From Synechococcus sp. UW140 (GTDB lineage Bacteria; Cyanobacteriota; Cyanobacteriia; PCC-6307; Cyanobiaceae), in the NCBI RefSeq assembly GCF_900474295.1, contig NZ_UCOB01000014.1, positions 1-64,000 of the forward strand: a DNA stretch of 64,000 nucleotides. The letters run 5' to 3'. Below are positions 1 to 64,000 of this stretch, in pieces. Positions within the stretch are counted from its first letter, which is position 1; each line of letters starts with the position of its first letter. The notes under the pieces were generated by a model. It saw only the letters and a list, made by a program, of their open reading frames with translations, was not told where the DNA came from and did no database searches. The position numbers and the translations under genes are program-made.

Positions 1-42
1 CTCACGCGTCCTTCCCTCTACGCCAGCAACCTTCTGGCCCAT

Positions 43-163
43 CCCAGTTGCACACAAGCCGCTCCACTTGCACAAAAAAGCAGGGACAGCTCAGGGACCA
101 CCCACTCAAACTCATTGCAATTAAACACTCCTGAGTGGCAGCAGCGGCCACCAGGGCCAGCTC
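43..163. repeat. Direct repeat copy 1, upstream of giant gene 1
   Basis: This ~120 bp stretch recurs at 4115-4233 with few changes in its two outer blocks: a left block around CCGCTCCACTTGCACAAAAA and a right block around GGCAGCAGCGGCCACCAGGG. The middle is more diverged. Each copy lies about 350-550 bp upstream of a giant secreted-protein gene, so it may be a shared promoter or regulatory segment, or the trace of a duplication of the locus. The rest of 1-525 holds no convincing gene. Confidence 0.75.
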
Positions 164-525
164 TGATCCTCAGATTGGATGCTGCTCGCAGCCACGCAAT
201 TCAGGTTCCGTACCCACGATTCTGCCTAGATGCGGTGCGTGCAGCTGCCGGTTTGAAACCGCCCGGCAGCCAGTGGCATCGAACAGACCTCTAAAGCCGG
301 AATCAAATCGTGCACCAATGGAACCACATGCCAGTAGCTGCATTGCGATGCCGCTTCGATAATGATTGAAAGATCAAGCCTCCACTTGCTTATTCCCTCG
401 CGCGCATTGACAAGGCGAATCCCTTGGAACAGGGAGTTTAACGCTGGCGTCTGGGCAGTTCCAGTGGAGCCTGGTAGCTGGCTCAATTTGAGAGATCAGC
501 ACGCTCATCCGGCTGAGTCGTAGCG

Positions 526-3500
526 GTGGCATGGCCTCAGAAGACCAACGGAGTGCTGACAAGTGCGGGGTTGAGCGTCAGCACGCCGTGGGCCTCAGGC
601 TCCAAAAGACGCGTTGATCATGCTGGTGGTCTTGAAGGCAAAGAGCTGCTTGTCGCCGATGGGTCATGCCCCCACATCCGCGAGTTGCTGGCAACGTGCC
701 GCGTTCCGGTGTTGTGGCTCACAGGCCAACAAGACCCGCTGATCGTTGTTGGTCGAGCCTTAGCCCAAAGAAGAGCAGAAGGAACGCCCGTTCAAACACT
801 CCACTGGGTCAGCCATGGAGCGCCTGGTGCTGTTTTTGTTGGCCCAAAAAAGATCAACACAACGGCTTTGCTGAATGCCCAGCAGGAGCTCGCTGCTTGG
901 CAACTCAAAACAATCAATCTTTGGAGCTGCTCAACTGGGGCAGACCAGGATTTTGTCAGTGTTTTAGAAGAACTTTCTGGCGCCTCAGTATGGGCCAGTC
1001 CTGGGATATTGGGCCGTCAGGCTGATGGCAGCAGTCATTGGCAGCTCACAAAACCATCAAAAAACAAGAGGCCTGATTTACCCATCAACAAAAGCCAAAA
1101 ACTGGCATGGAATTATTCACTCGTTGCAGGAGCAGATTTTGAGGGTCCCCAGTCGCTATCAGGAACGGTTGCCACTGGCCGCGCCTGGTACTCATTAGAA
1201 GAGACAATCAGCTCAGGAGAACGTCTTCTTCTTAACCAAGATTTCTTTGGCAGCGTCTTCGCCGCCATGGGCAACGGTGATACTGTCCACATCGGAGTCA
1301 AATCCAGTAATTGGGCCAGTTCTGACAACCCATTCACAGCTGATTCTGCAGCAGGGTTCGCAGGAAACTTCGCAATCAGACTTACAACAGAGCGATCTGG
1401 GCAATGGACTGGAACAAAACGGAGCCGTATCTATAAAGATGGCGCAGAAGTTGCCAGATCATATGGATACAGTCGTGGAACCACATGGGGACCTCAATAT
1501 TTTTTAGAGCTATCACATGACGGCGACAATGTACGTATTGCCCAAAGTAAATCGGGCAGCTCCGAGCGGGCGCTGCACATATCAACAACGCCGTATTCCT
1601 GGTGGGATGTTGATGGGATCATAACAAACAAAGATCAAACAGGCGATCAAAATTTTAACTTTACGTCGACTGACATTCTTCTCCATTGGAACGGCTGGGA
1701 TGCAAACAGCACCTTTGATTATGCAACAGTCGATTGGTCAGAGCTGACTGAATCTGCTGTTCCGACTGATGAAACTGCTCCCATTTTCTCTTCAGCTGCC
1801 ACATCCACCGACGGCACCAAAGTTGTCCTCACCTACAACGAGTCACTCTCTGTAACCACCCCCTACGGAGATAGCGCCGTAAATTGGACGCGCTTCACGG
1901 TCACAACGGATGGTGACGCAAATGCCGTCACTGGCGTCTCCGTCTCTGGGGCAACGGTCGAGCTCACGCTCACCAACACCGTCAAAAACGATCAGACCGT
2001 CACCGTTGCTTACACCGATAGCACCAACGACAACGACTACATCGCTATTCAAGATTTGGGTGGCTGTGACGCTGCATCGCTGAGCAGCACTGCAGCCATC
2101 AATAACTCCAGCATTGCTGGTACTCCTCCCACCATCGCCGTTAGCTCCGATGTCGCCTCCCTAAAAGCAGGAGAGACCGCATCCCTCAGCTTTGCACTCT
2201 CAGAAGCATCCTCCAACTTCGCTGAATCCGACGTCACCTTCTCCGGCGGTGCTCTCTCCAACTGGAATGCGGCATCCGCAACCTCCTATTCCGCCACCTT
2301 CACTCCAACAGCGGACAGCACCACCAACGCTGTGATCTCCGTTGCCTCCTCCAAGTTCTCCGACGCCGCAGGCAATACCAACAACGACGGTTCTGATGAC
2401 AACAACTCCGTCACCCTCTCCGTCGACACCGTCAGGCCCACCATTGCCGTCAGCTCTGATGTCGCCTCTCTCAAAGCTGGAGAAACGGCAAGCCTCACTT
2501 TCACACTCTCAGAGGCCTCCTCCAACTTCGTTCAATCCGACGTTTCCGTTTCCGGCGGCACTCTCTCCAACTGGAGCACAGCATCGGCAACCTCCTATTC
2601 CGCCACCTTCACACCAACAGCTGACAGCACCACCAACGGTGTGATCTCTGTTGCCTCCTCCAAGTTCTCCGATTCCGCAGGCAATACCAACGCCGACGGG
2701 TCCGATAGCAACAACTCCGTCACCCTCTCCGTCGACACCGTCAGGCCCACCTTCCAATCCGCTGCCACCAACAAAAGCGGCACCAAAATCATCCTCACCT
2801 ACAGCGAAACACTCTCCTCCACAACCGCTGCCATCGGCACCTTCTCTGCCACCACTGCTTCTAAAAACAACCCCATCACCGACGTTGCCATCGCTGGCTC
2901 CACCGCTGAACTCACACTCACCAACACCATCAAAAGCGGTCAAGCCGTCACCGTTGCTTACACAGACCCATCCAGCTCCGACGATGCCAATGCCATCCAA
3001 GATTCAACTGGCAATGACGCCGCATCACTGAGCAGCACCTCTGTCACCAACAACTCCACCGTTGCCTCTGACTCCTCAGACAAGGGCTCCTCAGACACCA
3101 ACGCCCTCGTTCTCAACAGCGACAACTCCTTCATCGTCACCGATGGTGACACCAAAGGCCTCTGGCTCAAATTCAACGTCAAGGCAGCCAGCACCAAACG
3201 CCAAAACTGCCTCAAAATCCTCGATCAACATGGTTCCGTCCTCGGTGCCATTGGCGCCACGCAAAACTCCAAAAACCTCGGTAGCCACGCCATCTTTATC
3301 CCAGAAGGCTCAACCATTGCCTTCCATCAGTTCAGCAACAACCAAGCCATCAACAGCTCGCCGCAGCTCAACATCATCGAGCAAGCTGACGGCAGCTTCC
3401 AGCTAAAACTCAACGATGGAGCCGATGACAGCGATCACGACGATCTCACCATCGACATCACCGCATTCTCAAGCTCTCCCAACGCAAGCGCAACCTCCAT

Positions 3501-3966
3501 CGCAACAGAGCAAACCGGCATCCATGACTCCATCCTGGATCTCTCCTCCATCCCCGCAGCTGGCAAAACACTCCAACTCACCATCAACAGCGATTGCTCC
3601 TTTAACAACCGCATCGCCATGGTCAAACTCACAGAGGAAACAGACGGCAGCTTCTCCGTCAACGGAAAGACCAATGCCGATGCCACAGCCTTTGATCAAG
3701 CCGTCAAAGACCACCTCATCAACCCAAACGGCACCTCCATCACGGCCACTGGGGTACAAACACAAACCATTGACTGGACCCTCGCCTCAGCAGATGCCGG
3801 CTTCTACTCGCCCGTTCTGATCAACCCCGACGGTGAGCTCTACACCTACGGCTCTAGCTACGTCAAAATCCTCGGCTGCAACTTTTTTAGCTTTGAGGAC
3901 ACCCACCAAAACAACAGCTCAGACTTCGATTACAACGACGTCTCCATCCTCTTTCAAGTGATCTAA
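526..3966 (+). CDS. Giant secreted DUF4347/SWM-repeat/DUF4114-like surface protein
   Basis: A 1146-residue modular protein with no signal peptide, probably exported by a type I system elsewhere. Residues ~38-170 match DUF4347, with a His in HWVSHGAPG and a Cys in LWSCSTGAD, positions that correspond to the dyad of the caspase-like fold this domain is related to. Residues ~198-410 look lectin-like. Next come an SWM repeat (~418-535), two bacterial Ig-like repeats of exactly 103 residues, a second SWM repeat (~742-850), and a C-terminal module (~860-1146) ending in the acidic DYNDV motif of DUF4114. SWM repeats are known from SwmB, a giant cell-surface protein needed for swimming of marine Synechococcus; a role in motility or adhesion here is inference. 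The start is a GTG with no clear ribosome-binding site, so the true start may be a little downstream. Confidence 0.85.
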   Translation: MAWPQKTNGVLTSAGLSVSTPWASGSKRRVDHAGGLEGKELLVADGSCPHIRELLATCRVPVLWLTGQQDPLIVVGRALAQRRAEGTPVQTLHWVSHGAPGAVFVGPKKINTTALLNAQQELAAWQLKTINLWSCSTGADQDFVSVLEELSGASVWASPGILGRQADGSSHWQLTKPSKNKRPDLPINKSQKLAWNYSLVAGADFEGPQSLSGTVATGRAWYSLEETISSGERLLLNQDFFGSVFAAMGNGDTVHIGVKSSNWASSDNPFTADSAAGFAGNFAIRLTTERSGQWTGTKRSRIYKDGAEVARSYGYSRGTTWGPQYFLELSHDGDNVRIAQSKSGSSERALHISTTPYSWWDVDGIITNKDQTGDQNFNFTSTDILLHWNGWDANSTFDYATVDWSELTESAVPTDETAPIFSSAATSTDGTKVVLTYNESLSVTTPYGDSAVNWTRFTVTTDGDANAVTGVSVSGATVELTLTNTVKNDQTVTVAYTDSTNDNDYIAIQDLGGCDAASLSSTAAINNSSIAGTPPTIAVSSDVASLKAGETASLSFALSEASSNFAESDVTFSGGALSNWNAASATSYSATFTPTADSTTNAVISVASSKFSDAAGNTNNDGSDDNNSVTLSVDTVRPTIAVSSDVASLKAGETASLTFTLSEASSNFVQSDVSVSGGTLSNWSTASATSYSATFTPTADSTTNGVISVASSKFSDSAGNTNADGSDSNNSVTLSVDTVRPTFQSAATNKSGTKIILTYSETLSSTTAAIGTFSATTASKNNPITDVAIAGSTAELTLTNTIKSGQAVTVAYTDPSSSDDANAIQDSTGNDAASLSSTSVTNNSTVASDSSDKGSSDTNALVLNSDNSFIVTDGDTKGLWLKFNVKAASTKRQNCLKILDQHGSVLGAIGATQNSKNLGSHAIFIPEGSTIAFHQFSNNQAINSSPQLNIIEQADGSFQLKLNDGADDSDHDDLTIDITAFSSSPNASATSIATEQTGIHDSILDLSSIPAAGKTLQLTINSDCSFNNRIAMVKLTEETDGSFSVNGKTNADATAFDQAVKDHLINPNGTSITATGVQTQTIDWTLASADAGFYSPVLINPDGELYTYGSSYVKILGCNFFSFEDTHQNNSSDFDYNDVSILFQVI
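2131..2748 (+). repeat. Two tandem 309-bp Ig-like domain repeats
   Basis: Two in-frame copies of a 309-bp (103-codon) unit, beginning at 2131 and 2440 and ending where the next SWM repeat starts at 2749. The DNA is nearly identical over long stretches, which implies recent duplication or gene conversion and makes expansion or contraction likely. Confidence 0.85.
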
Positions 3967-4114
3967 ACCGCGCTCGCAGCACAAGCAGGGCAACAGACAC
4001 GGGTGCTCTGAATGATCAGGCCTCAACAAAGCAGCCAAACGTCGCGGCAGAGCTGATCACACCACTGAGCCGCAAAAGATCTCGCTCGTTCTTGGCAGCG
4101 AACAATCATCGGCT

Positions 4115-4233
4115 CCAGTTGCACATAAGCCGCTCCACTTGCACAAAAAAGCAGGGACAACTCAGGGACGAGCCCCTCAGACCCATTCCCGTAACTAGAA
4201 GCTCAGTGGCAGCAGCGGCCACCAGGGCCAGCT
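4115..4233. repeat. Direct repeat copy 2, upstream of giant gene 2
   Basis: Second copy of the element at 43-163. Both outer blocks are almost identical to copy 1 and about 60-65 bp separate them. It lies in the 3967-4497 gap, in which I see no gene. Confidence 0.75.
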
Positions 4234-4497
4234 TTGCTCCTTTGACGAGATGCCCTCAGTTGCACTCAGATCGCCTGCCATTACTCAAGTCAGCTGTTCC
4301 AGGGACTCCTTTTGTGCAGGTGGGAAAACCTTGTGCGAGTGGTTTTAGGGTCATTTCAGGGATGAAATTGGCATGCATGGCAGCAATCGCTGAACTCATG
4401 TTGGTCGCTCTAAACCAATACGCACACCAACCCTGATCAATGTCTAGATCTGACCGGTGTCCTTAGCGTGCGTGCAGCAAAGGACGGTTTGAACGCG

Positions 4498-4638
4498 ATG
4501 TTTCGGGACCGACAAAGGCTCTTTAACGGGGTCTGCGCTGCGGCGATTTTCTGCTTTGCCACGGTACCCCTCGCCATGCCCACTGAGGCGGCACCGTCCA
4601 TGGTGAGCTGCAGCCGCAGATCGAGGCGGTCAAACTAG
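4498..4638 (+). other. Orphan signal-peptide-like ORF (46 aa)
   Basis: ATG at 4498, stop at 4636-4638. The 46-residue product has a basic N-terminus, a hydrophobic core (GVCAAAIFCFATVPLA) and then an Ala-rich turn resembling a signal peptidase site, followed by a short Ser/Arg tail. It ends 19 bp before the giant gene at 4658 and is in a different frame from it. It could be the decayed 5' end of an ancestral secreted gene, a leader ORF, or chance. Confidence 0.35.
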
Positions 4639-4657
4639 CACCTACTCAAATTGCTGA

Positions 4658-7600
4658 ATGAGTCTGATGCCAGTCACACTCCATGCGAAAGGATCCACTG
4701 GCCAAGACTTAATTCCCAAAGCCTACCGGGCTTCTGTATTTCAGTATGCATCAAAAACCTATGCCGTCGTTACAAAAAATCAAACAGATCAGACCTCAGG
4801 AGGATTTGTTGTTGTTGACATCTCTAATCCGAGCAACCCAACTAAAATTGCCGAAAAAACTGATGTAGAGACAGGTGATAATGACAACCCTGACAGTAAC
4901 TGGGAATTATTAAACGGTTCATTTGATGTCGCAACGGCGATTGTAGACACCGTCCCCTATGCCGTTATTTCTCAGAATCTTGGTACGACTAACAGCCCAG
5001 GTGGAATCACGATTGTCAAGCTTACGAACAACGATGGAAATATAACGTCCACATCACCCAGCGTCGTTCGGCAGATTCAGGATGGGGATGATTCTTTTCA
5101 CGGTTCTGACAAAACACAATTTAAAAACGCGAGAGGACTCTCTCTACAGCAGTTAGGCGAAAAAACGTATTTATTTACAACTGGTAGTCGCAATACTGAC
5201 GACAAAGGCTTCCTACAAGTTTACGACTTCGATAATCTCATTGATGGCAATAATGGCAACGATATATCTGCGCTGGTTTCCGAGATTGAGGATAGCACTT
5301 CTGCAACATTGGGCGAGTCTTGGGACATCAAAACATTCTCTGAGAGTGGCAAGGCCTATGCTCTTATTACATCTCAAGAAGTTGAAAGTTATGGCGGTGG
5401 AAATTCAACATTTCATGATGCTTTTGAATTTAATCCTTCAGAAAATTCACTTCAAAAAGTACAAAATCCAGTTTATTGGCTTGGTCGTGTAACTTCAGGC
5501 GTTGCTGTTGGAACCTTAGGCGCAAAGCGGTATGTGGCTGTTGTCTCAAAAGATGATGACCCCGGTCACACACAATCCCAACCTGTCGTTGCAATTTATG
5601 ACTATACGGACCCTTCCAATCCTTCTCAATATCTAGATGCTTTGTTGCCGGATGACAGCAGCTCGTTCCTTGAAGGGGTGAGTCAGATTGCGTTAACTGA
5701 GGTTGATGGCAAATATTACGTGATTCTACCCAACAGCAAAAGTGGATCGAATCGCGTTGAATTCATCGAATTCAAGCCAACAGAATTGAATCCTGACACA
5801 GGGCGATTAGGGAAATTTTATTATGACAGCAGCATTGTTGATGGCAGTATTGATTCAGAGGGCGCAACTTTTTCAAGACTTGCCACAGCAGTTGATGCAA
5901 TTCCTTTCACAATTGATTCAAAATCGTATGTGCTAATCACCTCCAATGCAGATCAAGACATCCAAATCATAAAGCTATCTAACCCACCCACACTCACCTC
6001 CGCCACCTACAACGCTTCCAACGGTGCACTCGTTATCACGGGGACCAACCTTCCGGCTAATTCCGCAGCAACGAACGATATTGACATCTCCAAACTCACC
6101 CTCACCGGTGAAGGCAGCAGCACTTATACCCTAACCTCCGATGACGTTGAACTCACCTCTTCAACTGAGTTCTCGCTCAACCTCAATGCGGCCGATCAAC
6201 TCCAACTGGCTGGCCTCTTAAATAAAAACGGCACCTCCTCTGGCGGAGGTACCACCTACAACATTGCCGCAGCAGAGGACTGGGCGCCGGGGGCTGATGC
6301 ATCCACCGATATCGCTGACCTCACCGGCAACGCCATCACCGTCTCCAACGTCGCCGCTCCAACCCTCAGCTCCGCCACGTACAACAACTCCACAGGGGTT
6401 CTCACCCTCAGCGGCAGCAACCTGCCCGCCCATCCCGGCTCCAGCAACGACATCGACGTCTCCAAGCTCACCATCACCGGTGGCTCCGGCAGCACCTACA
6501 CCCTCACCACTGGTGACGTTGAACTGACATCGGCGACGGCTGTGAGCATCACCCTCAACAGCACCGACCAGAGCAATCTCGACTCCCTGCTCAATAAAAA
6601 CGGCACTGCCTCCAGCCAAGGCACCACATACAACATCGCCGCTGCAGATGACTGGGCACCCGGTGCAGACAGCAGCACCGACATTGCCGATCTCACCGGT
6701 AACGCCATCACCGTCTCCAACGTAGTGGCCACAGAAGACCTCCTTCTCTATCTCCAATCCAAGCTCAAAAAAACGCAGGTCACGGCCTCTCTCACCCTCG
6801 CTGCTGACACCCTCTCCCAATCCATACGCTCAAACCTCAACAGCAAAGGCATCAGTCTCGCCAGCAAAGTTCTTGAACTCACCCAGAGCCTTCCTGAGAA
6901 ACAAACAGAAGCCAACCTCAACCTCAAACTCGCCACCGTTGCGCCCAACCTCAACCTTGCCGGCAGCAATGGCGAACGCAGCAAAGATAAAAAGTTCCTC
7001 TACTACAACATCGACGATCAAGGCGCTCTCTCCTCCTTTAACTACAACCCCATCACCAGAACTGGGGCTCGCCTTTACGACACCGATGGTGATGGCCTTG
7101 GTGATCTCGTCTCCGTCGCACACCGTGATGGCCAAACAGGTGACCTCGATGGCAAAAGCAATGGCTCCCTCAGCCTGAAAACCACCGCTGCAACCATCGA
7201 CCTCAATCCTGTCTTCTCAGGCCAAGACAACGGCTTGCTTACTCTCGCTGATCCAACTGACAGCACCACGGCTGCTGCTCTCAACCTCCAGGCCTCACTG
7301 AGCTCCAGCAGCAATGCCGCCAACGCCATCGGCTACATCATCCTCTCCGCTGAGGAAGCCGCTGATGCAGACACCATCCTCAAAGACCTTGATCAGCTCA
7401 AGCAACGTGCCGTCAGTCTCTTCTCCAGCCTCGAGGCCTCCGATGTCACTCTCCACGACGCCTTTCGCTTTAGCCGTTCACTCCAACTGCTCAACGGCCA
7501 ATCCATTCGCTTCTTCTCAACAGCTGATTCAATTCTCAGTGATCTCACCAGCCTCAGTGATTCACGCTTCTCCTGGCTTGATCACACCATCAACTCTGAT

Positions 7601-8170
7601 GGCAGCCTCGCCGTCTCAGGCAACAACAACATCGCCTTCTCCCTCTCACAGCAAGACACCGATCCAGGTTTAGCTGCACTCATCGCTCAACAGCAGCACA
7701 TCGCAGCCAGCCTCGATTTCTCCGCCTTTACAGAAGGGCAAACCGTCTCTGGCACTCTCTACACCGCCAGAGAAGCAAGCTTTGATTCACTCACCGGCTT
7801 CTATCGCACCGTTGACAGCCAAGGCAGGGTTCTTGCTGCTGATGGCTCCCTCATCGCTCCAGGGGAAGCCGGTTACACCAAAGCTGCCTTACTCGACTCC
7901 AATCGCGTCACTGCACTCGACAATCTCTCCGTTGACGACAACAAAACCAAAGACGCCGACGTCTCACTCACTGAATTCTGTTGTCTTGCTCCCTTTGCAA
8001 AAGTGAACGACAACACCTTCTTTGCCTTTGATGCGGCCAATGCTGATGGGCTCTCACACTTCCAAGCTTTAGGCGACAACCTCTTTGGCCTAGAAGACAC
8101 CCTCGGTGGTGGTGATCTCGATTACGACGACTTCATCCTCGGCTTTAATTTCAAAGCCCTCACCACCTGA
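4658..8170 (+). CDS. Giant propeller/tandem-repeat protein with DUF4114-like C-terminus
   Basis: A 1170-residue protein with no signal peptide at the chosen ATG. Residues 1-440 contain propeller-like repeats of the LVIVD type (FVVVDISNPSNPTKIAE, YDYTDPSNPSQ). Two tandem 124-residue repeats follow (starting near residues 444 and 568), then a Ser/Ala/Leu-rich segment, and a C-terminus ending in EDTLGGGDLDYDDFILGF, the acidic DUF4114 signature. Such proteins are typically exported calcium-binding surface or extracellular proteins. The first 1.3 kb is clearly more AT-rich than the repeat region and C-terminus, suggesting domain shuffling. Function is unknown; export by a type I system is inference. 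Confidence 0.8.
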   Translation: MSLMPVTLHAKGSTGQDLIPKAYRASVFQYASKTYAVVTKNQTDQTSGGFVVVDISNPSNPTKIAEKTDVETGDNDNPDSNWELLNGSFDVATAIVDTVPYAVISQNLGTTNSPGGITIVKLTNNDGNITSTSPSVVRQIQDGDDSFHGSDKTQFKNARGLSLQQLGEKTYLFTTGSRNTDDKGFLQVYDFDNLIDGNNGNDISALVSEIEDSTSATLGESWDIKTFSESGKAYALITSQEVESYGGGNSTFHDAFEFNPSENSLQKVQNPVYWLGRVTSGVAVGTLGAKRYVAVVSKDDDPGHTQSQPVVAIYDYTDPSNPSQYLDALLPDDSSSFLEGVSQIALTEVDGKYYVILPNSKSGSNRVEFIEFKPTELNPDTGRLGKFYYDSSIVDGSIDSEGATFSRLATAVDAIPFTIDSKSYVLITSNADQDIQIIKLSNPPTLTSATYNASNGALVITGTNLPANSAATNDIDISKLTLTGEGSSTYTLTSDDVELTSSTEFSLNLNAADQLQLAGLLNKNGTSSGGGTTYNIAAAEDWAPGADASTDIADLTGNAITVSNVAAPTLSSATYNNSTGVLTLSGSNLPAHPGSSNDIDVSKLTITGGSGSTYTLTTGDVELTSATAVSITLNSTDQSNLDSLLNKNGTASSQGTTYNIAAADDWAPGADSSTDIADLTGNAITVSNVVATEDLLLYLQSKLKKTQVTASLTLAADTLSQSIRSNLNSKGISLASKVLELTQSLPEKQTEANLNLKLATVAPNLNLAGSNGERSKDKKFLYYNIDDQGALSSFNYNPITRTGARLYDTDGDGLGDLVSVAHRDGQTGDLDGKSNGSLSLKTTAATIDLNPVFSGQDNGLLTLADPTDSTTAAALNLQASLSSSSNAANAIGYIILSAEEAADADTILKDLDQLKQRAVSLFSSLEASDVTLHDAFRFSRSLQLLNGQSIRFFSTADSILSDLTSLSDSRFSWLDHTINSDGSLAVSGNNNIAFSLSQQDTDPGLAALIAQQQHIAASLDFSAFTEGQTVSGTLYTAREASFDSLTGFYRTVDSQGRVLAADGSLIAPGEAGYTKAALLDSNRVTALDNLSVDDNKTKDADVSLTEFCCLAPFAKVNDNTFFAFDAANADGLSHFQALGDNLFGLEDTLGGGDLDYDDFILGFNFKALTT
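5987..6730 (+). repeat. Two tandem 372-bp repeats inside giant gene 2
   Basis: In-frame units of 372 bp (124 codons), starting at 5987 and 6359. Each ends with the residues LTGNAITVSNV. Similarity is high at both protein and DNA level, as for intragenic duplication. Confidence 0.8.
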
Positions 8171-8389
8171 GCTCGGGTCGTAGATCGCAGCTCTTAAGAG
8201 GCCAACGCAAGATTGCGTTCCAGCGTCATGGCGATCAAACAGGCACTCCGGGGCTACGCACAAGCCCTGGTTTTGATTTGGAGCGAGATGGGCTGGGCTC
8301 CCGATGGCGACAAGACAACTGTTGAGCTGCACTGCTCAATAGACATGCAGGCAGATGCACGCCATAGTCAGACCGTTTAGCAGCTCGGA

Positions 8390-8779
8390 ATGGCAACCTT
8401 CAACACAACCACCCCGTTCATGCTCTTGGCACGCATTCATGTGAAGCCAGACTGTGTGGATCAGTATCTGGAGCTTGCGCGCGTGACTGATGCGGCTGTT
8501 CAAGCATCCGAGCCAGGCATGCTCCATCACACTTTTGATCAAGATCCCGAGGACCCTCAAGCTTTTGTTTGGTCAGAGGTCTATGCCAATGACGCAGCAT
8601 TTGCCGCCCATGTATCCAACCCTCCGGTTCTGGAGTATCTCGAAAAGCATGCCGAGCTTGGTGATGGCTTCAGCATCGAGGTCTATGGCACGGTTGGCGA
8701 TGAGTGCCGCTCGCTGATGCAATCCTTCGGGCTGCCACTCAAGATCTTCGAAACAAAGCTCGGATACAGCAGGGTTTAA
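8390..8779 (+). CDS. Antibiotic biosynthesis monooxygenase (ABM) domain protein
   Basis: A 129-residue protein of the ABM/quinol monooxygenase-like family (dimeric ferredoxin-like fold). Family features are the opening strand MLLARIHVKPDCVDQYLEL, the EPGMLHHTFDQDPEDP strand-turn, and the aromatic strand FVWSEVYANDAAFAAHV followed by a helix with H near residue 74. Members act as small cofactor-independent monooxygenases or heme-degrading enzymes; the substrate here cannot be read from sequence. It stands alone on the plus strand and converges on the metal-transport operon that ends at 8837. Confidence 0.8.
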   Translation: MATFNTTTPFMLLARIHVKPDCVDQYLELARVTDAAVQASEPGMLHHTFDQDPEDPQAFVWSEVYANDAAFAAHVSNPPVLEYLEKHAELGDGFSIEVYGTVGDECRSLMQSFGLPLKIFETKLGYSRV

Positions 8780-8781
8780 CG

Positions 8782-8823
8782 GATCCAGGCAAACAGTGAA
8801 GGCACCATCATTCGACCTGGATC
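8782..8823. terminator. Weak inverted repeat between convergent genes
   Basis: GATCCAGG at 8782-8789 pairs with CCTGGATC at 8816-8823 across a 26-nt loop, between the ABM gene and the permease gene that converge here. There is no T-tract, so a bidirectional terminator role is only tentative. Confidence 0.3.
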
Positions 8824-8836
8824 GAGATGACTGGTC

Positions 8837-9694
8837 TCAAGTGCGGCTGGAAAGCCTGGGCGTTTGAGCAAGCCAACAACGACCGAGCAATGCCAACAGG
8901 AAGCCAATGAACTGGATAATCACCACTGAGGGACCTGAAGGCAGATTGATCGCTCCCGAGACCAATATTCCACCCAAAGCACATCCACCACCGAGGGCTG
9001 CCGATAGAGCCACATAGGCAGGAAAACTGCGGCTGAGAAGACGACCAGCACAAGCGGGAATGACAACAAAAGCCGAAATGAGAAGGACACCAACGGCCTT
9101 GATCGAGACCGCCACAACAACAGCCAGCAACAGAGTGAATCCCAAGCGATGCAAGCGCGTGTTAACACCAACCGCACCAGCCAAGTCTTGATTCAAGGTG
9201 AGCAGCACTTGGGCACGCAAACTGATACCCAAATAAATTAAAGTTGTCACGAGCAGCCCTCCAATCACAACAAGATCAAGGGAACTAATGCCAAGGATGT
9301 CACCGAAAAGCAACTGCTGAATACCACCCCGATAGGATTTAACTTGGCTGAGCAAAAGTATCGCCGCAGCGAGCGAACTTGAGTAGACAATATTGAGCAA
9401 CGCATCGGTAGGTAGAGAACTGCGCTCAACCAGATAGCTCACCAGAAGAGCAAAGAGAACGGCAAATGGGATCAGTACCAAAATGGGATTCACGCCGATA
9501 ATGATGCCAAAGCTGATACCGAGCAAGGCAGAATGCCCCAAGGCATCACTGAAAAAAGAAAGCTTGCGTAGCACGGCAAAACTGCCAAGCACGCCGCCTA
9601 GAGCACCAGTCAACATCCCACCAAGCAGTGCGCGCTGCATAAACGGTTCTGCCAAAAGACTCATCAGGGAAGCTTCAGTCATGGCGGCAATCAC
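8837..9694 (-). CDS. znuB: Metal ABC transporter permease, ZnuB/MntB family
   Basis: A 285-residue inner-membrane permease with about eight hydrophobic segments and the ABC-3 family signature (LRKLSFFSDALGHSALLGI; later VNTRLHRLGF and VGVLLISAFVVIPA). It forms the pore of a periplasmic-binding-protein-dependent importer for a divalent transition metal. The GTG start overlaps the ATPase stop by four bases; an ATG four codons downstream is an alternative. It is the last gene of a four-gene operon led by a cobalamin riboswitch. The family is usually annotated for zinc or manganese, but the riboswitch argues for cobalt. Confidence 0.88.
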   Translation of the reverse strand: MIAAMTEASLMSLLAEPFMQRALLGGMLTGALGGVLGSFAVLRKLSFFSDALGHSALLGISFGIIIGVNPILVLIPFAVLFALLVSYLVERSSLPTDALLNIVYSSSLAAAILLLSQVKSYRGGIQQLLFGDILGISSLDLVVIGGLLVTTLIYLGISLRAQVLLTLNQDLAGAVGVNTRLHRLGFTLLLAVVVAVSIKAVGVLLISAFVVIPACAGRLLSRSFPAYVALSAALGGGCALGGILVSGAINLPSGPSVVIIQFIGFLLALLGRCWLAQTPRLSSRT

Positions 9695-10443
9695 TGGGCA
9701 ATGATGTTGGGGCCGTAAAGCTCAACAAGCCGTTCAGGCCTCAGCATCTGTTCAGGACTGCCGCTGCAACGTAATCGTCGATTCAGACAAAGCACCTGGT
9801 CGCTGCTGCGGCGGACCATCTCCAAATCATGCGAAACCTGAAGCACGGTCCAACCCTCCTGACGACGTAGATCCAGCAGCAACTGCTGAAACTGCTCAGT
9901 GGATGGAGCATCGAGACCCGCCTGTGCCTCATCCAGCACCAACAACCGACGTGGACGCACCAGACAAAACGCCAACAGAACACGTTTGAGCTGACCGCCA
10001 GACAATTCGCTCAACAAACGCCGGCGCAGATCAGCACAATTGGTTCGCTCTAGGGCGATCTCAACGGCTTGACGTCGTTGTTGCCAGCCATGCCACGGCA
10101 GACAAAGGCCTGGCCGATCGAAACCGAGATCAACGAACTCAGCAACACTGAGAGGGAAAAGACCTTGGAACATCAAGGTCTGGGGAACGTAGGCAATCTG
10201 AGAACGCAGCGATCGGGGCAGGCGACCGTCGGCGCTCATGGGCTGGCCAAGAAGCTTGATCTGCCCGGAACAACGGGGCAACAAGCCCAGTACCGCTGCC
10301 ACAAGAGTGCTCTTGCCAGCCCCGTTGGGACCGACAAGAGCGGTGTCACTTTCAGGCTGGAGAACAAAAGAAACGTCCTCAACGGCCAGGCGTCCGCCAC
10401 GCTCCACGCTGAGATCGTGAATTTGCAAGACGGACTGTTCCAT
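9691..10443 (-). CDS. znuC: Metal ABC transporter ATPase, ZnuC/MntA family
   Basis: A 250-residue ABC ATPase with Walker A GPNGAGKST (residues ~38-46), Q-loop AYVPQ, signature LSGGQLKRV, Walker B RRLLVLDEAQAGLD and switch His in VSHDLE. It powers the adjacent permease. It starts 6 bp after the binding-protein stop and overlaps the permease start. The Walker B region reads DEAQAGLD rather than the more usual DEPxxGLD, so the Pro after the catalytic Glu is replaced by Ala; the catalytic Glu is kept. Confidence 0.9.
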   Translation of the reverse strand: MEQSVLQIHDLSVERGGRLAVEDVSFVLQPESDTALVGPNGAGKSTLVAAVLGLLPRCSGQIKLLGQPMSADGRLPRSLRSQIAYVPQTLMFQGLFPLSVAEFVDLGFDRPGLCLPWHGWQQRRQAVEIALERTNCADLRRRLLSELSGGQLKRVLLAFCLVRPRRLLVLDEAQAGLDAPSTEQFQQLLLDLRRQEGWTVLQVSHDLEMVRRSSDQVLCLNRRLRCSGSPEQMLRPERLVELYGPNIIAQ

Positions 10444-10449
10444 CAGTCG

Positions 10450-11457
10450 TCAGCCTCCGAACGCCCGAAGGAGCGCCACCACATTGCGGCGCATCACCTC
10501 TAGATAGGTCTCAGGGTTCTGTGCTGCTTGCTCAGATCCGGTTTCCAGGGGGTCGAATGGAATCACAGTCACCCCAAGATCCTCAGCCAGAGCATTGAAC
10601 GAGCTTGCACCCTCCTGAGGCTCGCTCAATAAGGCCTTCAGTTGAGTGCGCTTGACCTTGTCAGAAACACGCTGTAAATCCGCTGGGGTGGGATTGATCT
10701 CCGGCACATCCACTACGTAATCAGCCTTGAGGTCATAACGCTCGGCGAAGTAAGGCGCAAAGTCGTGGAAGGCGATAAAGGTCTTGCCTTGGTAAGGCTT
10801 GAGTTGATCAGCGATCTCGCTGTTCAGTTGCTTGAGTTGGGTCGTGTAGGCCGCCGCCCTCGAGGTGTAGCCCTCTTTGCAACTGGGGTCAGCAGCCACG
10901 AGCCCGTCGCGAATCGTCTCAACCTGTTGGACGGCCCGTAGAGGATCAAGCCAAATGTGGGGATTCACGTCTCCATAATCGTGCCCCTCACTTTGGCCAT
11001 GATCTTCATGATGGTCGTCGTGGTGATCGTCATGGTGATCGTCTTCCTCATCAGATTCGATCACAGCAATGCCAGCACTGGAATCGATGATGGTTAGGTC
11101 GTCATTGCCTGCAGACTCGGTCAATTTGGCGAGAAAGTACTCCATCTCCAAGCCATTTTTGACCAGCACAGAAGCCTTGCTGAGCATGGCGATATCTCCA
11201 GGTCGGGCCTGAAAATCGTGAGGGCCAAGATTCGGAGGGATGAGCGCCGTCACGGTGGCGCACTCACCAGCGACAGCCCTGGTGAACAAGGTGATCGGCA
11301 GGAACGTAGTCACAACGTTGAGGTTCGCTACTGCACTACCACTGGATTCTGCTTGCGGTCGAGGAGAACCACAGGCCACAAGCGCAGCTGTGAGCAGGAT
11401 GGCGCCGGGGAGACGGCACATTGATTGGAGGCGAAAGTTGTTCATGGGGGACAACAA
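10450..11457 (-). CDS. znuA: Metal-binding lipoprotein, ZnuA family, with His/Asp-rich loop
   Basis: A 335-residue cluster A-I solute-binding protein. The N-terminus is a lipoprotein signal ending in LVAC (lipobox), so it is probably tethered in the periplasm. A loop at ~residues 145-163 consists of repeated DDHH units, and NPHIWLDP plus later HDFAPYF supply family metal-ligand histidines. The His-rich loop is typical of zinc- or cobalt-binding members and unlike manganese-specific ones. A likelier start is the ATG at 11445, which gives MNNFRLQS. It lies 24 bp downstream of the porin gene in the same operon and starts the ABC part. Substrate: zinc by family, cobalt by regulation. Confidence 0.88.
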   Translation of the reverse strand: MLSPMNNFRLQSMCRLPGAILLTAALVACGSPRPQAESSGSAVANLNVVTTFLPITLFTRAVAGECATVTALIPPNLGPHDFQARPGDIAMLSKASVLVKNGLEMEYFLAKLTESAGNDDLTIIDSSAGIAVIESDEEDDHHDDHHDDHHEDHGQSEGHDYGDVNPHIWLDPLRAVQQVETIRDGLVAADPSCKEGYTSRAAAYTTQLKQLNSEIADQLKPYQGKTFIAFHDFAPYFAERYDLKADYVVDVPEINPTPADLQRVSDKVKRTQLKALLSEPQEGASSFNALAEDLGVTVIPFDPLETGSEQAAQNPETYLEVMRRNVVALLRAFGG

Positions 11458-11481
11458 AAGACTAAATAGATCGCAGCCTGA

Positions 11482-13104
11482 TCAGAAGCTGAATGAAGTC
11501 TTCACAAGGGCACCCAACTGACTAAAACTCTTACCTTCCGATGTTTCCTGACCCAAAGGTCGGCTCAAATAGAACAATCCAGGGGTGACACTGATATTAT
11601 CTGAGACCATAAACTGATACCACCATTCCCAGACATAATTGCCATCGCGAGGAACAGAATCATCAACAAGAGCGGTCGCAAAGATAGGCTGCCCCACCGC
11701 CATGCCGGCATGATTACCCTGAAGGAACACATCACTCCAGTTCAGACCAACACTCCACGACTGGCTGGTGCTAACCAACAGATCGGCAGCAATCTTCTTA
11801 TCTTGATAAACACTCTTATCATAGGTTGTTTGATTGATTCCCCATCCCAAACTGATGGAAGGAATCAAGCCGCTTTCTTCTGGTTGCCAATAACCACTGA
11901 GCCCAAACGCTGAAGTTGATCCGGCATGCTCGTAGCTATCACTCACAAACTGCGTGCCGGAGGCGATAAGACCGTTGGCCTCACCCTTACCGTTGGTGTT
12001 TTGAATCGAGGAATAGATCGCCGCGATCCCCCACTGCTCCTGCTCAAAACCGAGCTGAACAGTGCCACTACCGGCAGAACCATCTGTGGCCATTCCTCCC
12101 TCGCGTGCATTGGAAGAATTGCCATTGGCGGCGACGTAATTGGCGGTCACACTGACCCCTCCCCGACTCCAAGTGAGGCCAGCACCAGCGCCAAGAGTCT
12201 TGTTGTATGCACCGGGCGCGCCATTCAAAGTGAGCACATCAAGAATGGGATCACTGGGATAAACACTGGGCCAAAAACCCAGCATGTCCTCCTGCCCCAC
12301 AAGACCACCTGCTGTAACAACGAAGTCGCTGCCAATCGGGAACGTATAAAAGAGCTTATTGATCACCAGATAGTTCGGCGTCTCACCTTCCTGAAAGGCT
12401 GTTTCCAGTGTCGAGACGGGCAGGAAGGCTCCACCAAATGCATTCAGATCGCCGTCAAAGTTGCCAGACCGCAAAACGGCAATCAGATTGTCTTTGCCAG
12501 TAAAACTGGTGTTGAGTGCCAATAAAGCATCGTAGTTGAAGGTCGTTGCTCCATATTCGCGATTGGCATTGTCAACATTCGGCCTGGCAGCCAAGGCTTG
12601 ATCGTTACCGCCAAACCTGTTGGCACCAATCACAAAAGTGACCAGACCTTCGAGCTTGGTGGTGGTGGCGAACTGGGTGGCTTCCAGTTCGCCAACGCGG
12701 GCTTCCAAACCGTCAACACGGCCCTTGAGGATGGCGAGTTCAGGCTCGAACTCTTTCATCAGGCGCTTCAGTTCGTCGGTCACTTCAGTGATCCGGTCGA
12801 GGCAAGCATTCAGTAGTGCGGCCGCTTCAAAGCGGGTCATCGCACGGTTGCCGCGGTAGGTGCCGTTCGGGTAGCCGGCGACGCAGCCGTAGCGCTCGAT
12901 CAGGTTCGACAGAGCCTGATAGGCCCAGTCAGTCGGAACCACATCCGAGAACTGGGTGATGCTGGTGACCTGCTCGCCACTGCTTAAATAAGAGTGAGCT
13001 GCGTAGTCAGAGACGCCAGTAATGCTGAGCGGATTGGCATAGACGCCAACAGCCAGTGAGCCAATGCCAGCGGGAGCCAGCAGAAGCCGCTTGAAAAGCT
13101 TCAA
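11482..13104 (-). CDS. SLH-domain outer-membrane porin (SomB/OprB type)
   Basis: A 540-residue porin of the cyanobacterial SLH-OprB class: signal peptide, an SLH segment near residues 50-100 (DVVPTDWAYQALSNLIERYG, TRFEAAALLNACLD), a coiled-coil linker with LKGRVDGLEARVGELEA, and a C-terminal beta-barrel ending in the aromatic TSFSF. It should form a channel in the outer membrane anchored to peptidoglycan. Reading starts at TTG (13104) with GAGG nine bases upstream. Porins of this type are often called iron-uptake or general porins; being first gene of a metal ABC operon suggests a dedicated metal channel. Confidence 0.88.
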   Translation of the reverse strand: MKLFKRLLLAPAGIGSLAVGVYANPLSITGVSDYAAHSYLSSGEQVTSITQFSDVVPTDWAYQALSNLIERYGCVAGYPNGTYRGNRAMTRFEAAALLNACLDRITEVTDELKRLMKEFEPELAILKGRVDGLEARVGELEATQFATTTKLEGLVTFVIGANRFGGNDQALAARPNVDNANREYGATTFNYDALLALNTSFTGKDNLIAVLRSGNFDGDLNAFGGAFLPVSTLETAFQEGETPNYLVINKLFYTFPIGSDFVVTAGGLVGQEDMLGFWPSVYPSDPILDVLTLNGAPGAYNKTLGAGAGLTWSRGGVSVTANYVAANGNSSNAREGGMATDGSAGSGTVQLGFEQEQWGIAAIYSSIQNTNGKGEANGLIASGTQFVSDSYEHAGSTSAFGLSGYWQPEESGLIPSISLGWGINQTTYDKSVYQDKKIAADLLVSTSQSWSVGLNWSDVFLQGNHAGMAVGQPIFATALVDDSVPRDGNYVWEWWYQFMVSDNISVTPGLFYLSRPLGQETSEGKSFSQLGALVKTSFSF

Positions 13105-13105
13105 G

Positions 13106-13250
13106 AGTTCGATCCTCGTCGAGTTGTAGGCCTGGCGGGCGTTCTGACTGACTCTTCAAAACGAAGAGCTTCACAGCTGCGGGACAGCGTCGGAATTACA
13201 CCGATCTTTCCCCGTTTCCTTCAGCGGCTGATCCCCGCTGAAACCAGAGC
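13106..13250 (-). promoter_or_regulatory. Cobalamin riboswitch upstream of porin/ABC operon
   Basis: Read on the minus strand, the leader contains the conserved cobalamin aptamer core: GGGAAAGATCGGTGTAATTCC, then GCTGTCCCGCAGCTGTGA, a variable arm (13150-13172), and the closing GTCAGAACGCCCGCC strand. The same core, in the same order, precedes the HupE-like gene at 25.75 kb. The 3' end carries TCGACGAGGATCGA, where two self-complementary TCGA arms flank the ribosome-binding GAGG, so ligand binding could hide the translation start of the porin. Repression of the operon by cobalamin is the known behaviour of the class. Confidence 0.9.
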
Positions 13251-13391
13251 GCAACACTACAGGCACTCACGAGCATTCACCACACGCAGGATCAATTGAT
13301 ACGGCGCCGTGAGCGGACATCACCTCCCCTCAGGGCCGATTGCCACCTTGAGCAGGATCATCGGAGCGAGCAGAGCCCAGCTTGCAGCTGC

Positions 13392-13574
13392 TTAAGACTC
13401 CTCAGCCTCAGCGATGCAATTCTCCTCAGAGTCCGTCGCTTGGTCGTCATCAGCCACCGCTTCATCGCAGTCTTGCTCGATTTGCGCCACAACGAAATCG
13501 GGAGCAACTGGAGCCGCGAAAGCCACAAAAGGGGCTGCCAGGGCAACAACAAGTGCAGCGAGTGTTGTTTTCAT
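13392..13574 (-). CDS. Small acidic secreted peptide with signal sequence
   Basis: A 60-residue protein: 20-residue signal peptide (MKTTLAALVVALAAPFVAFA) followed by a ~38-residue acidic tail with two Cys (QDCDEA and ENCIA) and many Asp/Glu. Not a family I recognise. Two cysteines in a secreted peptide could form a disulfide or bind metal. It lies just upstream of the cobalamin-riboswitch operon on the same strand. No clear ribosome-binding site is seen, so it is plausible rather than certain. Confidence 0.55.
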   Translation of the reverse strand: MKTTLAALVVALAAPFVAFAAPVAPDFVVAQIEQDCDEAVADDDQATDSEENCIAEAEES

Positions 13575-13682
13575 TGGATGGGTAGAGCACTCTCAAGGTT
13601 TAGCCATCAGGTAAACGCTTGTCAGCGGCTGATCAAACTCTTGCAAGGCGATCCAATCATCAGGCTGATTGCAATAAGATGA

Positions 13683-14090
13683 ATGCAGCTCAAATAAAGA
13701 CTGCCGCAACAGCAAGAGTCAGTCTTCAGCCAGGCCTGGTTGGAAAATCATCTCAAGAGAAGCTGATGTAGAGCGCACAGGCGTGGAACACAAATAGCCG
13801 AGAGAGGAACTGCTAAATCAACGAAACAGGCCGAAAGTCCTGATCAGATGCAAGCACCATCAAGGTATGCAGCTAAAGCAATTTAAACGGATGCAATTCC
13901 CGTAGATGGACAAACAGGTTCACCTGCATCTTTAGAGACGATGAAGGAAGCTGACGTCATCAACGATGGCACTCCAGCCAGGCAGAGAATGCCAACCCAG
14001 GGAAAAAGGTATGCCCATGAAAGAGAAACAAATTTTGGCCTGGCTGACAATCACCACATGAACCACTAACAAGAAGAAGGGAACCCACGG
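13683..14090. other. Intergenic region, nothing recognised
   Basis: Between the small secreted peptide and the lipid-kinase gene I see no convincing ORF, repeat or terminator; the sequence is AT-richer than its neighbours and may contain the promoter for the plus-strand gene. Confidence 0.4.
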
Positions 14091-14204
14091 TTGACCGAGC
14101 ATCGGGGAATCCAGCCAACTGCATCAGGAGTGCTGGGACGCCGAACGCCGGGATGTCAGTGGCTTCACTCAGTGGCTTCACTTTCGCGCTTTCCCTCTGC
14201 CGCA

Positions 14205-15512
14205 ATGCCATCCACCCTGGTTCTCAACGCCGACCCTGGTGTGTGCCCAGCCTTACGCACCTGGATCGAGAACAACGCAGACCTTCTCGTTGGCTTCAGT
14301 TTGCAGGTGGCGGAGGATGTCGAAGCCGAACTCGAGCTGCGCCACACAGCGCTGGCCCTGAATATCTCATCGAGCCGAGCCATCAAAGAGGGAGGCGACA
14401 TCGCCTTAGCGTCGGCAATCCTCCAGGGTGAAATCAGTGGTCTGATTCACTTTCCATCACCCACCAGTGAACGTTCAGCCTCAGTGCTCTCCGAGCCTTT
14501 GGTGCGGGCCGCCCTGCTCAGCGATCTTCCCATCGCCCTCAACCCAGCATCAGCGTCCGCACTGGTGCGAGGGATCAAGGGCAGCCGACGCGGGTATCTG
14601 ATTTTTAACCCCGTTGCAGGCCAGGGCAATTCAGAAGCGGAGCTGGCAGAGATCCGCGCCTATCTGGAACCGCAGATCATGCTGCAGATCTGGATGACCA
14701 AACAAGGTGTTGATCCTGCTGAGCAAGCTCGGGATCTGATCAAAGAGATCAAGGCGTTCGATCAAACTGGAGACGGGGAATCCATTGTGATCGCCTCGGG
14801 TGGCGATGGAACCGTCGGCGCCGTGGCCAGTGCCCTCCAGGGCAGTGGGATTCCGCTTGGCATCATCCCCAGGGGGACAGCCAATGCCTTTTCCGTGGCC
14901 CTCGGCATCCCAACCAGCGTCAAAGCCGCCTGCACAAACCTCTTACTCGGCAACACCCGTCGGGTGGATGTGGCGCTGTGCAACAACAAACCGATGATCC
15001 TGCTCAGCGGCCTTGGCTTTGAGGCAGGGATGGTGAATAAAGCAAGCAGAGAACTGAAAAACATTCTGGGCCCGATGGCTTACATCTTTTCGGGTGCACG
15101 CCAGATGGTGGACCAAAAGCCCTTCTCGGCCACCTTGCGCATGGAAGGCAAGGAACACAAAGTCGAGGCCAGTGCTATCACCGTGGCCAATGCTGCGCCA
15201 GCCACGTCAGTGATGGCTCAGGGATTTGGTCAGGTCATCCCAGACGATGGTCTATTGGAGGTGATTGTTGCGTCCCCAAAAGACAGAATTGGGGGTTTGT
15301 CCGTGCTCACAAGTCTGGCTTGGTCGGCCATCCTCAATAATGCATCCCACCATGACAACATCGTCTGTTTTCGAACCAAGGCTCTGGACGTGGAGCTGAA
15401 TGAAAACCAGAAATTGGTGGTGGATGGAGAAATCACTGAAACGCGCTCCCTTTCGATCTCCGTAGAACCGGGTGCGCTGGTCGTCGTGGCACCGATCCGG
15501 CTCAATCCTTGA
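14205..15512 (+). CDS. MGS-domain plus diacylglycerol/lipid kinase family protein
   Basis: A 435-residue protein from the ATG at 14205. The N-terminal ~120 residues resemble a methylglyoxal-synthase-like domain (LALNISSSRAIKEGGDIALA, GLIHFPSP). The rest is a DAGK/YegS-type lipid kinase: NPVAGQGNSEAEL, the ATP-binding ASGGDGTVGAVASAL, IIPRGTANAFSVALGIP and the C-terminal DDGLLEV. It probably phosphorylates a lipid or sphingoid-like substrate at the membrane; which one is unknown. A longer reading from TTG 14091 is possible but lacks support. The stop overlaps the start of the next gene, suggesting co-translation. Confidence 0.85.
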   Translation: MPSTLVLNADPGVCPALRTWIENNADLLVGFSLQVAEDVEAELELRHTALALNISSSRAIKEGGDIALASAILQGEISGLIHFPSPTSERSASVLSEPLVRAALLSDLPIALNPASASALVRGIKGSRRGYLIFNPVAGQGNSEAELAEIRAYLEPQIMLQIWMTKQGVDPAEQARDLIKEIKAFDQTGDGESIVIASGGDGTVGAVASALQGSGIPLGIIPRGTANAFSVALGIPTSVKAACTNLLLGNTRRVDVALCNNKPMILLSGLGFEAGMVNKASRELKNILGPMAYIFSGARQMVDQKPFSATLRMEGKEHKVEASAITVANAAPATSVMAQGFGQVIPDDGLLEVIVASPKDRIGGLSVLTSLAWSAILNNASHHDNIVCFRTKALDVELNENQKLVVDGEITETRSLSISVEPGALVVVAPIRLNP

Positions 15513-17053
15513 ATCTCGCCAGCGATCCTTCCATCCAAATCAAAATCCAACGGATGCAAGAACGGATCCGTTGGGGGCAACCCGCCCTGCAGGCACGCGG
15601 CATCGACCAAACCCAGTTCGTACTGGACCACGACCAGCAGCCATCAGAACAAGACGGGGCGTTTCATTTTCTTGTCGTTGGCGACAGCGGAACCGGTCGT
15701 CATCGCCTTCACAGCCCGCCGCGTCGCATCGCTGAACGGCTACTGGAGCACAAACAGGATGCCGCCTTTCTGCTGCATACCGGTGATGTCGTGTATTTGG
15801 TGGGCGCAACGGCCCAGTACCAACGCAATTTCATCCGCCCCTATCGCGAGTGGTTGGTGGACGGAATGCAGTGGGAAACCGTCAGCCCGAAACAGCTGAC
15901 CTTCAATCAGCCCTTCCTGCCTGTTCCCGGCAATCATGATTACTACGATCTGGCCTTTCCGATCAGACTGGTCGCAGGTTTAACGCTCCCGTTTCGCCAG
16001 CATCTGCAATGGTTCCATGATGTGGATGCCGGTTGGCGTGGCTCCCGTCAGGGAGAGGCGTATGCCCGCGCGTTTCTGGATGTGCTTCACGACATTCCGG
16101 CAGCGAGGTTGGCACACCATTTAGACAAGGTTTACAGCGCCGAGTGGAACGGACGGCGCTGCCTTCGCTACCGGCCGGGAGTTCAGACGTCTCTTCCCAA
16201 CCGCTACTACCGCTTCCGCCATGCAGGAGTGGATGTTTTTGCCATCGACTCCAACACACTGATCGCTCCACTGAAGCAGTCTGGAAATCACCCGGAGCTC
16301 ATCAAGGAACTGAAAGCCCTGAAGCAGGAACAAGCCCAACGCTTCCAGGAACTGGCGAGTCTCCGCAATGAAGAATCGCGAGATGGGGTGATGGACGAAC
16401 TCGAAACACTTCAGGAGGAGTTACTGGATCGTCAGCGACGGCTGAACACACAGGCAACGGTCGACCACGAACAATTGCAGTGGCTGCGGGATGGGTTGAT
16501 CGAATCACACCAAGACCCATCCAGCCGAGGACGAATTGCCATGCTTCACCACCCGCCCTACGTCAGCGAAAAAACGAAATGGAATCAGGCCGACACCCAG
16601 GCGATCCGCCACCGCCTGCGAGAGGTGCTCGACGATGTGGCCAAGACCATCGGCCAAACCACGCAACCCCTGATCGATGTGGTGATGAGCGGCCATGCCC
16701 ATTGCCTGGAAGTGCTGCGTAGCCATGAAACGGGTCATGCCGATCGCAACCTCCATTGGGTGATCTGCGGAGGAAGCGGCTATGGACTCAGGCCCCAACG
16801 TCGCGACGGAGCAGTACTGGAAGAGCGCAATCGATCAGATCAGCTGAGGCCTGTTGCCAGCAGCGAACTGTTCATCGGCAGGAACTGGAGGAATGGAATG
16901 AGTGCTTACAGCGGACTTCGCGTTGACGTCTCAGCAGGTCGACCACTCCGGATTCAATTAACACCACTGGTGTCCTACCGAGACAACGGCTGCTGGCACG
17001 ATGCCGAGCTGGCCACGATTAATTTACCGATGCACTCAAACAGAACCAACTAA
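15509..17053 (+). CDS. Calcineurin-like metallophosphoesterase
   Basis: A 514-residue protein with the full set of metallophosphoesterase motifs: LVVGDSGTGRH, LHTGDVVYLVG, PVPGNHDYYD, MLHHPPY and VMSGHAHCLEV. These provide the two-metal site for phosphate ester hydrolysis. A long charged helical insert (~270-320, LKALKQEQAQRFQELASLR) is probably coiled coil. It reads from a TTG that overlaps the preceding lipid-kinase stop (TTGA), so the two may act together in phospholipid or nucleotide turnover; ATG at 15554 is the alternative start. Substrate unknown. Confidence 0.85.
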   Translation: MNLASDPSIQIKIQRMQERIRWGQPALQARGIDQTQFVLDHDQQPSEQDGAFHFLVVGDSGTGRHRLHSPPRRIAERLLEHKQDAAFLLHTGDVVYLVGATAQYQRNFIRPYREWLVDGMQWETVSPKQLTFNQPFLPVPGNHDYYDLAFPIRLVAGLTLPFRQHLQWFHDVDAGWRGSRQGEAYARAFLDVLHDIPAARLAHHLDKVYSAEWNGRRCLRYRPGVQTSLPNRYYRFRHAGVDVFAIDSNTLIAPLKQSGNHPELIKELKALKQEQAQRFQELASLRNEESRDGVMDELETLQEELLDRQRRLNTQATVDHEQLQWLRDGLIESHQDPSSRGRIAMLHHPPYVSEKTKWNQADTQAIRHRLREVLDDVAKTIGQTTQPLIDVVMSGHAHCLEVLRSHETGHADRNLHWVICGGSGYGLRPQRRDGAVLEERNRSDQLRPVASSELFIGRNWRNGMSAYSGLRVDVSAGRPLRIQLTPLVSYRDNGCWHDAELATINLPMHSNRTN

Positions 17054-17102
17054 AAGCACCGCCAAAAGGCACAACCAAAAGGCATCAGCAAAAGGTATCG
17101 CC
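17052..17102. repeat. Degenerate 13-bp tandem repeat, four copies
   Basis: Units of about AAAAGGCACAACC begin at 17052, 17064, 17077 and 17090, directly overlapping the stop codon of the metallophosphoesterase. The remaining 240 bp to the next gene is AT-rich with no ORF. Confidence 0.6.
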
Positions 17103-17343
17103 ATTCATTGCGACAAGACATTCTCACATTGGCGGACAAGGAAAGATTAATTGGCGCCGATAGAAGCAGGGCCCGTCAATTCCACAAAGGGAAGCAACAC
17201 AAAACAGACAAAGATTAACAATCATCAAATTCATTCTCGATTCCAGCAAACAGCGACCGACCAACAGACACACGCAGAAGCGGCCATCTCAACTTGCAAA
17301 TGTCTCCCTATCGAGTAGAAGCCAAGAAGCAGCAAAATGAAAC

Positions 17344-19650
17344 ATGGCTTTCCCGATCAGCCACGGTGGAACCGAAAACGACAATGGACAAGACGTTACA
17401 TTTTTACCGGATGGCTCTGCGGCTCTGTTTGGCCATTTCCAAGGAAAGATCAGTTTTGGTGGCACAACGATAACGAGCAAGGGAGAAGACGACGGGTTCA
17501 TCCTCAAAAGCGATCAAGATGGTAATCGCGAATGGGGGTTGCATTTATCCAACTCTGCCGATATTTACACCAACGCAATTGAGAGCCTGCCAGACGGGTC
17601 AATCATTGTTTATGGCGAGTACGAACAAACACTCAAGATAGGAGGCACGACGCTAAAAACTGGAGCAAAAGACAGCGATTCTGATGACGATATATTCGTC
17701 GCTCGTGTCAGCAGCGAAGGCAAAGTTGTATGGGCGAAAAGCTTTGGAGGTCTTGGCGACATTGACTCTGGTGACCTTGGCGTTTCCTATGACGAGGATA
17801 CCGATAAGGCCCATGTTGTCATCGTAGGTGCCTTCGAAAAGTCGATCACATTTGGCAAAACAACATTAACAAGCAAAGGTGATGATGACGCCTTCACAGC
17901 CAAGCTCGATGTTGATACAGGGGAAGCAGTCTGGGCCAAAAGATTGGGCGGAGATGAAGAAGATGATCACTATGGGGTGGCCGTGCTTGAAGATGGCTCA
18001 TCTGTTGTTTTTGGAGAGTTCTCCAAAGAGATTGACATTCAGGGATATAGCAAAAAGCTCACCACAAGAGGGTATGCAGACGAAGACGACGAAGACGACG
18101 ACGACCTTTTAGTCATTCGATACGACGCTGACGGAAAGGTTGAGCAGGTTAAAACCTTTGGATTCCATAAGGACTCTGATGCCAAAGCAATCGCAGCAAC
18201 TGAGGATGGTTCTGCTATTTATCTCGCGGGCCATTTTGTAGACATCCTCGAAGACGAGGATGGCAATCGTCTGACACGAGACAGTGAAGCGGGAGACGGT
18301 AGCAGGGATGCTTTCCTCATCAAGCTTGATCAGTCTCTTGACTTGAATTGGTGGAGAGCATATGGCAATAACAGAGATCAACAAATCAACTCAGTGGCTC
18401 TGCTGGATGATGGATCTCCAATTATCCTCGGTGATTTCGCTGAAACGATCAGACTAGGTTCAGTCACCCTCACCAGCACAGGGGATCAATTGCCAGGCGA
18501 TGCCGACGAAGGCGATGATCCCGCAGACACAGAAGATACTTTCATAGCCAAGCTCAACTCGAATGGAGTTGTGCAATGGGTCAAACACATCAAAACAACC
18601 AGCGACTCAGATGCAGAAAATATTGCGATATCCAATAACGGAGAAATAGTATTCACCGGCGAGAGTTACGGCGACATCACAATGGGAGGAAAGACTTTTA
18701 AAAACAAAGGCGAACAAGACATCTTTTTGGGATTACTTGATTCCAACGGCAATTGGCTTTCACAGTTAAACATAGAGGAAGACAATGAGCTTACCCTCAA
18801 CGACGACAACTCCTTCAATATCACAGACGGCCTACATGACGGCCTGTGGCTTCAATTCAATGTGACCGGAGCCAACACAAAGTTTCAGAATAGCCTTAAG
18901 ATAGTAGATTCTAATAACAATATTCTTGGCTCGATTGGCGCAACGAGCTTTTCAAAAAACCTAGGCAACCTAATGGTATTCATCCCAGAAGGCACAACAT
19001 TTTCATTCCAGCAATACAGCAACAACCAAAGAGACATCACATCACCAGATCTCACAATTTCAGAACTAGAAGATGGCGGCTTCCGGCTCAACCTCAACGA
19101 CAGCGGTTACGACACAGATCAGAATGATCTAATAATCGACATCACCACGTCAATAACGTCGCCAAACGCAGAAGCCACAACAATGGCAGTGGAGCAACAA
19201 GATATCCACGACGCCATTCTGGACCTCTCCTCAATCTCCGCTGATGGCCAACAACTCAAACTAACAATCAACTGTGATTGCGCCTTTGAAAACCGTGTGG
19301 CCATGGTCAAACTCACAGAAGAAACCGATGGCAGTTTTAGCGTCAACGGCTTCACTGAATCTGCAGGTGCAGAGTTTGATCAAGCCGTCAAAGACAACCT
19401 CATCAACCCTGGCGATGCCACGATCCAGGCAACTGGAGTCACACAACAAACCGTGAATTGGACACTCTCAGAATCTGATGCGGGCTACTACGCACCCGTC
19501 GTCATCAATCCCTCTGGCGATGTGTTTTCCGTTGGATCAATGTACGTGAAGAACCTGGGCACGAACTTCTTTACCTTTGAAGACAAGCACACAACCGACA
19601 ACTCCGACTGGGATTACAACGACGTGAGCCTTCTTGTGGAAATGGTCTGA
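17344..19650 (+). CDS. Propeller-repeat surface protein with DUF4114-like C-terminal module
   Basis: A 768-residue acidic protein with no signal peptide. Residues 1-470 contain about seven ~60-residue repeats of SBBP/propeller type (GGTTITSKGEDDGFILK, FVARVSSEGKVVWAKSFGG, LAGHFVDI). Residues ~477-768 align closely with the end of the protein at 526-3966: NDDNSFNITDG, FIPEGTTFSF, MVKLTEETDGSFSVNG and the final DWDYNDVSLLVE. The shared module is a candidate secretion, assembly or calcium-binding unit. The ATG used follows AT-rich DNA with only a weak ribosome-binding site. Export by a type I system is inferred. Confidence 0.82.
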   Translation: MAFPISHGGTENDNGQDVTFLPDGSAALFGHFQGKISFGGTTITSKGEDDGFILKSDQDGNREWGLHLSNSADIYTNAIESLPDGSIIVYGEYEQTLKIGGTTLKTGAKDSDSDDDIFVARVSSEGKVVWAKSFGGLGDIDSGDLGVSYDEDTDKAHVVIVGAFEKSITFGKTTLTSKGDDDAFTAKLDVDTGEAVWAKRLGGDEEDDHYGVAVLEDGSSVVFGEFSKEIDIQGYSKKLTTRGYADEDDEDDDDLLVIRYDADGKVEQVKTFGFHKDSDAKAIAATEDGSAIYLAGHFVDILEDEDGNRLTRDSEAGDGSRDAFLIKLDQSLDLNWWRAYGNNRDQQINSVALLDDGSPIILGDFAETIRLGSVTLTSTGDQLPGDADEGDDPADTEDTFIAKLNSNGVVQWVKHIKTTSDSDAENIAISNNGEIVFTGESYGDITMGGKTFKNKGEQDIFLGLLDSNGNWLSQLNIEEDNELTLNDDNSFNITDGLHDGLWLQFNVTGANTKFQNSLKIVDSNNNILGSIGATSFSKNLGNLMVFIPEGTTFSFQQYSNNQRDITSPDLTISELEDGGFRLNLNDSGYDTDQNDLIIDITTSITSPNAEATTMAVEQQDIHDAILDLSSISADGQQLKLTINCDCAFENRVAMVKLTEETDGSFSVNGFTESAGAEFDQAVKDNLINPGDATIQATGVTQQTVNWTLSESDAGYYAPVVINPSGDVFSVGSMYVKNLGTNFFTFEDKHTTDNSDWDYNDVSLLVEMV

Positions 19651-19674
19651 TCGACAGCCAATCAGATCCATTGG

Positions 19675-19712
19675 CCTATCGAGCTGGCGATCCCAATCCC
19701 CAGCTCGATAGG
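19675..19712 (+). terminator. Strong 13-bp stem-loop after giant gene 3
   Basis: CCTATCGAGCTGG (19675-19687) pairs perfectly with CCAGCTCGATAGG (19700-19712) over a 12-nt loop, 25 bp after the stop. There is no T-tract, so it may stabilise the 3' end or act as a Rho-dependent or inefficient terminator. Confidence 0.6.
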
Positions 19713-19846
19713 TTGAAAGGCTGATGCAAGACGAAAGAGGTCAGCCACGCGCTGAAGCATCGGCGACCACGTCGCCATCAGCCTCGGAGCCCCTGAGTGT
19801 CATTCCCGTCACTGGAGTGGACAGCCAGCAACCCACAGGCTCAGAA

Positions 19847-19861
19847 TGAGAATGATTCCCG
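19847..19861 (+). promoter_or_regulatory. Zur/Fur-family operator-like box
   Basis: TGAGAATGATTCCCG is a 7-1-7 near-palindrome: TGAGAAT and the reverse complement of ATTCCCG agree at five of seven positions. It resembles the TGATAATNATTATCA-type boxes of cyanobacterial Zur. It lies about 140 bp upstream of the CobW-like gene, where a Zur-repressed promoter would be expected. Assignment to Zur rather than Fur is inference. Confidence 0.5.
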
Positions 19862-19948
19862 CTTGCGACTCGAAGCTGTTCCAGCTGTCGATCAAAGGGG
19901 CGGAGTGAATCGCAGTGCCTTTCTGGGCAGGAGGTTGGACCAAACGCC

Positions 19949-20005
19949 ATGACCAACAAGCCAATCCCGTGCGCAGGCCTGATGGCCTGCCTCCCAGCAC
20001 CATGA
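19949..20005 (+). CDS. 18-aa leader ORF overlapping the CobW-like start
   Basis: ATG at 19949, preceded by an AGGAGG at about 19929-19934, encodes MTNKPIPCAGLMACLPAP and stops at 20003-20005, overlapping the ATG of the next gene as ATGA. It contains two Cys five residues apart and spans a perfect 7-bp hairpin (GCAGGCC/GGCCTGC, 19973-19990). The arrangement fits translational coupling or a regulatory leader peptide; it could also be chance. Confidence 0.4.
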   Translation: MTNKPIPCAGLMACLPAP

Positions 20006-20790
20006 GCCAGACCTGGTTGATCTCAGGCCCTCCAGGCTGTGGAAAAACCAGTTGGATTCTGACGACGATCCGGAGCCACCCGGGTTCCTGTGGCTACTTA
20101 CGCCTCTCAGGACTGTCAGAAGACGGGCTGGAGCAGGGCCACGATGCAGGCATCGATCTGGCCTGGCTGAAGGATCAGTGCCCACAGCTGCAAGACCTTT
20201 CCAAACCAGATCAGCAGTGTGCAGACCGCATAGACGACCAACTCAATCTGATTGAGCTGCAGCAATATCGCCCACCGGCTCATCCTGGTGTCGATGAAAT
20301 CGATCCACGCATCAGCAACCAACTCAAAGCGCTTCAGCTCCAACCTGATCGCGCCCTCCACTTCGGGAGGGAACCAGAACTTCCTGAACAGGACACCTTG
20401 GAGTTCAACAGACTGGAAGCGTGGAGTGTCAGTCTTCACGACAGCGTCTGGGACCCCAACAGCCTCAGCAGCTTCTGGTTTGAGTTGGTCAATGGAGCCT
20501 ACGGAGATGTTTATCGCGCCAAAGCGCTGATGAACCTCCCGGATGGTCGTGCCTTTTTCTGCAATTGGATCGTCAGTCAACAGGGATCGCAGTTCTTGCC
20601 TCTCGAGGTTGTGGAACCGCCAACGGGACGCCCCAATCGAGCCTCAGAACTTGTTGTTCAAGGCAAGGCTCTTGATGGCATGGGGATGCAATCCACCATC
20701 AATGACTGTCTGCTGAGTGATGCAGTTTTAGACATGCATCAAGCCCCGCTCCGAGAACAACAACCAGACCTATCCCAAGCCAAGAGGTAA
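20002..20790 (+). CDS. Divergent CobW/COG0523-like P-loop protein
   Basis: A 262-residue protein starting at ATG 20002. The N-terminus has a P-loop, GPPGCGKTSWIL, as in G3E GTPases. The C-terminal region ending in LNLPDGRAFFCNWIVSQQG and LVVQGKALD resembles the CobW C-terminal domain. The CxCC metal-binding motif typical of COG0523 zinc metallochaperones is absent, and the protein is shorter than usual (about 320 residues). COG0523 members commonly deliver or allocate metals under zinc limitation; the Zur-like box upstream supports that. Two calcineurin-fold genes follow closely, so a three-gene operon is likely. Confidence 0.65.
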   Translation: MSQTWLISGPPGCGKTSWILTTIRSHPGSCGYLRLSGLSEDGLEQGHDAGIDLAWLKDQCPQLQDLSKPDQQCADRIDDQLNLIELQQYRPPAHPGVDEIDPRISNQLKALQLQPDRALHFGREPELPEQDTLEFNRLEAWSVSLHDSVWDPNSLSSFWFELVNGAYGDVYRAKALMNLPDGRAFFCNWIVSQQGSQFLPLEVVEPPTGRPNRASELVVQGKALDGMGMQSTINDCLLSDAVLDMHQAPLREQQPDLSQAKR

Positions 20791-20792
20791 CC

Positions 20793-21608
20793 ATGGCTCA
20801 CGCGGTCATTTCCTGTCTCCACGCCAACCTTGCAGCCGTTGAGGCTGTGCTGGCTGATATTGACCAGCAAGGAATTAACACCATCACATGCCTCGGTGAC
20901 CTCGTGGGCTATGGCCCCCAACCCAACGAAGTCGTTGAGCTAATGCGCCAACGCGCCATCCCCACCTGCCAAGGCTGCTGGGATGAAGACATCATCGATG
21001 GCCTCAATGCATGCGAATGCAGCTATCCCTCACAACTGGCAGAGCGGCGCGGCCATCTGGCCCACCAATGGACTGACGCCGAAATGACAGCTGAAAACAA
21101 GCGCTTTCTGGCCAGCCTGCCGACCTCACTACGGCGAGACAAACTGCTGTTCGTTCATGGCAGCCCCAACAGTCAGCACGAATATCTCTTGCCTGACATG
21201 AATGCATTTGCTGCCTTGGAACGGGTTGAAACAGCAGGTGCAGAAACCCTGTTTTGCGGCCATACCCATCAGCCCTATGTGCGTGAACTGCGGGGCGGCT
21301 CCATTCGGGTGCGCGTGCAACACAACGACAGCAGCAGCTCAGAGGAGCAGGACATGACGCTGCCAATGCGACGGATCGTCAATGCAGGATCGGTGGGCGA
21401 GCCACGCCACGGAAACACCCAAGCCACCTACGTCATTCACGATGAAGCAACGAACGATTTGACAATCAGAGAGGTGAGCTACGACGTGGCAAAAACATGC
21501 CAGGCCATCATCGATGCCGGCTTGCCTGAAGTGTTTGCCTGGCGATTAAGCCACGGCTTTGAATATGCAGAACGGGCTGACGATGCCAGCCATGTGTGTG
21601 AGCGCTGA
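20793..21608 (+). CDS. Metallophosphoesterase-fold protein with altered metal ligands
   Basis: A 271-residue calcineurin-fold protein related to YfcE/diadenosine-phosphatase types. Recognisable motifs are CLGDLVGYGPQPNEV, FVHGSPN, CGHTHQP and VNAGSVGEPR. But motif I reads SCLHANL where the family has a DxH (Asp replaced by Cys), and motif III reads QGCWDE where the family has GNHD (Asn replaced by Cys). Either the metal site is rebuilt with cysteines or activity is reduced. The ribosome-binding AGAGGT lies just ahead of the ATG. It is 2 bp after the CobW-like gene. Confidence 0.8.
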   Translation: MAHAVISCLHANLAAVEAVLADIDQQGINTITCLGDLVGYGPQPNEVVELMRQRAIPTCQGCWDEDIIDGLNACECSYPSQLAERRGHLAHQWTDAEMTAENKRFLASLPTSLRRDKLLFVHGSPNSQHEYLLPDMNAFAALERVETAGAETLFCGHTHQPYVRELRGGSIRVRVQHNDSSSSEEQDMTLPMRRIVNAGSVGEPRHGNTQATYVIHDEATNDLTIREVSYDVAKTCQAIIDAGLPEVFAWRLSHGFEYAERADDASHVCER

Positions 21609-22318
21609 TGGAACGCTGGGCACTGGTGAGTGGATTGGGCGGAGACCTCGAGGTCTACGAACAGATCCAACGTGAGCTGAAAACCAAACGCGGGCTGGAT
21701 CGTCTGTTTGTGCTTGGAGATCTAATCGGACCAAAGCACAACAATGATGCGCTGCTTAAGAGACTGCAGCAGCCACAACGTGGCGATTTGCCGCCGGAAT
21801 GCATCTACGGATGGTGGGAGGAGCAATTACTGGCCGAACGGGGATACCGCGGTGACAGAACAGCAGAGGCACTACGCATCAACCATGGCAATGATGCGGT
21901 CGAGGCGTTATTAGCGTCGGTGGATACAGGCCACATGGCCTGGCTGGCATCGCTGCAGTTCGGTTTTATTGAGCTGGATTGTGCTCTATTACACGGCAGC
22001 TCAGCCGACGTGGGCGACGAGCTGATGCCATCCAGCTCTCCGTTAATCCTGCTCGATCGCCTCACCCGTTTGGATGTCAACCGATTGTTCACTGCGAGGA
22101 GCACGCAGCAGTTTCGTCTTGATCTGAATGGGGGAGCAATCGATTCCCACATCAAGGATCTCAATGGTGAACACAATCAGCAACAGGAGGTACCCAAACG
22201 AAGCGTGATCGGAATCGGTTCTGGCGAGATGTTCAGCTTGTATGCCCCAGGCAGTGATCACATTGAATTCGTAAAAGTCGGCGTTAAACCAGTGTCACGC
22301 GGGCTGGGTTTCGGCTGA
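21608..22318 (+). CDS. Degenerate metallophosphoesterase paralogue (pseudoenzyme)
   Basis: A 236-residue protein that aligns with its upstream neighbour motif by motif but lacks nearly all ligands: SGLGGDLEVYEQI for motif I, VLGDLIGPKHN (Asp kept), YGWWEEQ for GNHD, LLHGSSA kept, and FTARSTQQF in place of GHTHQPY. The final strand IGIGSGEMFSLY corresponds to NAGSVGEPR. It is probably a non-catalytic partner or regulatory subunit. ATG overlaps the upstream stop (TGATG), indicating coupled translation. Confidence 0.72.
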   Translation: MERWALVSGLGGDLEVYEQIQRELKTKRGLDRLFVLGDLIGPKHNNDALLKRLQQPQRGDLPPECIYGWWEEQLLAERGYRGDRTAEALRINHGNDAVEALLASVDTGHMAWLASLQFGFIELDCALLHGSSADVGDELMPSSSPLILLDRLTRLDVNRLFTARSTQQFRLDLNGGAIDSHIKDLNGEHNQQQEVPKRSVIGIGSGEMFSLYAPGSDHIEFVKVGVKPVSRGLGFG

Positions 22319-22782
22319 GAGAGAAGATCTTGCCATGAACCAATCAGCGGCTTTCCATCCTGCACCCTGTCGAAAAGGCCAGGACAGAACAGTGCAATCG
22401 ACCGGCCTTGGCGAGCGGCAACAAGCCTTCGCCAGGGTTGGATGCAGACAGACAGCGTTGCTGTGCTGCCTGCTCAACGAAGCAAGCCACTTGACTGCAC
22501 TGAAATGGTGTGGCGACAGCGCAGCGATGCCCTGAAGGCTGGGGTGATAGGCCTCCAAGGTCAGGAGCCAGTTCAGCCGCTCCGCCGTCTCTTGAGAGGC
22601 TCAACCGGCTCCCTGAAGCTGCTCGCAGCACATCGAGACACCATCTAGGCGAGCATCAGATCCGGCGCACTAGACATGGTGCACGCAAGCTGCGCACGCG
22701 ATGCCCAAAGGTCCCCAGTCGATCCTTGAAGGGGGATGGGCCTCTCAACCGGCCGAGGGCCTGGTTGAGACTGTCAATCAAG
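22319..22782. other. Intergenic region with a 7-bp inverted repeat
   Basis: No convincing gene. CTCAACC (22743-22749) and GGTTGAG (22763-22769) form a hairpin just downstream of the RNA-binding protein gene on the minus strand; no T-tract, so only a possible terminator. Confidence 0.35.
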
Positions 22783-23028
22783 TCAACGGCGGGGTTCGGC
22801 CTTGCGCACACCGATCTGGCGGCCCATCCACTCAACGTCTTGCAGATCGTTGATGGCGGCCTGTTCGTCGGCCTCATTACGCATGTCCACGAAACCGAAA
22901 CCACGCTTACGGCCTGTCTCGCGATCCAGGGGTAATGAGCACTTGGTCACCTCGCCGTACTGGGAGAAGAGATCCTCAAGGTCTTCCCGTTCAGCATCCC
23001 AAGAGAGGTTCCCGATGAAAATCGTCAA
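22783..23028 (-). CDS. RRM RNA-binding protein (cyanobacterial Rbp type)
   Basis: An 81-residue single-RRM protein. RNP2 is IFIGNL near the N-terminus and RNP1 is RKRGFGFVDM near residue 46, with LPLDRETGRKRG before it as in cyanobacterial Rbp proteins. These bind RNA and are often induced by cold or linked to mRNA localisation and stability. I chose a TTG at 23028, giving the family-typical start MTIFIGNLSWDAE; a longer reading to 23109 would add 27 unrelated residues. The C-terminus is short and lacks the Gly-rich tail of some paralogues. Confidence 0.88.
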   Translation of the reverse strand: MTIFIGNLSWDAEREDLEDLFSQYGEVTKCSLPLDRETGRKRGFGFVDMRNEADEQAAINDLQDVEWMGRQIGVRKAEPRR

Positions 23029-23121
23029 AAAACTGGCCCGTTTGAGTTCCTGAGAAGCCTGCCACAGCATCGATACCGCTGTGGCAGTGCCCAGCAGATG
23101 AACAGGCAACGCAACAACCCA

Positions 23122-23331
23122 CTACCCCTTCGCATCGGGCAAGACACTCTCTTCTGCGTTCGGATGCATGGTTTTGGCCAGCATCAGAAGGGCAGAAGCC
23201 ATACTGTGATCGCCCTCTTGGCTCAGCAGTTGGCTGAGAAGAAGTAAATCGGCGTAATCGGCGGTGGCGGTGCCATTGAGCAAACCCCGTGCAGTGCCAC
23301 GGGCCACAATCAATTCCAGGGTCATACTCAT
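23122..23331 (-). CDS. Small conserved-looking hypothetical protein
   Basis: A 69-residue soluble protein from ATG 23331, predicted helical (ADYADLLLLSQLLSQEGDHS, ASALLMLAKTMHP). No domain recognised. It lies directly upstream of the RNA-binding protein gene on the same strand, so they may be co-transcribed. Codon pattern and composition look like a real gene; function unknown. Confidence 0.55.
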   Translation of the reverse strand: MSMTLELIVARGTARGLLNGTATADYADLLLLSQLLSQEGDHSMASALLMLAKTMHPNAEESVLPDAKG

Positions 23332-23620
23332 GGGGTCAAGCTGACACCGGTGAGGATGTAACCGCCAAAACAGCAGAGTTTTACTCGCTATTGGCGGCAA
23401 GGCGTCAGCGCATCAACAAAATTGGCCTTTTGGGTTTAGGACTAAAGCACCAGGCTTCAGGGCATTGCGTGGTCTACAGGGAGCTGTGGGCAACACAGCA
23501 AAGCCATAAAACAGTGCCCACCTTAGATCAAACATACTGACATCAGAACTTAATCAAGCAGCCCCAAAACAGTCAACCATTCTTACTAAAATTCGACGAT
23601 AACAAGAGTTTAAGATTGAA

Positions 23621-23665
23621 AGAAAAATCACGACAAGCCCCCTATAGGCTTGAACTTGTCGTGAT
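23621..23665 (-). terminator. Rho-independent terminator for the secreted SnoaL-like gene
   Basis: A perfect 11-bp stem, ATCACGACAAG (23627-23637) with CTTGTCGTGAT (23655-23665), contains a nested AAGCC/GGCTT pairing. On the minus strand it is followed by a T-rich tract (complement of 23621-23627). It lies 84 bp after the stop of the minus-strand gene at 23749. The rest of 23332-23748 is non-coding. Confidence 0.8.
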
Positions 23666-23748
23666 TTGAACACGCATCAACTTGAGAACCAGTAACGGCA
23701 ATCACCGCCAAGTTCTCTGCAAATAATCAGCATCAAATAAAACAATAA

Positions 23749-24336
23749 TCAAAAGCCTGAGAAGGGCAGGGAAGAGTGGTGGAGAATGATGCGGAGCGAT
23801 CCATCATCATCACGCACATAACCAAATGTTTTGTCGACCATGCTCTTCGACCCATCAGCAGCCACAAAATGGACCCACCCCATCGCATTGGCCGTATTGC
23901 CGAAGGATTGAATCACAACAATCTCTGGCGTGCACTCCACCCAAGGGCTGCGTTGGCTATTCGGGAATCCGATTGCAAAGCCAGGGTCAGCGAAAGCACT
24001 ATCGTCACCGACGAAATAAGACAATGCCCCCGAACGTGTTTCGCGGAAGGTGGTGTCACCTTTCGTCCAAGTAGGCTTGAAGGACACAGGTCCAAACTGG
24101 TAGCCATAGGCCGCATCAATCACCTCACCAGCTAAAGGCTTCGATTTTTCGATCCCCCCCTCAGTATGGGCCTTGCTGATGGCAAGAAGAGCATCACACC
24201 AACCTTGTTGCGCTGCCTGAACCTCACTGATCTGAATGGTTTCATTCATCACGGCAGGCTTGGCCTCAGCCGCCAATGGAGCGATACAACAAACAGCTGC
24301 AGAAAGCGAACCAGCAAGAGCAAAGGATCGAAACAT
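23749..24336 (-). CDS. Secreted SnoaL/NTF2-like protein
   Basis: A 195-residue protein from ATG 24336, with signal peptide FRSFALAGSLSAAVCCIAPLAAEA. The mature part (VQAAQQGWCDALLAISKAH..., AYGYQFGPVSFKPTW, LSYFVGDD, GFAIGFPNS, ILHHSSLPF) matches a family of exported NTF2-like proteins that is sometimes mislabelled phosphoribosyl-AMP cyclohydrolase. The final HHSSLPF is typical. Probably periplasmic; ligand unknown. An in-frame ATG five codons upstream is possible. Confidence 0.75.
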   Translation of the reverse strand: MFRSFALAGSLSAAVCCIAPLAAEAKPAVMNETIQISEVQAAQQGWCDALLAISKAHTEGGIEKSKPLAGEVIDAAYGYQFGPVSFKPTWTKGDTTFRETRSGALSYFVGDDSAFADPGFAIGFPNSQRSPWVECTPEIVVIQSFGNTANAMGWVHFVAADGSKSMVDKTFGYVRDDDGSLRIILHHSSLPFSGF

Positions 24337-25026
24337 AATCAAAAGATGCATCGACTTGTCTATAGCAAGCAGCAGGCATCGGAACAGTAAAAATATGCAA
24401 CTCCTCACCAAGGAAAGTGCAGGGTGAACAGTTGACCAAAAAGATCTTCAAGCGAAGCCTCCAATCAATCTGACGGAACTCCACACCAAGATGGAAACAG
24501 GGGGAAAACATAATTAGAGCAAGTGATCTGATCTTGGAAGCGCGGTCGAACCTTATCGGCAATGAACAGAGCAGAAGAAGCGACACCATCGCATCAGAGT
24601 GAACTGTCCAAGGAATAAAGAAACAGTCCACAGGCAGAATGGGAAGCACCTTCAGCCTGAGGCAAGGCATGAATGGCAACCAGCTGTAAGTATCCCTTCC
24701 CAACAATCAGAACCAGACGCTCGATGACAGACAACCGAGCAGCTGGTTGAACCTTTCAGCTGTTGGGGTGGTCTGACCGTAAGGAGGAGACAACGAGAAA
24801 AGGGCTGGCGCCACACTGATTTGTTCGTTTCCTGGAACTAATACCACCAATCCAAGGCAGAGTTGCCATCGTGTGGCGCTCCTCCATTCTTGAGGCTACT
24901 AGCGAGCAATTCTAAGGCCAGTGTTGGTATTGACGCTCAACGTAGCGGCAGCAGAAACCCCTAAAACTATTGAAGCGATTGCGCAACAAAAGGCACTACA
25001 AAGCCCAATTTATTTGAATTCACACC
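24337..25026. other. Long intergenic region without a recognised gene
   Basis: About 690 bp with only poor-quality overlapping ORFs and no repeat or structured element that I can defend. It separates the terminator of the hupE-like gene from the secreted protein gene, both on the minus strand. Confidence 0.4.
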
Positions 25027-25054
25027 AATAAAAAAGGCGGAATTGAATTCCGCC
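25027..25054 (-). terminator. Rho-independent terminator for hupE-like gene
   Basis: GGCGGAATT/AATTCCGCC (25036-25054) forms a strong stem; on the minus strand it is followed by a run of T (complement of 25027-25035). It is 55 bp after the hupE-like stop. Confidence 0.85.
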
Positions 25055-25108
25055 ACAAAAGAAACTTTTAACGAGTCTTTTCAATCAGCATCAACCGGCA
25101 AGGGTTTC

Positions 25109-25744
25109 TCAATCAACGAGGGCGACCCAAGCAAAAGCGAGGCCAATCCCAATCCAAATTCCAGCACCCACGCGCTGGCCCTGTTCACCCAACCAGTTGA
25201 TCACACCTTTGGACGCCGTTGTGACAAGCAGCAGCAATGCACCCTGGCCAATCAGGAGGCCCAAGAAATAAGTAGCAAGGGGTGTGGGTTCGGCACCAAC
25301 AATGGTGTTTCCCAGAAGGAAACCATGCAGGCCAATCAAAGGAAGCAGCCACTGCACCGGTACCAGCGCCAGGGCCATCAGCCCCTCGACCACCAGCGAG
25401 AGTGAAACGAGAGCTTCCGCCCAAGGGGCGATGGCATCGGGCAGGGGAATGAACTGGGAGAGGGCACTACCGGCCAAGCCCACAGACAGCAAAGGGAGCA
25501 CCCAGTTGAGCGGACGACGCAGGCCAATGAAGGCGATCGCGACCAGGAACAAAAGATGGTCTGGGCCCAGCAGTGGATGTCCGATACCGCTCAGCAGTCC
25601 TTGCCATGCCGTCAGGCCGGTGCTTTCGCCCATCCCAAAGGGATGGTGGGCATAGGCAGGAACGGCAATGGAAGCCGCCACAACCAGGGGTGCCGACAAG
25701 AGCCCAGCCTTCTGCACGGCCAGCAAGGGTCGTGATGACGTCAT
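25109..25744 (-). CDS. hupE: HupE/UreJ-family metal transporter (predicted cobalt)
   Basis: A 211-residue membrane protein from ATG 25744, preceded by GAGG at seven bases. A signal-like N-terminus ends before AHHPFGMGE; six or so membrane segments follow. The family signature HPLLGPDHLLF (HX5DH) is present in the first helix. HupE/UreJ proteins carry nickel or cobalt; those under cobalamin riboswitches are predicted cobalt transporters. A longer ORF to 25894 runs through the riboswitch and is not translated in my reading. A terminator follows. No urease or hydrogenase gene is nearby, which also favours cobalt. Confidence 0.88.
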   Translation of the reverse strand: MTSSRPLLAVQKAGLLSAPLVVAASIAVPAYAHHPFGMGESTGLTAWQGLLSGIGHPLLGPDHLLFLVAIAFIGLRRPLNWVLPLLSVGLAGSALSQFIPLPDAIAPWAEALVSLSLVVEGLMALALVPVQWLLPLIGLHGFLLGNTIVGAEPTPLATYFLGLLIGQGALLLLVTTASKGVINWLGEQGQRVGAGIWIGIGLAFAWVALVD

Positions 25745-25747
25745 AAT

Positions 25748-25888
25748 CGATCCTCGTCGAGTGGAAACCTGGCGGGCGTTCTGACTGGCACCATCAAGGA
25801 AGAGGTGCATCACAGCTGCGGGACAGCGACGGATTCGCACCGTTCTTTCCCCGTTTCCTTCAGTGGCTGATCCCAACTGAAACCAGGT
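25748..25888 (-). promoter_or_regulatory. Cobalamin riboswitch upstream of hupE
   Basis: Minus-strand leader with the same core as the element at 13.1 kb: GGGAAAGAACGGTGCGAATCC, CGCTGTCCCGCAGCTGTGA, a variable arm and CAGTCAGAACGCCCGCC. The 3' part again has TCGACGAGGATCGA with the ribosome-binding GAGG in the loop, next to the ATG. High cobalamin should reduce cobalt import. Confidence 0.92.
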
Positions 25889-26053
25889 GATCAACTTATC
25901 AAATCACGGCCTTTTCCTAACCAAGGCACACCAGCCCTGCTTGTGACCATTCACCGCTGCCAGACAAGTGATCAAAGATTCAAGATGGACTGCCAGAGTG
26001 AGTTGGTGATCCTTAAGCCAAGGCAGCCAAATACCTTAAGAGCAAACTCAGAA

Positions 26054-26155
26054 TGATATTGATTAGCCTAGAAATGTGCCATCCAAACTGATCGACGAAT
26101 CAGAACAAAACTGAGCTGAACCACTGACACACAGCTGGTATTTTGATATTGATTA
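26054..26155. promoter_or_regulatory. Repeated TGATATTGATTA element upstream of hupE riboswitch
   Basis: TGATATTGATTA occurs at 26054-26065 and again at 26144-26155, in AT-rich DNA upstream of the hupE leader. It may be part of a promoter or a regulator site; it resembles loosely a Fur-family half-site but the match is not good enough to name a regulator. A short ATCAATCC tandem repeat follows at ~26177-26203. Confidence 0.35.
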
Positions 26156-26366
26156 ACTGATCAAACTGAAACCTAAATCAATCCATCAATCAATCCATCA
26201 ATCTCAAGATAACGCACAAGTCTGTGATGGCATTCCCCAATTGATCGCGATTGGCATGGCATCCAGAGGGATCTTGCAGGCCGAGGGTTCGTGGCCATTG
26301 GCATCGTGGCGATGGGGTACTGGTGTTCAGCTCATGGGCCTTTAAAACCAAGGGCGATGAGACATC

Positions 26367-26394
26367 AAAAAGCCCCTGACCAACGATCAGGGGC
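26367..26394 (-). terminator. Rho-independent terminator for petJ
   Basis: GCCCCTGA (26372-26379) pairs with TCAGGGGC (26387-26394), 7-nt loop; on the minus strand a T-run follows (26367-26371). It lies downstream of the cytochrome c6 gene. Confidence 0.85.
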
Positions 26395-26447
26395 ATCATG
26401 CTGAGAAGGATCGATCATCGCCAAGGGCGACGCAGATCAATCAAGAA

Positions 26448-26792
26448 TCAAGCCCAACCCTTGGAGGACTGTGACTCAACATAAGCTGCAACATCAGCAA
26501 TATCGTCAGCACTCAGCTTGCCGCCAAAAGCAGGCATACCGTTCTTGCCGTTGGTCACCTGATAAGCGATGGCTTCTTCGTGGCCCTCGTTGTAGCTGGT
26601 GAGATAAGACTTGAGGTCGTCTTGCTGAAGGGTGCGCTGGCCGTTAACGACGTTGCCTCCACCAATGTGGCAAGCAGCGCAGTTAGCCGAGAAGATCTGC
26701 TGTCCATGAGCAGCATCGGCAGCCATTGCAAAAGAAGGCGCCACAAGAGCGATCAGAGCAGCAAGGGCGATCGAGAACAGGTGTCTCATCAT
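26448..26792 (-). CDS. petJ: Cytochrome c6
   Basis: A 114-residue precursor: signal peptide ending near [10 protein letters not shown], then the mature ~89-residue monohaem cytochrome. CAACH is the haem attachment site, GMPAF supplies the axial Met, and [13 protein letters not shown] with the final Lys-Gly-Trp is typical of c6. It carries electrons in the thylakoid lumen from cytochrome b6f to photosystem I (or to oxidase). Two adjacent ATGs make the start ambiguous by one codon. A paralogue lies at 29715-30056. Own terminator at 26367-26394. Confidence 0.95.
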
Positions 26793-26926
26793 CTAGGTAG
26801 GAAGACCTACCTTCTTTAATCGCCAATGTCCCAAAAAGCACAACCACCACTCGCATTCTTTACTTTCCTTTTGTGTCAAAAGAGCAAGCCTGCACCAGAC
26901 TGAGGGGTCAATGAACTGCACCAACC

Positions 26927-27409
26927 GTGAAGTGGCTCCATGCAGTTCTGATCGGGATTTTTGCCTTTGCCCTGATCTGCTGGCCAGCTCAAAGGGTTGA
27001 GGCATGCGTGGAGGGCCTTTCCTGGGGCATGCCCTTGGAACAAGTACGTGACCACCTCGGCCCTAGCCAACCAGTCGATGACGAGCAGACCCATCGCTTT
27101 GTTGCCAGCAATGTGCTGCTTGATCGTCTTCCCGTCTCCAGCGTCACGTTTGACCTCGACGAGACCCATGGCCTGCAGTCCCTGGCCTACGAGTTCGCCA
27201 TTGATGACATGAGCGAAGTGTTGGCTGGTCTTCGCGCAAGGCATGGCCAACCGCTCAGCACCAGTTCAGAAGACCAAGACCAAAGCGATCAGGTCTGGGT
27301 CTGGAATACAGGCGAAGACCTGATCACAGCCGTCAAGCACAGAAGTGCAGAACAGGAAAAGTTCCTGATCTCGTACCGACAAAGCAGGCTTCGCCCAGAA
27401 ACGCTCTAA
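26927..27409 (+). CDS. Secreted hypothetical protein
   Basis: A 160-residue protein from GTG 26927 with signal peptide KWLHAVLIGIFAFALICWPAQRVEA. The mature part starts CVEGLSWGMPLEQVRDHLG, a pattern seen in small exported or lipoprotein domains that begin with a conserved WGM turn, and ends with a strand FLISYRQSRL. No enzyme motif. It is divergent from petJ across a ~135-bp gap. Function unknown. Confidence 0.65.
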   Translation: MKWLHAVLIGIFAFALICWPAQRVEACVEGLSWGMPLEQVRDHLGPSQPVDDEQTHRFVASNVLLDRLPVSSVTFDLDETHGLQSLAYEFAIDDMSEVLAGLRARHGQPLSTSSEDQDQSDQVWVWNTGEDLITAVKHRSAEQEKFLISYRQSRLRPETL

Positions 27410-27816
27410 AGCCACCATTGCTAATGCAAAGCAAGTGATGCTGCCCAGCAAGCATCGATAGGTCGAACAAGATGCCTCAAGCGCATGGCAATCATGCTGA
27501 TAGGCAGCAACAAATCCGCAGGAGCACACCAAACAGGGGTATCGGCATTGCGTCTGTGATGTCGATCAACGATTGATCACTGTTCCAATGGAGATTTCGA
27601 AGCCAACCGCGAAAACTCCTAGTTCAATAGATTGAGACTAAATACAGTCAACACGAAGTGATTAGGCAGGGATGCCAACACAACTCAAGACCAAGTCATC
27701 AGGCGCCAGTGCACCATTGCAGTACACTGGGATTCTGCAAGTGGCCCAGACTTGATCCACGTGAAGTTGACGAGCCGGATCCCACCTCCCTCTTCTGATT
27801 TGCACCAATCAGGACA
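27410..27816. other. Intergenic region, nothing recognised
   Basis: About 400 bp between convergent genes without a credible ORF, repeat or clear terminator. Confidence 0.4.
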
Positions 27817-28047
27817 TCAATCCAAAAGAGGTTTCGCCTGGAAATTCCAGTGTTCCTCATCCTCAAGCCAAAGCTCCCACACAAATTGTTTGCCCCTGCG
27901 GGTGGAAAGCTTGCCGCCGAAACCAGCAGGAGAGGCGCAATAGAGATCGGTGATGGCGTTAGCAGGCTCACCCTCTCGGGTGAACAGGTCAGTCACCCGA
28001 TGCCCTAACCGTTCGGATAGATCGGCTTTGAGGTCATCCAACGTCAT
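27817..28047 (-). CDS. Hypothetical protein, third gene after rsmE
   Basis: A 76-residue soluble protein, starting MTLDDLKADLSERLGHRV and containing a Gly/Lys/Trp-rich C-terminal half (FVWELWLEDEEHWNF). No known domain. The ATG overlaps the end of the upstream gene by 14 bp, so it is probably the last member of the rsmE operon. Confidence 0.6.
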   Translation of the reverse strand: MTLDDLKADLSERLGHRVTDLFTREGEPANAITDLYCASPAGFGGKLSTRRGKQFVWELWLEDEEHWNFQAKPLLD

Positions 28048-28360
28048 CAGGTTTTACCGAAAAATCCAGAATGAGATCACCGTGGTCATCCCGGCTGATC
28101 ACAAAGCCGAAACCATCGAGACTGCCACTCCATACACCCTGGTCAGGGTCGCAATCAAGCCCCTGCTGTTGCTCCACGGTGTGATCAAACAGCTGTTGAA
28201 AACAATGGCCGGCAACAACCGCCGCCTGCTGCTCATCCATCTCGTCAAGCTCGTGTGACGCGACCGAACACCCCTCCAGGAGCTCGGCATCAATCACATT
28301 GCCAACGCCCAAATCGGCAACGAGGGCCTCCAGGGCTGCGAGGTTCTTCGTTTCAAGCAT
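28034..28360 (-). CDS. Hypothetical acidic protein, second gene after rsmE
   Basis: A 108-residue acidic protein with no recognised domain. It has a helical N-terminal half (LAALEALVADLG, VVAGHCFQQLFDHTVEQQQ) and a C-terminal strand pair ending DLILDFSVKPDD. It starts 14 bp after rsmE and overlaps the following gene. Confidence 0.6.
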   Translation of the reverse strand: MLETKNLAALEALVADLGVGNVIDAELLEGCSVASHELDEMDEQQAAVVAGHCFQQLFDHTVEQQQGLDCDPDQGVWSGSLDGFGFVISRDDHGDLILDFSVKPDDVG

Positions 28361-28374
28361 GGGTTAATCATCGC

Positions 28375-29109
28375 TTAGCGGCAGCCACAAACGCGACCAG
28401 GAAGCACCTGGGCAAGCACCGTGGTGAGCGCAGTATCCACACTGAAGGTGCGAACACCAAGGTGAACTGGCTTGGCCACCACCGATTGGGCGAGGTCAAG
28501 CTCAAAAGGCACAAATCCACCTTCGGGGCCGATCATCACAACCGCCGGTTGAGCCAAGTGATCTGCCAGAGAGATTGGAGCCCCCATCTCAGCGATCCAA
28601 CAGGGGCGGCCTGCACACAGATCCACCAGTTCATCTTCCACAAAGGGGCGGAAACGCTGATGCAAATGCACCCGAGGGGGCTGGGTGTCACGTGCGCGTT
28701 CCAAGCCAGACAGCAACGCCTGTTCGATTTTTTTAGGCCTCAACAGTGGGCTTTGCCAGTAACTCTTATCCACCCTGGCGCTGTTGATCAGATGCAGGTT
28801 CTCCACCCCAAACTCGGCAACCGTGCGAAGGATTCGTCGCAACATCTTCGGCCTGGGCAACGCCAGAACAATGTCGAAACAATGACGTGGCGGGGGTAAC
28901 CCTTCGAGCTGCACCGTCAAGATCACGGCGTTCTGCTCAATGGACTGAACCACAGCCTCGCCGACCCGCCCATCTAGAATGCCAACCCTGAAGGCATCAC
29001 CAACGCTGGCCCTGAGCACACCAATCAGATGGGCAGCGCGATGATCAGAAATCAGCACCCGCTCGGCGTCGAGCCAATGGTCTCGCTGATGCAGCAGAAC
29101 AATGTTCAT
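28375..29109 (-). CDS. rsmE: 16S rRNA m3U1498 methyltransferase RsmE
   Basis: A 244-residue SPOUT methyltransferase. The N-terminal PUA-like domain (HLIGVLRASVGDAFRVGIL) is followed by the SPOUT knot region: ALPRPKMLRRILRTVAEFGVENLHLI, VMIGPEGGFVPFEL and LGVRTFSVDTAL. The usual LRVETAL is FSVDTAL here. It methylates U1498 of 16S rRNA using S-adenosylmethionine. Two small hypothetical genes follow in the operon. Confidence 0.92.
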   Translation of the reverse strand: MNIVLLHQRDHWLDAERVLISDHRAAHLIGVLRASVGDAFRVGILDGRVGEAVVQSIEQNAVILTVQLEGLPPPRHCFDIVLALPRPKMLRRILRTVAEFGVENLHLINSARVDKSYWQSPLLRPKKIEQALLSGLERARDTQPPRVHLHQRFRPFVEDELVDLCAGRPCWIAEMGAPISLADHLAQPAVVMIGPEGGFVPFELDLAQSVVAKPVHLGVRTFSVDTALTTVLAQVLPGRVCGCR

Positions 29110-29258
29110 GCGAGCACGAGAAGACTGCTGGGAGCAGCAGCCAGGCTAGGTGGCCTCGATGCTTGCTCGAACTAAAACCAAGGTCAAACCTGGACGCAAT
29201 CGAAGCTGGCTGGCGAGGGGCCAACGACACTGAAGAGAGCCCCTCAAAGCCAAGGCGC

Positions 29259-29660
29259 ATGACCACAATCGAATGCCGCTATACCGGCAATCTGCATTGC
29301 GATGCCCGACACGGCCCATCAGGCCAGCAGCTGCAGACCGATGCACCAAAGGATCACGACGGCCTGGGGCAAACGTTTTCTCCCACGGACTTGTTGGCCA
29401 CAGCCTTGGGAACTTGCGTGCTCACGGTGATCGGCATCACCGCGAAACGTCGTCAATGGAATGTGGAGGGAGCTAGCGCCAGGGTGACCAAAATGATGAC
29501 CTCAGAGGGGCCGCGCAAGATTGCATGCCTCAAGGTCGACGTGCACCTACCCCAGCATTGTTCCCCGGATCAACGTCGATTGATGATGCGCATGGCCGAA
29601 GACTGTCCGGTCAAACGCAATCTGGAGGGAGCGCTGAACATCGAGCTGAACTGGACTTGA
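29259..29660 (+). CDS. OsmC-family peroxiredoxin-like protein
   Basis: A 133-residue protein from ATG 29259. OsmC/Ohr-fold features include TFSPTDLLATALGTCVLTVIG with the first catalytic Cys and MAEDCPVKRNLEG with the second. These use paired cysteines to reduce organic hydroperoxides. It is of the YhfA/OsmC-like subgroup rather than Ohr proper. Convergent with the second cytochrome c6 gene. Confidence 0.88.
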   Translation: MTTIECRYTGNLHCDARHGPSGQQLQTDAPKDHDGLGQTFSPTDLLATALGTCVLTVIGITAKRRQWNVEGASARVTKMMTSEGPRKIACLKVDVHLPQHCSPDQRRLMMRMAEDCPVKRNLEGALNIELNWT

Positions 29661-29714
29661 CCAGCACTCCATCATCGGCATTGGCTTGATCCCAATGGCT
29701 CTGAAGGCAAGCCG

Positions 29715-30056
29715 TCAGCTCCAGCCGTTGCTGGCCTGATCTTCTACGTAAGCCGCCACATCCGAGATCTGGTTCTCGGTGAGGGTGTCGATGAAGGCAG
29801 GCATTTCGTTCAGGCCGTAGGTGACCTGAGCCACAATGGCGCTCTCATGGCCGTTGTTGTATTGAGCGAGATACGACTTGAGGTCTTCCTGCTTCAGGGT
29901 GTGCTCAGCATTAATAATGTTGCCGCCGCCAGCGTGACAAGCGGCGCAATTGGCTGAAAACACTCTGGCCCCACTCGCAGCATCACCAGCGAAGGCATAC
30001 GTGGGTGCCCAGATCAAAACGAAAAGAGCAGCGACGACAGACAAAAGAGCTCGCAT
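29715..30056 (-). CDS. Second cytochrome c6-like protein
   Basis: A 113-residue precursor from ATG 30056 (a TTG two codons upstream is possible). Signal peptide ends near YAFA|GDAAS; CAACH binds haem and EMPAF supplies the axial Met. It is close in sequence to petJ (both end in xAxYVExQxSxGW-like residues) but differs around the Met: NEMPAFIDTL instead of [10 protein letters not shown]. Probably a paralogue with a changed redox potential or partner. Confidence 0.9.
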   Translation of the reverse strand: MRALLSVVAALFVLIWAPTYAFAGDAASGARVFSANCAACHAGGGNIINAEHTLKQEDLKSYLAQYNNGHESAIVAQVTYGLNEMPAFIDTLTENQISDVAAYVEDQASNGWS

Positions 30057-30172
30057 CGGCAACTTTTAATCACACGATCCATTCTCATCGTCATCGGCGA
30101 TTGGAGTCAGCCTGGCGTGCAGATCGTCATATCCCCCTTGCATCAGCCAAGAGGACCCTGCTTCGGATCAGA

Positions 30173-30493
30173 TCAGTGACTGGTGTGGCTCCCATGATTG
30201 TGGGCCGAACAAGGCATCCACTGATCACCCATCTGATGCGCACCTTTGCAGCCGAAGTGAACAGCCGCGGCCTCCGCTTCTTCACGGGTGGGATACATGG
30301 CCTTGATACCGGTGGCAGAGGGGCTCACCTCAGCCTGGGGATCCATGGAAAGCTCCACACCACTGTGGTCGTCACCGGAAACGTGATGGGCGAATGCCCC
30401 ACCACCGAGAGCGGACAGTGCTGTTAAGGCCGCAACACAGCCCAAATGCTTCCAGGTGGTTCGATTGAGGAAAACAGGCACAGATCGATCCAC
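30173..30493 (-). CDS. DUF3721 secreted protein with His-rich tail
   Basis: A 106-residue protein with an N-terminal hydrophobic signal (GCVAALTALSALGGGAFA), a His/Asp-rich start of the mature part (HHVSGDDHSG), the DUF3721 domain (EEAEAAAVHFGCKGAHQMGD, WMPCS) and a His-rich end (HNHGSHTSH). It lies 80 bp downstream of the manganese-type permease gene on the same strand. The two Cys and many His make metal binding plausible; function is not established. Confidence 0.8.
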   Translation of the reverse strand: MDRSVPVFLNRTTWKHLGCVAALTALSALGGGAFAHHVSGDDHSGVELSMDPQAEVSPSATGIKAMYPTREEAEAAAVHFGCKGAHQMGDQWMPCSAHNHGSHTSH

Positions 30494-30574
30494 GTTGATA
30501 GAAGGTGATAGCGGCGGTCATGCTGACTGCCAGGGCCCAGAGGCCACCGATATCCACATTCTAATGGCGCAGCC

Positions 30575-31444
30575 TCAACCTGGCAAAGAGGGCTGACGGC
30601 GAAGAATGCCGTGATGCGGTGCGAACAGAAAAGCCAGCACAAACAAACCGGTCTGAACCAGCACGATGCATCCCGCTGGAGAACGATCGCTCCAATAGCT
30701 AACGAACACTCCCACAACACTGGAAATCACACTGCTGGCAACGGCCAAAAGCGTCATGCGATCGAAGCGATCAGTGAGCAGATAGGCGGTGGCGCCTGGT
30801 GTTACGAGCATGGCCACCACAAGGATGATCCCGACTGTTTGCAGACCTGCGACCGCCGCCAGAGACAGAATGGACAACAACAGGTAGTGAAGCAAGCCGG
30901 TATTGATCCCAATGGAGCGCGCATGGGTGGGATCAAAACAAAACATCAGCAGATCTCGACGGAACAGCAGCAACACCGCAAACACCACCATCGAAATCAG
31001 CAGGGTCTGCTGAATGTCGGCATTGGAAATACCCAGCACGTTGCCGAACAGGATGTGGAAGAGGTCGATATTGCTCCGCACGTTTGACACCAAGACGAGT
31101 CCGAGCGCGAAGAAACCGGTAAAGACAAGGCCGATCACGGTGTCTTCCTTGATGCGCGATTTCTGTTGGACAAAGCCGATTGTGGCCACAGAGCCCACCC
31201 CGAACACAAACGCCCCTAGGGAGAAGGGAAGCCCAAGGGCATAGGCCAGCACCACCCCAGGAAGCACCGCATGGGAGACGGCATCACCCATGAGGGCCCA
31301 CCCCTTCAGGGTCATGTAGCAGGAGAGCAAGCCGCACACCGAGCCAACCAAGGCACTGATGCACAGGGCACGCACCATGAATTCATGGCGGAGAGGCTCC
31401 AGCACCCAATCGATCAGCACCCACCACTCCAGGACACCTGGCAA
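30575..31444 (-). CDS. mntB: Manganese-type ABC transporter permease MntB
   Basis: A 289-residue ABC-3 family permease with about eight membrane segments and the signatures MTLKGWALMGDAVSHAVLPG and AVAGLQTVGIILVVAMLVTPGA. It pairs with the MntC- and MntA-like genes at 32-33.75 kb, from which it is separated by 583 bp; the usual order is mntCAB without a gap. Best match is to the manganese branch, consistent with MntC next door. The DUF3721 gene follows. Confidence 0.85.
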   Translation of the reverse strand: MPGVLEWWVLIDWVLEPLRHEFMVRALCISALVGSVCGLLSCYMTLKGWALMGDAVSHAVLPGVVLAYALGLPFSLGAFVFGVGSVATIGFVQQKSRIKEDTVIGLVFTGFFALGLVLVSNVRSNIDLFHILFGNVLGISNADIQQTLLISMVVFAVLLLFRRDLLMFCFDPTHARSIGINTGLLHYLLLSILSLAAVAGLQTVGIILVVAMLVTPGATAYLLTDRFDRMTLLAVASSVISSVVGVFVSYWSDRSPAGCIVLVQTGLFVLAFLFAPHHGILRRQPSLPG

Positions 31445-32027
31445 GTCTCTCAGGACGAAGCAACAATGCCGTCAAGCAATAGCGACAAGCAATGGCAGGG
31501 CGACAAACCCGCCACAGCTCGAACCAATCAGTCGGCCACGCCCACCGAGCCGCGCTCTGTTGCAGGCCTGAAATCGGGCCGCTGGCGACGCTGCTCAACG
31601 CAGCCGCAGCCAAGAGATTCAGAAAGGAGTCATCACGCAATACGAGCAAGAGCTCCGCTCACCACGGGCCTCATCATTCCGAACTGCACAACAGCAGAAC
31701 ATCGCAACGCGAAAAAAGACAAGCCACTAGCACGCATCAAGCAACCTTGAATGAGTACTTTGACCTAACTTTGGACGCCTAACGAAATTTCATGAAGTTG
31801 TGTGCTTTTATATTTAAGCCGTCCGCCTATGCATCAATGATCTTCTTTGCGGGAACTTTAGTAGCCACAACTACCGTCGCATTTGTATTTGTCATGCGCT
31901 CGATTTTAAAAGAGCTTGATATAAAGCTTTCTCTTCCATCCCTTCCTTCAATCAGCCTTCCTTTCACGAAGCGTTCAGTTCAGTCCGCCAATATCTGAGC
32001 AGCCCATCCCCACGCCATCAGTTCTAT
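31445..32027. other. Insertion-like gap between mntA and mntB
   Basis: 583 bp separate the ATPase and permease genes. The part nearest mntB (31445-31790) holds only poor ORFs and is followed by a lower-GC segment with the small plus-strand ORF at 31792. Confidence 0.5.
31792..31998 (+). CDS. Small single-pass membrane protein in the mnt gap
   Basis: A 68-residue ORF with a central hydrophobic segment (YASMIFFAGTLVATTTVAFVFVM) and a Ser/Pro-rich tail (LSLPSLPSISLPF). It is on the strand opposite the transporter genes and its DNA is AT-richer than the surroundings. No family recognised; it could be a recent insertion. Confidence 0.45.
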   Translation: MKLCAFIFKPSAYASMIFFAGTLVATTTVAFVFVMRSILKELDIKLSLPSLPSISLPFTKRSVQSANI

Positions 32028-32795
32028 CTAAGGACGACTATCAGAGTCAGCCTTGCTGTTGCCGGTGAGCAGATCAGGGGGAACACCACCAAAGGTGAGT
32101 GAGAGATTTTCGGAGGTAAAAACCTCCGAAGTCTCGCCGTAGGCAAGAACGGTTTTGTTGATCAACACCACCAGATCACAAAACTCACGCACATGGCTGA
32201 GGTCATGGGTGGAGATCAGAATGGTGCGCCCCTCACTGCGAAACTGCAGGAAAAGATCAGCCATCAACTTCTCGGTGCGCACATCCACGCCGTTGAAGGG
32301 CTCATCAAGCAGGAGCACCGAGGCCCCCTGAGCGATGGCACGGGCAAGAAACGCTCGCTTGCGCTGACCACCAGACAACGCCCCGATGGGACGATCACGG
32401 AGAGGGAGCAAGTCCACTTGGGAGAGGGCCTCCCGCACGGCAACGCGGTCCGCACGGGCTGGAATCCGCAGCAGATTCATGGCGCCATAGCGACCCATCA
32501 TCACAACGTCCCACACCGAGACCGGGAAGTTGTTATCGATGCCTTCGCTCTGAGGAACGTAGGCAACGGCCTGCTCCCGCTGAGCCTCCGCCACAGTCAA
32601 GCCATTGATGCGAATTCGACCACGGGATGGGCGCACGAATCCTGTCAGTGCCTTGAACAAGGTGGATTTACCTGAACCATTCATTCCCACCAAGCCACAG
32701 ATGCAACCGGCGGGCAGCACCAGCGACGCGTCGTGAAGCGCCACCGTGGCGTTGTAGTTCACGCAAAGGTGGTCGGCCTCGATTCGCATCGTCAT
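32028..32795 (-). CDS. mntA: Manganese-type ABC transporter ATPase MntA
   Basis: A 255-residue ABC ATPase: Walker A GMNGSGKST, Q-loop AYVPQSEG, signature LSGGQRKRAFLARA, Walker B VLLLDEPFNGVD, switch ISTHDLSH. It belongs with the MntC-like protein 2 bp upstream. It energises manganese import; co-located with mntB in the same direction. Confidence 0.9.
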   Translation of the reverse strand: MTMRIEADHLCVNYNATVALHDASLVLPAGCICGLVGMNGSGKSTLFKALTGFVRPSRGRIRINGLTVAEAQREQAVAYVPQSEGIDNNFPVSVWDVVMMGRYGAMNLLRIPARADRVAVREALSQVDLLPLRDRPIGALSGGQRKRAFLARAIAQGASVLLLDEPFNGVDVRTEKLMADLFLQFRSEGRTILISTHDLSHVREFCDLVVLINKTVLAYGETSEVFTSENLSLTFGGVPPDLLTGNSKADSDSRP

Positions 32796-32797
32796 GG

Positions 32798-33751
32798 CTA
32801 CTGACCCTGCGGACTGAGACCCTTGCGGATGAGTCTCACATTGTGCCGCTGCAATTCCAGCAGCGTGGGGGCCGGTCCGTTGTGTTCCGAAAGAGAGTCG
32901 ACGTAAAAGGTGCCTCCGAAGCGGACTCCGGCAGCGGACGCAACCTGCCGCTGAACTTTGTCGCTGACAGTGCTTTCACAGAACACCGCAGGCACCTCGG
33001 ACGTCCGCACCGTTTCGATCAGCCTGGCCATGCGCTTGGGAGTGGCCTGGGTCTCGGCATTAACGGGCCAGAGATAGGCCTCTTCCAGGCCATAGTCTTT
33101 GGCCAGATAACTAAAGGCGCCTTCACAGGTCACCAGCAAACGTTGACGCTCGGGCAGTGCATCTAAGGAGGATCGCAGCTCGCGATCAAGCTGTTGCAAC
33201 TGCTGCTTATAGACCTCACCATTGCGACGGAAGCTCTCTTCCCCGGCGGGATCCAATCCGGAAAAGGCGGCAACAATCCGATCCACGTACTGCTGGGCCC
33301 GTTGGGGAGACATCCAGGCGTGGGGATTGGGACGACCTGCATAGGCATCCCCTTCAATCAACAAGGGCTCAATCCCCTGGGTGAGCGTGACGGTGGGAAC
33401 ATCTCCAGCGGCGGCGGTGAATCGTTTGGCCCAAAGTTCAAGACCCAAACCATTCTCGAGAATCAGCTGCGCTGAAGCTGCCTTCTCCAGATCACTGGGA
33501 GTGGGTTCATAGCCATGAATTTCAGCACCCTGCTTGGTGATGGAATGCACCTGCAGTCGGTCTCCGGCCACATTGCGGGCCATGTCGGCAAGAACGGTGA
33601 ACGTGGTCAGCACCACCGGCCGGCTATCAGCAGGTCCACTCTGCTGACCCTGAGGAGAGCGGCAAGCGGTAGTGACCAGAAAGGCCAGCAGCGAAAGAGC
33701 CGTCAACGACCTCGCAAACCTCAGAGCAGGGATGGTTAGCACCGAGTCCAA
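32798..33751 (-). CDS. mntC: Manganese-binding lipoprotein MntC
   Basis: A 317-residue cluster A-I binding protein with a lipoprotein-like N-terminus (LLAFLVTTAC). MntC-type features are EIHGYEPTPSDL and NPHAWMSP (metal His), TCEGAFSYLAKDYGL, YLWPVNAE, FCESTVS and FYVDSL. The Cys pair (TCEGAF and VFCEST) fits the disulfide described for cyanobacterial MntC. There is no His-rich loop. Start is a TTG at 33751. Upstream DNA has strong inverted repeats (33821-33882). Confidence 0.9.
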   Translation of the reverse strand: MDSVLTIPALRFARSLTALSLLAFLVTTACRSPQGQQSGPADSRPVVLTTFTVLADMARNVAGDRLQVHSITKQGAEIHGYEPTPSDLEKAASAQLILENGLGLELWAKRFTAAAGDVPTVTLTQGIEPLLIEGDAYAGRPNPHAWMSPQRAQQYVDRIVAAFSGLDPAGEESFRRNGEVYKQQLQQLDRELRSSLDALPERQRLLVTCEGAFSYLAKDYGLEEAYLWPVNAETQATPKRMARLIETVRTSEVPAVFCESTVSDKVQRQVASAAGVRFGGTFYVDSLSEHNGPAPTLLELQRHNVRLIRKGLSPQGQ

Positions 33752-33820
33752 AATGGATACTAGAAGACCGAGAACCGCTTGGCGAGCGCGGACGAGACGC
33801 TTACGACACGGATTCGTAAC

Positions 33821-33909
33821 GCAATAGTGTTACAACCGTGCCACTATTGCAAACCTCAGGCCAGGCCTGGCCTGAGGTTTGCGAGTCGGAGGAGGTTTGC
33901 GAGTCGGAG
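33821..33909. repeat. Inverted and direct repeats upstream of mntC
   Basis: Three nested signals: GCAATAGTG (33821-33829) with CACTATTGC (33842-33850); a perfect 34-nt palindrome at 33849-33882 (17-bp arms, no spacer); and an 18-bp direct repeat of GAGGTTTGCGAGTCGGA (33874-33890 and 33892-33908). They lie between the membrane-protein gene and mntC, both minus-strand, so they may terminate the former, regulate the latter, or both. Confidence 0.75.
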
Positions 33910-33955
33910 ACGGTCATCAAGGCTTGAGTTTCAAGTTGAGATCGCGCTTCGGATC

Positions 33956-34624
33956 TCAGCCTTGCCCAGCCTCACCGGACTGCTTCAGCAATTGCTGATA
34001 GGCGGCCGCCACCATGCAATAACCAGCTGGAACCGACACAAATCCACCCACCAGACAAGCCAAATAGCCCAGAGCGATCACCCCTGCCACAACGAGCAGA
34101 AACAGGGTCACATCAAACCAATGGGGCGTGACCAAGCGTCGACTGAGATTGAGCGCATCCGGGAAGGAGCGCGGCCCGTCGACCAGGGCCACACCCGAGA
34201 ACACATAGGCCACCGCCAGATAAAGACCTGGGATGAAAAAAGCCATCAATCCCAACAGCACCGCCAATGCCGCAAACAGCTGCAGTCCAATCAGGTTGGG
34301 TACTTCGCCCACCTTGGCAAACAGATCCCCCAGCGACACCGACTCACCCCGCACGGAACGAAGGCCGCCATCCAGCAAAGCGATCGAGACCACAAGCCCA
34401 AGAATGGCGTGAAGAATGAGCAGGCCCAGCAGCAGCAGCAAAACTCCGGCCGAGGCTTCCTGATCGGACGTGGCAGATAGGAGCCCAGCCTGAAGGGCAC
34501 TAAGCAAGGCCCAGACAAGGGCTGCCAGAACCGTAAATCCGACAAGGGTTCCTGCGTTGCGACTAAAGCCCTGCCATCCTTCGCGCAAGGCCAGACCAGC
34601 GTGAAATGGTGCTCGAGTTGACAT
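33956..34624 (-). CDS. Integral membrane protein, DUF975-like
   Basis: A 222-residue protein from ATG 34624 with six likely membrane segments (GVLLLLLGLLILHAILGLVV, AALAVLLGLMAFFIPGLYLA, FLLVVAGVIALGYLACLVGG). The internal GPRSFPDALNLSRRLV loop and overall pattern resemble DUF975-type envelope proteins. Function unknown; next to mntC but probably transcribed separately because of the repeats between them. Confidence 0.75.
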   Translation of the reverse strand: MSTRAPFHAGLALREGWQGFSRNAGTLVGFTVLAALVWALLSALQAGLLSATSDQEASAGVLLLLLGLLILHAILGLVVSIALLDGGLRSVRGESVSLGDLFAKVGEVPNLIGLQLFAALAVLLGLMAFFIPGLYLAVAYVFSGVALVDGPRSFPDALNLSRRLVTPHWFDVTLFLLVVAGVIALGYLACLVGGFVSVPAGYCMVAAAYQQLLKQSGEAGQG

Positions 34625-34922
34625 CAACTTGAAGCCGTTGAACCAACCCTAGAACGAACTCAGAATCAACACACAAGCTTTGATCGGCCCCTCTCCATCA
34701 CGTCCAAACAGAGCTCCGAACAGGCCCCCAAAGAGACAATCGATCTTGATCGCATTGACGTTGAATCCTGTTGATCATTGACGCTGCTCATTGGCACCAC
34801 AACTGCAATCGCATCTCGCCCACAATGAACGCGAACGAGCTGAGGCACGCCAATCGCAACCACCAACTGACCCCGCAGCCGCCCTTTCAGCGATGAGACT
34901 GGCCAGTCAAGGAAGCGTCCTA

Positions 34923-35061
34923 CCTCAACTGGCACAGTGCCAGTTGAGGCGCGATTGTTCCATTGTGTGAGGAGAAGGATCAAGAGACGGAGTCGAAACA
35001 AGGACAGACGCCCGTCTCTCTGATCTGAATCCCAACTCCGCCCTCGGCGGAGTTTTTTTTT
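34923..35061 (+). ncRNA. Candidate small RNA 1 with terminator
   Basis: No coding gene is on the plus strand here, yet a textbook terminator ends this stretch: ACTCCGCC (35035-35042) / GGCGGAGT (35046-35053) followed by a T-run. Just upstream is a perfect 27-nt palindrome (CCTCAACTGGCAC, A, GTGCCAGTTGAGG; 34923-34949). I infer a plus-strand sRNA; the 5' end is not defined. Confidence 0.5.
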
Positions 35062-35289
35062 GGCAAAGCAAAAACTTCCCCGGCGCACACACACCAGATC
35101 TGGTGGCCACACATGCGCCAAAGTCACCGCAAAACAAAATCAGCGGCGACTGCTGATTTCGGCGCCAAACCACGCCATATCTGGGACTTGCGCCAGAGCA
35201 ACCACCCCGACTATCTCTAAGCCAAGGCCGGGTGATGGGGACAATCACCGGCCGCAACACAGCCCTGGCCCGAGCGTCGGGGCTTTTTC
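35062..35289 (+). ncRNA. Candidate small RNA 2 with terminator
   Basis: A second plus-strand unit ending in CCCGA GCG TCGGG plus T-run (35269-35288). Inside are a perfect 14-nt palindrome CACCAGATCTGGTG (35092-35105), an AAATCAGC/GCTGATTT stem (~35137-35159) and a GGCCGGGTGAT/ATCACCGGCC stem (~35226-35253). No convincing ORF. Highly structured non-coding DNA. Confidence 0.45.
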
Positions 35290-35459
35290 ATCGCTGAGAG
35301 GCAGTTCTTGAGGGGTCGTTCCTGAACAGATTCGAGCCCAGCGCCACCGATCCGCAATCAACCACCAGACTGGTGTGGCTTGATGCTGAGCGATGGGCTT
35401 CCACAAGTCCTGCCAGCAAGGGCCAAGACACCACCACTGTTCAGACACATGAGCCGCTG

Positions 35460-35990
35460 ATGGAGAAGCGCCGCATCCAGGCTCTGGTCAAAGAGTGTTC
35501 AGCAGGACTATTTGAGCTCGCATGCCAGGTGAGTGCATATCGAGACTGGGATCTCAACCTTCCCGTGGGCGTGATCGACGCCCGTCATGACAAAGCCAAT
35601 CTGATCGTGACCTCCGTCGGCACGATCAACTCCGTGCTTCGCAGCTCGTCCACGATCGGCAACCCTCTCATGAAGCGTTTTTTCGAACGTTTCAGCCGTG
35701 TTGGCTTGGAGCAAGCAAGACAGGAGTTCAGCCATGGCGATCAGGCGGAGGCCTTTGCCGAACTCTGGGAGACCTACCTCGAGGAACGTCGCAGCGGCGG
35801 CCAGCCAATGTGGAGCGTCGAAGACTCCACCGCCTTTGTGATGCAGAGTCGGTGCAGCCATCGCGACCGGGAGGTGGCCTGTGTGGCTGTCCTGTGCGGC
35901 GATCCCCACGCCATCGTCACCTTCAGTGTTCCAATTCGGTTTCTCACCTCTGCGGCGGAAGATGATGGCAGCGCAGGCTCCTCTGTCTGA
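35460..35990 (+). CDS. Conserved-looking hypothetical protein
   Basis: A 176-residue soluble protein from ATG 35460. No domain recognised; it is rich in charged residues, with a helical centre (FERFSRVGLEQARQEFSHGD, AEAFAELWETYLEERR) and a Cys-containing strand region (VACVAVLCGDPHAIVTFSV). Predicted alpha/beta fold. Isolated on the plus strand, convergent with the SRAP gene. Confidence 0.6.
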   Translation: MEKRRIQALVKECSAGLFELACQVSAYRDWDLNLPVGVIDARHDKANLIVTSVGTINSVLRSSSTIGNPLMKRFFERFSRVGLEQARQEFSHGDQAEAFAELWETYLEERRSGGQPMWSVEDSTAFVMQSRCSHRDREVACVAVLCGDPHAIVTFSVPIRFLTSAAEDDGSAGSSV

Positions 35991-36030
35991 GTCACGACGT
36001 GACAGAGAGAAGCCAGCAACGCGGCTGCAA

Positions 36031-36675
36031 CTAAAACAACGAGTCTTGGCGCACCACTGAGGGAGCCACTGAGGGAGCGGGGCCTTCATGCCACCAACCG
36101 TCGCTGAGCCACGGCAGCAGAAGCCCCTCCAACGCCTGAAGCTCGGCACCATGCACTGAAGCGAGCCAGGCCTCCTCAAGACCATCAGGAATCAGCACTG
36201 GCATCCGTGGATGCCAAGGAGCGACAAGCGAGTTTGCTGACGTGGTCAACACAGCACAGGTCTCCACTTCACTGCCATCAGCCCCCAGCCAGCGCTCCCA
36301 GATCCCACCCATCCAGAACGGTCGTCGGTCATCACGACCAAAACGATGCCGGCCTTCGAAAAAGGCGGTGGCAGGGATCAGGCAGCGACGGTGGCGCCAG
36401 GCACCACGAAAACTGGGTTTCACTGCAACCGTTTCCGAACGGGCATTGATCGGTCGCGGGCCTGGGCCGGGATCCTTGACCCAGCCAGGCAGAAAACCCC
36501 AAAGCATCAAGGCCTCCTTGCGCGCCCCCTCCTCCTGGACCAGGGCCAAAAGAGGCTCAGAAGGCCGAACTAGAGGTCGAGGCCGATAGTGAAGGCGATG
36601 CTCATCGGACAACGCGGCCTGCAAAGGAAGAGGCAGTTGGTCCGCTGTGCAATCCAGGCAGAAACGACCACACAT
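36031..36675 (-). CDS. SRAP/YedK-like DNA-protein crosslink protein
   Basis: A 214-residue SRAP (HMCES/YedK) family protein. Cys2 of MCGRF is the residue that bonds to abasic sites; INARSET, the Glu in ATAFFEGRH and the His in WHPRMPVLI complete the family active site. It protects abasic sites in single-stranded DNA by covalent attachment. The Glu motif reads AFFEG rather than the common GFYEW. Probably DNA-damage related. Confidence 0.88.
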   Translation of the reverse strand: MCGRFCLDCTADQLPLPLQAALSDEHRLHYRPRPLVRPSEPLLALVQEEGARKEALMLWGFLPGWVKDPGPGPRPINARSETVAVKPSFRGAWRHRRCLIPATAFFEGRHRFGRDDRRPFWMGGIWERWLGADGSEVETCAVLTTSANSLVAPWHPRMPVLIPDGLEEAWLASVHGAELQALEGLLLPWLSDGWWHEGPAPSVAPSVVRQDSLF

Positions 36676-36751
36676 CGGCAGATCAGCGCTGCCTCAGAGG
36701 ATGGCGCACCCCCAGCCAGGAGCCAAATGACAGTTTGGTAGCAACAGCTAC

Positions 36752-36847
36752 AGAAATGCCCTATAGTGAAAGCACGTTGAGCCCCATCTGGGGCTGCAGT
36801 TCGAGCTACGCCAAGCAACGGGGGCGTAGGCACTGTGGAGTTCAACC
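36752..36847 (+). promoter_or_regulatory. Promoter and structured leader of the DUF4278 gene
   Basis: A TATAGT (36762-36767) is a good -10 element. The short leader then forms GCCCC/GGGGC (36782-36795) and CTACGCC/GGGGCGTAG (36809-36832) hairpins before the ATG. I do not see a convincing -35. Confidence 0.4.
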
Positions 36848-37024
36848 ATGAACACCCTCGAAATCACCCGCAACCGGATGCGCAAGCAGGCTGCCCTGAG
36901 CGAAGCTCAGCGGCTGATGGCCAAGGCCTATCGCGGCGTTGAATACATCGACGCCCATCACACCGCCCTCAAGCCCGAAAAGGCCACGGAACTGCGCTAT
37001 CGCGGCATCCGTTACAGCATCTGA
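36848..37024 (+). CDS. DUF4278 small protein
   Basis: A 58-residue protein with the DUF4278 pattern: KAYRGVEY and ELRYRGIRYSI, two copies of the (Y/K)RG(V/I)xY motif. Function unknown; common in cyanobacteria. It has its own -10 element and a terminator right after it. Confidence 0.8.
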   Translation: MNTLEITRNRMRKQAALSEAQRLMAKAYRGVEYIDAHHTALKPEKATELRYRGIRYSI

Positions 37025-37049
37025 TCGCCCAAGCGAAAAGAGGCACCAG

Positions 37050-37068
37050 GCCCCGCAAGGGGCTTTTT
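37050..37068 (+). terminator. Rho-independent terminator
   Basis: GCCCC GCAA GGGGC followed by TTTTT, 26 bp after the DUF4278 stop. Confidence 0.9.
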
Positions 37069-37092
37069 CATGCAGAAAACTGGCCGAAGCGG

Positions 37093-37314
37093 TTAGGACC
37101 CATCCGCCAACTGACGGCTCCAGCGACGCTCAACCTGCACAAACAAGAGCCAAGCCAGAGAGGCACTCACCCCTCCAGCCCAATCCGAGCGCAGCAACTC
37201 GACAAGAGCAATGGTGCTGGCAGCAATGCGCAGACCAGCCAAAGCGAACTTGACCCATCGTCTCCAGCTCTCTGAGCCAGGCGATGGAACACCAGATCCA
37301 GCCTGATCAGCCAT
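37093..37314 (-). CDS. Small membrane protein, hypothetical
   Basis: A 73-residue protein with a Gly/Ser-rich start and two hydrophobic stretches (FALAGLRIAASTIALVELL, GGVSASLAWLLFVQVERR). Its ATG overlaps the stop of the upstream gene (ATGA), indicating coupled translation. No family recognised. Confidence 0.55.
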   Translation of the reverse strand: MADQAGSGVPSPGSESWRRWVKFALAGLRIAASTIALVELLRSDWAGGVSASLAWLLFVQVERRWSRQLADGS

Positions 37315-37487
37315 CAGCAGTCGGAGCAGGAGAACTGCTGCTGCAAGCGATTCTCCAGTTCCACCAGATCTTCAGCCAGCATCAGCAGTGCCATTCCCAT
37401 CAGACACAGGCTTCCAGCCAGGTCTGCATCCCCATGCACCTCAAGGGTGCGCGCTGCCTGCAAGTGCTGAGCCCAGGTCAACCGCAT
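37314..37487 (-). CDS. Small helical hypothetical protein
   Basis: A 57-residue protein from ATG 37487 (a TTG at 37511 would add eight residues). Mostly helical: TWAQHLQAARTLEVHGDADL, LMGMALLMLAEDLVELENRL, ending in FSCSDC. Overlaps and likely co-translates with the membrane protein gene downstream. Confidence 0.5.
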   Translation of the reverse strand: MRLTWAQHLQAARTLEVHGDADLAGSLCLMGMALLMLAEDLVELENRLQQQFSCSDC

Positions 37488-37642
37488 GAAGAAGTGGATG
37501 CTTAGCTTCAATCTGAATGAGGCCCAGGGCAGCAGCGAACAGAGTTACAACTTGAAATACTGACACAACGCCTCAGCGGTAGAGATCGCTACAACCCCAA
37601 GGATTCAGGCCGATACCTTCACTGCATCTTCTGGAGGGATTC

Positions 37643-37870
37643 ATGTCGTCAGGAATCGAACTGAGCACAGAACAGCTCTTCCACCTGGAACATTTCAATC
37701 GCGCTCTCGACGCCACCAGCGACCCTGCCCAGCTGCGGCATCTGGCCAAGCAGCTGCTTCAGGCATGGCAGACCCAGAAAGCAGCAACCAAGTGGATCAT
37801 CCACCAACGCAGCTTTGAACCGGCCCGTGCGACCGAAATGATCAAAAGCCTGCCTGATCCTGAGCCTTAA
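37643..37870 (+). CDS. NblA-like small helical protein
   Basis: A 75-residue protein preceded by a good ribosome-binding site (GGAGG, ~6 bp before the ATG). ELSTEQLFHLEHFNRALD followed by AKQLLQAWQTQKAATKWII resembles the two-helix pattern of NblA and the small related proteins of picocyanobacteria. NblA targets phycobilisomes for degradation; here only the fold family is suggested, and function is unproven. Convergent with the next gene, sharing four bases at the stops. Confidence 0.6.
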   Translation: MSSGIELSTEQLFHLEHFNRALDATSDPAQLRHLAKQLLQAWQTQKAATKWIIHQRSFEPARATEMIKSLPDPEP

Positions 37871-38064
37871 AGCTGTCCTCGCAGGGATTCAGGAGCACAG
37901 TGGTGAAGCTCCATCTCCCGAACCATCTCACCGGCCAACCACAGACCAACAACCTCCGCACACCGATGGTCGCCATCGCAGACCCGATAGCGACCATCAC
38001 CAAGGGCTTCGATCGACGAGCCCATCGGCGTCGACACCACTGACTGAACAGGCACGAGTCTCAT
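37867..38064 (-). CDS. Hypothetical small protein
   Basis: A 65-residue protein with a beta-like centre (SIEALGDGRYRVCDGDHRCAEV) and a helical C-terminal half (LWLAGEMVREMELHHC). No known domain, three Cys. Follows the secreted protein gene at 38089 on the same strand. Confidence 0.5.
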   Translation of the reverse strand: MRLVPVQSVVSTPMGSSIEALGDGRYRVCDGDHRCAEVVGLWLAGEMVREMELHHCAPESLRGQL

Positions 38065-38088
38065 GCGTCCAGGACCAGTTCTATCAGG

Positions 38089-38496
38089 TCAAATCCCCTC
38101 GAAGCGAATGTTGAGATTGACCCGGTCCGGACCCAAAGCCGTTGCCTGAGTGACAAGGACAGCCGTCTTCCCTGATGGCGTGGCATCAACGCTGATACCG
38201 GCAGGGACTGCCCAAGTAGCGGAAAAACCCCAACCAGCTTTGGTCGTACGAATCGGTTGTTCGCTGTAACCAGCTTTGACCAATGCCTGTTTGACCACCG
38301 AGAAGACGGAGTCGGGAGTTCCCTGAAGCTGGCCATTCAAACCGGCCTGACCAATGGCATTGCCGCTGAACAGGGGAGAAAGTCCTGTTTTCACGGCTTT
38401 CGGCAAAGCGCCCAAAAGCTCAGCAGCCGGCTCGGCCATGGCCGCTGGCGACAACGCCGACAGCGCAATCGCAGCGGCGATCAACAACCCACGCAT
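38089..38496 (-). CDS. Secreted hypothetical protein
   Basis: A 135-residue protein from ATG 38496: signal peptide MRGLLIAAAIALSALSPAAM and a mature part with LPKAVKTGLSPLFSGNAIGQ, YSEQPIRTTKAGWGF and the C-terminal RVNLNIRFEGI. No family recognised. Divergent from the thioredoxin-like gene. Confidence 0.65.
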   Translation of the reverse strand: MRGLLIAAAIALSALSPAAMAEPAAELLGALPKAVKTGLSPLFSGNAIGQAGLNGQLQGTPDSVFSVVKQALVKAGYSEQPIRTTKAGWGFSATWAVPAGISVDATPSGKTAVLVTQATALGPDRVNLNIRFEGI

Positions 38497-38607
38497 GCGT
38501 TCCAGATAGAGCTTCTTTGGTCTTACTCGACCCCTTCTCAACCGACAACATCCTCCGGAACCACCCGTCCATCTCTGGCTAGCTTTGTGCTGCAAAGCAG
38601 GATCAGA

Positions 38608-38910
38608 ATGCATCTTCTCAAGTTCAGCTCAGAAGATTGCGGCACGTGTCATCGCATGAGCCATTACGACGCCAAAGTGGCTGAAGAGCTTGGCTGTGAT
38701 TTCGTTTCGGTGATGCTGCAAGACACGGACGCTTATCGCAAATATCGCAAAGTGCTGCTGGCTCAATATCCAAATAAGGAAGGAATGGGATGGCCGACCT
38801 ATTTACTCGTGAGCAATCCAGAGGCGGATTTCACGATTCACGGAGAACTCAAAGGCGGCATGCCAAAGGGTGACTTTCGAACCAAACTGCAGGCCTTACT
38901 GGACGCATGA
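38608..38910 (+). CDS. Thioredoxin-fold protein with CGTC motif
   Basis: A 100-residue protein from ATG 38608. HLLKFSSEDCGTCHRM supplies a CXXC redox motif at residues ~11-14, and GWPTYLLV provides the cis-Pro loop expected of the thioredoxin fold. C-terminal helix KGDFRTKLQALLDA. Cytosolic thioredoxin-like; partner unknown. Confidence 0.82.
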   Translation: MHLLKFSSEDCGTCHRMSHYDAKVAEELGCDFVSVMLQDTDAYRKYRKVLLAQYPNKEGMGWPTYLLVSNPEADFTIHGELKGGMPKGDFRTKLQALLDA

Positions 38911-38991
38911 AGAGGTTCCTCACCTGGTGACCTTTGAGCCGAACGGCAACAAGGTGAAAAGCAAGGAGGAGCGACCCGTAGCGGATCCAGC

Positions 38992-39513
38992 TCAAAGAGC
39001 GTTGATCCCCGGGTCCTCGATGTCCATCACCTGTTTCTCGAGGGGCAACAACTCGTCCTCGTCGGCAGCGCGGGTGCGCACCGGCGCACCAAAGCCTCGG
39101 GCACGGGCATTGGAGACCTCAAAGGGGCCTGGGGTTCCTGACGGGACCGCAAGGCGCAAGGCAAAGGGATGGACTCCAGGCTCGACATCTCCAATCGATC
39201 CCACCCGGGTACGGTTCTGAAGCACCGGCTCACCGCTGGCATCGAGAATGCGGGCATAGACATCGGTGTCATACACAAAACGTCGACCCGGATTGGTCAC
39301 CATGCCGGAGAGCACATAACAGCTGGCACCGGCAGTACGACTCACCCCGGAACGTCGTGGATCTCCACTTGGCGCAGGCTGGGCGCCAGGGTCGGCCTGA
39401 TCACAAGCAGCAAGGGCGACTGACGTGAGCTTCAGATCGGCGGCCCAGGCAGGCTGCACAGGGGCGGCCAGCATCGCCAAGACGAGGATCACACTGAACA
39501 ACAAGCGCACCAT
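38992..39513 (-). CDS. Secreted protein with FxLYD-like fold
   Basis: A 173-residue protein from ATG 39513 with signal peptide LLFSVILVLAMLAAPVQPAWA. The mature part has a beta-sandwich-like pattern (SCYVLSGMVTNPGRRFVYDT, DVYARILDASGEPVLQNRT, GVHPFALRLAVP). The pattern resembles FxLYD-type domains but the match is loose. Periplasmic or surface; function unknown. Confidence 0.65.
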   Translation of the reverse strand: MVRLLFSVILVLAMLAAPVQPAWAADLKLTSVALAACDQADPGAQPAPSGDPRRSGVSRTAGASCYVLSGMVTNPGRRFVYDTDVYARILDASGEPVLQNRTRVGSIGDVEPGVHPFALRLAVPSGTPGPFEVSNARARGFGAPVRTRAADEDELLPLEKQVMDIEDPGINAL

Positions 39514-39618
39514 TCGCAAGCCTCAAACCGACGCGTCAAATCACATTCTGATCGATTTCAGTCCCGTGCAGTGATGGGAGCCGGTGCTTGCAGTACTGCT
39601 TCAACTACCTGGTTGTAG

Positions 39619-39828
39619 TCACAAGACCAAGAGCTGATCATCGCCCTTGCGTTGTTCAAGTTGCTCCTCCTCTAAGGCCAATTGCAGATCAATCCGTGTG
39701 ATGCGATAGCCAAGCCTGCGAGCAGCAAGCACGAATTCATGACGGGAGCGGCAGCATTTCATCGCCCGTCGAATCACCCCATCAGTTTCAACATCGCTCA
39801 CCAAACGCTCGAGCTCATGCCAGCTCAT
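39619..39828 (-). CDS. Nif11-like small protein without GG leader
   Basis: A 69-residue protein whose pattern (LVSDVETDGVIRRAMKCC, then EFVLAARRLGYRITRIDL) is that of the Nif11 family. It has no double-Gly cleavage site and no core peptide, so it is not a peptide precursor in the usual sense. Compare the two Nif11-leader genes at 50.3-50.9 kb. Confidence 0.7.
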   Translation of the reverse strand: MSWHELERLVSDVETDGVIRRAMKCCRSRHEFVLAARRLGYRITRIDLQLALEEEQLEQRKGDDQLLVL

Positions 39829-39886
39829 GGTTGTGCATTGCCTGAACGCCCACCATGCCCTGGGGGCAACAGCTCCGCCAGCCCCC

Positions 39887-40240
39887 TCAGAAGAAAAGCA
39901 TCACCAACCAGAACACCAGCAGAGCGGAGAGTCCAAGCACCGCCAACACCAAAACGGTTGCGCCTAAGCCAGCCGCCACAAACAGCCTCGATGCACTTCG
40001 GGGAAAAAGCAGATAAAGGGTGAGGGCGAAGGCAACCGGCCAAAGAGGCGGAATTAGAAGGCAAACGACGGTGACGACCCCGAGCCGGATCCGCAAGGAA
40101 GTCTGAAGTTTGTGCTGCGCAAGGCTTTCTCGTTCGGCCTGAGCTTCAGCATCGCGTTCCTCATCAGACTGCCAGCGGCCGAGCTCCTGAGCTTTAGCCA
40201 GCTCTTGTTCAATTTTGAGTCGGCTGGCAGAGTCGCTCAT
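39887..40240 (-). CDS. Membrane protein, hypothetical
   Basis: A 117-residue protein: charged helical N-terminus (LKIEQELAKAQELGRW, EERDAEAQAERES) then two membrane segments (RLGVVTVVCLLIPPLWPVAF, LGATVLVLAVLGLSALLVFW). No family recognised. Confidence 0.6.
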   Translation of the reverse strand: MSDSASRLKIEQELAKAQELGRWQSDEERDAEAQAERESLAQHKLQTSLRIRLGVVTVVCLLIPPLWPVAFALTLYLLFPRSASRLFVAAGLGATVLVLAVLGLSALLVFWLVMLFF

Positions 40241-40405
40241 ACCCCAGCTTAATCAGCCCGAAACAGGCTCTAGAGGTGCTACCCAGCATGGGGGCCAACA
40301 AGAACTGAGGGCGCCCATTCATGCCAAAAACCTGGTAATGGTCGACTGGATCTGAACAGTGAACGGGCAGCGACCAAGCTTTTAAGCGTGATGGACTAAG
40401 CGCCT

Positions 40406-41290
40406 TTAGCCCAGCTCAAGGCAAGCCAGACCATACACATCCTCCAAACCTTGATTAGGGATGCACCCCCGATACATGCGAAGCGTACGGGCGAAGGGTT
40501 CAAACCCAATCCGTTCCATCAACGGAGATGCGAACGGATTGCCCCCCGGCGAATCGATGATCACAACACCAGGATGATCTTGGAGTAACGCGCGGATGAG
40601 CAACTCCGCGAGTTCTGGCGAATCGGCCAGCAACGGGCCGATTCGCCAGCCTTCGCCGTCAATCAGCAGACAGGGACGGATCCGAGCAAAGCCATGACAA
40701 GCCTGATGCTGATCAAGCAAGGCCACAACGGAGCCGGCTGGGTGGTGCAACCAGTCCGAGAGAAAATGCGGCCTCGGGCTCAGCTCCCGCTGAGCGTCAT
40801 AGAGCTGGAGGGCTGGCTCAGGGATCGCATCTCCACTGAACAGTCGCAAGCCATCAGGCATCGGTAGGACTGGGCTGTTCCCATGCGTTGGCGCCGCGGT
40901 GGTGCGCCAACGCATGGTTGGCGAAGCCGCCTTAAAACCCCAGCGGGAGTAATCATCAATGCGATCCTCCGCCGCTTCTAGACCGACACAGGCCACACTC
41001 TCAAGGTGATCCAGAGCGTGCTGCCAGAGCTCCTTGCCGTAGCCCTGCCCCCTGTGATCAGGCCGAACGATATAAAGCCCGATGAAGCCATAAACAAGGT
41101 TGTAGCGAACGCCGGCAATGCAGCCGATCGGCTCACCGCCGAGGCATCCCACCCAGAGGCCCTGGCGATCCGTATGCCGATAAATCCCAACATCACCCTT
41201 GCCTGGAGCAAAGCCCTCCTGTCTCGCCCAGCTGGTTATCACCGGCACATCGGCCCGATTGATGGTGCGGATCTTGAGAAAAGACGCCAT
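40406..41290 (-). CDS. GNAT-family N-acetyltransferase
   Basis: A 294-residue protein. The first half is a GNAT domain with acetyl-CoA-binding VRPDHRGQGYGKELW; the second half (LRLFSGDAIPEPALQLYDAQ, RPHFLSDWLHHP, ALLQDHPGVVIIDSPG, GFEPFARTLRMYRG) resembles the C-terminal GNAT-like domain of YitI-type proteins. Acetylates an unknown amine. A perfect 14-bp inverted repeat lies inside the coding region at 40881-40917. Confidence 0.85.
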   Translation of the reverse strand: MASFLKIRTINRADVPVITSWARQEGFAPGKGDVGIYRHTDRQGLWVGCLGGEPIGCIAGVRYNLVYGFIGLYIVRPDHRGQGYGKELWQHALDHLESVACVGLEAAEDRIDDYSRWGFKAASPTMRWRTTAAPTHGNSPVLPMPDGLRLFSGDAIPEPALQLYDAQRELSPRPHFLSDWLHHPAGSVVALLDQHQACHGFARIRPCLLIDGEGWRIGPLLADSPELAELLIRALLQDHPGVVIIDSPGGNPFASPLMERIGFEPFARTLRMYRGCIPNQGLEDVYGLACLELG

Positions 41291-41429
41291 CTCTTCAGGC
41301 TGAAGTCAGGCCAACCTGTCGGCAAGCCATACAGCGGCCTTCCACACAACAGTGTGATGATCAGACCAGGGGTAGACGCGATCCGAACCAGCCTTTTCGA
41401 AGAGGCTTTGGAACGATGCGGTTCAAGTG

Positions 41430-41570
41430 TTAATGGACGACGTGGGCCCTGAGAAGATCAGCCAACGTGTTGGGCTGATGGCGTCGCAATCGCACTCCGA
41501 TCCACCAGATCAGCAGCATGGCAATAAGCCCGATGGTGACCAGCACGCTGAACGTGGCTGAATTCGGCAT
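41430..41570 (-). CDS. Small single-pass membrane protein (46 aa)
   Basis: ATG at 41570, TAA ending at 41430. One hydrophobic helix (FSVLVTIGLIAMLLIWWIGV) followed by a basic tail (RLRRHQPNTLADLL). The hydrophobic-then-basic pattern is typical of small thylakoid or inner-membrane subunits, but no family match. Divergent from the next plus-strand small membrane protein. Confidence 0.55.
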   Translation of the reverse strand: MPNSATFSVLVTIGLIAMLLIWWIGVRLRRHQPNTLADLLRAHVVH

Positions 41571-41626
41571 CAAAGCAGCTGGTAAGACGCAGGATCGTGC
41601 AGGATGAGATCTCCTGTCGAGCCGCC

Positions 41627-41782
41627 GTGAAAAATGTCAGCCTGGTTGAGATCCTGCTGCGCAACATCGCCAAGGTGGCGGCTGGCTCAGGCATTGCGGC
41701 ACTGCTGCTCTGGCTCACCTACGTGATGCTTGATGTGCAACATATGCAGAGTAGTTTCACCCTGCCCCAGAGCAGCTATTGA
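41627..41782 (+). CDS. Small single-pass membrane protein (51 aa)
   Basis: From GTG 41627 (an ATG at 41597 would add ten residues). One hydrophobic segment (GSGIAALLLWLTYVMLDVQ). No family recognised. It is divergent from the membrane protein at 41430. Confidence 0.45.
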   Translation: MKNVSLVEILLRNIAKVAAGSGIAALLLWLTYVMLDVQHMQSSFTLPQSSY

Positions 41783-41839
41783 GCTCCACGAGCAATGACT
41801 GCCAGCGAGCCATGGCTGAACAGCTGAACAACACTCAAC

Positions 41840-42022
41840 TCATTCCTTCTTCCTGAGCACGCACCCAGCGACACCGCAAACCACTTCATAGGCTTCTTCG
41901 GTTGTTTCGGTGATCACCCGCTTGGTGTAATCGCGCTTGGTCTCGCCAGCGGATCGGTCAGGAAGGGCATTCAGCAACCCCTTCTTGATCAACCGCACAG
42001 CCTCCTGCAGGCTGCTAGCCAT
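41840..42022 (-). CDS. Hypothetical small basic protein
   Basis: A 60-residue protein with a good ribosome-binding site (AGGAGGAG a few bases before the ATG). Helical and basic (LQEAVRLIKKGLLNALPD, RDYTKRVITETTEEAYEV), ending in a Cys-containing GVAGCVLRKKE. No family recognised. Confidence 0.6.
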   Translation of the reverse strand: MASSLQEAVRLIKKGLLNALPDRSAGETKRDYTKRVITETTEEAYEVVCGVAGCVLRKKE

Positions 42023-42166
42023 CGCTCCTCCTGGCGTAAGCCCCCGTTTGCTGCAATCTCCTTCGGCAAGGGCACCACTAGCGAGTCGGGCAACCGTGAC
42101 TGAAACAAAAAAAGGGGAAATCTTCTTGTCTCGTTACCCCAAACCGTCAGCCAACCAGGGTTGGGC

Positions 42167-42805
42167 TCAAGCCAGCAGCTGCTTGGCGAAGCCATCCATC
42201 CGATCAATCGCCATTGCAAGATTCTGCTCGAGCGAGCGTCCTGAGCTTTTCCTCGGTTTGAAGCTGTGGTCACCATCTGGAATCCAGGCAACGCTGATCG
42301 CGGCGGGAAGCTGATAGCCATCCACCTCCTTGGGTTTGCCGAACGTATCGCGTTCGCCTTGAAGCACGAGCAGCGGCGATGCAAGCGCCATCAAATGATC
42401 CGTACGTAGCTTCTCCGGTTTGCCTGGAGGATGAAAGGGGTAGCCCAGGCAAACGCAGCCTCGAACGTTGCTGGAAGGACCAAGCCTCTCCAGAAGCTGG
42501 CTGGCCACACGTCCCCCCATGGACTTGCCACCAATGATCAGCCCAGGACGATCGACGAGCGCAGTGATCCGTTCCAGGAAGCAAGCCTCGAGAACGGGAA
42601 AGCGATCAGGAGCAGCCTTCTTGCCTGTCTGACGGGCATGCTGCATATAAGGGAATTCAAAACGCACCACACCCCAGGCCCTCTGGGATAAGCCCGCAGC
42701 CATTGCCTCCATGAAGGGACTGTCCATCGGGGCACCAGCACCGTGGGCCAAAAGGAAGGTGAGCGGTGCATCAGACGCACCGTCGAGAAGGAGAGGTGAG
42801 CTCAT
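42167..42805 (-). CDS. Alpha/beta hydrolase, KANL3/Tex30 family
   Basis: A 212-residue hydrolase. FLLAHGAGAPMDSPFMEAM forms the oxyanion-hole region, GGKSMGGRVAS is the nucleophile elbow (Ser), LVLQGERDTFG carries the acid, and PDGDHSFKPRK the catalytic His. Substrate unknown; members act as small esterases or thioesterases. Confidence 0.85.
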   Translation of the reverse strand: MSSPLLLDGASDAPLTFLLAHGAGAPMDSPFMEAMAAGLSQRAWGVVRFEFPYMQHARQTGKKAAPDRFPVLEACFLERITALVDRPGLIIGGKSMGGRVASQLLERLGPSSNVRGCVCLGYPFHPPGKPEKLRTDHLMALASPLLVLQGERDTFGKPKEVDGYQLPAAISVAWIPDGDHSFKPRKSSGRSLEQNLAMAIDRMDGFAKQLLA

Positions 42806-42855
42806 GGGCTCGATTCTCCTGCTCGAGTCACCTCAATGGCGCCAGCAGAAGTGGC

Positions 42856-43101
42856 TCAGGCCACCATCGGGTTAGGGAGTGGTGCCCTGGCTTTAGACAA
42901 AAAATCGCGCACGTCACCGCGCACACTCAGCAGCTGTCCATTAACAGCCATCTGCCAGATCTCAACTTTGGCATCGATCGGTGCTCTGAAGCCAAAGATT
43001 TCGCTTGGCATCACAACTTTCTCCAAGTAAAAGTTGTTCGCACCGATACACTTCAACACCACCATTTTGGGTGATTCGTTCCAGTAAAGACAGTCCTCCA
43101 T
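42856..43101 (-). CDS. DUF1830 protein
   Basis: An 81-residue protein with the DUF1830 pattern: CLYWNESPKMVVLKCIG, NNFYLEKVVMPSEIFGF, PIDAKVEIW. DUF1830 proteins are cyanobacteria-restricted and of unknown function; some are linked to salt or light responses. Confidence 0.78.
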   Translation of the reverse strand: MEDCLYWNESPKMVVLKCIGANNFYLEKVVMPSEIFGFRAPIDAKVEIWQMAVNGQLLSVRGDVRDFLSKARAPLPNPMVA

Positions 43102-43222
43102 CAGAAAGAGTGCGAGTCGTGTTGCGAGAATCTCCGAAATCAGAAGGAATTTTTGTCAGATCAGCCACAACAAACAAAAGTCTTCCATTTTTCTCCAGAA
43201 ACCTGATCTCAGCCTGCAGGAC

Positions 43223-43651
43223 TCAGTCCACAAAACGCTTGTAAAGCCAGCGGACGAATCCACCAACCAGAGGCACCGGAGCAAATGTGGGGCCGACGAA
43301 ATCGAAATAGTCACGATGGTCACAGATTTTCCCGTCGCCATTGAGACGGAGGCGACTTGCGCCTGGGTAGACGAATTCGATGCCCTTGATCTTCAGGCCC
43401 ATCTCCCACTCCACAAACGCAAGATCGGCGTCTACCGCTACAGCTGTCGGCAACAGGTAGACGTCATCGCAGCGCCTGATCAATCCATCCTGAGCAGCGA
43501 TGTAAGCATCGATACCGTCACGCTCCTGGGTGGGATCCTGAAAATGCACATCGTTGGCATAGAGCTCTCGCCACTGCTCCTCGGACGGGGCAGGCAAGCC
43601 ATAGGGCTTGGTAAACAGCTCTCTGAGCCGATCAGCAGACACGGCTGGCAT
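43223..43651 (-). CDS. SnoaL/NTF2-like protein
   Basis: A 142-residue NTF2-like fold protein: LRELFTKPYGLPAPSEEQW, VHFQDPTQERDGIDAYIAAQ, LAFVEWEMGLKIKGIEF, then GKICDHRDYFDF. These resemble limonene-epoxide-hydrolase-like or ketosteroid-isomerase-like folds. Function unknown. Confidence 0.75.
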   Translation of the reverse strand: MPAVSADRLRELFTKPYGLPAPSEEQWRELYANDVHFQDPTQERDGIDAYIAAQDGLIRRCDDVYLLPTAVAVDADLAFVEWEMGLKIKGIEFVYPGASRLRLNGDGKICDHRDYFDFVGPTFAPVPLVGGFVRWLYKRFVD

Positions 43652-43668
43652 GGGGCATCCAACAACAG

Positions 43669-43947
43669 TTGGCTCAGATCCTGACGGATCCGCATAGGCT
43701 CTTGGCGTTCTATCGGCAGATTCGATCCGTGCCCGACGTTGGCTACAGCTATGAACCCCACGAACCCTTTGGCGAGGGCCTCACCACGCGTCGCCCCTGG
43801 AACACAGGTGCTCTAACCATGGTGGAGCTGATCAATGGACGCGTGGCCATGCTGGGCTTCGCAGCAGCTTTGATCGGCGAACTCGTAAGCGGCCAGGGTC
43901 CCGCAGGTCAAGTGATGGCGATGGTGCGCTGGTATCTCTCGTTGTGA
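43669..43947 (+). CDS. High-light-inducible (Hli) protein
   Basis: A 92-residue protein whose C-terminal third is the chlorophyll-binding single helix of the CAB/ELIP/HLIP family: MVELINGRVAMLGFAAALIG followed by ELVSGQG. It probably binds chlorophyll in photosystem protection. The N-terminal part (YSYEPHEPFGEGL, RRPWNTGAL) is a picocyanobacterial extension. Reading from TTG 43669; the true start could be a few codons later, since there is no in-frame ATG before the MVELINGR. Confidence 0.85.
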   Translation: MAQILTDPHRLLAFYRQIRSVPDVGYSYEPHEPFGEGLTTRRPWNTGALTMVELINGRVAMLGFAAALIGELVSGQGPAGQVMAMVRWYLSL

Positions 43948-44500
43948 ATCAAAACCTGATCAAAAACTGATCAAAAACTGACCAGAGACTGCCTCAATTC
44001 GAGGCCCCCTTAATGAGATGCTGCTGGGAAGACAACACAAACGATTGAATCAGAACAGCAAAAACAAAGTGATCACATCAACAGATACAGATATGTATAG
44101 AGATACAGAGAGAGAGTTCATCCCCAAGAATTGCGCCTAAGGCGAAAAATCGGCGCATTCATCGATCAACAGTCGATCGCGCACTCTGGGATGAAACGCA
44201 ACGAAGGCGCCAGGGCCCAAACAGCGGCGTCGCTGCTGCCACCCCAGGCCCGACCTTGCAATTGCGCAACAGCAGAACTCATATTCCAGCTGCCGCGCTA
44301 CCTTTTTCGCAGGGAGTGGAGGCTCCCTGTCGATGGTTGGTTAGGACGATGCTCCCTGACCTTCACTCGGAGTCGGGATGGAGCCTGTTTCGCTCGGGAC
44401 AGGCTCCACTCCTGCTTGCCTCCTCGTCAGGCCATAGTGCTCTGAACCGGTAGCGCCTGCCTCTACCTGGCCTGGCCGTCACGAGTCCCCAAGCGCATGA
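43948..44500. other. Intergenic region with repeats and a strong hairpin
   Basis: Contains an 11-bp tandem repeat of ACTGATCAAAA type (~43955-43990), an AT-rich stretch, and a perfect 9-bp stem (GGAGCCTGT/ACAGGCTCC, 44380-44407) near other inverted-repeat segments. No defensible ORF. Possibly a small RNA, not proven. Confidence 0.45.
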
Positions 44501-45385
44501 TCAACGTGTTGCCTTTGGTTCTTTGAGATCAGGCTGTGGAGCGGTGAGCTCATGCAGAGCTGAATAGTCATCCCCATCCAGCGACGATCCCTCTGCTCGC
44601 TCAAGCAAGGTCATCAAGCTCTGGAGTCCGCTGGCATCAAGACCGATCAAACCCGCCTCACGCAAGAACAGGGCAAGATCCTTGCGCAACAGGGCTGCAC
44701 TGAAATTGGGATTGGCGTAGTCGTGGGCAAGCATCCGCACGAGTTTCTTGTCCACGGTCGGTGCATACAACGCTGACGGCCTCAACACTTCCATAAACCG
44801 CTCAACATCGAGCCCAGAGGCCTGAACCAGGCGCAGCGCCAAGGAATAACCGTGGGTGAGGCTGGCAATCAGCTGATTCAGGGCCAGCTTGCTGGCGGCC
44901 CCACTGCCGGTAGCCCCCATTAACTTCGGATCTTGACTCAGCTTTCGCAACAGCGGCAGCTGAGCCTCAAACAGAGCCCCATCCCCCCCCGCCATCACTA
45001 ACAGCCTTCCCTCCAGAGCCTCCGGCTTGCTGCCGAGCACCGGTGCTTCCAGGTAGCGGCCGTTCTGCGCCTGCACCTGGGCTTCCAGCTGGCGTGATTC
45101 GCTGATCCCCATCGTGCCCATCGGCAGACAACAGGCACCGCCAAGGTCGCCAAGGCCAGCAACCACGTCCGCAGTCACCGGCCCATCACGCAACACCGTG
45201 ATCACGGCATCACAGCTCTTCGCTGCACCAGCCAAGCTCTCAATCGGCTGTGCACCTGCTGCCACGAGCGTGGAACATTTGTCAGAGCGACGGTTCCAGA
45301 CGTGAAGGTTCACACCCTGGTGCAACAAACGGCACCCGATCGCCTCGCCCAGCAAACCCGTACCGAGAAGAGCAATCTTGAGCAT
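44501..45385 (-). CDS. NAD(P)-binding 6-phosphogluconate/3-hydroxyisobutyrate dehydrogenase-like protein
   Basis: A 294-residue dehydrogenase. N-terminal Rossmann GLLGEAIGCRLLHQGV (after LLGTG), substrate loop PMGTMGISES and PVLGSKPEALEG, catalytic-Lys-type GSGAASKLALNQLI and a helical C-terminal domain. Beta-hydroxyacid dehydrogenase family; substrate unknown. Confidence 0.88.
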   Translation of the reverse strand: MLKIALLGTGLLGEAIGCRLLHQGVNLHVWNRRSDKCSTLVAAGAQPIESLAGAAKSCDAVITVLRDGPVTADVVAGLGDLGGACCLPMGTMGISESRQLEAQVQAQNGRYLEAPVLGSKPEALEGRLLVMAGGDGALFEAQLPLLRKLSQDPKLMGATGSGAASKLALNQLIASLTHGYSLALRLVQASGLDVERFMEVLRPSALYAPTVDKKLVRMLAHDYANPNFSAALLRKDLALFLREAGLIGLDASGLQSLMTLLERAEGSSLDGDDYSALHELTAPQPDLKEPKATR

Positions 45386-45455
45386 CGAAACAGAGCGACT
45401 CCGTGCTGCCGATCATCCCCTGCCTCGCGGCAGCCTGTGAAATATGGCGCGTTAG

Positions 45456-45773
45456 TCAGAAAGGATGGGGGGGCATCCGAGTCACTACCTCCTCTGGGCT
45501 TGAAGGCGATGGCATTGGATCGGGCCCCAGTGCAGGCAGGAAAGTGACAGCGAGCACAAGGCCCGCCATCAGCTTCAACGGCACCCCCATGCCCTGCTTT
45601 GCCCTGATCGCCGAACGGCGGTGAGGGTTTGGATTGGTGACGTAGTAGGCAGGCGCAAGATCGGCTGGCAGTGGCTTGAAACAACTCGGACAGGTCCTGC
45701 CAAGATCAGCCACCTGGGCATGAATGCTCAAACAATGGGGACAGCGATAAATAGCCTGGGGAGTGCGAGCCAT
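45456..45773 (-). CDS. Zn-ribbon membrane protein
   Basis: A 105-residue protein: N-terminal zinc ribbon with CPHC and CPSC, a Pro-rich linker, one membrane helix (LKLMAGLVLAVTFLPAL) and a Pro/Ser tail. Probably a membrane-anchored metal-binding protein. Function unknown. Confidence 0.7.
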   Translation of the reverse strand: MARTPQAIYRCPHCLSIHAQVADLGRTCPSCFKPLPADLAPAYYVTNPNPHRRSAIRAKQGMGVPLKLMAGLVLAVTFLPALGPDPMPSPSSPEEVVTRMPPHPF

Positions 45774-45855
45774 CGATAGCGGAGCGATTGCTCACAGCTT
45801 CACGGCAGCCTCAGCCAACGTTGCTGATCATGATCACCTGCCGTTTTGATCCTGG

Positions 45856-47130
45856 TCACTCAGTCAAAAAAGGACGTGGATCCTGATCAAATCGATGCTG
45901 GGAAGGAATCGCCTCGGGCTGCACATCGCTATCGAAAGCAGCGGTTTGCTCAAGGGCCTGGCGCAGCAATCGTCCGCTGAGCAGGGGCATATCGCGAGGA
46001 ACGCAAATGCGATCTCGCAAGTAACGCAAGCCCAAGGCGGAGCCGGCCATCGGCAGAACCGGAGTGCCCTGCACCAGCAGTGTGAGGGCAGCGCGCAGGG
46101 GCTGATCAAACGCGACGCCAAGGGGATTGCGGGCCATCAGGGTGAGGCGGTGGCGAAGCACGGGCTCCAGCGCAAGCAGGGCAGCAGCACCGGCATCGAT
46201 GTCATCGTCGACGCGATTGCGCTCCCAGCAAGCCAAACCTTCGCCAACATCGATCGCAGCAGCACAGCGACGCTGCTCGGCCGTGCCGTTCTCCCAGCAG
46301 CCCCCCATCTGAGGCGGAAGGTCATGGGCGTGGGTATGGAAATCGCTTTGGGTGCCGCGATAGGTCGTCAACTGCTCAAGAGACGTCAACCAAGAATCGA
46401 TGCCTGGATGTTCGTTGCGTAGGCCGAAGCCTTTGAAGTAAGCCAACGACGCGTTCATCCGCTCCACATAGGGAACAAACACCAAGTCAGCACTGCCGGG
46501 TTCCTCTGCGAGCGGGGCGTCTGGATCGAGCCAACGCCCTCCCCCCCGAGCCAGAGCCGCCTCCATCCGCCGCGCGATCACCTGGAATTGCTCGCGAGCT
46601 TTGTGGTCCTGACGTTCGGTCAATCCAGGGGAGCAAAGCCAAATGCACCAGGCACGAAACAGCAGCCGTTCCAATTGCCGCAGGTCCCGCACACGCCGGT
46701 CCAGCATGGATGCTCCAAGCGGACCAAAGGCCTGCTCCAGGGCAAGAAGGATGTCATCGCTTTCTGTAATCAACCTGCCATCCAGCTCCAGGGCGGGAAG
46801 CATCCCGGATGGGATTTTGGCGGTGAACCAACGCTCCTTCGGGCCGTAGCAGCGCATGGTGACCTTACGGATCCGGTAGGGAATTCGCCGGAACTCAAGC
46901 CAGAGCCAAACCTTCTGGCAGTAAGGGCACCAAGCATGGTGATCCCGATACAGCGTCACTCTCACGGACGCTTCGGGCTGATCGAAGAGGCGAAGGTTGG
47001 CCTGGGCATTGGTCGGACCGTTGATCCGGTCGATCAAGGCTGGGGCCATCGCCGCAAGTGCATCCCAGCGCAGGGCCTGATCGGATGAAGCGACATCAGG
47101 CATCACGAAGGCGTTCGATTCGCTCGCCAT
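45856..47130 (-). CDS. Glutathione S-transferase family protein, long form
   Basis: A 424-residue protein from ATG 47130. The N-terminal GST/thioredoxin-like domain has HAWCPYCQKVWLWLEFRR (CPYC) and LPALELDGRLITESDDIL; the middle has a GST helical domain (DLVFVPYVERMNASLAYF). The ~150-residue C-terminal extension is unusual and carries no motif I recognise. Redox or conjugation role likely; substrate unknown. The longer reading to 47268 has no good support. Confidence 0.82.
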   Translation of the reverse strand: MASESNAFVMPDVASSDQALRWDALAAMAPALIDRINGPTNAQANLRLFDQPEASVRVTLYRDHHAWCPYCQKVWLWLEFRRIPYRIRKVTMRCYGPKERWFTAKIPSGMLPALELDGRLITESDDILLALEQAFGPLGASMLDRRVRDLRQLERLLFRAWCIWLCSPGLTERQDHKAREQFQVIARRMEAALARGGGRWLDPDAPLAEEPGSADLVFVPYVERMNASLAYFKGFGLRNEHPGIDSWLTSLEQLTTYRGTQSDFHTHAHDLPPQMGGCWENGTAEQRRCAAAIDVGEGLACWERNRVDDDIDAGAAALLALEPVLRHRLTLMARNPLGVAFDQPLRAALTLLVQGTPVLPMAGSALGLRYLRDRICVPRDMPLLSGRLLRQALEQTAAFDSDVQPEAIPSQHRFDQDPRPFLTE

Positions 47131-47281
47131 GATGGCGCCCAGAGATTGCAGCCTGCCCAGCAGGCAAGCCGAGGCCAACCACGATCGGGATTGACACATT
47201 TGTACTACTGAACTAGAACAGGCGTACCAGCAGCAGGCCCATGGCGCCCAGCTCCCCTTACGCCCCATTCAAAGCCGAGGA

Positions 47282-47566
47282 GTGGATGCGCACCTCTGCC
47301 ATCACCCCACGAAAGCGATGCCAAGGCATGGTTGGATCCAGGATCCCCGCACCAGCGAAACCAAACGGTTCCATGCCGACGAAAAAAGTTGGGGCCACGA
47401 TCCTCGCGTGTTCGTGGATTCAGGGCGACCTGTTCCTGGAGAAGCCCCCCTACTGAAAACGAGGGTGCACCTGCGCCGCGAAACGGCTGAGTTGCTTTGG
47501 CAGGAATTGCTGCGGGTGGGTTGGCGCACCTGCATTCCCCAATGGGGAGCCGATGTCGACATTTGA
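47282..47566 (+). CDS. DUF1651 protein
   Basis: A 94-residue protein with the DUF1651 pattern (GWIQDPRTSETKRFHAD, SWGHDPRVFVDSGRPVPGE, ETAELLWQELLRVGW). DUF1651 is frequent in marine picocyanobacteria; function unknown. The start could instead be the ATG at 47318, which begins MPRHGWIQDP. Confidence 0.75.
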   Translation: MDAHLCHHPTKAMPRHGWIQDPRTSETKRFHADEKSWGHDPRVFVDSGRPVPGEAPLLKTRVHLRRETAELLWQELLRVGWRTCIPQWGADVDI

Positions 47567-47581
47567 ACAAGCCACCCAGCC

Positions 47582-47887
47582 TCAACCGAAGCGGTAGTGC
47601 TTACGCACTGGCTGGGTGACATGCCAAGTGCAACAAAGGCCTGCGGAAAATTCCACCAGGTCTCCAGCGCCGAATCGCACCGGCTCTCCACCGTCAGGCG
47701 TCACCGTCACTTCCCCTTCCAACAGCAAGCAGGTTTCCCGCTGGTCGTATTGCCAGGGGAAGGTGCTCACCTCACAAGCCCAGATCGGCCAATCACGTGC
47801 ACCCAAAGCAACGATCACGCTCTCCGAGCATGGCGAGATCACATTGATCGCCACAGATCCGACACCGGAACAATCAAACTCCATCAT
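47582..47887 (-). CDS. Cupin-domain protein
   Basis: A 101-residue protein from ATG 47887. One cupin barrel: motif 1 region YDQRETCLLLEGEVTVTPDG and motif 2 region PVRFGAGDLVEFSAGLCCTW. DUF861/EutQ-like small cupin. It overlaps the end of the Rieske oxygenase gene by 14 bp, so the two are co-transcribed. Confidence 0.82.
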   Translation of the reverse strand: MMEFDCSGVGSVAINVISPCSESVIVALGARDWPIWACEVSTFPWQYDQRETCLLLEGEVTVTPDGGEPVRFGAGDLVEFSAGLCCTWHVTQPVRKHYRFG

Positions 47888-49235
47888 TGCGCGGAGCCTG
47901 CCCGTCACCGGCGATCAAGCCCCGCTCCCAGCGCCTGCACTGACGCATCAGCAATCCAGTGAACAGGCCAAGCAAAAGGCCACACCAGCTCAGAGGCCCG
48001 AACTGCCCCAGTCCCACCAGGGCTGCAGACAGCCAGAGCGTGCCCCAGAACCAAGGACGAAGAGAACGAAGCCGTCGCAAGGCCGTTGAGCAACTGCGGC
48101 AATGGCGAGTGTGGCTGTGATAGCGATCCATCAAGAGGTCGAGGTTCTGGCGCGGCGGCAGCGGAACGCCAACAAAAGGCTCTCCGCCATGGTCCGTCAG
48201 CCAACGGTGCAGAGCGGCCACGTACACATCGGCCTCACAGGGCATAAAAAAGGCACGGGCTGCTGCAGCACTGCCCCCTGCAGCCGCAAGAACCCGCTCC
48301 TGATGGTGCAGAAACACCTGATCGTCTTCCAGCACCTTGTGATTGGCGATGTGCTGCAACCAGCGAGGTCTGGCACCAACCAACAACCGCGGCAACCACG
48401 AATGAAATTGAAAGGGGAAACGGGCAAATAAACGACATTCACCACGGCGTGTCGGCACTGCATACACCACAGTGAGGATGCGGGCGAAGCCCTTGGCTTC
48501 CAAGTCATGCCAGATCAGCTGGGGGGCGCGAAAGGTTGTGAACTGCGACCCCAGCGACCCCAGACGAGGCCCCTCGTCCCAGACGGCTGAAAAGCCATCA
48601 GCATCTTCATGGCTGATCCTTGCCCGTACTGGAGAAGCGTTGCTGCGTCGTCCAACAGTGCGATGGTGCGTGAAGGGCACATGGCTCACATCCAGCACGT
48701 TTTCCAGCAAGGTGAGCGCATCCATCGGCAGGTCCCGAAAGGTGTCCTGGATGGTCCAGGTGTCCGCTGCTGTTTCCAGTGCGGGCACCAACGGCACTGC
48801 CCCCGGATCGACTGAGCTGGGATCACCGCTCCAAACGAACAACAACCCCTGGCCGCTTGTGCAAGGGAGGCTGGTGCAACGGGCGCGAACGCTGTCGCTT
48901 CTTGTCCCTTGCTCGGCCTGAGGGATCCGCTGACACCGCCCTTCGCCATCAAAGCTCCAACCGTGATAAGGGCACTCGAGCTGGCCATCCGCATTCAGCC
49001 GTCCTTCACTCAAAGGCACCAGACGATGGGGACAGACATCGGGGAAGGCGCGCCATTGCTCTTCCGAACGATCCCACCAAAGCACCAGATCTTGATCAAG
49101 CAGGGTGAAACGATGCGGCTTTGCAGGATCGAGATCGCGCAAATAAGCCACTGGCCACCACTGTTCTGTCCAAGAAGGGAGATCAGTTCCCCACAGGCTT
49201 TTAGATGGATTAATTGAGGGCTTGTCTGGTTGCAA
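47874..49235 (-). CDS. Rieske oxygenase, PaO/TIC55-like
   Basis: A ~453-residue protein. The Rieske cluster is at DVCPHRLVPLSEGR (CxH) and CPYHGWSFDGEG (CxxH). A mononuclear-iron region follows (ENVLDVSHVPFTHHRTVGRR), then a PaO-domain-like part and a C-terminal hydrophobic segment (RPWFWGTLWLSAALVGLGQF) that may anchor it in membranes. This is the pheophorbide a oxygenase / TIC55 / chlorophyllide-oxygenase-like family, which hydroxylates or opens tetrapyrroles or related substrates. Start is uncertain: no ATG fits, and TTG 49235 gives a family-like length. A co-translated cupin follows. Confidence 0.82.
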   Translation of the reverse strand: MQPDKPSINPSKSLWGTDLPSWTEQWWPVAYLRDLDPAKPHRFTLLDQDLVLWWDRSEEQWRAFPDVCPHRLVPLSEGRLNADGQLECPYHGWSFDGEGRCQRIPQAEQGTRSDSVRARCTSLPCTSGQGLLFVWSGDPSSVDPGAVPLVPALETAADTWTIQDTFRDLPMDALTLLENVLDVSHVPFTHHRTVGRRSNASPVRARISHEDADGFSAVWDEGPRLGSLGSQFTTFRAPQLIWHDLEAKGFARILTVVYAVPTRRGECRLFARFPFQFHSWLPRLLVGARPRWLQHIANHKVLEDDQVFLHHQERVLAAAGGSAAAARAFFMPCEADVYVAALHRWLTDHGGEPFVGVPLPPRQNLDLLMDRYHSHTRHCRSCSTALRRLRSLRPWFWGTLWLSAALVGLGQFGPLSWCGLLLGLFTGLLMRQCRRWERGLIAGDGQAPRNDGV

Positions 49236-49560
49236 TCTAGTTTCTGATGCCAAAGCTCCACACGACAACCAAGGCCTTAGACGGTAGAGGGCAAGTGCTC
49301 TGTGACGAGAGACATCCTTCTGTGTGGTTCTGCCGGTAGTGCAACGGGAAGAACGAAGACCACAGCCAACAACTCGACGCAAAAACCATGCCAATGCCTG
49401 TGTTGAGGCGGTCGACCTTGACACGATGGATCGACGACTGGAGAGCAAGGCTCAACTTTCTCGACAAGCCAATTGAGGTAAAGAAGAGAGGAATAAAGAA
49501 AGCCTTTGATGAATGGGCAACTGAAGATCAGCACCGGTTGAACCGCCAACCCTGTGGAGA
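49236..49560. other. Intergenic region, nothing recognised
   Basis: Upstream of the oxygenase gene; only poor ORFs. Confidence 0.35.
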
Positions 49561-49875
49561 TTAATTCCAATCAATCCAATTACAGTAAAACTCGACATAC
49601 ATACGAGCAGCACGTGCATCCATCGTCCTCTTAGTTGGCAGTTTGCTCGTCTTATCACAGGGGCCAATTGCATAGGACTCAGGAGTGTCATGGGGCCAAT
49701 AAACACCTAAATGCTTATTGCCATCTTGATCAATTGCCCGACACACGGTCACGTCTGGACCAAGAGTTGCAGCCTGTGGACCGCACTGTGCCTTTAGGAA
49801 TGGGTCTCCTGGCTGCCAGGCCAAAGCCGAACCCGCTGAACCAAGGCTGACAAGGAGTCCAACGAGATACTTCAT
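49561..49875 (-). CDS. Secreted Cys-containing hypothetical protein
   Basis: A 104-residue protein from ATG 49875: signal peptide MKYLVGLLVSLGSAGSALA, then a mature part with four Cys (KAQCGPQ, VTVCRAI, GPCDKT, FYCNWI) that could form two disulfides. No family recognised. It ends close to the RiPP-like peptide region but on the opposite strand. Confidence 0.6.
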   Translation of the reverse strand: MKYLVGLLVSLGSAGSALAWQPGDPFLKAQCGPQAATLGPDVTVCRAIDQDGNKHLGVYWPHDTPESYAIGPCDKTSKLPTKRTMDARAARMYVEFYCNWIDWN

Positions 49876-49923
49876 ACCGGGATACCGAATTTGACCTGGA
49901 CAATCACTATGAGACATTAATGA

Positions 49924-50133
49924 ATGGATGCGCTGAAGTGGTACGTATTAGCAACGGAGATGTGTGATAAAGGTGGGGGCTGCAAAGACCGCATCCAGCT
50001 CGGCTCAGGTGCATCTGGGCTGAAAGTCGTCAACCGCAGTGGCGATGCCTTCCTCTACCAACACGGTGACCTCATGGCCGTTGTCGAAGACGCCGCTGGT
50101 GACCTCCAGCGCAGGGGTAGCCATCTAGTTTGA
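49924..50133 (+). CDS. Short hypothetical ORF upstream of the Nif11 peptides
   Basis: A 69-residue ORF (MDALKWYVLATEMCDKGGG..., GSGASGLKVVNRSGDAFLYQ). No family recognised and no clear ribosome-binding site; may not be translated. Confidence 0.3.
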   Translation: MDALKWYVLATEMCDKGGGCKDRIQLGSGASGLKVVNRSGDAFLYQHGDLMAVVEDAAGDLQRRGSHLV

Positions 50134-50297
50134 CTTCACCCAAGGCTCTTCAAGCACTGCACTGGTGGTGTGGTTTTTCTCCTGCTTGATGAGTTCGTAT
50201 CGGCAGCAATGGATCCAACCCTGAAATAACGAAGCTTGTTGGCAGACGGTCTCCATTAACAACTGCTTTTACGCTGCAGTTGGAGCAGAGGACAGCG

Positions 50298-50654
50298 ATG
50301 CCAACTCTTGAGGACTTCCGCCAGTTGCGGGCTGGTGTGCCGCTTGAAACTCAAAGTGAGCTGATCACGCTCATGAGCCAAAACCCTCAGTTGATGTTTG
50401 AGCGGATTGTGGAGCTTGCGGCAGAGAAGGGCATGACCACCAGCGTTGAGGAAGTCAAAGGGTTCCTGGCGCAAATGGATGAAGAGGAAGAATTTGACGA
50501 CATCGAGCTTGATGCCATCGCCCTGACTGCCATTGCTGGTGGTTATAACGGTGGTCGTAAGGGTTGCTGTCAAGAGGAAGCGCACGACGAGCCTTGGGGT
50601 CGCTGCCCCGGCATGAGACCCATGCGCAAGTGGTTGTTCGGGAGGAACGCCTGA
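50298..50654 (+). CDS. Nif11-leader RiPP precursor, Cys-rich core
   Basis: A 118-residue protein from ATG 50298 with GAGG ahead of it. Residues 1-82 are a Nif11-type leader (TLEDFRQLRAGVPLETQSEL, ELAAEKGMTTSVEEVKGFLA, FDDIELDAIALTAIAGG). The Gly-Gly at 81-82 is the expected protease-exporter cleavage site. The 36-residue core has Cys at core positions 8, 9 and 21 and contains no Ser or Thr, so it cannot form lanthionines; disulfides or another Cys-based modification are the options. A second precursor overlaps its stop (TGATG). Confidence 0.78.
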   Translation: MPTLEDFRQLRAGVPLETQSELITLMSQNPQLMFERIVELAAEKGMTTSVEEVKGFLAQMDEEEEFDDIELDAIALTAIAGGYNGGRKGCCQEEAHDEPWGRCPGMRPMRKWLFGRNA

Positions 50655-50932
50655 TGACAACGCTCAACGACTTCAAAACACTCCGTGTCTCGGTCTCTCC
50701 TGAGGTTGAACAGGAGCTTTATTCACTCTTCTACTCAGACCCTGCTGCTGCTGCTCGGCTGAAGATTGTGGAGATAGCAGCAGAGAAAGGTGTCACCCTC
50801 TCTGTTGATGAAATTCAAAGTTTCCTTCAGCAGATGGATGCTGATGATGAGTTCGATGATTTTGCTCTCGATGCCGTGGCATTAGCCGCTATTGCTGGTG
50901 GACGCAATGGCGGGAAGAGGTTGGCCTGCTGA
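50654..50932 (+). CDS. Nif11-leader RiPP precursor, short core
   Basis: A 92-residue protein with GGAGG just upstream of the ATG. The leader (TLNDFKTLRVSVSPEVEQEL, EIAAEKGVTLSVDEIQSFLQ, FDDFALDAVALAAIAGG) parallels its neighbour throughout, but the core after Gly-Gly is only RNGGKRLAC, nine residues with one Cys and no Ser/Thr. It looks like a truncated relative of the first precursor (both cores start with xNGG). Confidence 0.78.
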   Translation: MTTLNDFKTLRVSVSPEVEQELYSLFYSDPAAAARLKIVEIAAEKGVTLSVDEIQSFLQQMDADDEFDDFALDAVALAAIAGGRNGGKRLAC

Positions 50933-51010
50933 ACCGATGACCAGGCCTGAGGGAGACTAGCGGCCTAGACATAGGAATCAAGGCAGGCACAATTCCTTTA
51001 ATGCCAACGA

Positions 51011-51190
51011 CTAATTGCCGCCGTCTAGACTCATAACAAAAGAGCTAACCCCAAGTAATTTCTGATTGAACTCAGATGTAGATGATTTCAATCCACTTTC
51101 GCCGCCTGCACCCTTTTGCCCCCCAGAAACACCCTTAAGTTCTTCGGCAGACATTTCTTCATCGATGTCGTCAATCCTTTTGTCGGGCAT
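51011..51190 (-). CDS. Double-glycine leader peptide, third
   Basis: From ATG 51190, with GAGGTGAG upstream: a short leader ending MSAEELKGVSGG, then a 35-residue Gly/Ser/Thr-rich core (GAGGESGLKSSTSEF, FVMSLDGGN) without Cys. The EELKGVSGG leader is typical of GG-exported peptides. A longer reading to 51397 exists but lacks support. Opposite strand from the Nif11 pair. Confidence 0.6.
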   Translation of the reverse strand: MPDKRIDDIDEEMSAEELKGVSGGQKGAGGESGLKSSTSEFNQKLLGVSSFVMSLDGGN

Positions 51191-51651
51191 AGGCTTACTC
51201 ACCTCTAGCAACATTCTAGCAAATTGGGTCAAAATTGTCTGTGCACAAGGTGGCTGGCGAAGGATCACCAGCCGTTGCATTAATCCCCTGAAATTCGGAT
51301 AACGAAGCACCTGAAGGCTTAGGAGAGCTGCGGGATAGTGATATCCCTCTGCAATGGCTACATGGTTTAGCCCACTTTCATGGCGAGGATCACACACCAG
51401 CCCATCAAGGAACCACTCGGAAGATGGATCGAAAAATCTTCAAGAGTCAGTGGCATGACCCTTGGGGCAAGTGATATGGATGAGAATTTGAGATCAGGCA
51501 AGCTCTCAAATTAAAAATGATTTTTACCATAAGTGGTGGAATAATGGCAACTGGATGTGCATGCTGACCGATCTCGGCAGACGTGTTGACCAGGAGCCGA
51601 CAAAAATCCCCCAAATGGGGGATGCACCAAGTGGCCGATACGCCCTAGAAG
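51191..51651. other. Intergenic region with a minus-strand terminator-like hairpin
   Basis: Mostly non-coding. ATCCCCCA/TGGGGGAT (51606-51623) is followed on the minus strand by TTTTTG, as in a terminator, but there is no minus-strand gene immediately upstream of it. Confidence 0.4.
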
Positions 51652-51840
51652 ATGGAATACGCCGCAATCCATCAACAAATGAACGAAGAACAAGAGAAGA
51701 TTTATCTGTTAGCCAAAGAACGGCTCAGGGAACTCAGGCAAAAGTGGCTGATGGCTGACTGCCACTCAGCACGTCATCAAATCGGTCTACAGATGGGGCG
51801 ACTGGAGACATTCATCGAATGCTTTGAGGCAACTGTATGA
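51652..51840 (+). CDS. Small coiled-coil hypothetical protein
   Basis: A 62-residue very helical protein (IHQQMNEEQEKIYLLAKERL, LRQKWLMADCHSARHQIGLQ). No family recognised. Confidence 0.4.
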   Translation: MEYAAIHQQMNEEQEKIYLLAKERLRELRQKWLMADCHSARHQIGLQMGRLETFIECFEATV

Positions 51841-51955
51841 ATTCAATAGAAAACTCGCCATAACAATGAAAGCCGCATTACTTGCACCTGAACAAATGGC
51901 TGGGCGCTGCTCAAAGCGACTGCCACCCATTCTTTCTAGTGTTCGCTGTATTTTC

Positions 51956-51985
51956 ACTTCACGATTCGTGTGCGAATCGTGAAGT
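51956..51985. repeat. Perfect 13-bp stem-loop
   Basis: ACTTCACGATTCG (51956-51968) and CGAATCGTGAAGT (51973-51985) with a TGTG loop. Between the small coiled-coil gene and the 52118 gene. Possible terminator without a clear T-run, or operator. Confidence 0.6.
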
Positions 51986-52117
51986 TGTAATCTTGTTAAG
52001 CACACAGCTGCAAACACCCATCATTGAATCCAAAGACCGACTGTTTGGTCCGGGTGGAGTGCATGCCAGCTCAGGAGGAAGAGTCATGATCGCGACCATG
52101 GCCCGTCATCTGCAGTG

Positions 52118-52618
52118 ATGACTCGGCACGATGCGCAGAGGCTCCTGGAGATGGAGCGCCACGTTCGTCAGCACGGCACAAGCATTAAGGCAGCAGACCT
52201 TGATGGCCGCTGGATGCTGCAGAACGTTTGGCCGAAAGGCAGTCTGACGACGTCGGCTCTGAGCAACTGGAGCCTGCGGGGTCTCCAGGCCAGGCTGGAC
52301 ATCAAAGCGATGTCGTCACAATGCCTCCAAATCAGAAATGCGGTCACGCTTGGACCACTCGAACTGCGCTTCGAGGGAGAGGGATGCCTGGAAGGTCGAC
52401 GCCCCTTATTGAGCTTCAGCTTCAACCGGTTGGAGTTGCACGCTTGGGATCGCCCCGTCATCCAGCGCAAGCTCGAAGCGCCGGCACCAGGCCGACGGCC
52501 CTTCTTTGCATTAATCAACCGCGACCCAAAGGGCTGGTTGGCAGCAAGGGGCCGTGGGGGCGGGCTTGCGCTCTGGAGCCTGGATCAGACGCTAGACAAT
52601 GACGAATCAACCAGCTGA
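52118..52618 (+). CDS. Hypothetical protein, possible PAP/fibrillin-like
   Basis: A 166-residue protein from ATG 52118. The pattern LDGRWMLQNVWPKGS..., LRFEGEGCLEGRRPLLSFSF..., FFALINRDPKGWLAARGRGG loosely resembles plastid-lipid-associated (fibrillin) domains. A good AGGAGG at ~52074 precedes a ten-codon ORF (52086-52118) whose stop overlaps this ATG, so translation may be coupled. It overlaps the bestrophin gene by 20 bp. Confidence 0.55.
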   Translation: MTRHDAQRLLEMERHVRQHGTSIKAADLDGRWMLQNVWPKGSLTTSALSNWSLRGLQARLDIKAMSSQCLQIRNAVTLGPLELRFEGEGCLEGRRPLLSFSFNRLELHAWDRPVIQRKLEAPAPGRRPFFALINRDPKGWLAARGRGGGLALWSLDQTLDNDESTS

Positions 52619-53570
52619 AAGACCGCGCAAATCCATGCGAGTCGATGAGGGACCGTTCGGCCATCCACCTAAAACACGCCGACGGGACTACTCGATGGTC
52701 ATCGCCCAGCTGTTCTGGCGCATGCGCTTCGATCTGCTGCTGGTACTGGGGTTCTGTGGCCTCGTGCTGAGCAACCTGCTGCCGGATGAGTGGTTCCAAA
52801 GCGAAAGCATCATTCGCACGCTTGGCATTGCTGTATCGATCTTCATCGGCTTCCGCAATACCCAAGCGATCAATCGTTGGTGGGAAGCCCGCAAACTCTG
52901 GGGATCAGTCGTCAATCACAGCCGCAACTGGAATGACAACCTGACGTCCTTACTAAGCCGTCAGCAACTCCGATCCCAGAACGGACAGAAACTGATCACG
53001 CTGCAGGTGGCGATGGTATGGCAGCTCAACTTCCAGCTGCGCAACTTCTGGCACAGGGACCTAAGGCGTCTACAGGATGAGTTGCTCGAAAAGCTCAAGC
53101 TGCCGGCCACAGCAACGCTGCGTGAGTTGTCGGAGACCCGAGCCAAAGCTGTTCAAAACCTGCATCAAGATGGATGGATCGATGGCTGGGGTCGCCAACA
53201 ATTGATGACTGTGGCCAACGCCTGTACCGATGCCATTGGAGGGCTAGAGCGCATCCGCAATACTCCGCTACCAGCCTCGTATGACGTGTTTGTGCGCCTA
53301 ATCAACTGGGTCTTTGGTTGGGAGCTTTTGGTGGAGTTCCACCGCCAGGAGAGTGGTTGGGCGAGCATCTTGGTCGGCGTTGCCATCTTCAGTTGCTTTC
53401 TGATGGCCGAACGCATTGGCGCCTATGTGGAAGGGCCTTTCGATGCTGATGGCAGCAGTTTTTCGCTCCCGTTGAACACCATCTGCTTGACCATCAGTCG
53501 CGATCTACTTGGGGACCAGTTCGATCATCTGATCCACCATGATTCCAGCGATCCCGTCCGCTGGAGCTGA
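52599..53570 (+). CDS. Bestrophin-family anion channel
   Basis: A 323-residue membrane protein of the bestrophin/UPF0187 family: an N-terminal basic tail, early helices (FDLLLVLGFCGLVLSNLLPD), the conserved SIFIGFRNTQAINRWWEARKL and later CFLMAERIGAYVEGPFDAD. Family members are pentameric anion (chloride/bicarbonate) channels. In cyanobacteria and algae they are linked to inorganic carbon or thylakoid ion flux; which applies here is unknown. Confidence 0.88.
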   Translation: MTNQPAERPRKSMRVDEGPFGHPPKTRRRDYSMVIAQLFWRMRFDLLLVLGFCGLVLSNLLPDEWFQSESIIRTLGIAVSIFIGFRNTQAINRWWEARKLWGSVVNHSRNWNDNLTSLLSRQQLRSQNGQKLITLQVAMVWQLNFQLRNFWHRDLRRLQDELLEKLKLPATATLRELSETRAKAVQNLHQDGWIDGWGRQQLMTVANACTDAIGGLERIRNTPLPASYDVFVRLINWVFGWELLVEFHRQESGWASILVGVAIFSCFLMAERIGAYVEGPFDADGSSFSLPLNTICLTISRDLLGDQFDHLIHHDSSDPVRWS

Positions 53571-53581
53571 GCATCAAGGCT

Positions 53582-54316
53582 TCAATCCTGAGTCAAAAAG
53601 GGCTGCAAAAACTGCAGCGGCCTCGCCATCGTTTCCGAGAAGCCGAGGATGCCCCGATCGCGATGCTCGTAAAGCAAGCTGTCGTCACCCTCAAGCAGAA
53701 AGGTTCCACCCCGCTGGGTAAGCCAATCATCACAAGGGACGTAGGTGCGCCAATGACCAAGCACTTCGACCATGTTCTGCAAGCGAACACTGGCGAGCTC
53801 AAAGGGCCGCTGAAACCCCTCACCACCGGCCAATCGGAACCATGGGGCAGCGAGTCGCTGGGGGGCGGAACGGTCGCCCGTATAGCCACGCAACACCTCG
53901 GCCAACGTGCCCGGCGAGCCAATTCCGGCGCACATCATCAGCAAGTTGGGCCACGCACCTCCAGTCACCTGAAGTCCTGAATAAAGCCCAAGCTGCCGAT
54001 GCAGACGGTTGTCAGCCTCCACCTGAAGATGGGGTCGCGGCAGCTTGGTGTAGGAGCAGAAACGGTCAGCACTGCCCTGATCGCCGATGCCGATCAGCAG
54101 CAGGTTTAGCCCTGACTGATGCAACACAGGCAACAGTGGAACGAGAGCCTGGGCGTACTCAATCGAATCAAAGTCGCCAAGCTGGCCAAAGACAAGAACA
54201 AGCCTGCGGTTGCCGGGCTCCATGCCCTCAACCGGCGCCAACCGCTTCAGCAATGCTTGAGGTGCCTGCATCACCACCGGTGATCGAATCCAGGCATGAT
54301 CGCTGATCCAGCTCAA
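53582..54316 (-). CDS. AhpC/TSA-like peroxiredoxin-fold protein (PRXL2 type)
   Basis: A 244-residue protein from TTG 54316. The thioredoxin-like fold is seen in RLVLVFGQLGDFDSIEYAQA and LLLIGIGDQGSADRFCSYT. There is no resolving/peroxidatic CXXC at the usual position, so peroxidase activity is doubtful; related proteins are called AhpC/TSA or PRXL2. Confidence 0.7.
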   Translation of the reverse strand: MSWISDHAWIRSPVVMQAPQALLKRLAPVEGMEPGNRRLVLVFGQLGDFDSIEYAQALVPLLPVLHQSGLNLLLIGIGDQGSADRFCSYTKLPRPHLQVEADNRLHRQLGLYSGLQVTGGAWPNLLMMCAGIGSPGTLAEVLRGYTGDRSAPQRLAAPWFRLAGGEGFQRPFELASVRLQNMVEVLGHWRTYVPCDDWLTQRGGTFLLEGDDSLLYEHRDRGILGFSETMARPLQFLQPFLTQD

Positions 54317-54327
54317 GACCGACAGCG

Positions 54328-54735
54328 ATGACCGCTCTGCTTGCCATCACCCTGCCCTGGCTTCTGGCCTTACTGCACCTGGTTGGGCCGGTTCCTGCGG
54401 ATTTAGGTCTCCAGGGAGACAGCCTGCGGCCATGCCCGAGCCCAGCTCACTGTGCCCAGAGACAATGGGCCGTGAACGACACCACAGCGGCGTTGACAGC
54501 CCTGAAGCACGACCTAGAGACCACACCACGCACCATCGTGGTCACGAGTGACTCCGAGTTGGGCTATTTGCACGCCACGGCAAGCAGCAGCCTATTTGGC
54601 TTTGTGGATGACATTGAAGTGCATGCCGACAATTCACGAGGCCTAATCGAGGTTCGATCAGAATCACGGCTGGGAGACTCAGACCTTGGCGTCAACGCCC
54701 GACGCCTTGACGCGATGGCTGAAGCACTGCGCTGA
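54328..54735 (+). CDS. DUF1499 protein
   Basis: A 135-residue protein with a signal-like hydrophobic start (LLAITLPWLLALLHLVG) and the DUF1499 pattern: LRPCPSPAHCAQRQ, RTIVVTSDSELGYLHATASS, GFVDDIEVHAD, IEVRSESRLGDSDLGVNARR. Exported or membrane-associated; function unknown. Confidence 0.82.
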   Translation: MTALLAITLPWLLALLHLVGPVPADLGLQGDSLRPCPSPAHCAQRQWAVNDTTAALTALKHDLETTPRTIVVTSDSELGYLHATASSSLFGFVDDIEVHADNSRGLIEVRSESRLGDSDLGVNARRLDAMAEALR

Positions 54736-54937
54736 AGCACTGAGCTGAAGAACTGAACAGCCTTGACCAAGCGAAGGCCGAATCCTGAAGACCAACCCTC
54801 GATACCTCAAATACAATGTTAGCCATCACGACTGCCACTTTTCGACAATCAACGTGTCGAGACAAGGGCAATCCCAGCACAAGCAGGCACAATTAAAGCG
54901 GCAGAATAAATGTGATAGAGCCTTCGACTGTTGATCG

Positions 54938-55258
54938 CTAATCCCAGCTTCGGATTAAATTCATAATACCAACAACACTAAATACCGCATGGCTAACAAA
55001 GATTGTGGTCGACAATGCTGTCACGGCGAAGCCCAGTCCTTGATTTGAGTACCGTCGTCGCACCACAGCGATGACTGACACCACAAGCGCGATGAAGGCC
55101 AACAAAACAATCAATCCGTTAGGCACAACATTACCGATCACAAACCTGACCTTCCAATCCATGCCTGACTGTAGGGAGTTCATCAGAAGCCAGAATATCG
55201 ACTGAAAGAGCTGGATAAAGCCAGCAGCAAGCAAAAGGAGAATTGGCGCGACTTGCAT
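54938..55258 (-). CDS. Hypothetical three-to-four-pass membrane protein
   Basis: A 106-residue protein from ATG 55258 (an upstream GTG at 55303 with an AGGAGG only two bases away is an alternative). Hydrophobic segments: APILLLLAAGFIQLFQSIFW, GNVVPNGLIVLLAFIALVVS, GFAVTALSTTIFVSHAVFSV. No family recognised. The 54736-54937 and 55304-55618 gaps hold no gene I can defend. Confidence 0.6.
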   Translation of the reverse strand: MQVAPILLLLAAGFIQLFQSIFWLLMNSLQSGMDWKVRFVIGNVVPNGLIVLLAFIALVVSVIAVVRRRYSNQGLGFAVTALSTTIFVSHAVFSVVGIMNLIRSWD

Positions 55259-55618
55259 GGTCAATAAATGTTGCGTCGATGATTCAAGGCGACTTGTCGC
55301 CACCTCCTTAGCCTATCTCTTTGCCGAAAAGAATCTAGCCCTCCTTAAGTCCTAGTTCCCAGCACTTAACAGTAAAGTCGAAGCCAGTGTGTCAATGGTG
55401 CGAGGTCTTTTGTGAAGCCTCAAAACCCAGCAAAAATCATAGGCACGATCAGTACCTAATTCTGTTGAAAAAGACTTGCCGAGGCTTGGAGAAGCCCACA
55501 ACAACCTTGCCAATATTTGGCGGAAATCAGTCAATTCTCGATGATGATGAGGGGGGCCGCCGCCCCTCTTCGCAGCTCAGCATTCAGAACGCAGAGGATT
55601 GCACGCCAAGCATCAACC

Positions 55619-56287
55619 TCACCAGGTAGCAATCGCCTCATCCAGACTGATCAAAGGCTGGTCGCGGCCGCTAGTCACCTCGATCACACGGCCAATGGCT
55701 GAAGGGGTGTGCAGCGCGTCGACACAGCAGCGGGCCACAAGACGGCGTGGAATCGAATCACTGTCCTGCTGATCAGCTGGTGAATAGCGGATTCCTTCAG
55801 CCTCAATCCCCTCCTCGCGCTCCGAAAGGCCTCCAGGTCGCACCACCGTCCAGTCGAGACTGCTGGTTTCAAGCACCCGCTCGCCGACGCGCTTCCACAC
55901 CAGAATCAAGCCAAACAAGTTCAAGGGATGACGCCAGCGACCGGAGCAAAGCGAGCTCACAAGCACCACCCGACGCACACCCACGCGCAGGCAGCTCTCA
56001 ACCTGACGTTGAACTCCCCAGGCATCCACGCGCATTGGCCCGGTGAGATCGATCGAAGGACGGGCTCCAGTGGCAATCACAAGCGCATCCATACCGGTGA
56101 GGGCCGCATCGAGGGCTGAAGAATCCGTCAACGACAACCTGTGTTGATCGCAGCGCGCCAGAGAGGAGGGAAGCTTGGATTCAGTGCGCAGCAACAATTT
56201 GGGGCGATCTCCCCTTGCCTGCACTTCCTCTGCAATTCGATACCCGGTTTTGCCGGAAGCGCCGCTGATGGCAACGTTGAGCGTCAT
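55619..56287 (-). CDS. NAD(P)-binding SDR/NmrA-like protein
   Basis: A 222-residue protein from ATG 56287. Rossmann motif SGASGKTGYRIAEEV, LVIATGARPSIDL, VVLVSSLCSGRW and DWTVVRPGGLSERE are typical of atypical short-chain dehydrogenase / Ycf39-like proteins. Ycf39 relatives assist photosystem II assembly; here only the family is secure. Confidence 0.85.
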   Translation of the reverse strand: MTLNVAISGASGKTGYRIAEEVQARGDRPKLLLRTESKLPSSLARCDQHRLSLTDSSALDAALTGMDALVIATGARPSIDLTGPMRVDAWGVQRQVESCLRVGVRRVVLVSSLCSGRWRHPLNLFGLILVWKRVGERVLETSSLDWTVVRPGGLSEREEGIEAEGIRYSPADQQDSDSIPRRLVARCCVDALHTPSAIGRVIEVTSGRDQPLISLDEAIATW

Positions 56288-56344
56288 GGTCTGCAGGCAG
56301 GGATGCGACGCTAACGGCCGATACCAGCCGACGCCAGCGTTGCC

Positions 56345-56638
56345 ATGGGTTGGAAACCTGCACAAGCGTGGACCAGCCAGGAGGCTGTGGGGGGCTATCG
56401 CCATTTCCGCCTCGTGATGCAGGGAGGGCGTGGAAAAGAACGGTGGGTGGAACTCGAGGCTGTTCTCGACGCCGGCACCCGCAGGCGAATTGCCTGGCGA
56501 GATCTCTGCAACCGAGAGCAGTGGAGCAGCGGCTGGCAACAGATCCCCACCGAAGAAACAGTGGAAACATCCACGCCCGAGAGGATTGAAACCGACGCGG
56601 ATCCGAGCAGCCACAGCAAGGCCAAAGCTTCGCAATGA
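56345..56638 (+). CDS. TIGR02450 Trp-rich protein
   Basis: A 97-residue protein. GWKPAQAWTSQEAVGGYRHF, ERWVELEAVLDAGTRRRIAW and CNREQWSSGWQQIP match the Trp-rich TIGR02450 family. The C-terminal 30 residues are a charged, low-complexity tail. Function unknown. Confidence 0.82.
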   Translation: MGWKPAQAWTSQEAVGGYRHFRLVMQGGRGKERWVELEAVLDAGTRRRIAWRDLCNREQWSSGWQQIPTEETVETSTPERIETDADPSSHSKAKASQ

Positions 56639-56662
56639 TGCGCAGATCGGCGAGGACTGTCT

Positions 56663-57310
56663 TTGGTCACCCAGGTTCTGACCCAGGCCCAACGCATCAA
56701 GCTGGACAGCGATGACGACGCGGTCTTTTATCGCGATCCCCGCTTTGTTCATCACCTCGATGCCGGCTTCCGGCAGCGCCTGACCCAGCTCTACCGAGAG
56801 CGACTTCACCCCTCAGCCACCCTGCTGGATCTGATGTCGTCATGGGTCTCCCACCTCCCCGACGACATCCGTTACGAGCGGGTCATTGGCCACGGCCTCA
56901 ACGGTCAGGAGCTGGCTGCCAATCCTCGACTTGACAGTCACTGGATGCAGAATCTCAACCTCGAACAGACCCTGCCACTACCGGACAACTTCATCGACAC
57001 CAGCCTGATCGTGGCGGGATGGCAGTACCTGCAATACCCGGAGGCAGTGGCCGCCGAGCTGCTTCGCATCACGCGGCCTGGTGGTCAGGTAATCGTGTCA
57101 TTCTCCAACCGAATGTTCTTCACCAAAGCCCCTCAGATTTGGACAGAGGCTGATGACCGTGGACATCTTGATTACGTTTGCGACGTGCTGACAGCACAGG
57201 GCTGGAGCGACCCGATCCGAATCGCCGAGGAGACAAAGGCGACCGGGATGATGGGACTTCTGGGAGGGCAAGGGGATCCCTTCTTATCCGTGACGGCCAG
57301 CAAGCCGTAG
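56663..57310 (+). CDS. SAM-dependent methyltransferase, class I
   Basis: A 215-residue protein from TTG 56663. Motif-I-like region ATLLDLMSSWVSHLP and post-motif LPLPDNFIDTSLIVAGWQYL, EAVAAELLRITRPGGQVIVS fit a type-11-like methyltransferase, though motif I lacks the usual GxGxG. Substrate unknown. Confidence 0.75.
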   Translation: MVTQVLTQAQRIKLDSDDDAVFYRDPRFVHHLDAGFRQRLTQLYRERLHPSATLLDLMSSWVSHLPDDIRYERVIGHGLNGQELAANPRLDSHWMQNLNLEQTLPLPDNFIDTSLIVAGWQYLQYPEAVAAELLRITRPGGQVIVSFSNRMFFTKAPQIWTEADDRGHLDYVCDVLTAQGWSDPIRIAEETKATGMMGLLGGQGDPFLSVTASKP

Positions 57311-57403
57311 CCGTGAAGACCAAACGCCCATGTCAGCGATGAGAGTCGTTGGCAGACGAAGTGACCATGGCTAGCCCGGGATGAAGTTCCAGGAGACAAG
57401 GCC

Positions 57404-57775
57404 ATGGCTCCCATCGACAAGCCTCTCTACGACGACACCATGGAGGAGCCAAGACACACAGGGGTAGCCGCGCCATCCAAGCCAGACCCTCACGGCAACG
57501 AAGTGGCTGCGGAAACGGGCCACCTCAACGTGGCGCGGATGCGTCAAATCCTGAGTGAGCAGGGCCGCCAGGTTGCCGATGCGATCAATCCGCTCCAGAA
57601 AAAGCTTGATCTCAAGCTGCACGAACTGGATGAAACCCTGCGGCCGAAGCTGCAACAGCCGGTGAAGGAAAAGCCCCTTCTCTCCGTAGCCATCTCAGCC
57701 GGGGTCGGGGTCTTGCTGGGCAGCCTCGGCGCCTTGACCCTCCTGGGCGGTTCCAGATCCCGTTCAGGCGATTGA
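57404..57775 (+). CDS. Membrane-anchored YqjD/DUF883-like protein
   Basis: A 123-residue protein with a good ribosome-binding site. Long helix (ARMRQILSEQGRQVADAINP, KKLDLKLHELDETLRPKLQQ) and a C-terminal glycine-rich helix (LLSVAISAGVGVLLGSLGAL) that can anchor it in the membrane, as in YqjD/ElaB proteins. Confidence 0.65.
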   Translation: MAPIDKPLYDDTMEEPRHTGVAAPSKPDPHGNEVAAETGHLNVARMRQILSEQGRQVADAINPLQKKLDLKLHELDETLRPKLQQPVKEKPLLSVAISAGVGVLLGSLGALTLLGGSRSRSGD

Positions 57776-57784
57776 GCCGTCGGA

Positions 57785-59320
57785 TTAAAGCCCGAGCGTG
57801 TCTAGCAATTGCTGCTGGACACGCGGCCCAGCGATCGCATGGGCCGCCATCGCACCACTGGCTGCCACAGGCGGGATGCCGATCCCCGGGAACGTACTGG
57901 CACCGCAACGCCACAATTGCTTCAGGGGAGTGCTGACGCCTGGGAACAACCCTTTCGCCGCAGACAGTGCAGGTCCGTAGCTCCCGTGATGCACGTTGAG
58001 ATAATGACGATGGGTCAGCGGTGTGCCCTCCATCACCACATGACAGCGATCCCGCAAATCGGGGATCCGCGGCTCCAGCACTGACCAAAACAGCTGACAA
58101 CGCTCCTGCTTAAGCGCTCTGTAAGCAGCGGACCCACGTTCCAGCTCGGCCCAGCGATGCCATGGCTCACTGGCCGGGGTGTAGGCGTGCAAGACATGGT
58201 GGCCGTCAGGTGCCATCGCCGGATCGAGCACGGAGGGGATCGAGAACACGGCCGTGTTCTGCTCGGCATCAATCGGTCGATTCCAATCGCCCACCCACAC
58301 CTGATGCAGTGGAAGGGGGTCAAGGCCGCTGGCGTCAAAGCCGAGATGAAGGTGGAGGAAGGAACCGCAAGCCGGTGTCATCTCAAGCTGCTTGCGCCAG
58401 CGCCGGGCTGCCCCATCCGGCAACATTTGCACCGTTCCCCAGGCGTCGACATTGCTCACAACAGCATCGGCACCAATGCAATCGCCATTGCTCAGTTGAA
58501 CGCCGCAGACGCGGTCGCCGTCCAGACAAAGCTGCCGCACTCTGGTGTGGCAGCGCAACGTACCGCCGTGCCGCACCAGACCCTGCACCAGTGCATGAAC
58601 GACAGCGGCACTACCGCCCTTGGGGTAATCCAGACAGGCCTCCGGCTCAAACCACTGAGCGAACAAGCTGGCCATGGCTGCGGCATTTGTTTGCCCCATC
58701 GGCATGCCACTGATCAAGAAGCAGAGAAGATCGACCCAATGGCGCAGGAACGGATCCTGGAGATGGCGATCCACCAGCGGACCAAACGCCCCGTTCAGAT
58801 GACGCAGAGCCGGTAGATGGGGAAGCAGGCGCCCACCACGCCGCAACAACGCTCCCATGGCATCAGCCCCGGGCGGAAGGGCCAGCAAGGGCAGGGCCTC
58901 GGCGGCCGCAGCCACCGGTTGCAAAGCCTTGGCAAAGCTTCGCCACTCCGCCTGCACCGATGCACCACGCAGACTCTTCACCACCTGCTCGAAGCCGCTG
59001 CTGCCGACACCGATGCGCAAATCTCCTTCCGGACAGAGCACGTCCCAATCCCGATAGGTGATCAGCTCAAGAGGTTGATCGAGGGCCCGAAGAATTTGGG
59101 TGAGGGGATTGGTGCTGGGCCAGCAACTGAGACCACTCCATAGCGATGGGCCCGATTCGAAGTGATAGCCGCCGCGATTGAAACCATGGGCTGCACCACC
59201 GGGAGTTGCATGATCTTCCAGCACCAGCACCTCATGGCCGGCCCGGGCCAATAGGGCCGCACAGCAAAGCCCACCGATGCCGCTGCCGATCACAATCACC
59301 TCGGTGCGTTCTCTCGTCAT
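57785..59320 (-). CDS. CrtISO/CrtI-like FAD oxidoreductase
   Basis: A 511-residue protein from ATG 59320. FAD-binding EVIVIGSGIGGLCCAALLAR and LVLEDHATPGGAAHGFNRGG, later GGSAAVVHALVQGLVRHGGT and C-terminal FPGIGIPPVAASGAMAAHAI. It belongs to the carotenoid isomerase / phytoene desaturase family. Sequence alone does not show whether it acts on carotenes or is a divergent paralogue. Confidence 0.85.
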   Translation of the reverse strand: MTRERTEVIVIGSGIGGLCCAALLARAGHEVLVLEDHATPGGAAHGFNRGGYHFESGPSLWSGLSCWPSTNPLTQILRALDQPLELITYRDWDVLCPEGDLRIGVGSSGFEQVVKSLRGASVQAEWRSFAKALQPVAAAAEALPLLALPPGADAMGALLRRGGRLLPHLPALRHLNGAFGPLVDRHLQDPFLRHWVDLLCFLISGMPMGQTNAAAMASLFAQWFEPEACLDYPKGGSAAVVHALVQGLVRHGGTLRCHTRVRQLCLDGDRVCGVQLSNGDCIGADAVVSNVDAWGTVQMLPDGAARRWRKQLEMTPACGSFLHLHLGFDASGLDPLPLHQVWVGDWNRPIDAEQNTAVFSIPSVLDPAMAPDGHHVLHAYTPASEPWHRWAELERGSAAYRALKQERCQLFWSVLEPRIPDLRDRCHVVMEGTPLTHRHYLNVHHGSYGPALSAAKGLFPGVSTPLKQLWRCGASTFPGIGIPPVAASGAMAAHAIAGPRVQQQLLDTLGL

Positions 59321-59616
59321 CGCCGACCTCCATCGCAACGCAGGGATGTTTGAGCACGTAAGCAAAAGGCCAAATCCACGGCGCTTCGCATGGCCCCATA
59401 AGCCGTGACAAAACCCGGACCCTCGATCCAGTCAGAGCAGAAGTCAAGCGCCAGCCTTTCACACCCCTGCCATGACGCTGGCAGGGGATGGGAGGCGAGC
59501 AAAGAGCTGCATGCAAGCCTTTCTCCGGTCAAAGCCAAATCGCAGTCGCACCTCGTCATAGGTCAGCCCCCATCACCAAAGACGTGATCCTGTTTCACTT
59601 ATAGGCTGCAGGCACC

Positions 59617-60396
59617 ATGATCGAGGCAAGCTCCATGCCGGCATCAGCACCTGCAGGCCAACGGATCGTTGCCATGCTGCGCCGAACACCTCCCCTGGTG
59701 TTGCCGATGCTTGTTCTCAGCGCCGGATTAGTGATTGCGGGATCCGTCGCCGTGCGTGGGATCCGCACATCCGCTGACACGATCACGGTGACCGGGGCCA
59801 GCACCGAGCGCATCAAGAGTGACTACGTGGACTGGAGGGTGGAAGTAAGGGGCAACGGCTCCAGCCAACAAGAGGCCTATCAGGCCCTCGAACCCCAGGT
59901 GGAGCGAGCCGTGGCCTTCCTCAAGGAGCAGAACGTACCGGAAAGTTCCATCCAACTAGGAGTGATTCAGTCGAGCAGTGAAGACGTACGCAACCGCGTC
60001 ACCGGCGCCCTGATCACCACCCGATGGACTACCCGGCAGCCGATCCTGATCGGCAGCAGCGATGTTGGTCTGATCAGTGGTGTCTCGCGCCAGATCGGCG
60101 ACCTGGTGGGCCAAGGTGTTCCCATCAGCATCCGGCAGCCGGCATACACGTTCACCCGCCTCTCGGAGAAACGGGTCGACATGCTGGCCAAAGCCACAGC
60201 GGACGCCAAACGCAGAGCAGAAGCCATTGCCCAGCAGGCAGGCTCGGGGATCGGCGCCATCACCAAGGCCGACACAGGAACCTTCCAGATCACGGTGCCC
60301 AACTCCACAAGCATGAGCAGTTACGGCTCCTACGACACCAGCACCATCTGGAAAGACATCACCGCAGTGATGGGTGTGACCTTCCGGGTCCAGTGA
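59617..60396 (+). CDS. SIMPL (DUF541) domain protein
   Basis: A 259-residue exported or membrane-anchored protein with one N-terminal hydrophobic segment (PLVLPMLVLSAGLVIAGSVA) and the DUF541 domain (ITVTGASTERIKSDYVDWRV, AVAFLKEQNVPESSIQLGV, AKATADAKRRAEAIAQQAGS). Function unclear in bacteria. Its stop overlaps the next gene's GTG (GTGA), so translation is coupled. Confidence 0.85.
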   Translation: MIEASSMPASAPAGQRIVAMLRRTPPLVLPMLVLSAGLVIAGSVAVRGIRTSADTITVTGASTERIKSDYVDWRVEVRGNGSSQQEAYQALEPQVERAVAFLKEQNVPESSIQLGVIQSSSEDVRNRVTGALITTRWTTRQPILIGSSDVGLISGVSRQIGDLVGQGVPISIRQPAYTFTRLSEKRVDMLAKATADAKRRAEAIAQQAGSGIGAITKADTGTFQITVPNSTSMSSYGSYDTSTIWKDITAVMGVTFRVQ

Positions 60397-60968
60397 GCCC
60401 AGCGGATCAGGGACTCCCTCCCTGGCGACTGTTGTTAAAGCAAGCCCGCCTGAAGGAAGGCCATTCACCGATGGGGCGATGGCTGCAACTGGCGTCGATT
60501 GGCCCGGATGGGAGTCCAAGGGTTCGAACCCTGGTGTTCCGAGGATGGTGGAATCACAACAGCCTTGAACTGCTCACGGATGGGCGGAGCGCCAAGCAAC
60601 AGCAACTGCAGCGCGATCCTCGCGTAGAACTCTGCTGGCTGCTGCCCAAAGCCCAAAGCCAATTCCGCCTGCGCGGACATCGCCACAACCTGGATCAGGG
60701 TGAACGGATGCAAAGGCAAACCCACCACTGGCTAAGGCTGCAACCCGAGGCACGCGCGTTGTGGGGCTGGCCACCGCCCGGCCAGGAGCTGGACAGTGCT
60801 GGCGACTGGCCCACTGCGATTCCAGATGGCACAACGATGCCCGACAGTTTTGCGCTGCTGCGCCTGGAGATCACCCATGTGGAACTTCTCGAGCTGAGGC
60901 ATTCCCCTCACCGTCGCCGATGCTGGGGCAGCGAAGATGGTTGGCAGGAAGTCGCACTGAACCCCTGA
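60393..60968 (+). CDS. Pyridoxamine 5'-phosphate oxidase-like flavin protein
   Basis: A 191-residue protein from GTG 60393. QLASIGPDGSPRVRTLVFRG and LLTDGRSAKQQQLQRDPRVE are typical of the PNPOx-like FMN-binding split barrel (Npun-type). Unlike PdxH it may not act on pyridoxine phosphate. Co-translated with the SIMPL gene. Confidence 0.82.
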   Translation: MSPADQGLPPWRLLLKQARLKEGHSPMGRWLQLASIGPDGSPRVRTLVFRGWWNHNSLELLTDGRSAKQQQLQRDPRVELCWLLPKAQSQFRLRGHRHNLDQGERMQRQTHHWLRLQPEARALWGWPPPGQELDSAGDWPTAIPDGTTMPDSFALLRLEITHVELLELRHSPHRRRCWGSEDGWQEVALNP

Positions 60969-60997
60969 CCAGCCCCGACCCCAGGCCGCAGCCAGCC

Positions 60998-61531
60998 ATG
61001 TCCTGGTCCCTGGCGCTTCCCCTTGTACTTGTGGGGATCGCTTGGCTCCAAGAACTGCTGGACACCATTTTATTTGGGGGCCAATGGAACCTTCCACTCG
61101 GTCCTGGGACCCCCTGGTGGTCTGTATTCACAGCCCCTTTCAGCCACAGCGGCTTCGGCCATCTCCTCACCAACACGGTGGTCTTTCTCCCCCTCAGCTA
61201 TCTGGTGATCAGCCAGGGGATGCGCTCATATCTGGCTGTTTGGATTGGCGTGATCGCCGTGGAGATCCCGATCTGGCTGCTGTGGCCAGCGGGAAGCCAT
61301 GGCCTCTCAGGCATGGTATATGGACTGCTGGGCTTCCTGCTGCTGCTGGGATTGCTTGAGAGGCGGTTGATCACACTGGGGCTGAGCGTGCTGGCCCTGA
61401 GCCTCTATGGCTCAGCTCTGATCGGACTGCTGCCCTGGGCCTCTCCCCCTGGCGTGAGCTGGATCGGCCATGCCGGAGGGTTCACAGGAGGCGTGTTGGC
61501 CGCTGTGATCACGGCCCGTCCGAAGAATTAA
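60998..61531 (+). CDS. Rhomboid-family intramembrane protease
   Basis: A 177-residue six-to-seven-helix protein. HSGFGHLLTNTVVF (HxxN-like), GSHGLSGMVYGLLGF (GxSG with the catalytic Ser) and WIGHAGGFTGG (catalytic His) define the rhomboid active site. It probably cleaves membrane proteins within the bilayer. Convergent with the next gene, overlapping by 4 bp. Confidence 0.85.
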   Translation: MSWSLALPLVLVGIAWLQELLDTILFGGQWNLPLGPGTPWWSVFTAPFSHSGFGHLLTNTVVFLPLSYLVISQGMRSYLAVWIGVIAVEIPIWLLWPAGSHGLSGMVYGLLGFLLLLGLLERRLITLGLSVLALSLYGSALIGLLPWASPPGVSWIGHAGGFTGGVLAAVITARPKN

Positions 61532-62046
61532 CTCTGAGCAGGTATGGCACGTTCCACGCAGGTTCCTTTCGCTTCGATCTTGAGATCCTGCCTTGAGGTC
61601 TCTGGGATCTTGAAATCCATTTGAACTGCCATGGTCTGCTCAAAGGAAAACGCAAGACGCCGGGGGTTCAAACGCAGCAGTCCTTCCGTGCGCAGACGTC
61701 CCATGCTTTGAACAGGTGCTCCTGGTTCGCTAGGAGGCAACACCATCAAGGGATGCTCATAGGCAAAATCCATCAGCACCTGCCCCCCCTCCAAGCGAGG
61801 GATTCCATCGGTTAGATGACGTAAATCGCTGCGCTCCTCAGCCAAATTCCGAGGCGTGATGGCAATGGGGACAGCGCCCTCAGCCATGGTGAGCGTGAAC
61901 ACAGCCTTCTCCGCATTAATGGACGTTGGAGCCACCGGCTTGCCATTGGAGGTGACCCGCTCAGGATCGATCGCGCAACGCAACAGGTAAACAGGCGGTG
62001 AAGAGCTCTGAACCTGAGCCAACAGCAACAGCGCAACCGGGATCAC
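61528..62046 (-). CDS. Secreted or periplasmic hypothetical protein
   Basis: A 172-residue protein from GTG 62046 with an AGGAGG five bases upstream. Short hydrophobic start (IPVALLLLAQ), then a mature part with PVYLLRCAIDPERVTSNGKP, VLMDFAYEHPLMVLPP and RLNPRRLAFSFEQTMAVQMD. No family recognised. Its GTG overlaps the end of the membrane-protein gene upstream by four bases. Confidence 0.7.
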   Translation of the reverse strand: MIPVALLLLAQVQSSSPPVYLLRCAIDPERVTSNGKPVAPTSINAEKAVFTLTMAEGAVPIAITPRNLAEERSDLRHLTDGIPRLEGGQVLMDFAYEHPLMVLPPSEPGAPVQSMGRLRTEGLLRLNPRRLAFSFEQTMAVQMDFKIPETSRQDLKIEAKGTCVERAIPAQS

Positions 62047-62261
62047 GGTTCCTCCTGGGAAAGGAAACGCCCTGAAAACCGAACAGCCATCACAACACTT
62101 GCTGCGCCATACACGATGAAGGTGGTGGCCTGAGCAAAGGAACCAGTGCTGTACACCTCGCCAGCGAGCAGGAGCCAATCGATCAAAGAGGCGACGGTTC
62201 CCCAGAGAACCACCCACACCGAGACGTAGATCACGCCTCTCACAACGGGATTCATCGTCAT
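62043..62261 (-). CDS. Small two-pass membrane protein
   Basis: A 72-residue protein with two hydrophobic helices (VIYVSVWVVLWGTVASLIDW, ATTFIVYGAASVVMAVRFSG). No family recognised. It precedes and is translationally coupled to the secreted protein gene. Confidence 0.6.
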   Translation of the reverse strand: MTMNPVVRGVIYVSVWVVLWGTVASLIDWLLLAGEVYSTGSFAQATTFIVYGAASVVMAVRFSGRFLSQEEP

Positions 62262-62348
62262 TACTGCAGGGATGGTGAGATTAGAGGCAACGGTTCTCGA
62301 GGCTGCTGTGACGACACTGCGTTGACGACACTGCTGTGAGGATGCTGC

Positions 62349-62567
62349 TCAGCCCCCTTCCATCGATTGCTGATGGCTGTGCTGCCGGTAAAGGTCACTG
62401 ATCGGGTCGATCGGATCATCTGCCGCAGGAGCAGAGTCGCAGTCCGCTGGAGGAGACGAGGAGGGCTTCGCCTTGGACTGCTCAAGGGCCTCCTCCTCAC
62501 GCTTCAGGATCCGAGCGAAGGCGGCGCTGGAATCGTCCCGCTGACTGGATGTGCGTTGAGAGGCCAT
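62349..62567 (-). CDS. Hypothetical low-complexity protein
   Basis: A 72-residue hydrophilic protein (AFARILKREEEALEQSKAKP, DDPIDPISDLYRQHS), possibly disordered. No family. Confidence 0.5.
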   Translation of the reverse strand: MASQRTSSQRDDSSAAFARILKREEEALEQSKAKPSSSPPADCDSAPAADDPIDPISDLYRQHSHQQSMEGG

Positions 62568-62600
62568 ATACCGATCCGAGAGAACACTCTGTCGAACGCC

Positions 62601-62789
62601 TCAGGCAGGCGGCTGCTGGGAACTGCGGCTTGAAAGCTCACAGCCAAACTCGCAGCTGTTGAGGCCCTGAGCCTTGGGGTCAGCATCCTGGAGCCGCTGA
62701 AGGATGTGGCGAAGATCAGAGCCTGCGAGCTCGCCATTGGACTCCCACTTCAGGCTCGTTCCTCGACGGGGATTACCTGCGTTGGTCAT
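62601..62789 (-). CDS. Hypothetical small protein
   Basis: A 62-residue hydrophilic protein from ATG 62789 (SLKWESNGELAGSDLRHILQ, NSCEFGCELS). No family recognised. Confidence 0.45.
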   Translation of the reverse strand: MTNAGNPRRGTSLKWESNGELAGSDLRHILQRLQDADPKAQGLNSCEFGCELSSRSSQQPPA

Positions 62790-62858
62790 ACGTCTTCCTC
62801 GGCAACAGCACTCTGGATCGCCGCAACAGCAGCACGCAAAACAGAGCGACAAGCCTTA

Positions 62859-63602
62859 ATGGAAGTTAAAAACAGTAGCGATTGCTACATAATCTCCCGC
62901 AAGCGGCCTGCGGCCCTAGGGTCCGCCCCCTACCAAGGCGCGCAACCCTTGAGACAACGAGAACGGGCCAACCATGTACTCCAACGACTGAACGAGGCCT
63001 ACCCCGAACCACCCATCCCGCTTGACCACAGCGACCCCTTCACGCTGCTGATCGCCGTTCTACTCAGCGCCCAGTGCACCGATAAAAAAGTGAATGAGGT
63101 CACACCCGCGCTCTTCGCTGCGGGACCCACCCCGAAGGCGATGGCCGCCCTCGAGGAGGACACGATCCATCAGCACATCCGTCAACTGGGCCTGGCCAGA
63201 ACAAAAGCACGCAATGTCAAAAAGCTGGCCCAGATCCTTGTGGTCGCCCACAACAGCGAAGTGCCCGCAAGCTTTGAGGAACTCGAAGCGCTGCCCGGGG
63301 TTGGCCACAAAACAGCCAGCGTGGTGATGGCTCAGGCTTTCGGAGTTCCCGCCTTCCCTGTCGACACCCACATTCACCGCCTGGCCCAACGCTGGGGACT
63401 CAGCTCGGGCGACAGCGTTCAGCGCACCGAGCAAGACCTAAAGAGACTGTTTCCCGAAGAGGCCTGGAACCGCCTGCACCTCCAAATCATTTTCTACGGA
63501 CGAGAACACTGCACAGCCCGTGGATGCAACGGCACCACCTGCCCACTCTGCCGAGAGCTTTACCCAAACAGAAGAAGACCAGTCACGTACAAAAAGGCCT
63601 AG
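62859..63602 (+). CDS. nth: Endonuclease III
   Basis: A DNA glycosylase/AP lyase of the HhH-GPD family, 247 residues from ATG 62859 (TTG at 62949 would give 217). LLSAQCTDKKVNEVTP has the catalytic Lys, LPGVGHKTASVVMAQAF is the helix-hairpin-helix, VDTHIHRLAQR the catalytic Asp region. The [4Fe-4S] Cys are spaced C-x4-C-x4-C-x2-C (HCTARGC, NGTTC, PLC) rather than the C-x6-C-x2-C-x5-C of E. coli. Removes oxidised pyrimidines. Confidence 0.92.
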   Translation: MEVKNSSDCYIISRKRPAALGSAPYQGAQPLRQRERANHVLQRLNEAYPEPPIPLDHSDPFTLLIAVLLSAQCTDKKVNEVTPALFAAGPTPKAMAALEEDTIHQHIRQLGLARTKARNVKKLAQILVVAHNSEVPASFEELEALPGVGHKTASVVMAQAFGVPAFPVDTHIHRLAQRWGLSSGDSVQRTEQDLKRLFPEEAWNRLHLQIIFYGREHCTARGCNGTTCPLCRELYPNRRRPVTYKKA

Positions 63603-63660
63603 GGGAAGGAGCTGCTCCCGCAAAGATCTGTTACATTTGTAAATAATTCGACACCTCAGC

Positions 63661-63897
63661 ATGGCCAACCAGCAAGCGTCAGAGAAATGGTTCCAAGACA
63701 GTGCAGCCCGATCCATTCATACCGAGCAACTGCGCAAGGTTGAGCTTTTCAATGGCCGTGCCGCCATGCTCGGCTTCGTGATCGGAGTAATCGTGGAAGG
63801 GCTTACCGGCCAGGGGATACTCCATCAGATCGGCCTTGGAGCTCTGGTGGATGGCTATGCAGCCTGCAGCACAAAGATGCTTCCTTTCTGCTTCTGA
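63661..63897 (+). CDS. High-light-inducible (Hli) protein
   Basis: A 78-residue Hli with the chlorophyll-binding helix motif RKVELFNGRAAMLGFVIGVI followed by EGLTGQG. It probably binds chlorophyll/carotenoid near photosystems. The region after the helix (DGYAACSTK) is slightly longer than in minimal Hlis. Confidence 0.88.
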   Translation: MANQQASEKWFQDSAARSIHTEQLRKVELFNGRAAMLGFVIGVIVEGLTGQGILHQIGLGALVDGYAACSTKMLPFCF

Positions 63898-63914
63898 CCA
63901 GTCCTCTAGCACCC

Positions 63915-63957
63915 TGTTGTCGGGCGGGTCGGGCGTAGCCTGACCCTTCGCGACAAC
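63915..63957. terminator. Strong stem-loop after the Hli gene
   Basis: GTTGTCG (63915-63921) pairs with CGACAAC (63951-63957), with an inner GGGTC/GACCC stem. No T-run; likely 3'-end structure of the Hli mRNA or the leader of the next gene. Confidence 0.5.
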
Positions 63958-63963
63958 CCAGGG

Positions 63964-64000
63964 ATGGCCCGAAAGAGGCGCAAACTGAATAAGGAGATGG
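63964..64000 (+). CDS. Start of a further gene, cut by the window end
   Basis: ATG at 63964 followed by an open, very basic reading frame (MARKRRKLNKEM). Too short to identify. Confidence 0.4.
   Translation, partial: MARKRRKLNKEM

Follow-up and report, generated by a model that had tools for sequence, protein, structure and literature searches.

Four genes of Synechococcus sp. UW140, encoding a porin and a ZnuABC-type importer behind a cobalamin riboswitch, probably make up an operon for cobalt uptake that is gated by B12 and derives from a lineage of zinc importers, as judged from gene families, regulatory elements and comparison with relatives. The window, i.e., the whole stretch of DNA that we analyzed, comprises 64,000 nucleotides of contig NZ_UCOB01000014.1; its features are collected in Table 1.

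Table 1. Features of the window bearing on the porin–ABC operon and its regulation
Feature	Position	Strand	Evidence or remark
Cobalamin riboswitch aptamer RF00174 (porin–ABC operon)	13117..13263	-	cmscan 56.1 bits, E 3.1e-11
Expression platform hairpin TCGA-CGAGGA-TCGA	13109..13122	-	form compared across riboswitch sites
SLH/OprB porin (por_somb family)	11482..13104	-	NF033921 278.1 bits, PF04966, PF00395
ZnuA-type metal-binding lipoprotein	10450..11457	-	PF01297 245.4 bits; alternative start ATG at 11445
Importer ATPase	9691..10443	-	PF00005 93.3 bits
ABC-3 (ZnuB-type) permease	8837..9694	-	PF00950 188.5 bits vs FecCD 27.9
Second cobalamin riboswitch, before hupE	25754..25902	-	cmscan 62.8 bits, E 3.6e-13
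hupE/ureJ family gene	25109..25738	-	PF04955 52.5 bits, cut-off 23; motif HPLLGPDH
Manganese-type ABC system	30575-33751		beyond the segment described by the sequence-only reading

The porin–ABC operon and its riboswitch

The cobalamin riboswitch that a sequence-only reading of the window had placed ahead of the porin was borne out by the Rfam search proposed there as a check, which returned an RF00174 match spanning the whole model (positions 1–189 of 189) and scoring 56.1 bits (gathering score 31.5); the refuting outcome named there, absence of a match, thus did not occur. The order and families given there for the genes that follow on the minus strand (porin, ZnuA-type binding protein, ATPase, permease) were likewise confirmed, by matches to NF033921 (278.1 bits against a cut-off of 100), PF01297, PF00005 and PF00950, and its spacings (24, 6 and a four-base overlap) are right when the longest ORFs are taken. 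The permease more likely starts at ATG 9682 than at the longest-ORF start, the homologous permease L065 beginning at the matching position; with this and the alternative start of the binding protein (ATG 11445) the gaps become 36, 6 and 8. For the porin start, TTG at 13104, inspection by eye shows a counterpart in the same frame in L065 and L205. The porin and ABC genes are presumably co-transcribed. A scan of the minus strand before the riboswitch, for promoters of sigma-70 type only, found no promoter-like site.

ZnuA, an ABC ATPase and an ABC-3 permease are all present, which assigns the importer to the ZnuABC-type family, and the ATPase is 56–77% identical (over at least 200 residues) to those ATPases that could be located next to orthologous binding proteins. 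The operon scores below the cut-offs of the NCBIfam zinc equivalogs, namely AztC (158.3 of 350), ZnuA (147 of 268), ZnuB (131.2 of 284), AztB (151.1 of 280), AztA (142 of 220) and ZnuC (137.2 of 306). B12 transporters often follow B12 riboswitches (general knowledge, and PMC3766115 in extract), and this is what could be said for an importer of B12 or another corrinoid instead of a bare metal ion. Such a cargo is extremely improbable here, the permease being ABC-3 and not FecCD/BtuC (188.5 against 27.9 bits), the binding protein being of ZnuA type, and no TonB-dependent receptor (PF00593) being matched in the genome; on these same grounds the earlier argument that the proteins are not BtuBFCD holds.

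The expression platform hairpin bears a Shine-Dalgarno-like GAGG (13114–13117) in its loop, and the TTG start lies 8 nt past the loop. A hairpin with such a loop, of the same form or a close variant, recurs at all 31 of the riboswitch sites read, with an outermost pair possible at 21 of them (T-A in 14, A-T in 7); because of this recurrence, control is likely to be translational.

Genes behind riboswitches in this and related genomes

RF00174 has two matches in the 2.70-Mb assembly, one before the porin–ABC operon and the other, 12.5 kb away, before hupE; this second riboswitch and hupE lie outside the segment that the sequence-only reading covered. The HupE family is marked by the motif HPXXGXDH (PMC7689651, in extract), and the parts of PMC4284471 and PMC7689651 drawn on here describe its role in cobalt uptake and, for marine cyanobacteria, the B12 riboswitch that accompanies it.

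At the other cobalamin riboswitch sites that were read, the gene that comes first is nearly always of a cobalt-transporter family. Among the genus sites that were read (31 of the 35 listed), HupE came next in 28, the porin–ABC genes in two and a small secreted protein in one; at the 29 best-scoring riboswitch loci of a family sample outside the genus, the neighbor was a HupE homologue in 27, CbiM in one and a contig edge in one. Genes beyond the first were compared with the window's own proteins and with a second ZnuA of the genome, from contig C6. Seven genomes have the arrangement riboswitch–hupE–porin, their porins being 64–71% identical to the window's. The porin–ABC genes sit at the riboswitch–hupE locus in genomes G123 and G075, and in G123 the riboswitch, hupE, porin and ABC genes form one co-directional run; in G075 a short ORF and a distance of about 280 nt lie between riboswitch and porin, so that control there would be less direct. 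In G162 the porin–ABC genes lie beside the same neighbors as at the G123/G075 locus (the contig is cut), and G034 and G173 have the same locus with riboswitch–hupE only.

Linkage of the importer to a riboswitch is rare. It occurs in three of the 17 genus genomes having the binding protein (one further genome was left uncalled) and in two of the 40 family-sample loci fetched, both of these being G075 and G123. A core-pattern scan of the gene's strand at 80 named loci, many of them short, found none (0/80).

Apparent separate origins of the riboswitch–ABC link

In the porin tree the window's porin grouped, with 100/99 support, with three porins of riboswitch–hupE–porin loci and two that are divergently oriented to ABC genes. 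A topology that keeps it with the six other ABC-linked porins was rejected (p-AU 6.9e-6), and so was one that unites the three ABC operons with a riboswitch in a single clade (p-AU 3.2e-5); the groups tested were defined with the trees already in view. These tests reject one common origin for the riboswitch–ABC link. Porin replacement, or riboswitch loss in G101 and G151, could mimic separate origins. In the riboswitch tree, built on 143 columns and with support for few branches, L069 and L072 joined L109 and L112 (100/99); the window's operon riboswitch fell outside this group, its placement having no support. Taken together, the porin tree, the ABC tree and the locus point to an origin of the window's arrangement apart from that of the riboswitch–porin–ABC arrangement of its relatives, and the pairing seems to have formed twice.

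Rarity is what would suggest a chance placement, with a riboswitch that controls nothing useful at the operon. We consider this very improbable, in view of the resemblance of the hairpin and start spacing to those at other riboswitches and the apparent assembly of the same pair on two occasions.

Zur-type boxes and the remaining zinc genes

Two relatives from the genus have the orthologous porin–ABC module under Zur-type boxes. A weight matrix was built from 12 boxes, eight from ABC promoters (L152, from a named record, among them) and four from promoters of the C6 type of ZnuA; two of 14 boxes were left out, L208 (a poorer match, with the porin divergent) and L144 (from the same genome as L207). 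A Zur box at the window's operon was rejected with this matrix, which gave nothing before the riboswitch better than -3.1 bits, against 29.3–33.4 for the training boxes. Zur-like boxes do occur just before the riboswitch in G075 (15.5 bits) and G123 (23.3 bits) and before riboswitch–hupE in G034 (19.2 bits) and G173 (14.6 bits); in the control, plain base shuffling of a single 155-nt upstream stretch, 99% of the shuffled sequences scored below 6.9 bits. The scan starts some 55 nt ahead of the aptamer core, thus cutting a box that a pattern search found in G155, which may belong to a divergent Mn-type gene. By eye, the boxes before riboswitches differ from those of zinc promoters, and because of this difference Fur and Zur cannot be told apart at them.

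Elsewhere in the genome, the second ZnuA adjoins Zur on contig C6 with a box of 17.3 bits, and ZnuC (74% identical) and ZnuB are located on contig C1, where their surroundings gave no box scoring above 8 bits; we infer that the C6 ZnuA works with the C1 ZnuCB. The idea that the porin–ABC operon is the genome's only zinc importer, which stemmed from the lack of an ATPase or permease beside the third ZnuA, was dropped once ZnuC and ZnuB appeared on C1. Since another ZnuA, ZnuC, ZnuB and a Zur remain in the genome, zinc need not depend on the porin–ABC operon.

The cargo

An alignment of the window's binding protein shows three His kept at zinc-type ligand positions, and the His/Asp loop noted from sequence alone is real, with 8 His in 34 residues. 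Such a His-rich loop is called specific to zinc binders in the portion of PMC8786288 consulted, and the closest solved relatives are AdcA (7jj8, E 2.4e-38) and Synechocystis ZnuA (1pq4, E 4.1e-36). The window's protein very likely still binds zinc too. In the hupE-locus binding proteins of relatives the loop is almost devoid of His (0, 0 and 1 residues). Manganese was rejected as cargo: the third ligand is His, not Glu (a rule from an extract of PMC8786288 and general knowledge), and the separate manganese-type ABC system of the window scores higher on Mn/Fe-type models.

The retained ligands and His-rich loop, the Zur-type boxes of orthologues and the zinc proteins that are the nearest solved relatives would all suit an operon that is still a zinc importer, placed under B12 control to bring in more zinc when B12 is short, whether zinc enzymes then stand in for B12 enzymes or zinc and cobalt swap in some enzymes. 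We regard this as unlikely, given the boxed second ZnuA beside Zur and the ZnuCB still in the genome, the hupE–porin–ABC run in G123, and the cobalt-transporter family standing first at the other riboswitch sites read, the exceptions being a small secreted protein at one site and a contig edge at another. A mixed zinc/cobalt importer is a less likely reading still, and a rather improbable one. In that case the riboswitch would open the importer for cobalt need and, in relatives, a Fur-family promoter box would close it at an excess of another metal, avoiding over-import of zinc; the Zur-like boxes before riboswitches in G075, G123, G034 and G173 fit such a scheme, but the window has no such box, and those boxes do not look like zinc-promoter boxes and leave Fur and Zur indistinguishable.

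Cobalt is in our view the best reading of the cargo, because the only other riboswitch in the genome precedes hupE, because the first gene at the other riboswitch sites read nearly always belongs to a cobalt-transporter family, because in G123 hupE and the ABC genes follow the riboswitch as a single run, and because the link seems to have formed twice while separate ZnuA, ZnuC, ZnuB and Zur were kept. The operon is tied to cobalt and B12 genes by the riboswitch type that it shares with hupE here and the common run with hupE in G123, and CobN is present in the genome (1680.7 bits). The cobalt cargo proposed by the sequence-only reading therefore stands as the favored one on these grounds, with the zinc-type ligands and the Zur-type boxes of orthologues weighing on the other side. 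The rarity of the riboswitch linkage, the looser arrangement in G075 and the lack of a sigma-70 type promoter-like site ahead of the window's riboswitch also count against a B12-gated cobalt operon.

We envisage that, when (pseudo)adenosylcobalamin is low, the riboswitch would free the Shine-Dalgarno in the hairpin loop and the porin–ABC message would be translated; metal would then pass through the outer membrane by the porin to the ZnuA-type lipoprotein, the ATPase–permease pump and finally cobaltochelatase. With plentiful cofactor, presumably bound by the riboswitch, the RNA fold would block the Shine-Dalgarno site. The porin–ABC system would thus serve as a second, binding-protein-dependent route beside riboswitch-controlled HupE.

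Relation to known systems and significance

The nearest parallel is riboswitch-controlled hupE, already published for marine cyanobacteria (PMC4284471, in extract), which shares the riboswitch family, the hairpin platform and the genome with the window's operon, and the same gene run in G123; HupE is a single membrane permease, whereas the window's operon encodes a porin and a binding-protein-dependent ABC importer. Zur-controlled ZnuABC (synw0969-0971 of Synechococcus WH8102; PMC9337993, in extract) has the same protein families and ligand type, but the window's operon lacks a Zur-type box and carries a B12 riboswitch, and the genome has a separate boxed ZnuA beside Zur. In Anabaena, the BtuB–BtuFCD operon (PMC10878165, in extract) also combines a cobalamin riboswitch with outer-membrane and ABC parts; it imports cobalamin by way of a TonB-dependent receptor, for which this genome gave no match. 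The ECF cobalt importer CbiMNQO is likewise a primary cobalt transporter under a B12 riboswitch, and one riboswitch of the family sample precedes CbiM, although CbiM (PF01891) has no match in this genome. CbiMNQO is not known to include a binding lipoprotein or a porin.

For 19 cyanobacterial genomes, the part of PMC4284471 drawn on here gives only CbiMNQO/NikMNQO as primary cobalt/nickel transporters. The literature that we searched yielded no report of a ZnuABC-type importer in a B12-riboswitch regulon and no proposal of a primary, binding-protein-dependent cobalt importer of this kind for picocyanobacteria.

Protein-family annotation alone would label the porin–ABC operon as zinc, and if the cobalt reading is true, some of the 'zinc importers' of ocean genomes bear the wrong name. 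Its relatives would then provide matched sets (Zur-type box vs. B12 switch, His-rich loop present or absent) for direct tests of metal choice. A broader account, which we find plausible though not quite probable, is that zinc ABC importers of marine Synechococcus, together with a porin, came under a B12 riboswitch at least twice and were turned to cobalt scavenging, the binding protein having lost its zinc loop in one lineage and not yet in the window. If such a repeated switch from zinc to cobalt is true, the evolution of a metal cargo would have been caught here through a change of control.

Riboswitches and genes of the window operon

The sequence-only reading had placed a cobalamin riboswitch at the head of a minus-strand run of porin, ZnuA-like lipoprotein, ATPase and permease genes. 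A covariance-model check matched RF00174 there, and the same families were recovered in the same order (SLH/OprB porin, ZnuA-type lipoprotein, ATPase, ABC-3 permease; hereafter porin-ABC), so that riboswitch and gene run are firmly established. That the proteins are not BtuBFCD also held, the permease being ABC-3 and TonB-dependent receptors having no match in the genome. Across the whole assembly (2.70 Mb, 35 contigs, 99.98% complete) RF00174 matched twice, both times in the window.

Features of the window and of individual loci (L numbers) from relatives' genomes (G numbers) or from another contig of the same genome (C6)
Feature	Sequence	Positions	Strand	Remarks
Cobalamin riboswitch RF00174	window	13117-13263	minus	56.1 bits; heads porin-ABC operon
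Second cobalamin riboswitch, RF00174	window	25754-25902		62.8 bits; precedes HupE/UreJ gene
Small acidic ORF	window	13392-13574	minus	60 aa; signal-peptide-like start; just upstream of operon riboswitch
Secreted protein	window	23749-24411	as hupE	175.6 bits to metal-independent carbonic anhydrase model NF047901 (cut-off 350); about 700 bp downstream of hupE; terminator-like hairpin between, judged by eye
Cyano-1 RNA	window	34961-35030	plus	50.5 bits
Glutamine-II riboswitch	window	36772-36830	plus	54.8 bits
Fur-family box	L109, G173	4257-4271		before riboswitch-hupE
Fur-family box	L112, G034	3865-3879		before riboswitch-hupE
Tandem porin genes	L205, G151	8033-11332		two, nearly identical, ahead of ABC genes
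Binding-protein gene	L215, G166	7551-8502		one in-frame TGA, matched in two pieces; possibly a pseudogene or sequencing error
Small secreted His-rich protein	L222, G155	4970-5400		preceded by riboswitch; Cys/His-containing tail
Outer-membrane-like protein	L218, C6	7890-9098		long His/Asp/Glu repeat (GDEDH)n; between Zur gene and ZnuA

In the genus, whose Synechococcus strains we take to be marine, 31 of the 35 listed riboswitch sites were read. All 31 have a small hairpin after the aptamer, with the sequence NCGA-CGNGGA-TCGN or one close to it and a Shine-Dalgarno-like site in the loop, and a possible start codon 4 to 12 nt beyond; the outermost pair is possible in 21 (T-A in 14, A-T in 7) and impossible in 10. 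The window operon starts with TTG, 8 nt past the loop. Hairpin and start spacing are what a translational switch would need, with the ligand predicted to block the Shine-Dalgarno-like site.

Genes behind the riboswitch in relatives

A HupE homologue directly follows 27 of these 31 riboswitches (tblastn) and a second HupE type one more (PF04955, 52.2 bits), while porin-ABC comes first in two (the window and G075) and a small secreted protein in one (G155). The last, which resembles DUF3721, may be a hitherto unrecognised part of the B12 regulon. Outside the genus, we took the 29 best-scoring riboswitch loci of the family sample: the next gene encodes a HupE homologue at 27 (identity 36-72%, in one case visible over just 22 residues) and CbiM at one (191.7 bits), and the last locus stops at a contig edge. 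Considering first genes only, nearly all are HupE homologues or CbiM, and therefore cobalt uptake is their common theme in this lineage. HupE is a cobalt transporter, found with a B12 riboswitch in marine cyanobacteria, according to PMC4284471 and PMC7689651.

Comparison with other picocyanobacteria, as the sequence-only reading had suggested, found porin-ABC with a riboswitch again in G075, and in G123, where hupE, porin and ABC genes all lie behind one riboswitch on one strand. Seven genomes (G141, G152, G154, G155, G157, G159 and G170) have the order riboswitch-hupE-porin, their porins being 64-71% identical to that of the window (the G157 porin in two pieces).

Spread of the importer and Zur-type boxes

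Matches to the binding protein (E up to 1e-20) occur in 53 of the 151 family genomes sampled and in 17 of the 31 from the genus; we read the locus for 40 of the 62 family-sample matches besides the window's own and, within the genus, for each of the 16 further genomes that have one. Nine genus loci have no porin beside the ABC genes (L207, L209-L214, L216, L217), and all nine show a palindromic box close upstream, with at most two mismatches to a 15-base pattern; the training of our box matrix included seven of them. The box agrees with the Zur consensus quoted in PMC9337993.

The porin-ABC modules of G101 and G151 are without a riboswitch and have Zur-type boxes of 26.9 and 26.0 bits, that of G151 sitting between its two porins. 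Boxes also stand directly before the riboswitch of porin-ABC in G075 (15.5 bits) and G123 (23.3 bits), and before riboswitch-hupE in G034 (19.2 bits) and G173 (14.6 bits), whose hupE may answer to a metal repressor as well as to a B12 switch. The matrix scan found none before the window operon riboswitch (best -3.1 bits); outside the boxed sites of G075, G123, G034 and G173, the 27 remaining of the 31 upstream stretches reached at most 1.6 bits in a scan that begins about 55 nt before the aptamer core and missed a pattern-search box in G155.

Two probable routes to a riboswitch-headed importer

By gene order, riboswitch-hupE of G034 and G173 adjoins an RNA-methyltransferase-like gene, and porin-ABC occupies the same place in G123 and G075. 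The same neighbours adjoin the G162 module, which is broken by a contig end within the porin. G101 and G151 carry their boxed modules at another locus. The riboswitch tree groups G123 and G075 with G034 and G173 (support 100/99). The module appears to have been captured at the riboswitch-hupE locus in G123 and G075; in G075 that locus is without hupE, and the porin starts about 280 nt past the aptamer, after a short ORF. Binding-protein loops at this locus have 0 (G123), 0 (G162) and 1 (G075) His, the lowest among 134 rows (G075 tied with three), in a count that includes some genomes twice, one row without the ligand motif and a few wrong automatic loop limits. The window protein keeps a His-rich loop, with 8 His.

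The ABC tree joins the window to five porin-bearing genus operons (L065, L205, L206, L069, L072; 100/99), the five belonging to G075, G101, G123, G151 and G162. The porin tree places the window porin with the riboswitch-hupE-porin porins L121, L122 and L223 and with L208/L215 (100/99), apart from the porins of other ABC modules; grouping it with the six other ABC-linked porins was rejected (p-AU 6.9e-6), as was uniting the three riboswitch-bearing ABC operons in one clade (p-AU 3.2e-5). Gene order around the window hupE is largely that of G159, the porin that follows hupE in G159 being absent. On the porin tree, the rejected groupings and this gene order, the window operon seems to have been assembled separately, as a second case: a hupE-type porin and riboswitch would have come to head ABC genes. 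A single capture followed by porin replacement, or loss of the riboswitch in G101 and G151, would be less simple alternatives.

Cargo of the window importer

The genome encodes three ZnuA-family proteins, three ABC-3 permeases and three Fur-family regulators. The third ZnuA is encoded on contig C6, with a weaker box (17.3 bits) and, nearby, a regulator matching the solved Zur of WH8102 (7NE9) at E 2.1e-50 (next best 1.6e-18), to which the other two Fur-family regulators are far poorer matches. ZnuC and ZnuB of the C6-ZnuA type lie together on contig C1 (ZnuC 74% identical to that of G170, ZnuB 65-72% to those of four members of the genus). With separate ZnuA, Zur, ZnuC and ZnuB, zinc supply therefore does not have to rest on the window operon. 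The genome encodes CobN and has no match to CbiM.

Riboswitch-hupE in marine cyanobacteria is already published; a B12 riboswitch heading an importer of ZnuABC type was reported nowhere in the literature searched, which took in few subscription papers. The remark that sequence families point to zinc was borne out, since protein sequence alone would not give cobalt and still argues for zinc binding. On the regulon, the run with hupE, the apparent repeated capture and the spare zinc genes, the proposed cobalt cargo is the best reading for the window importer.
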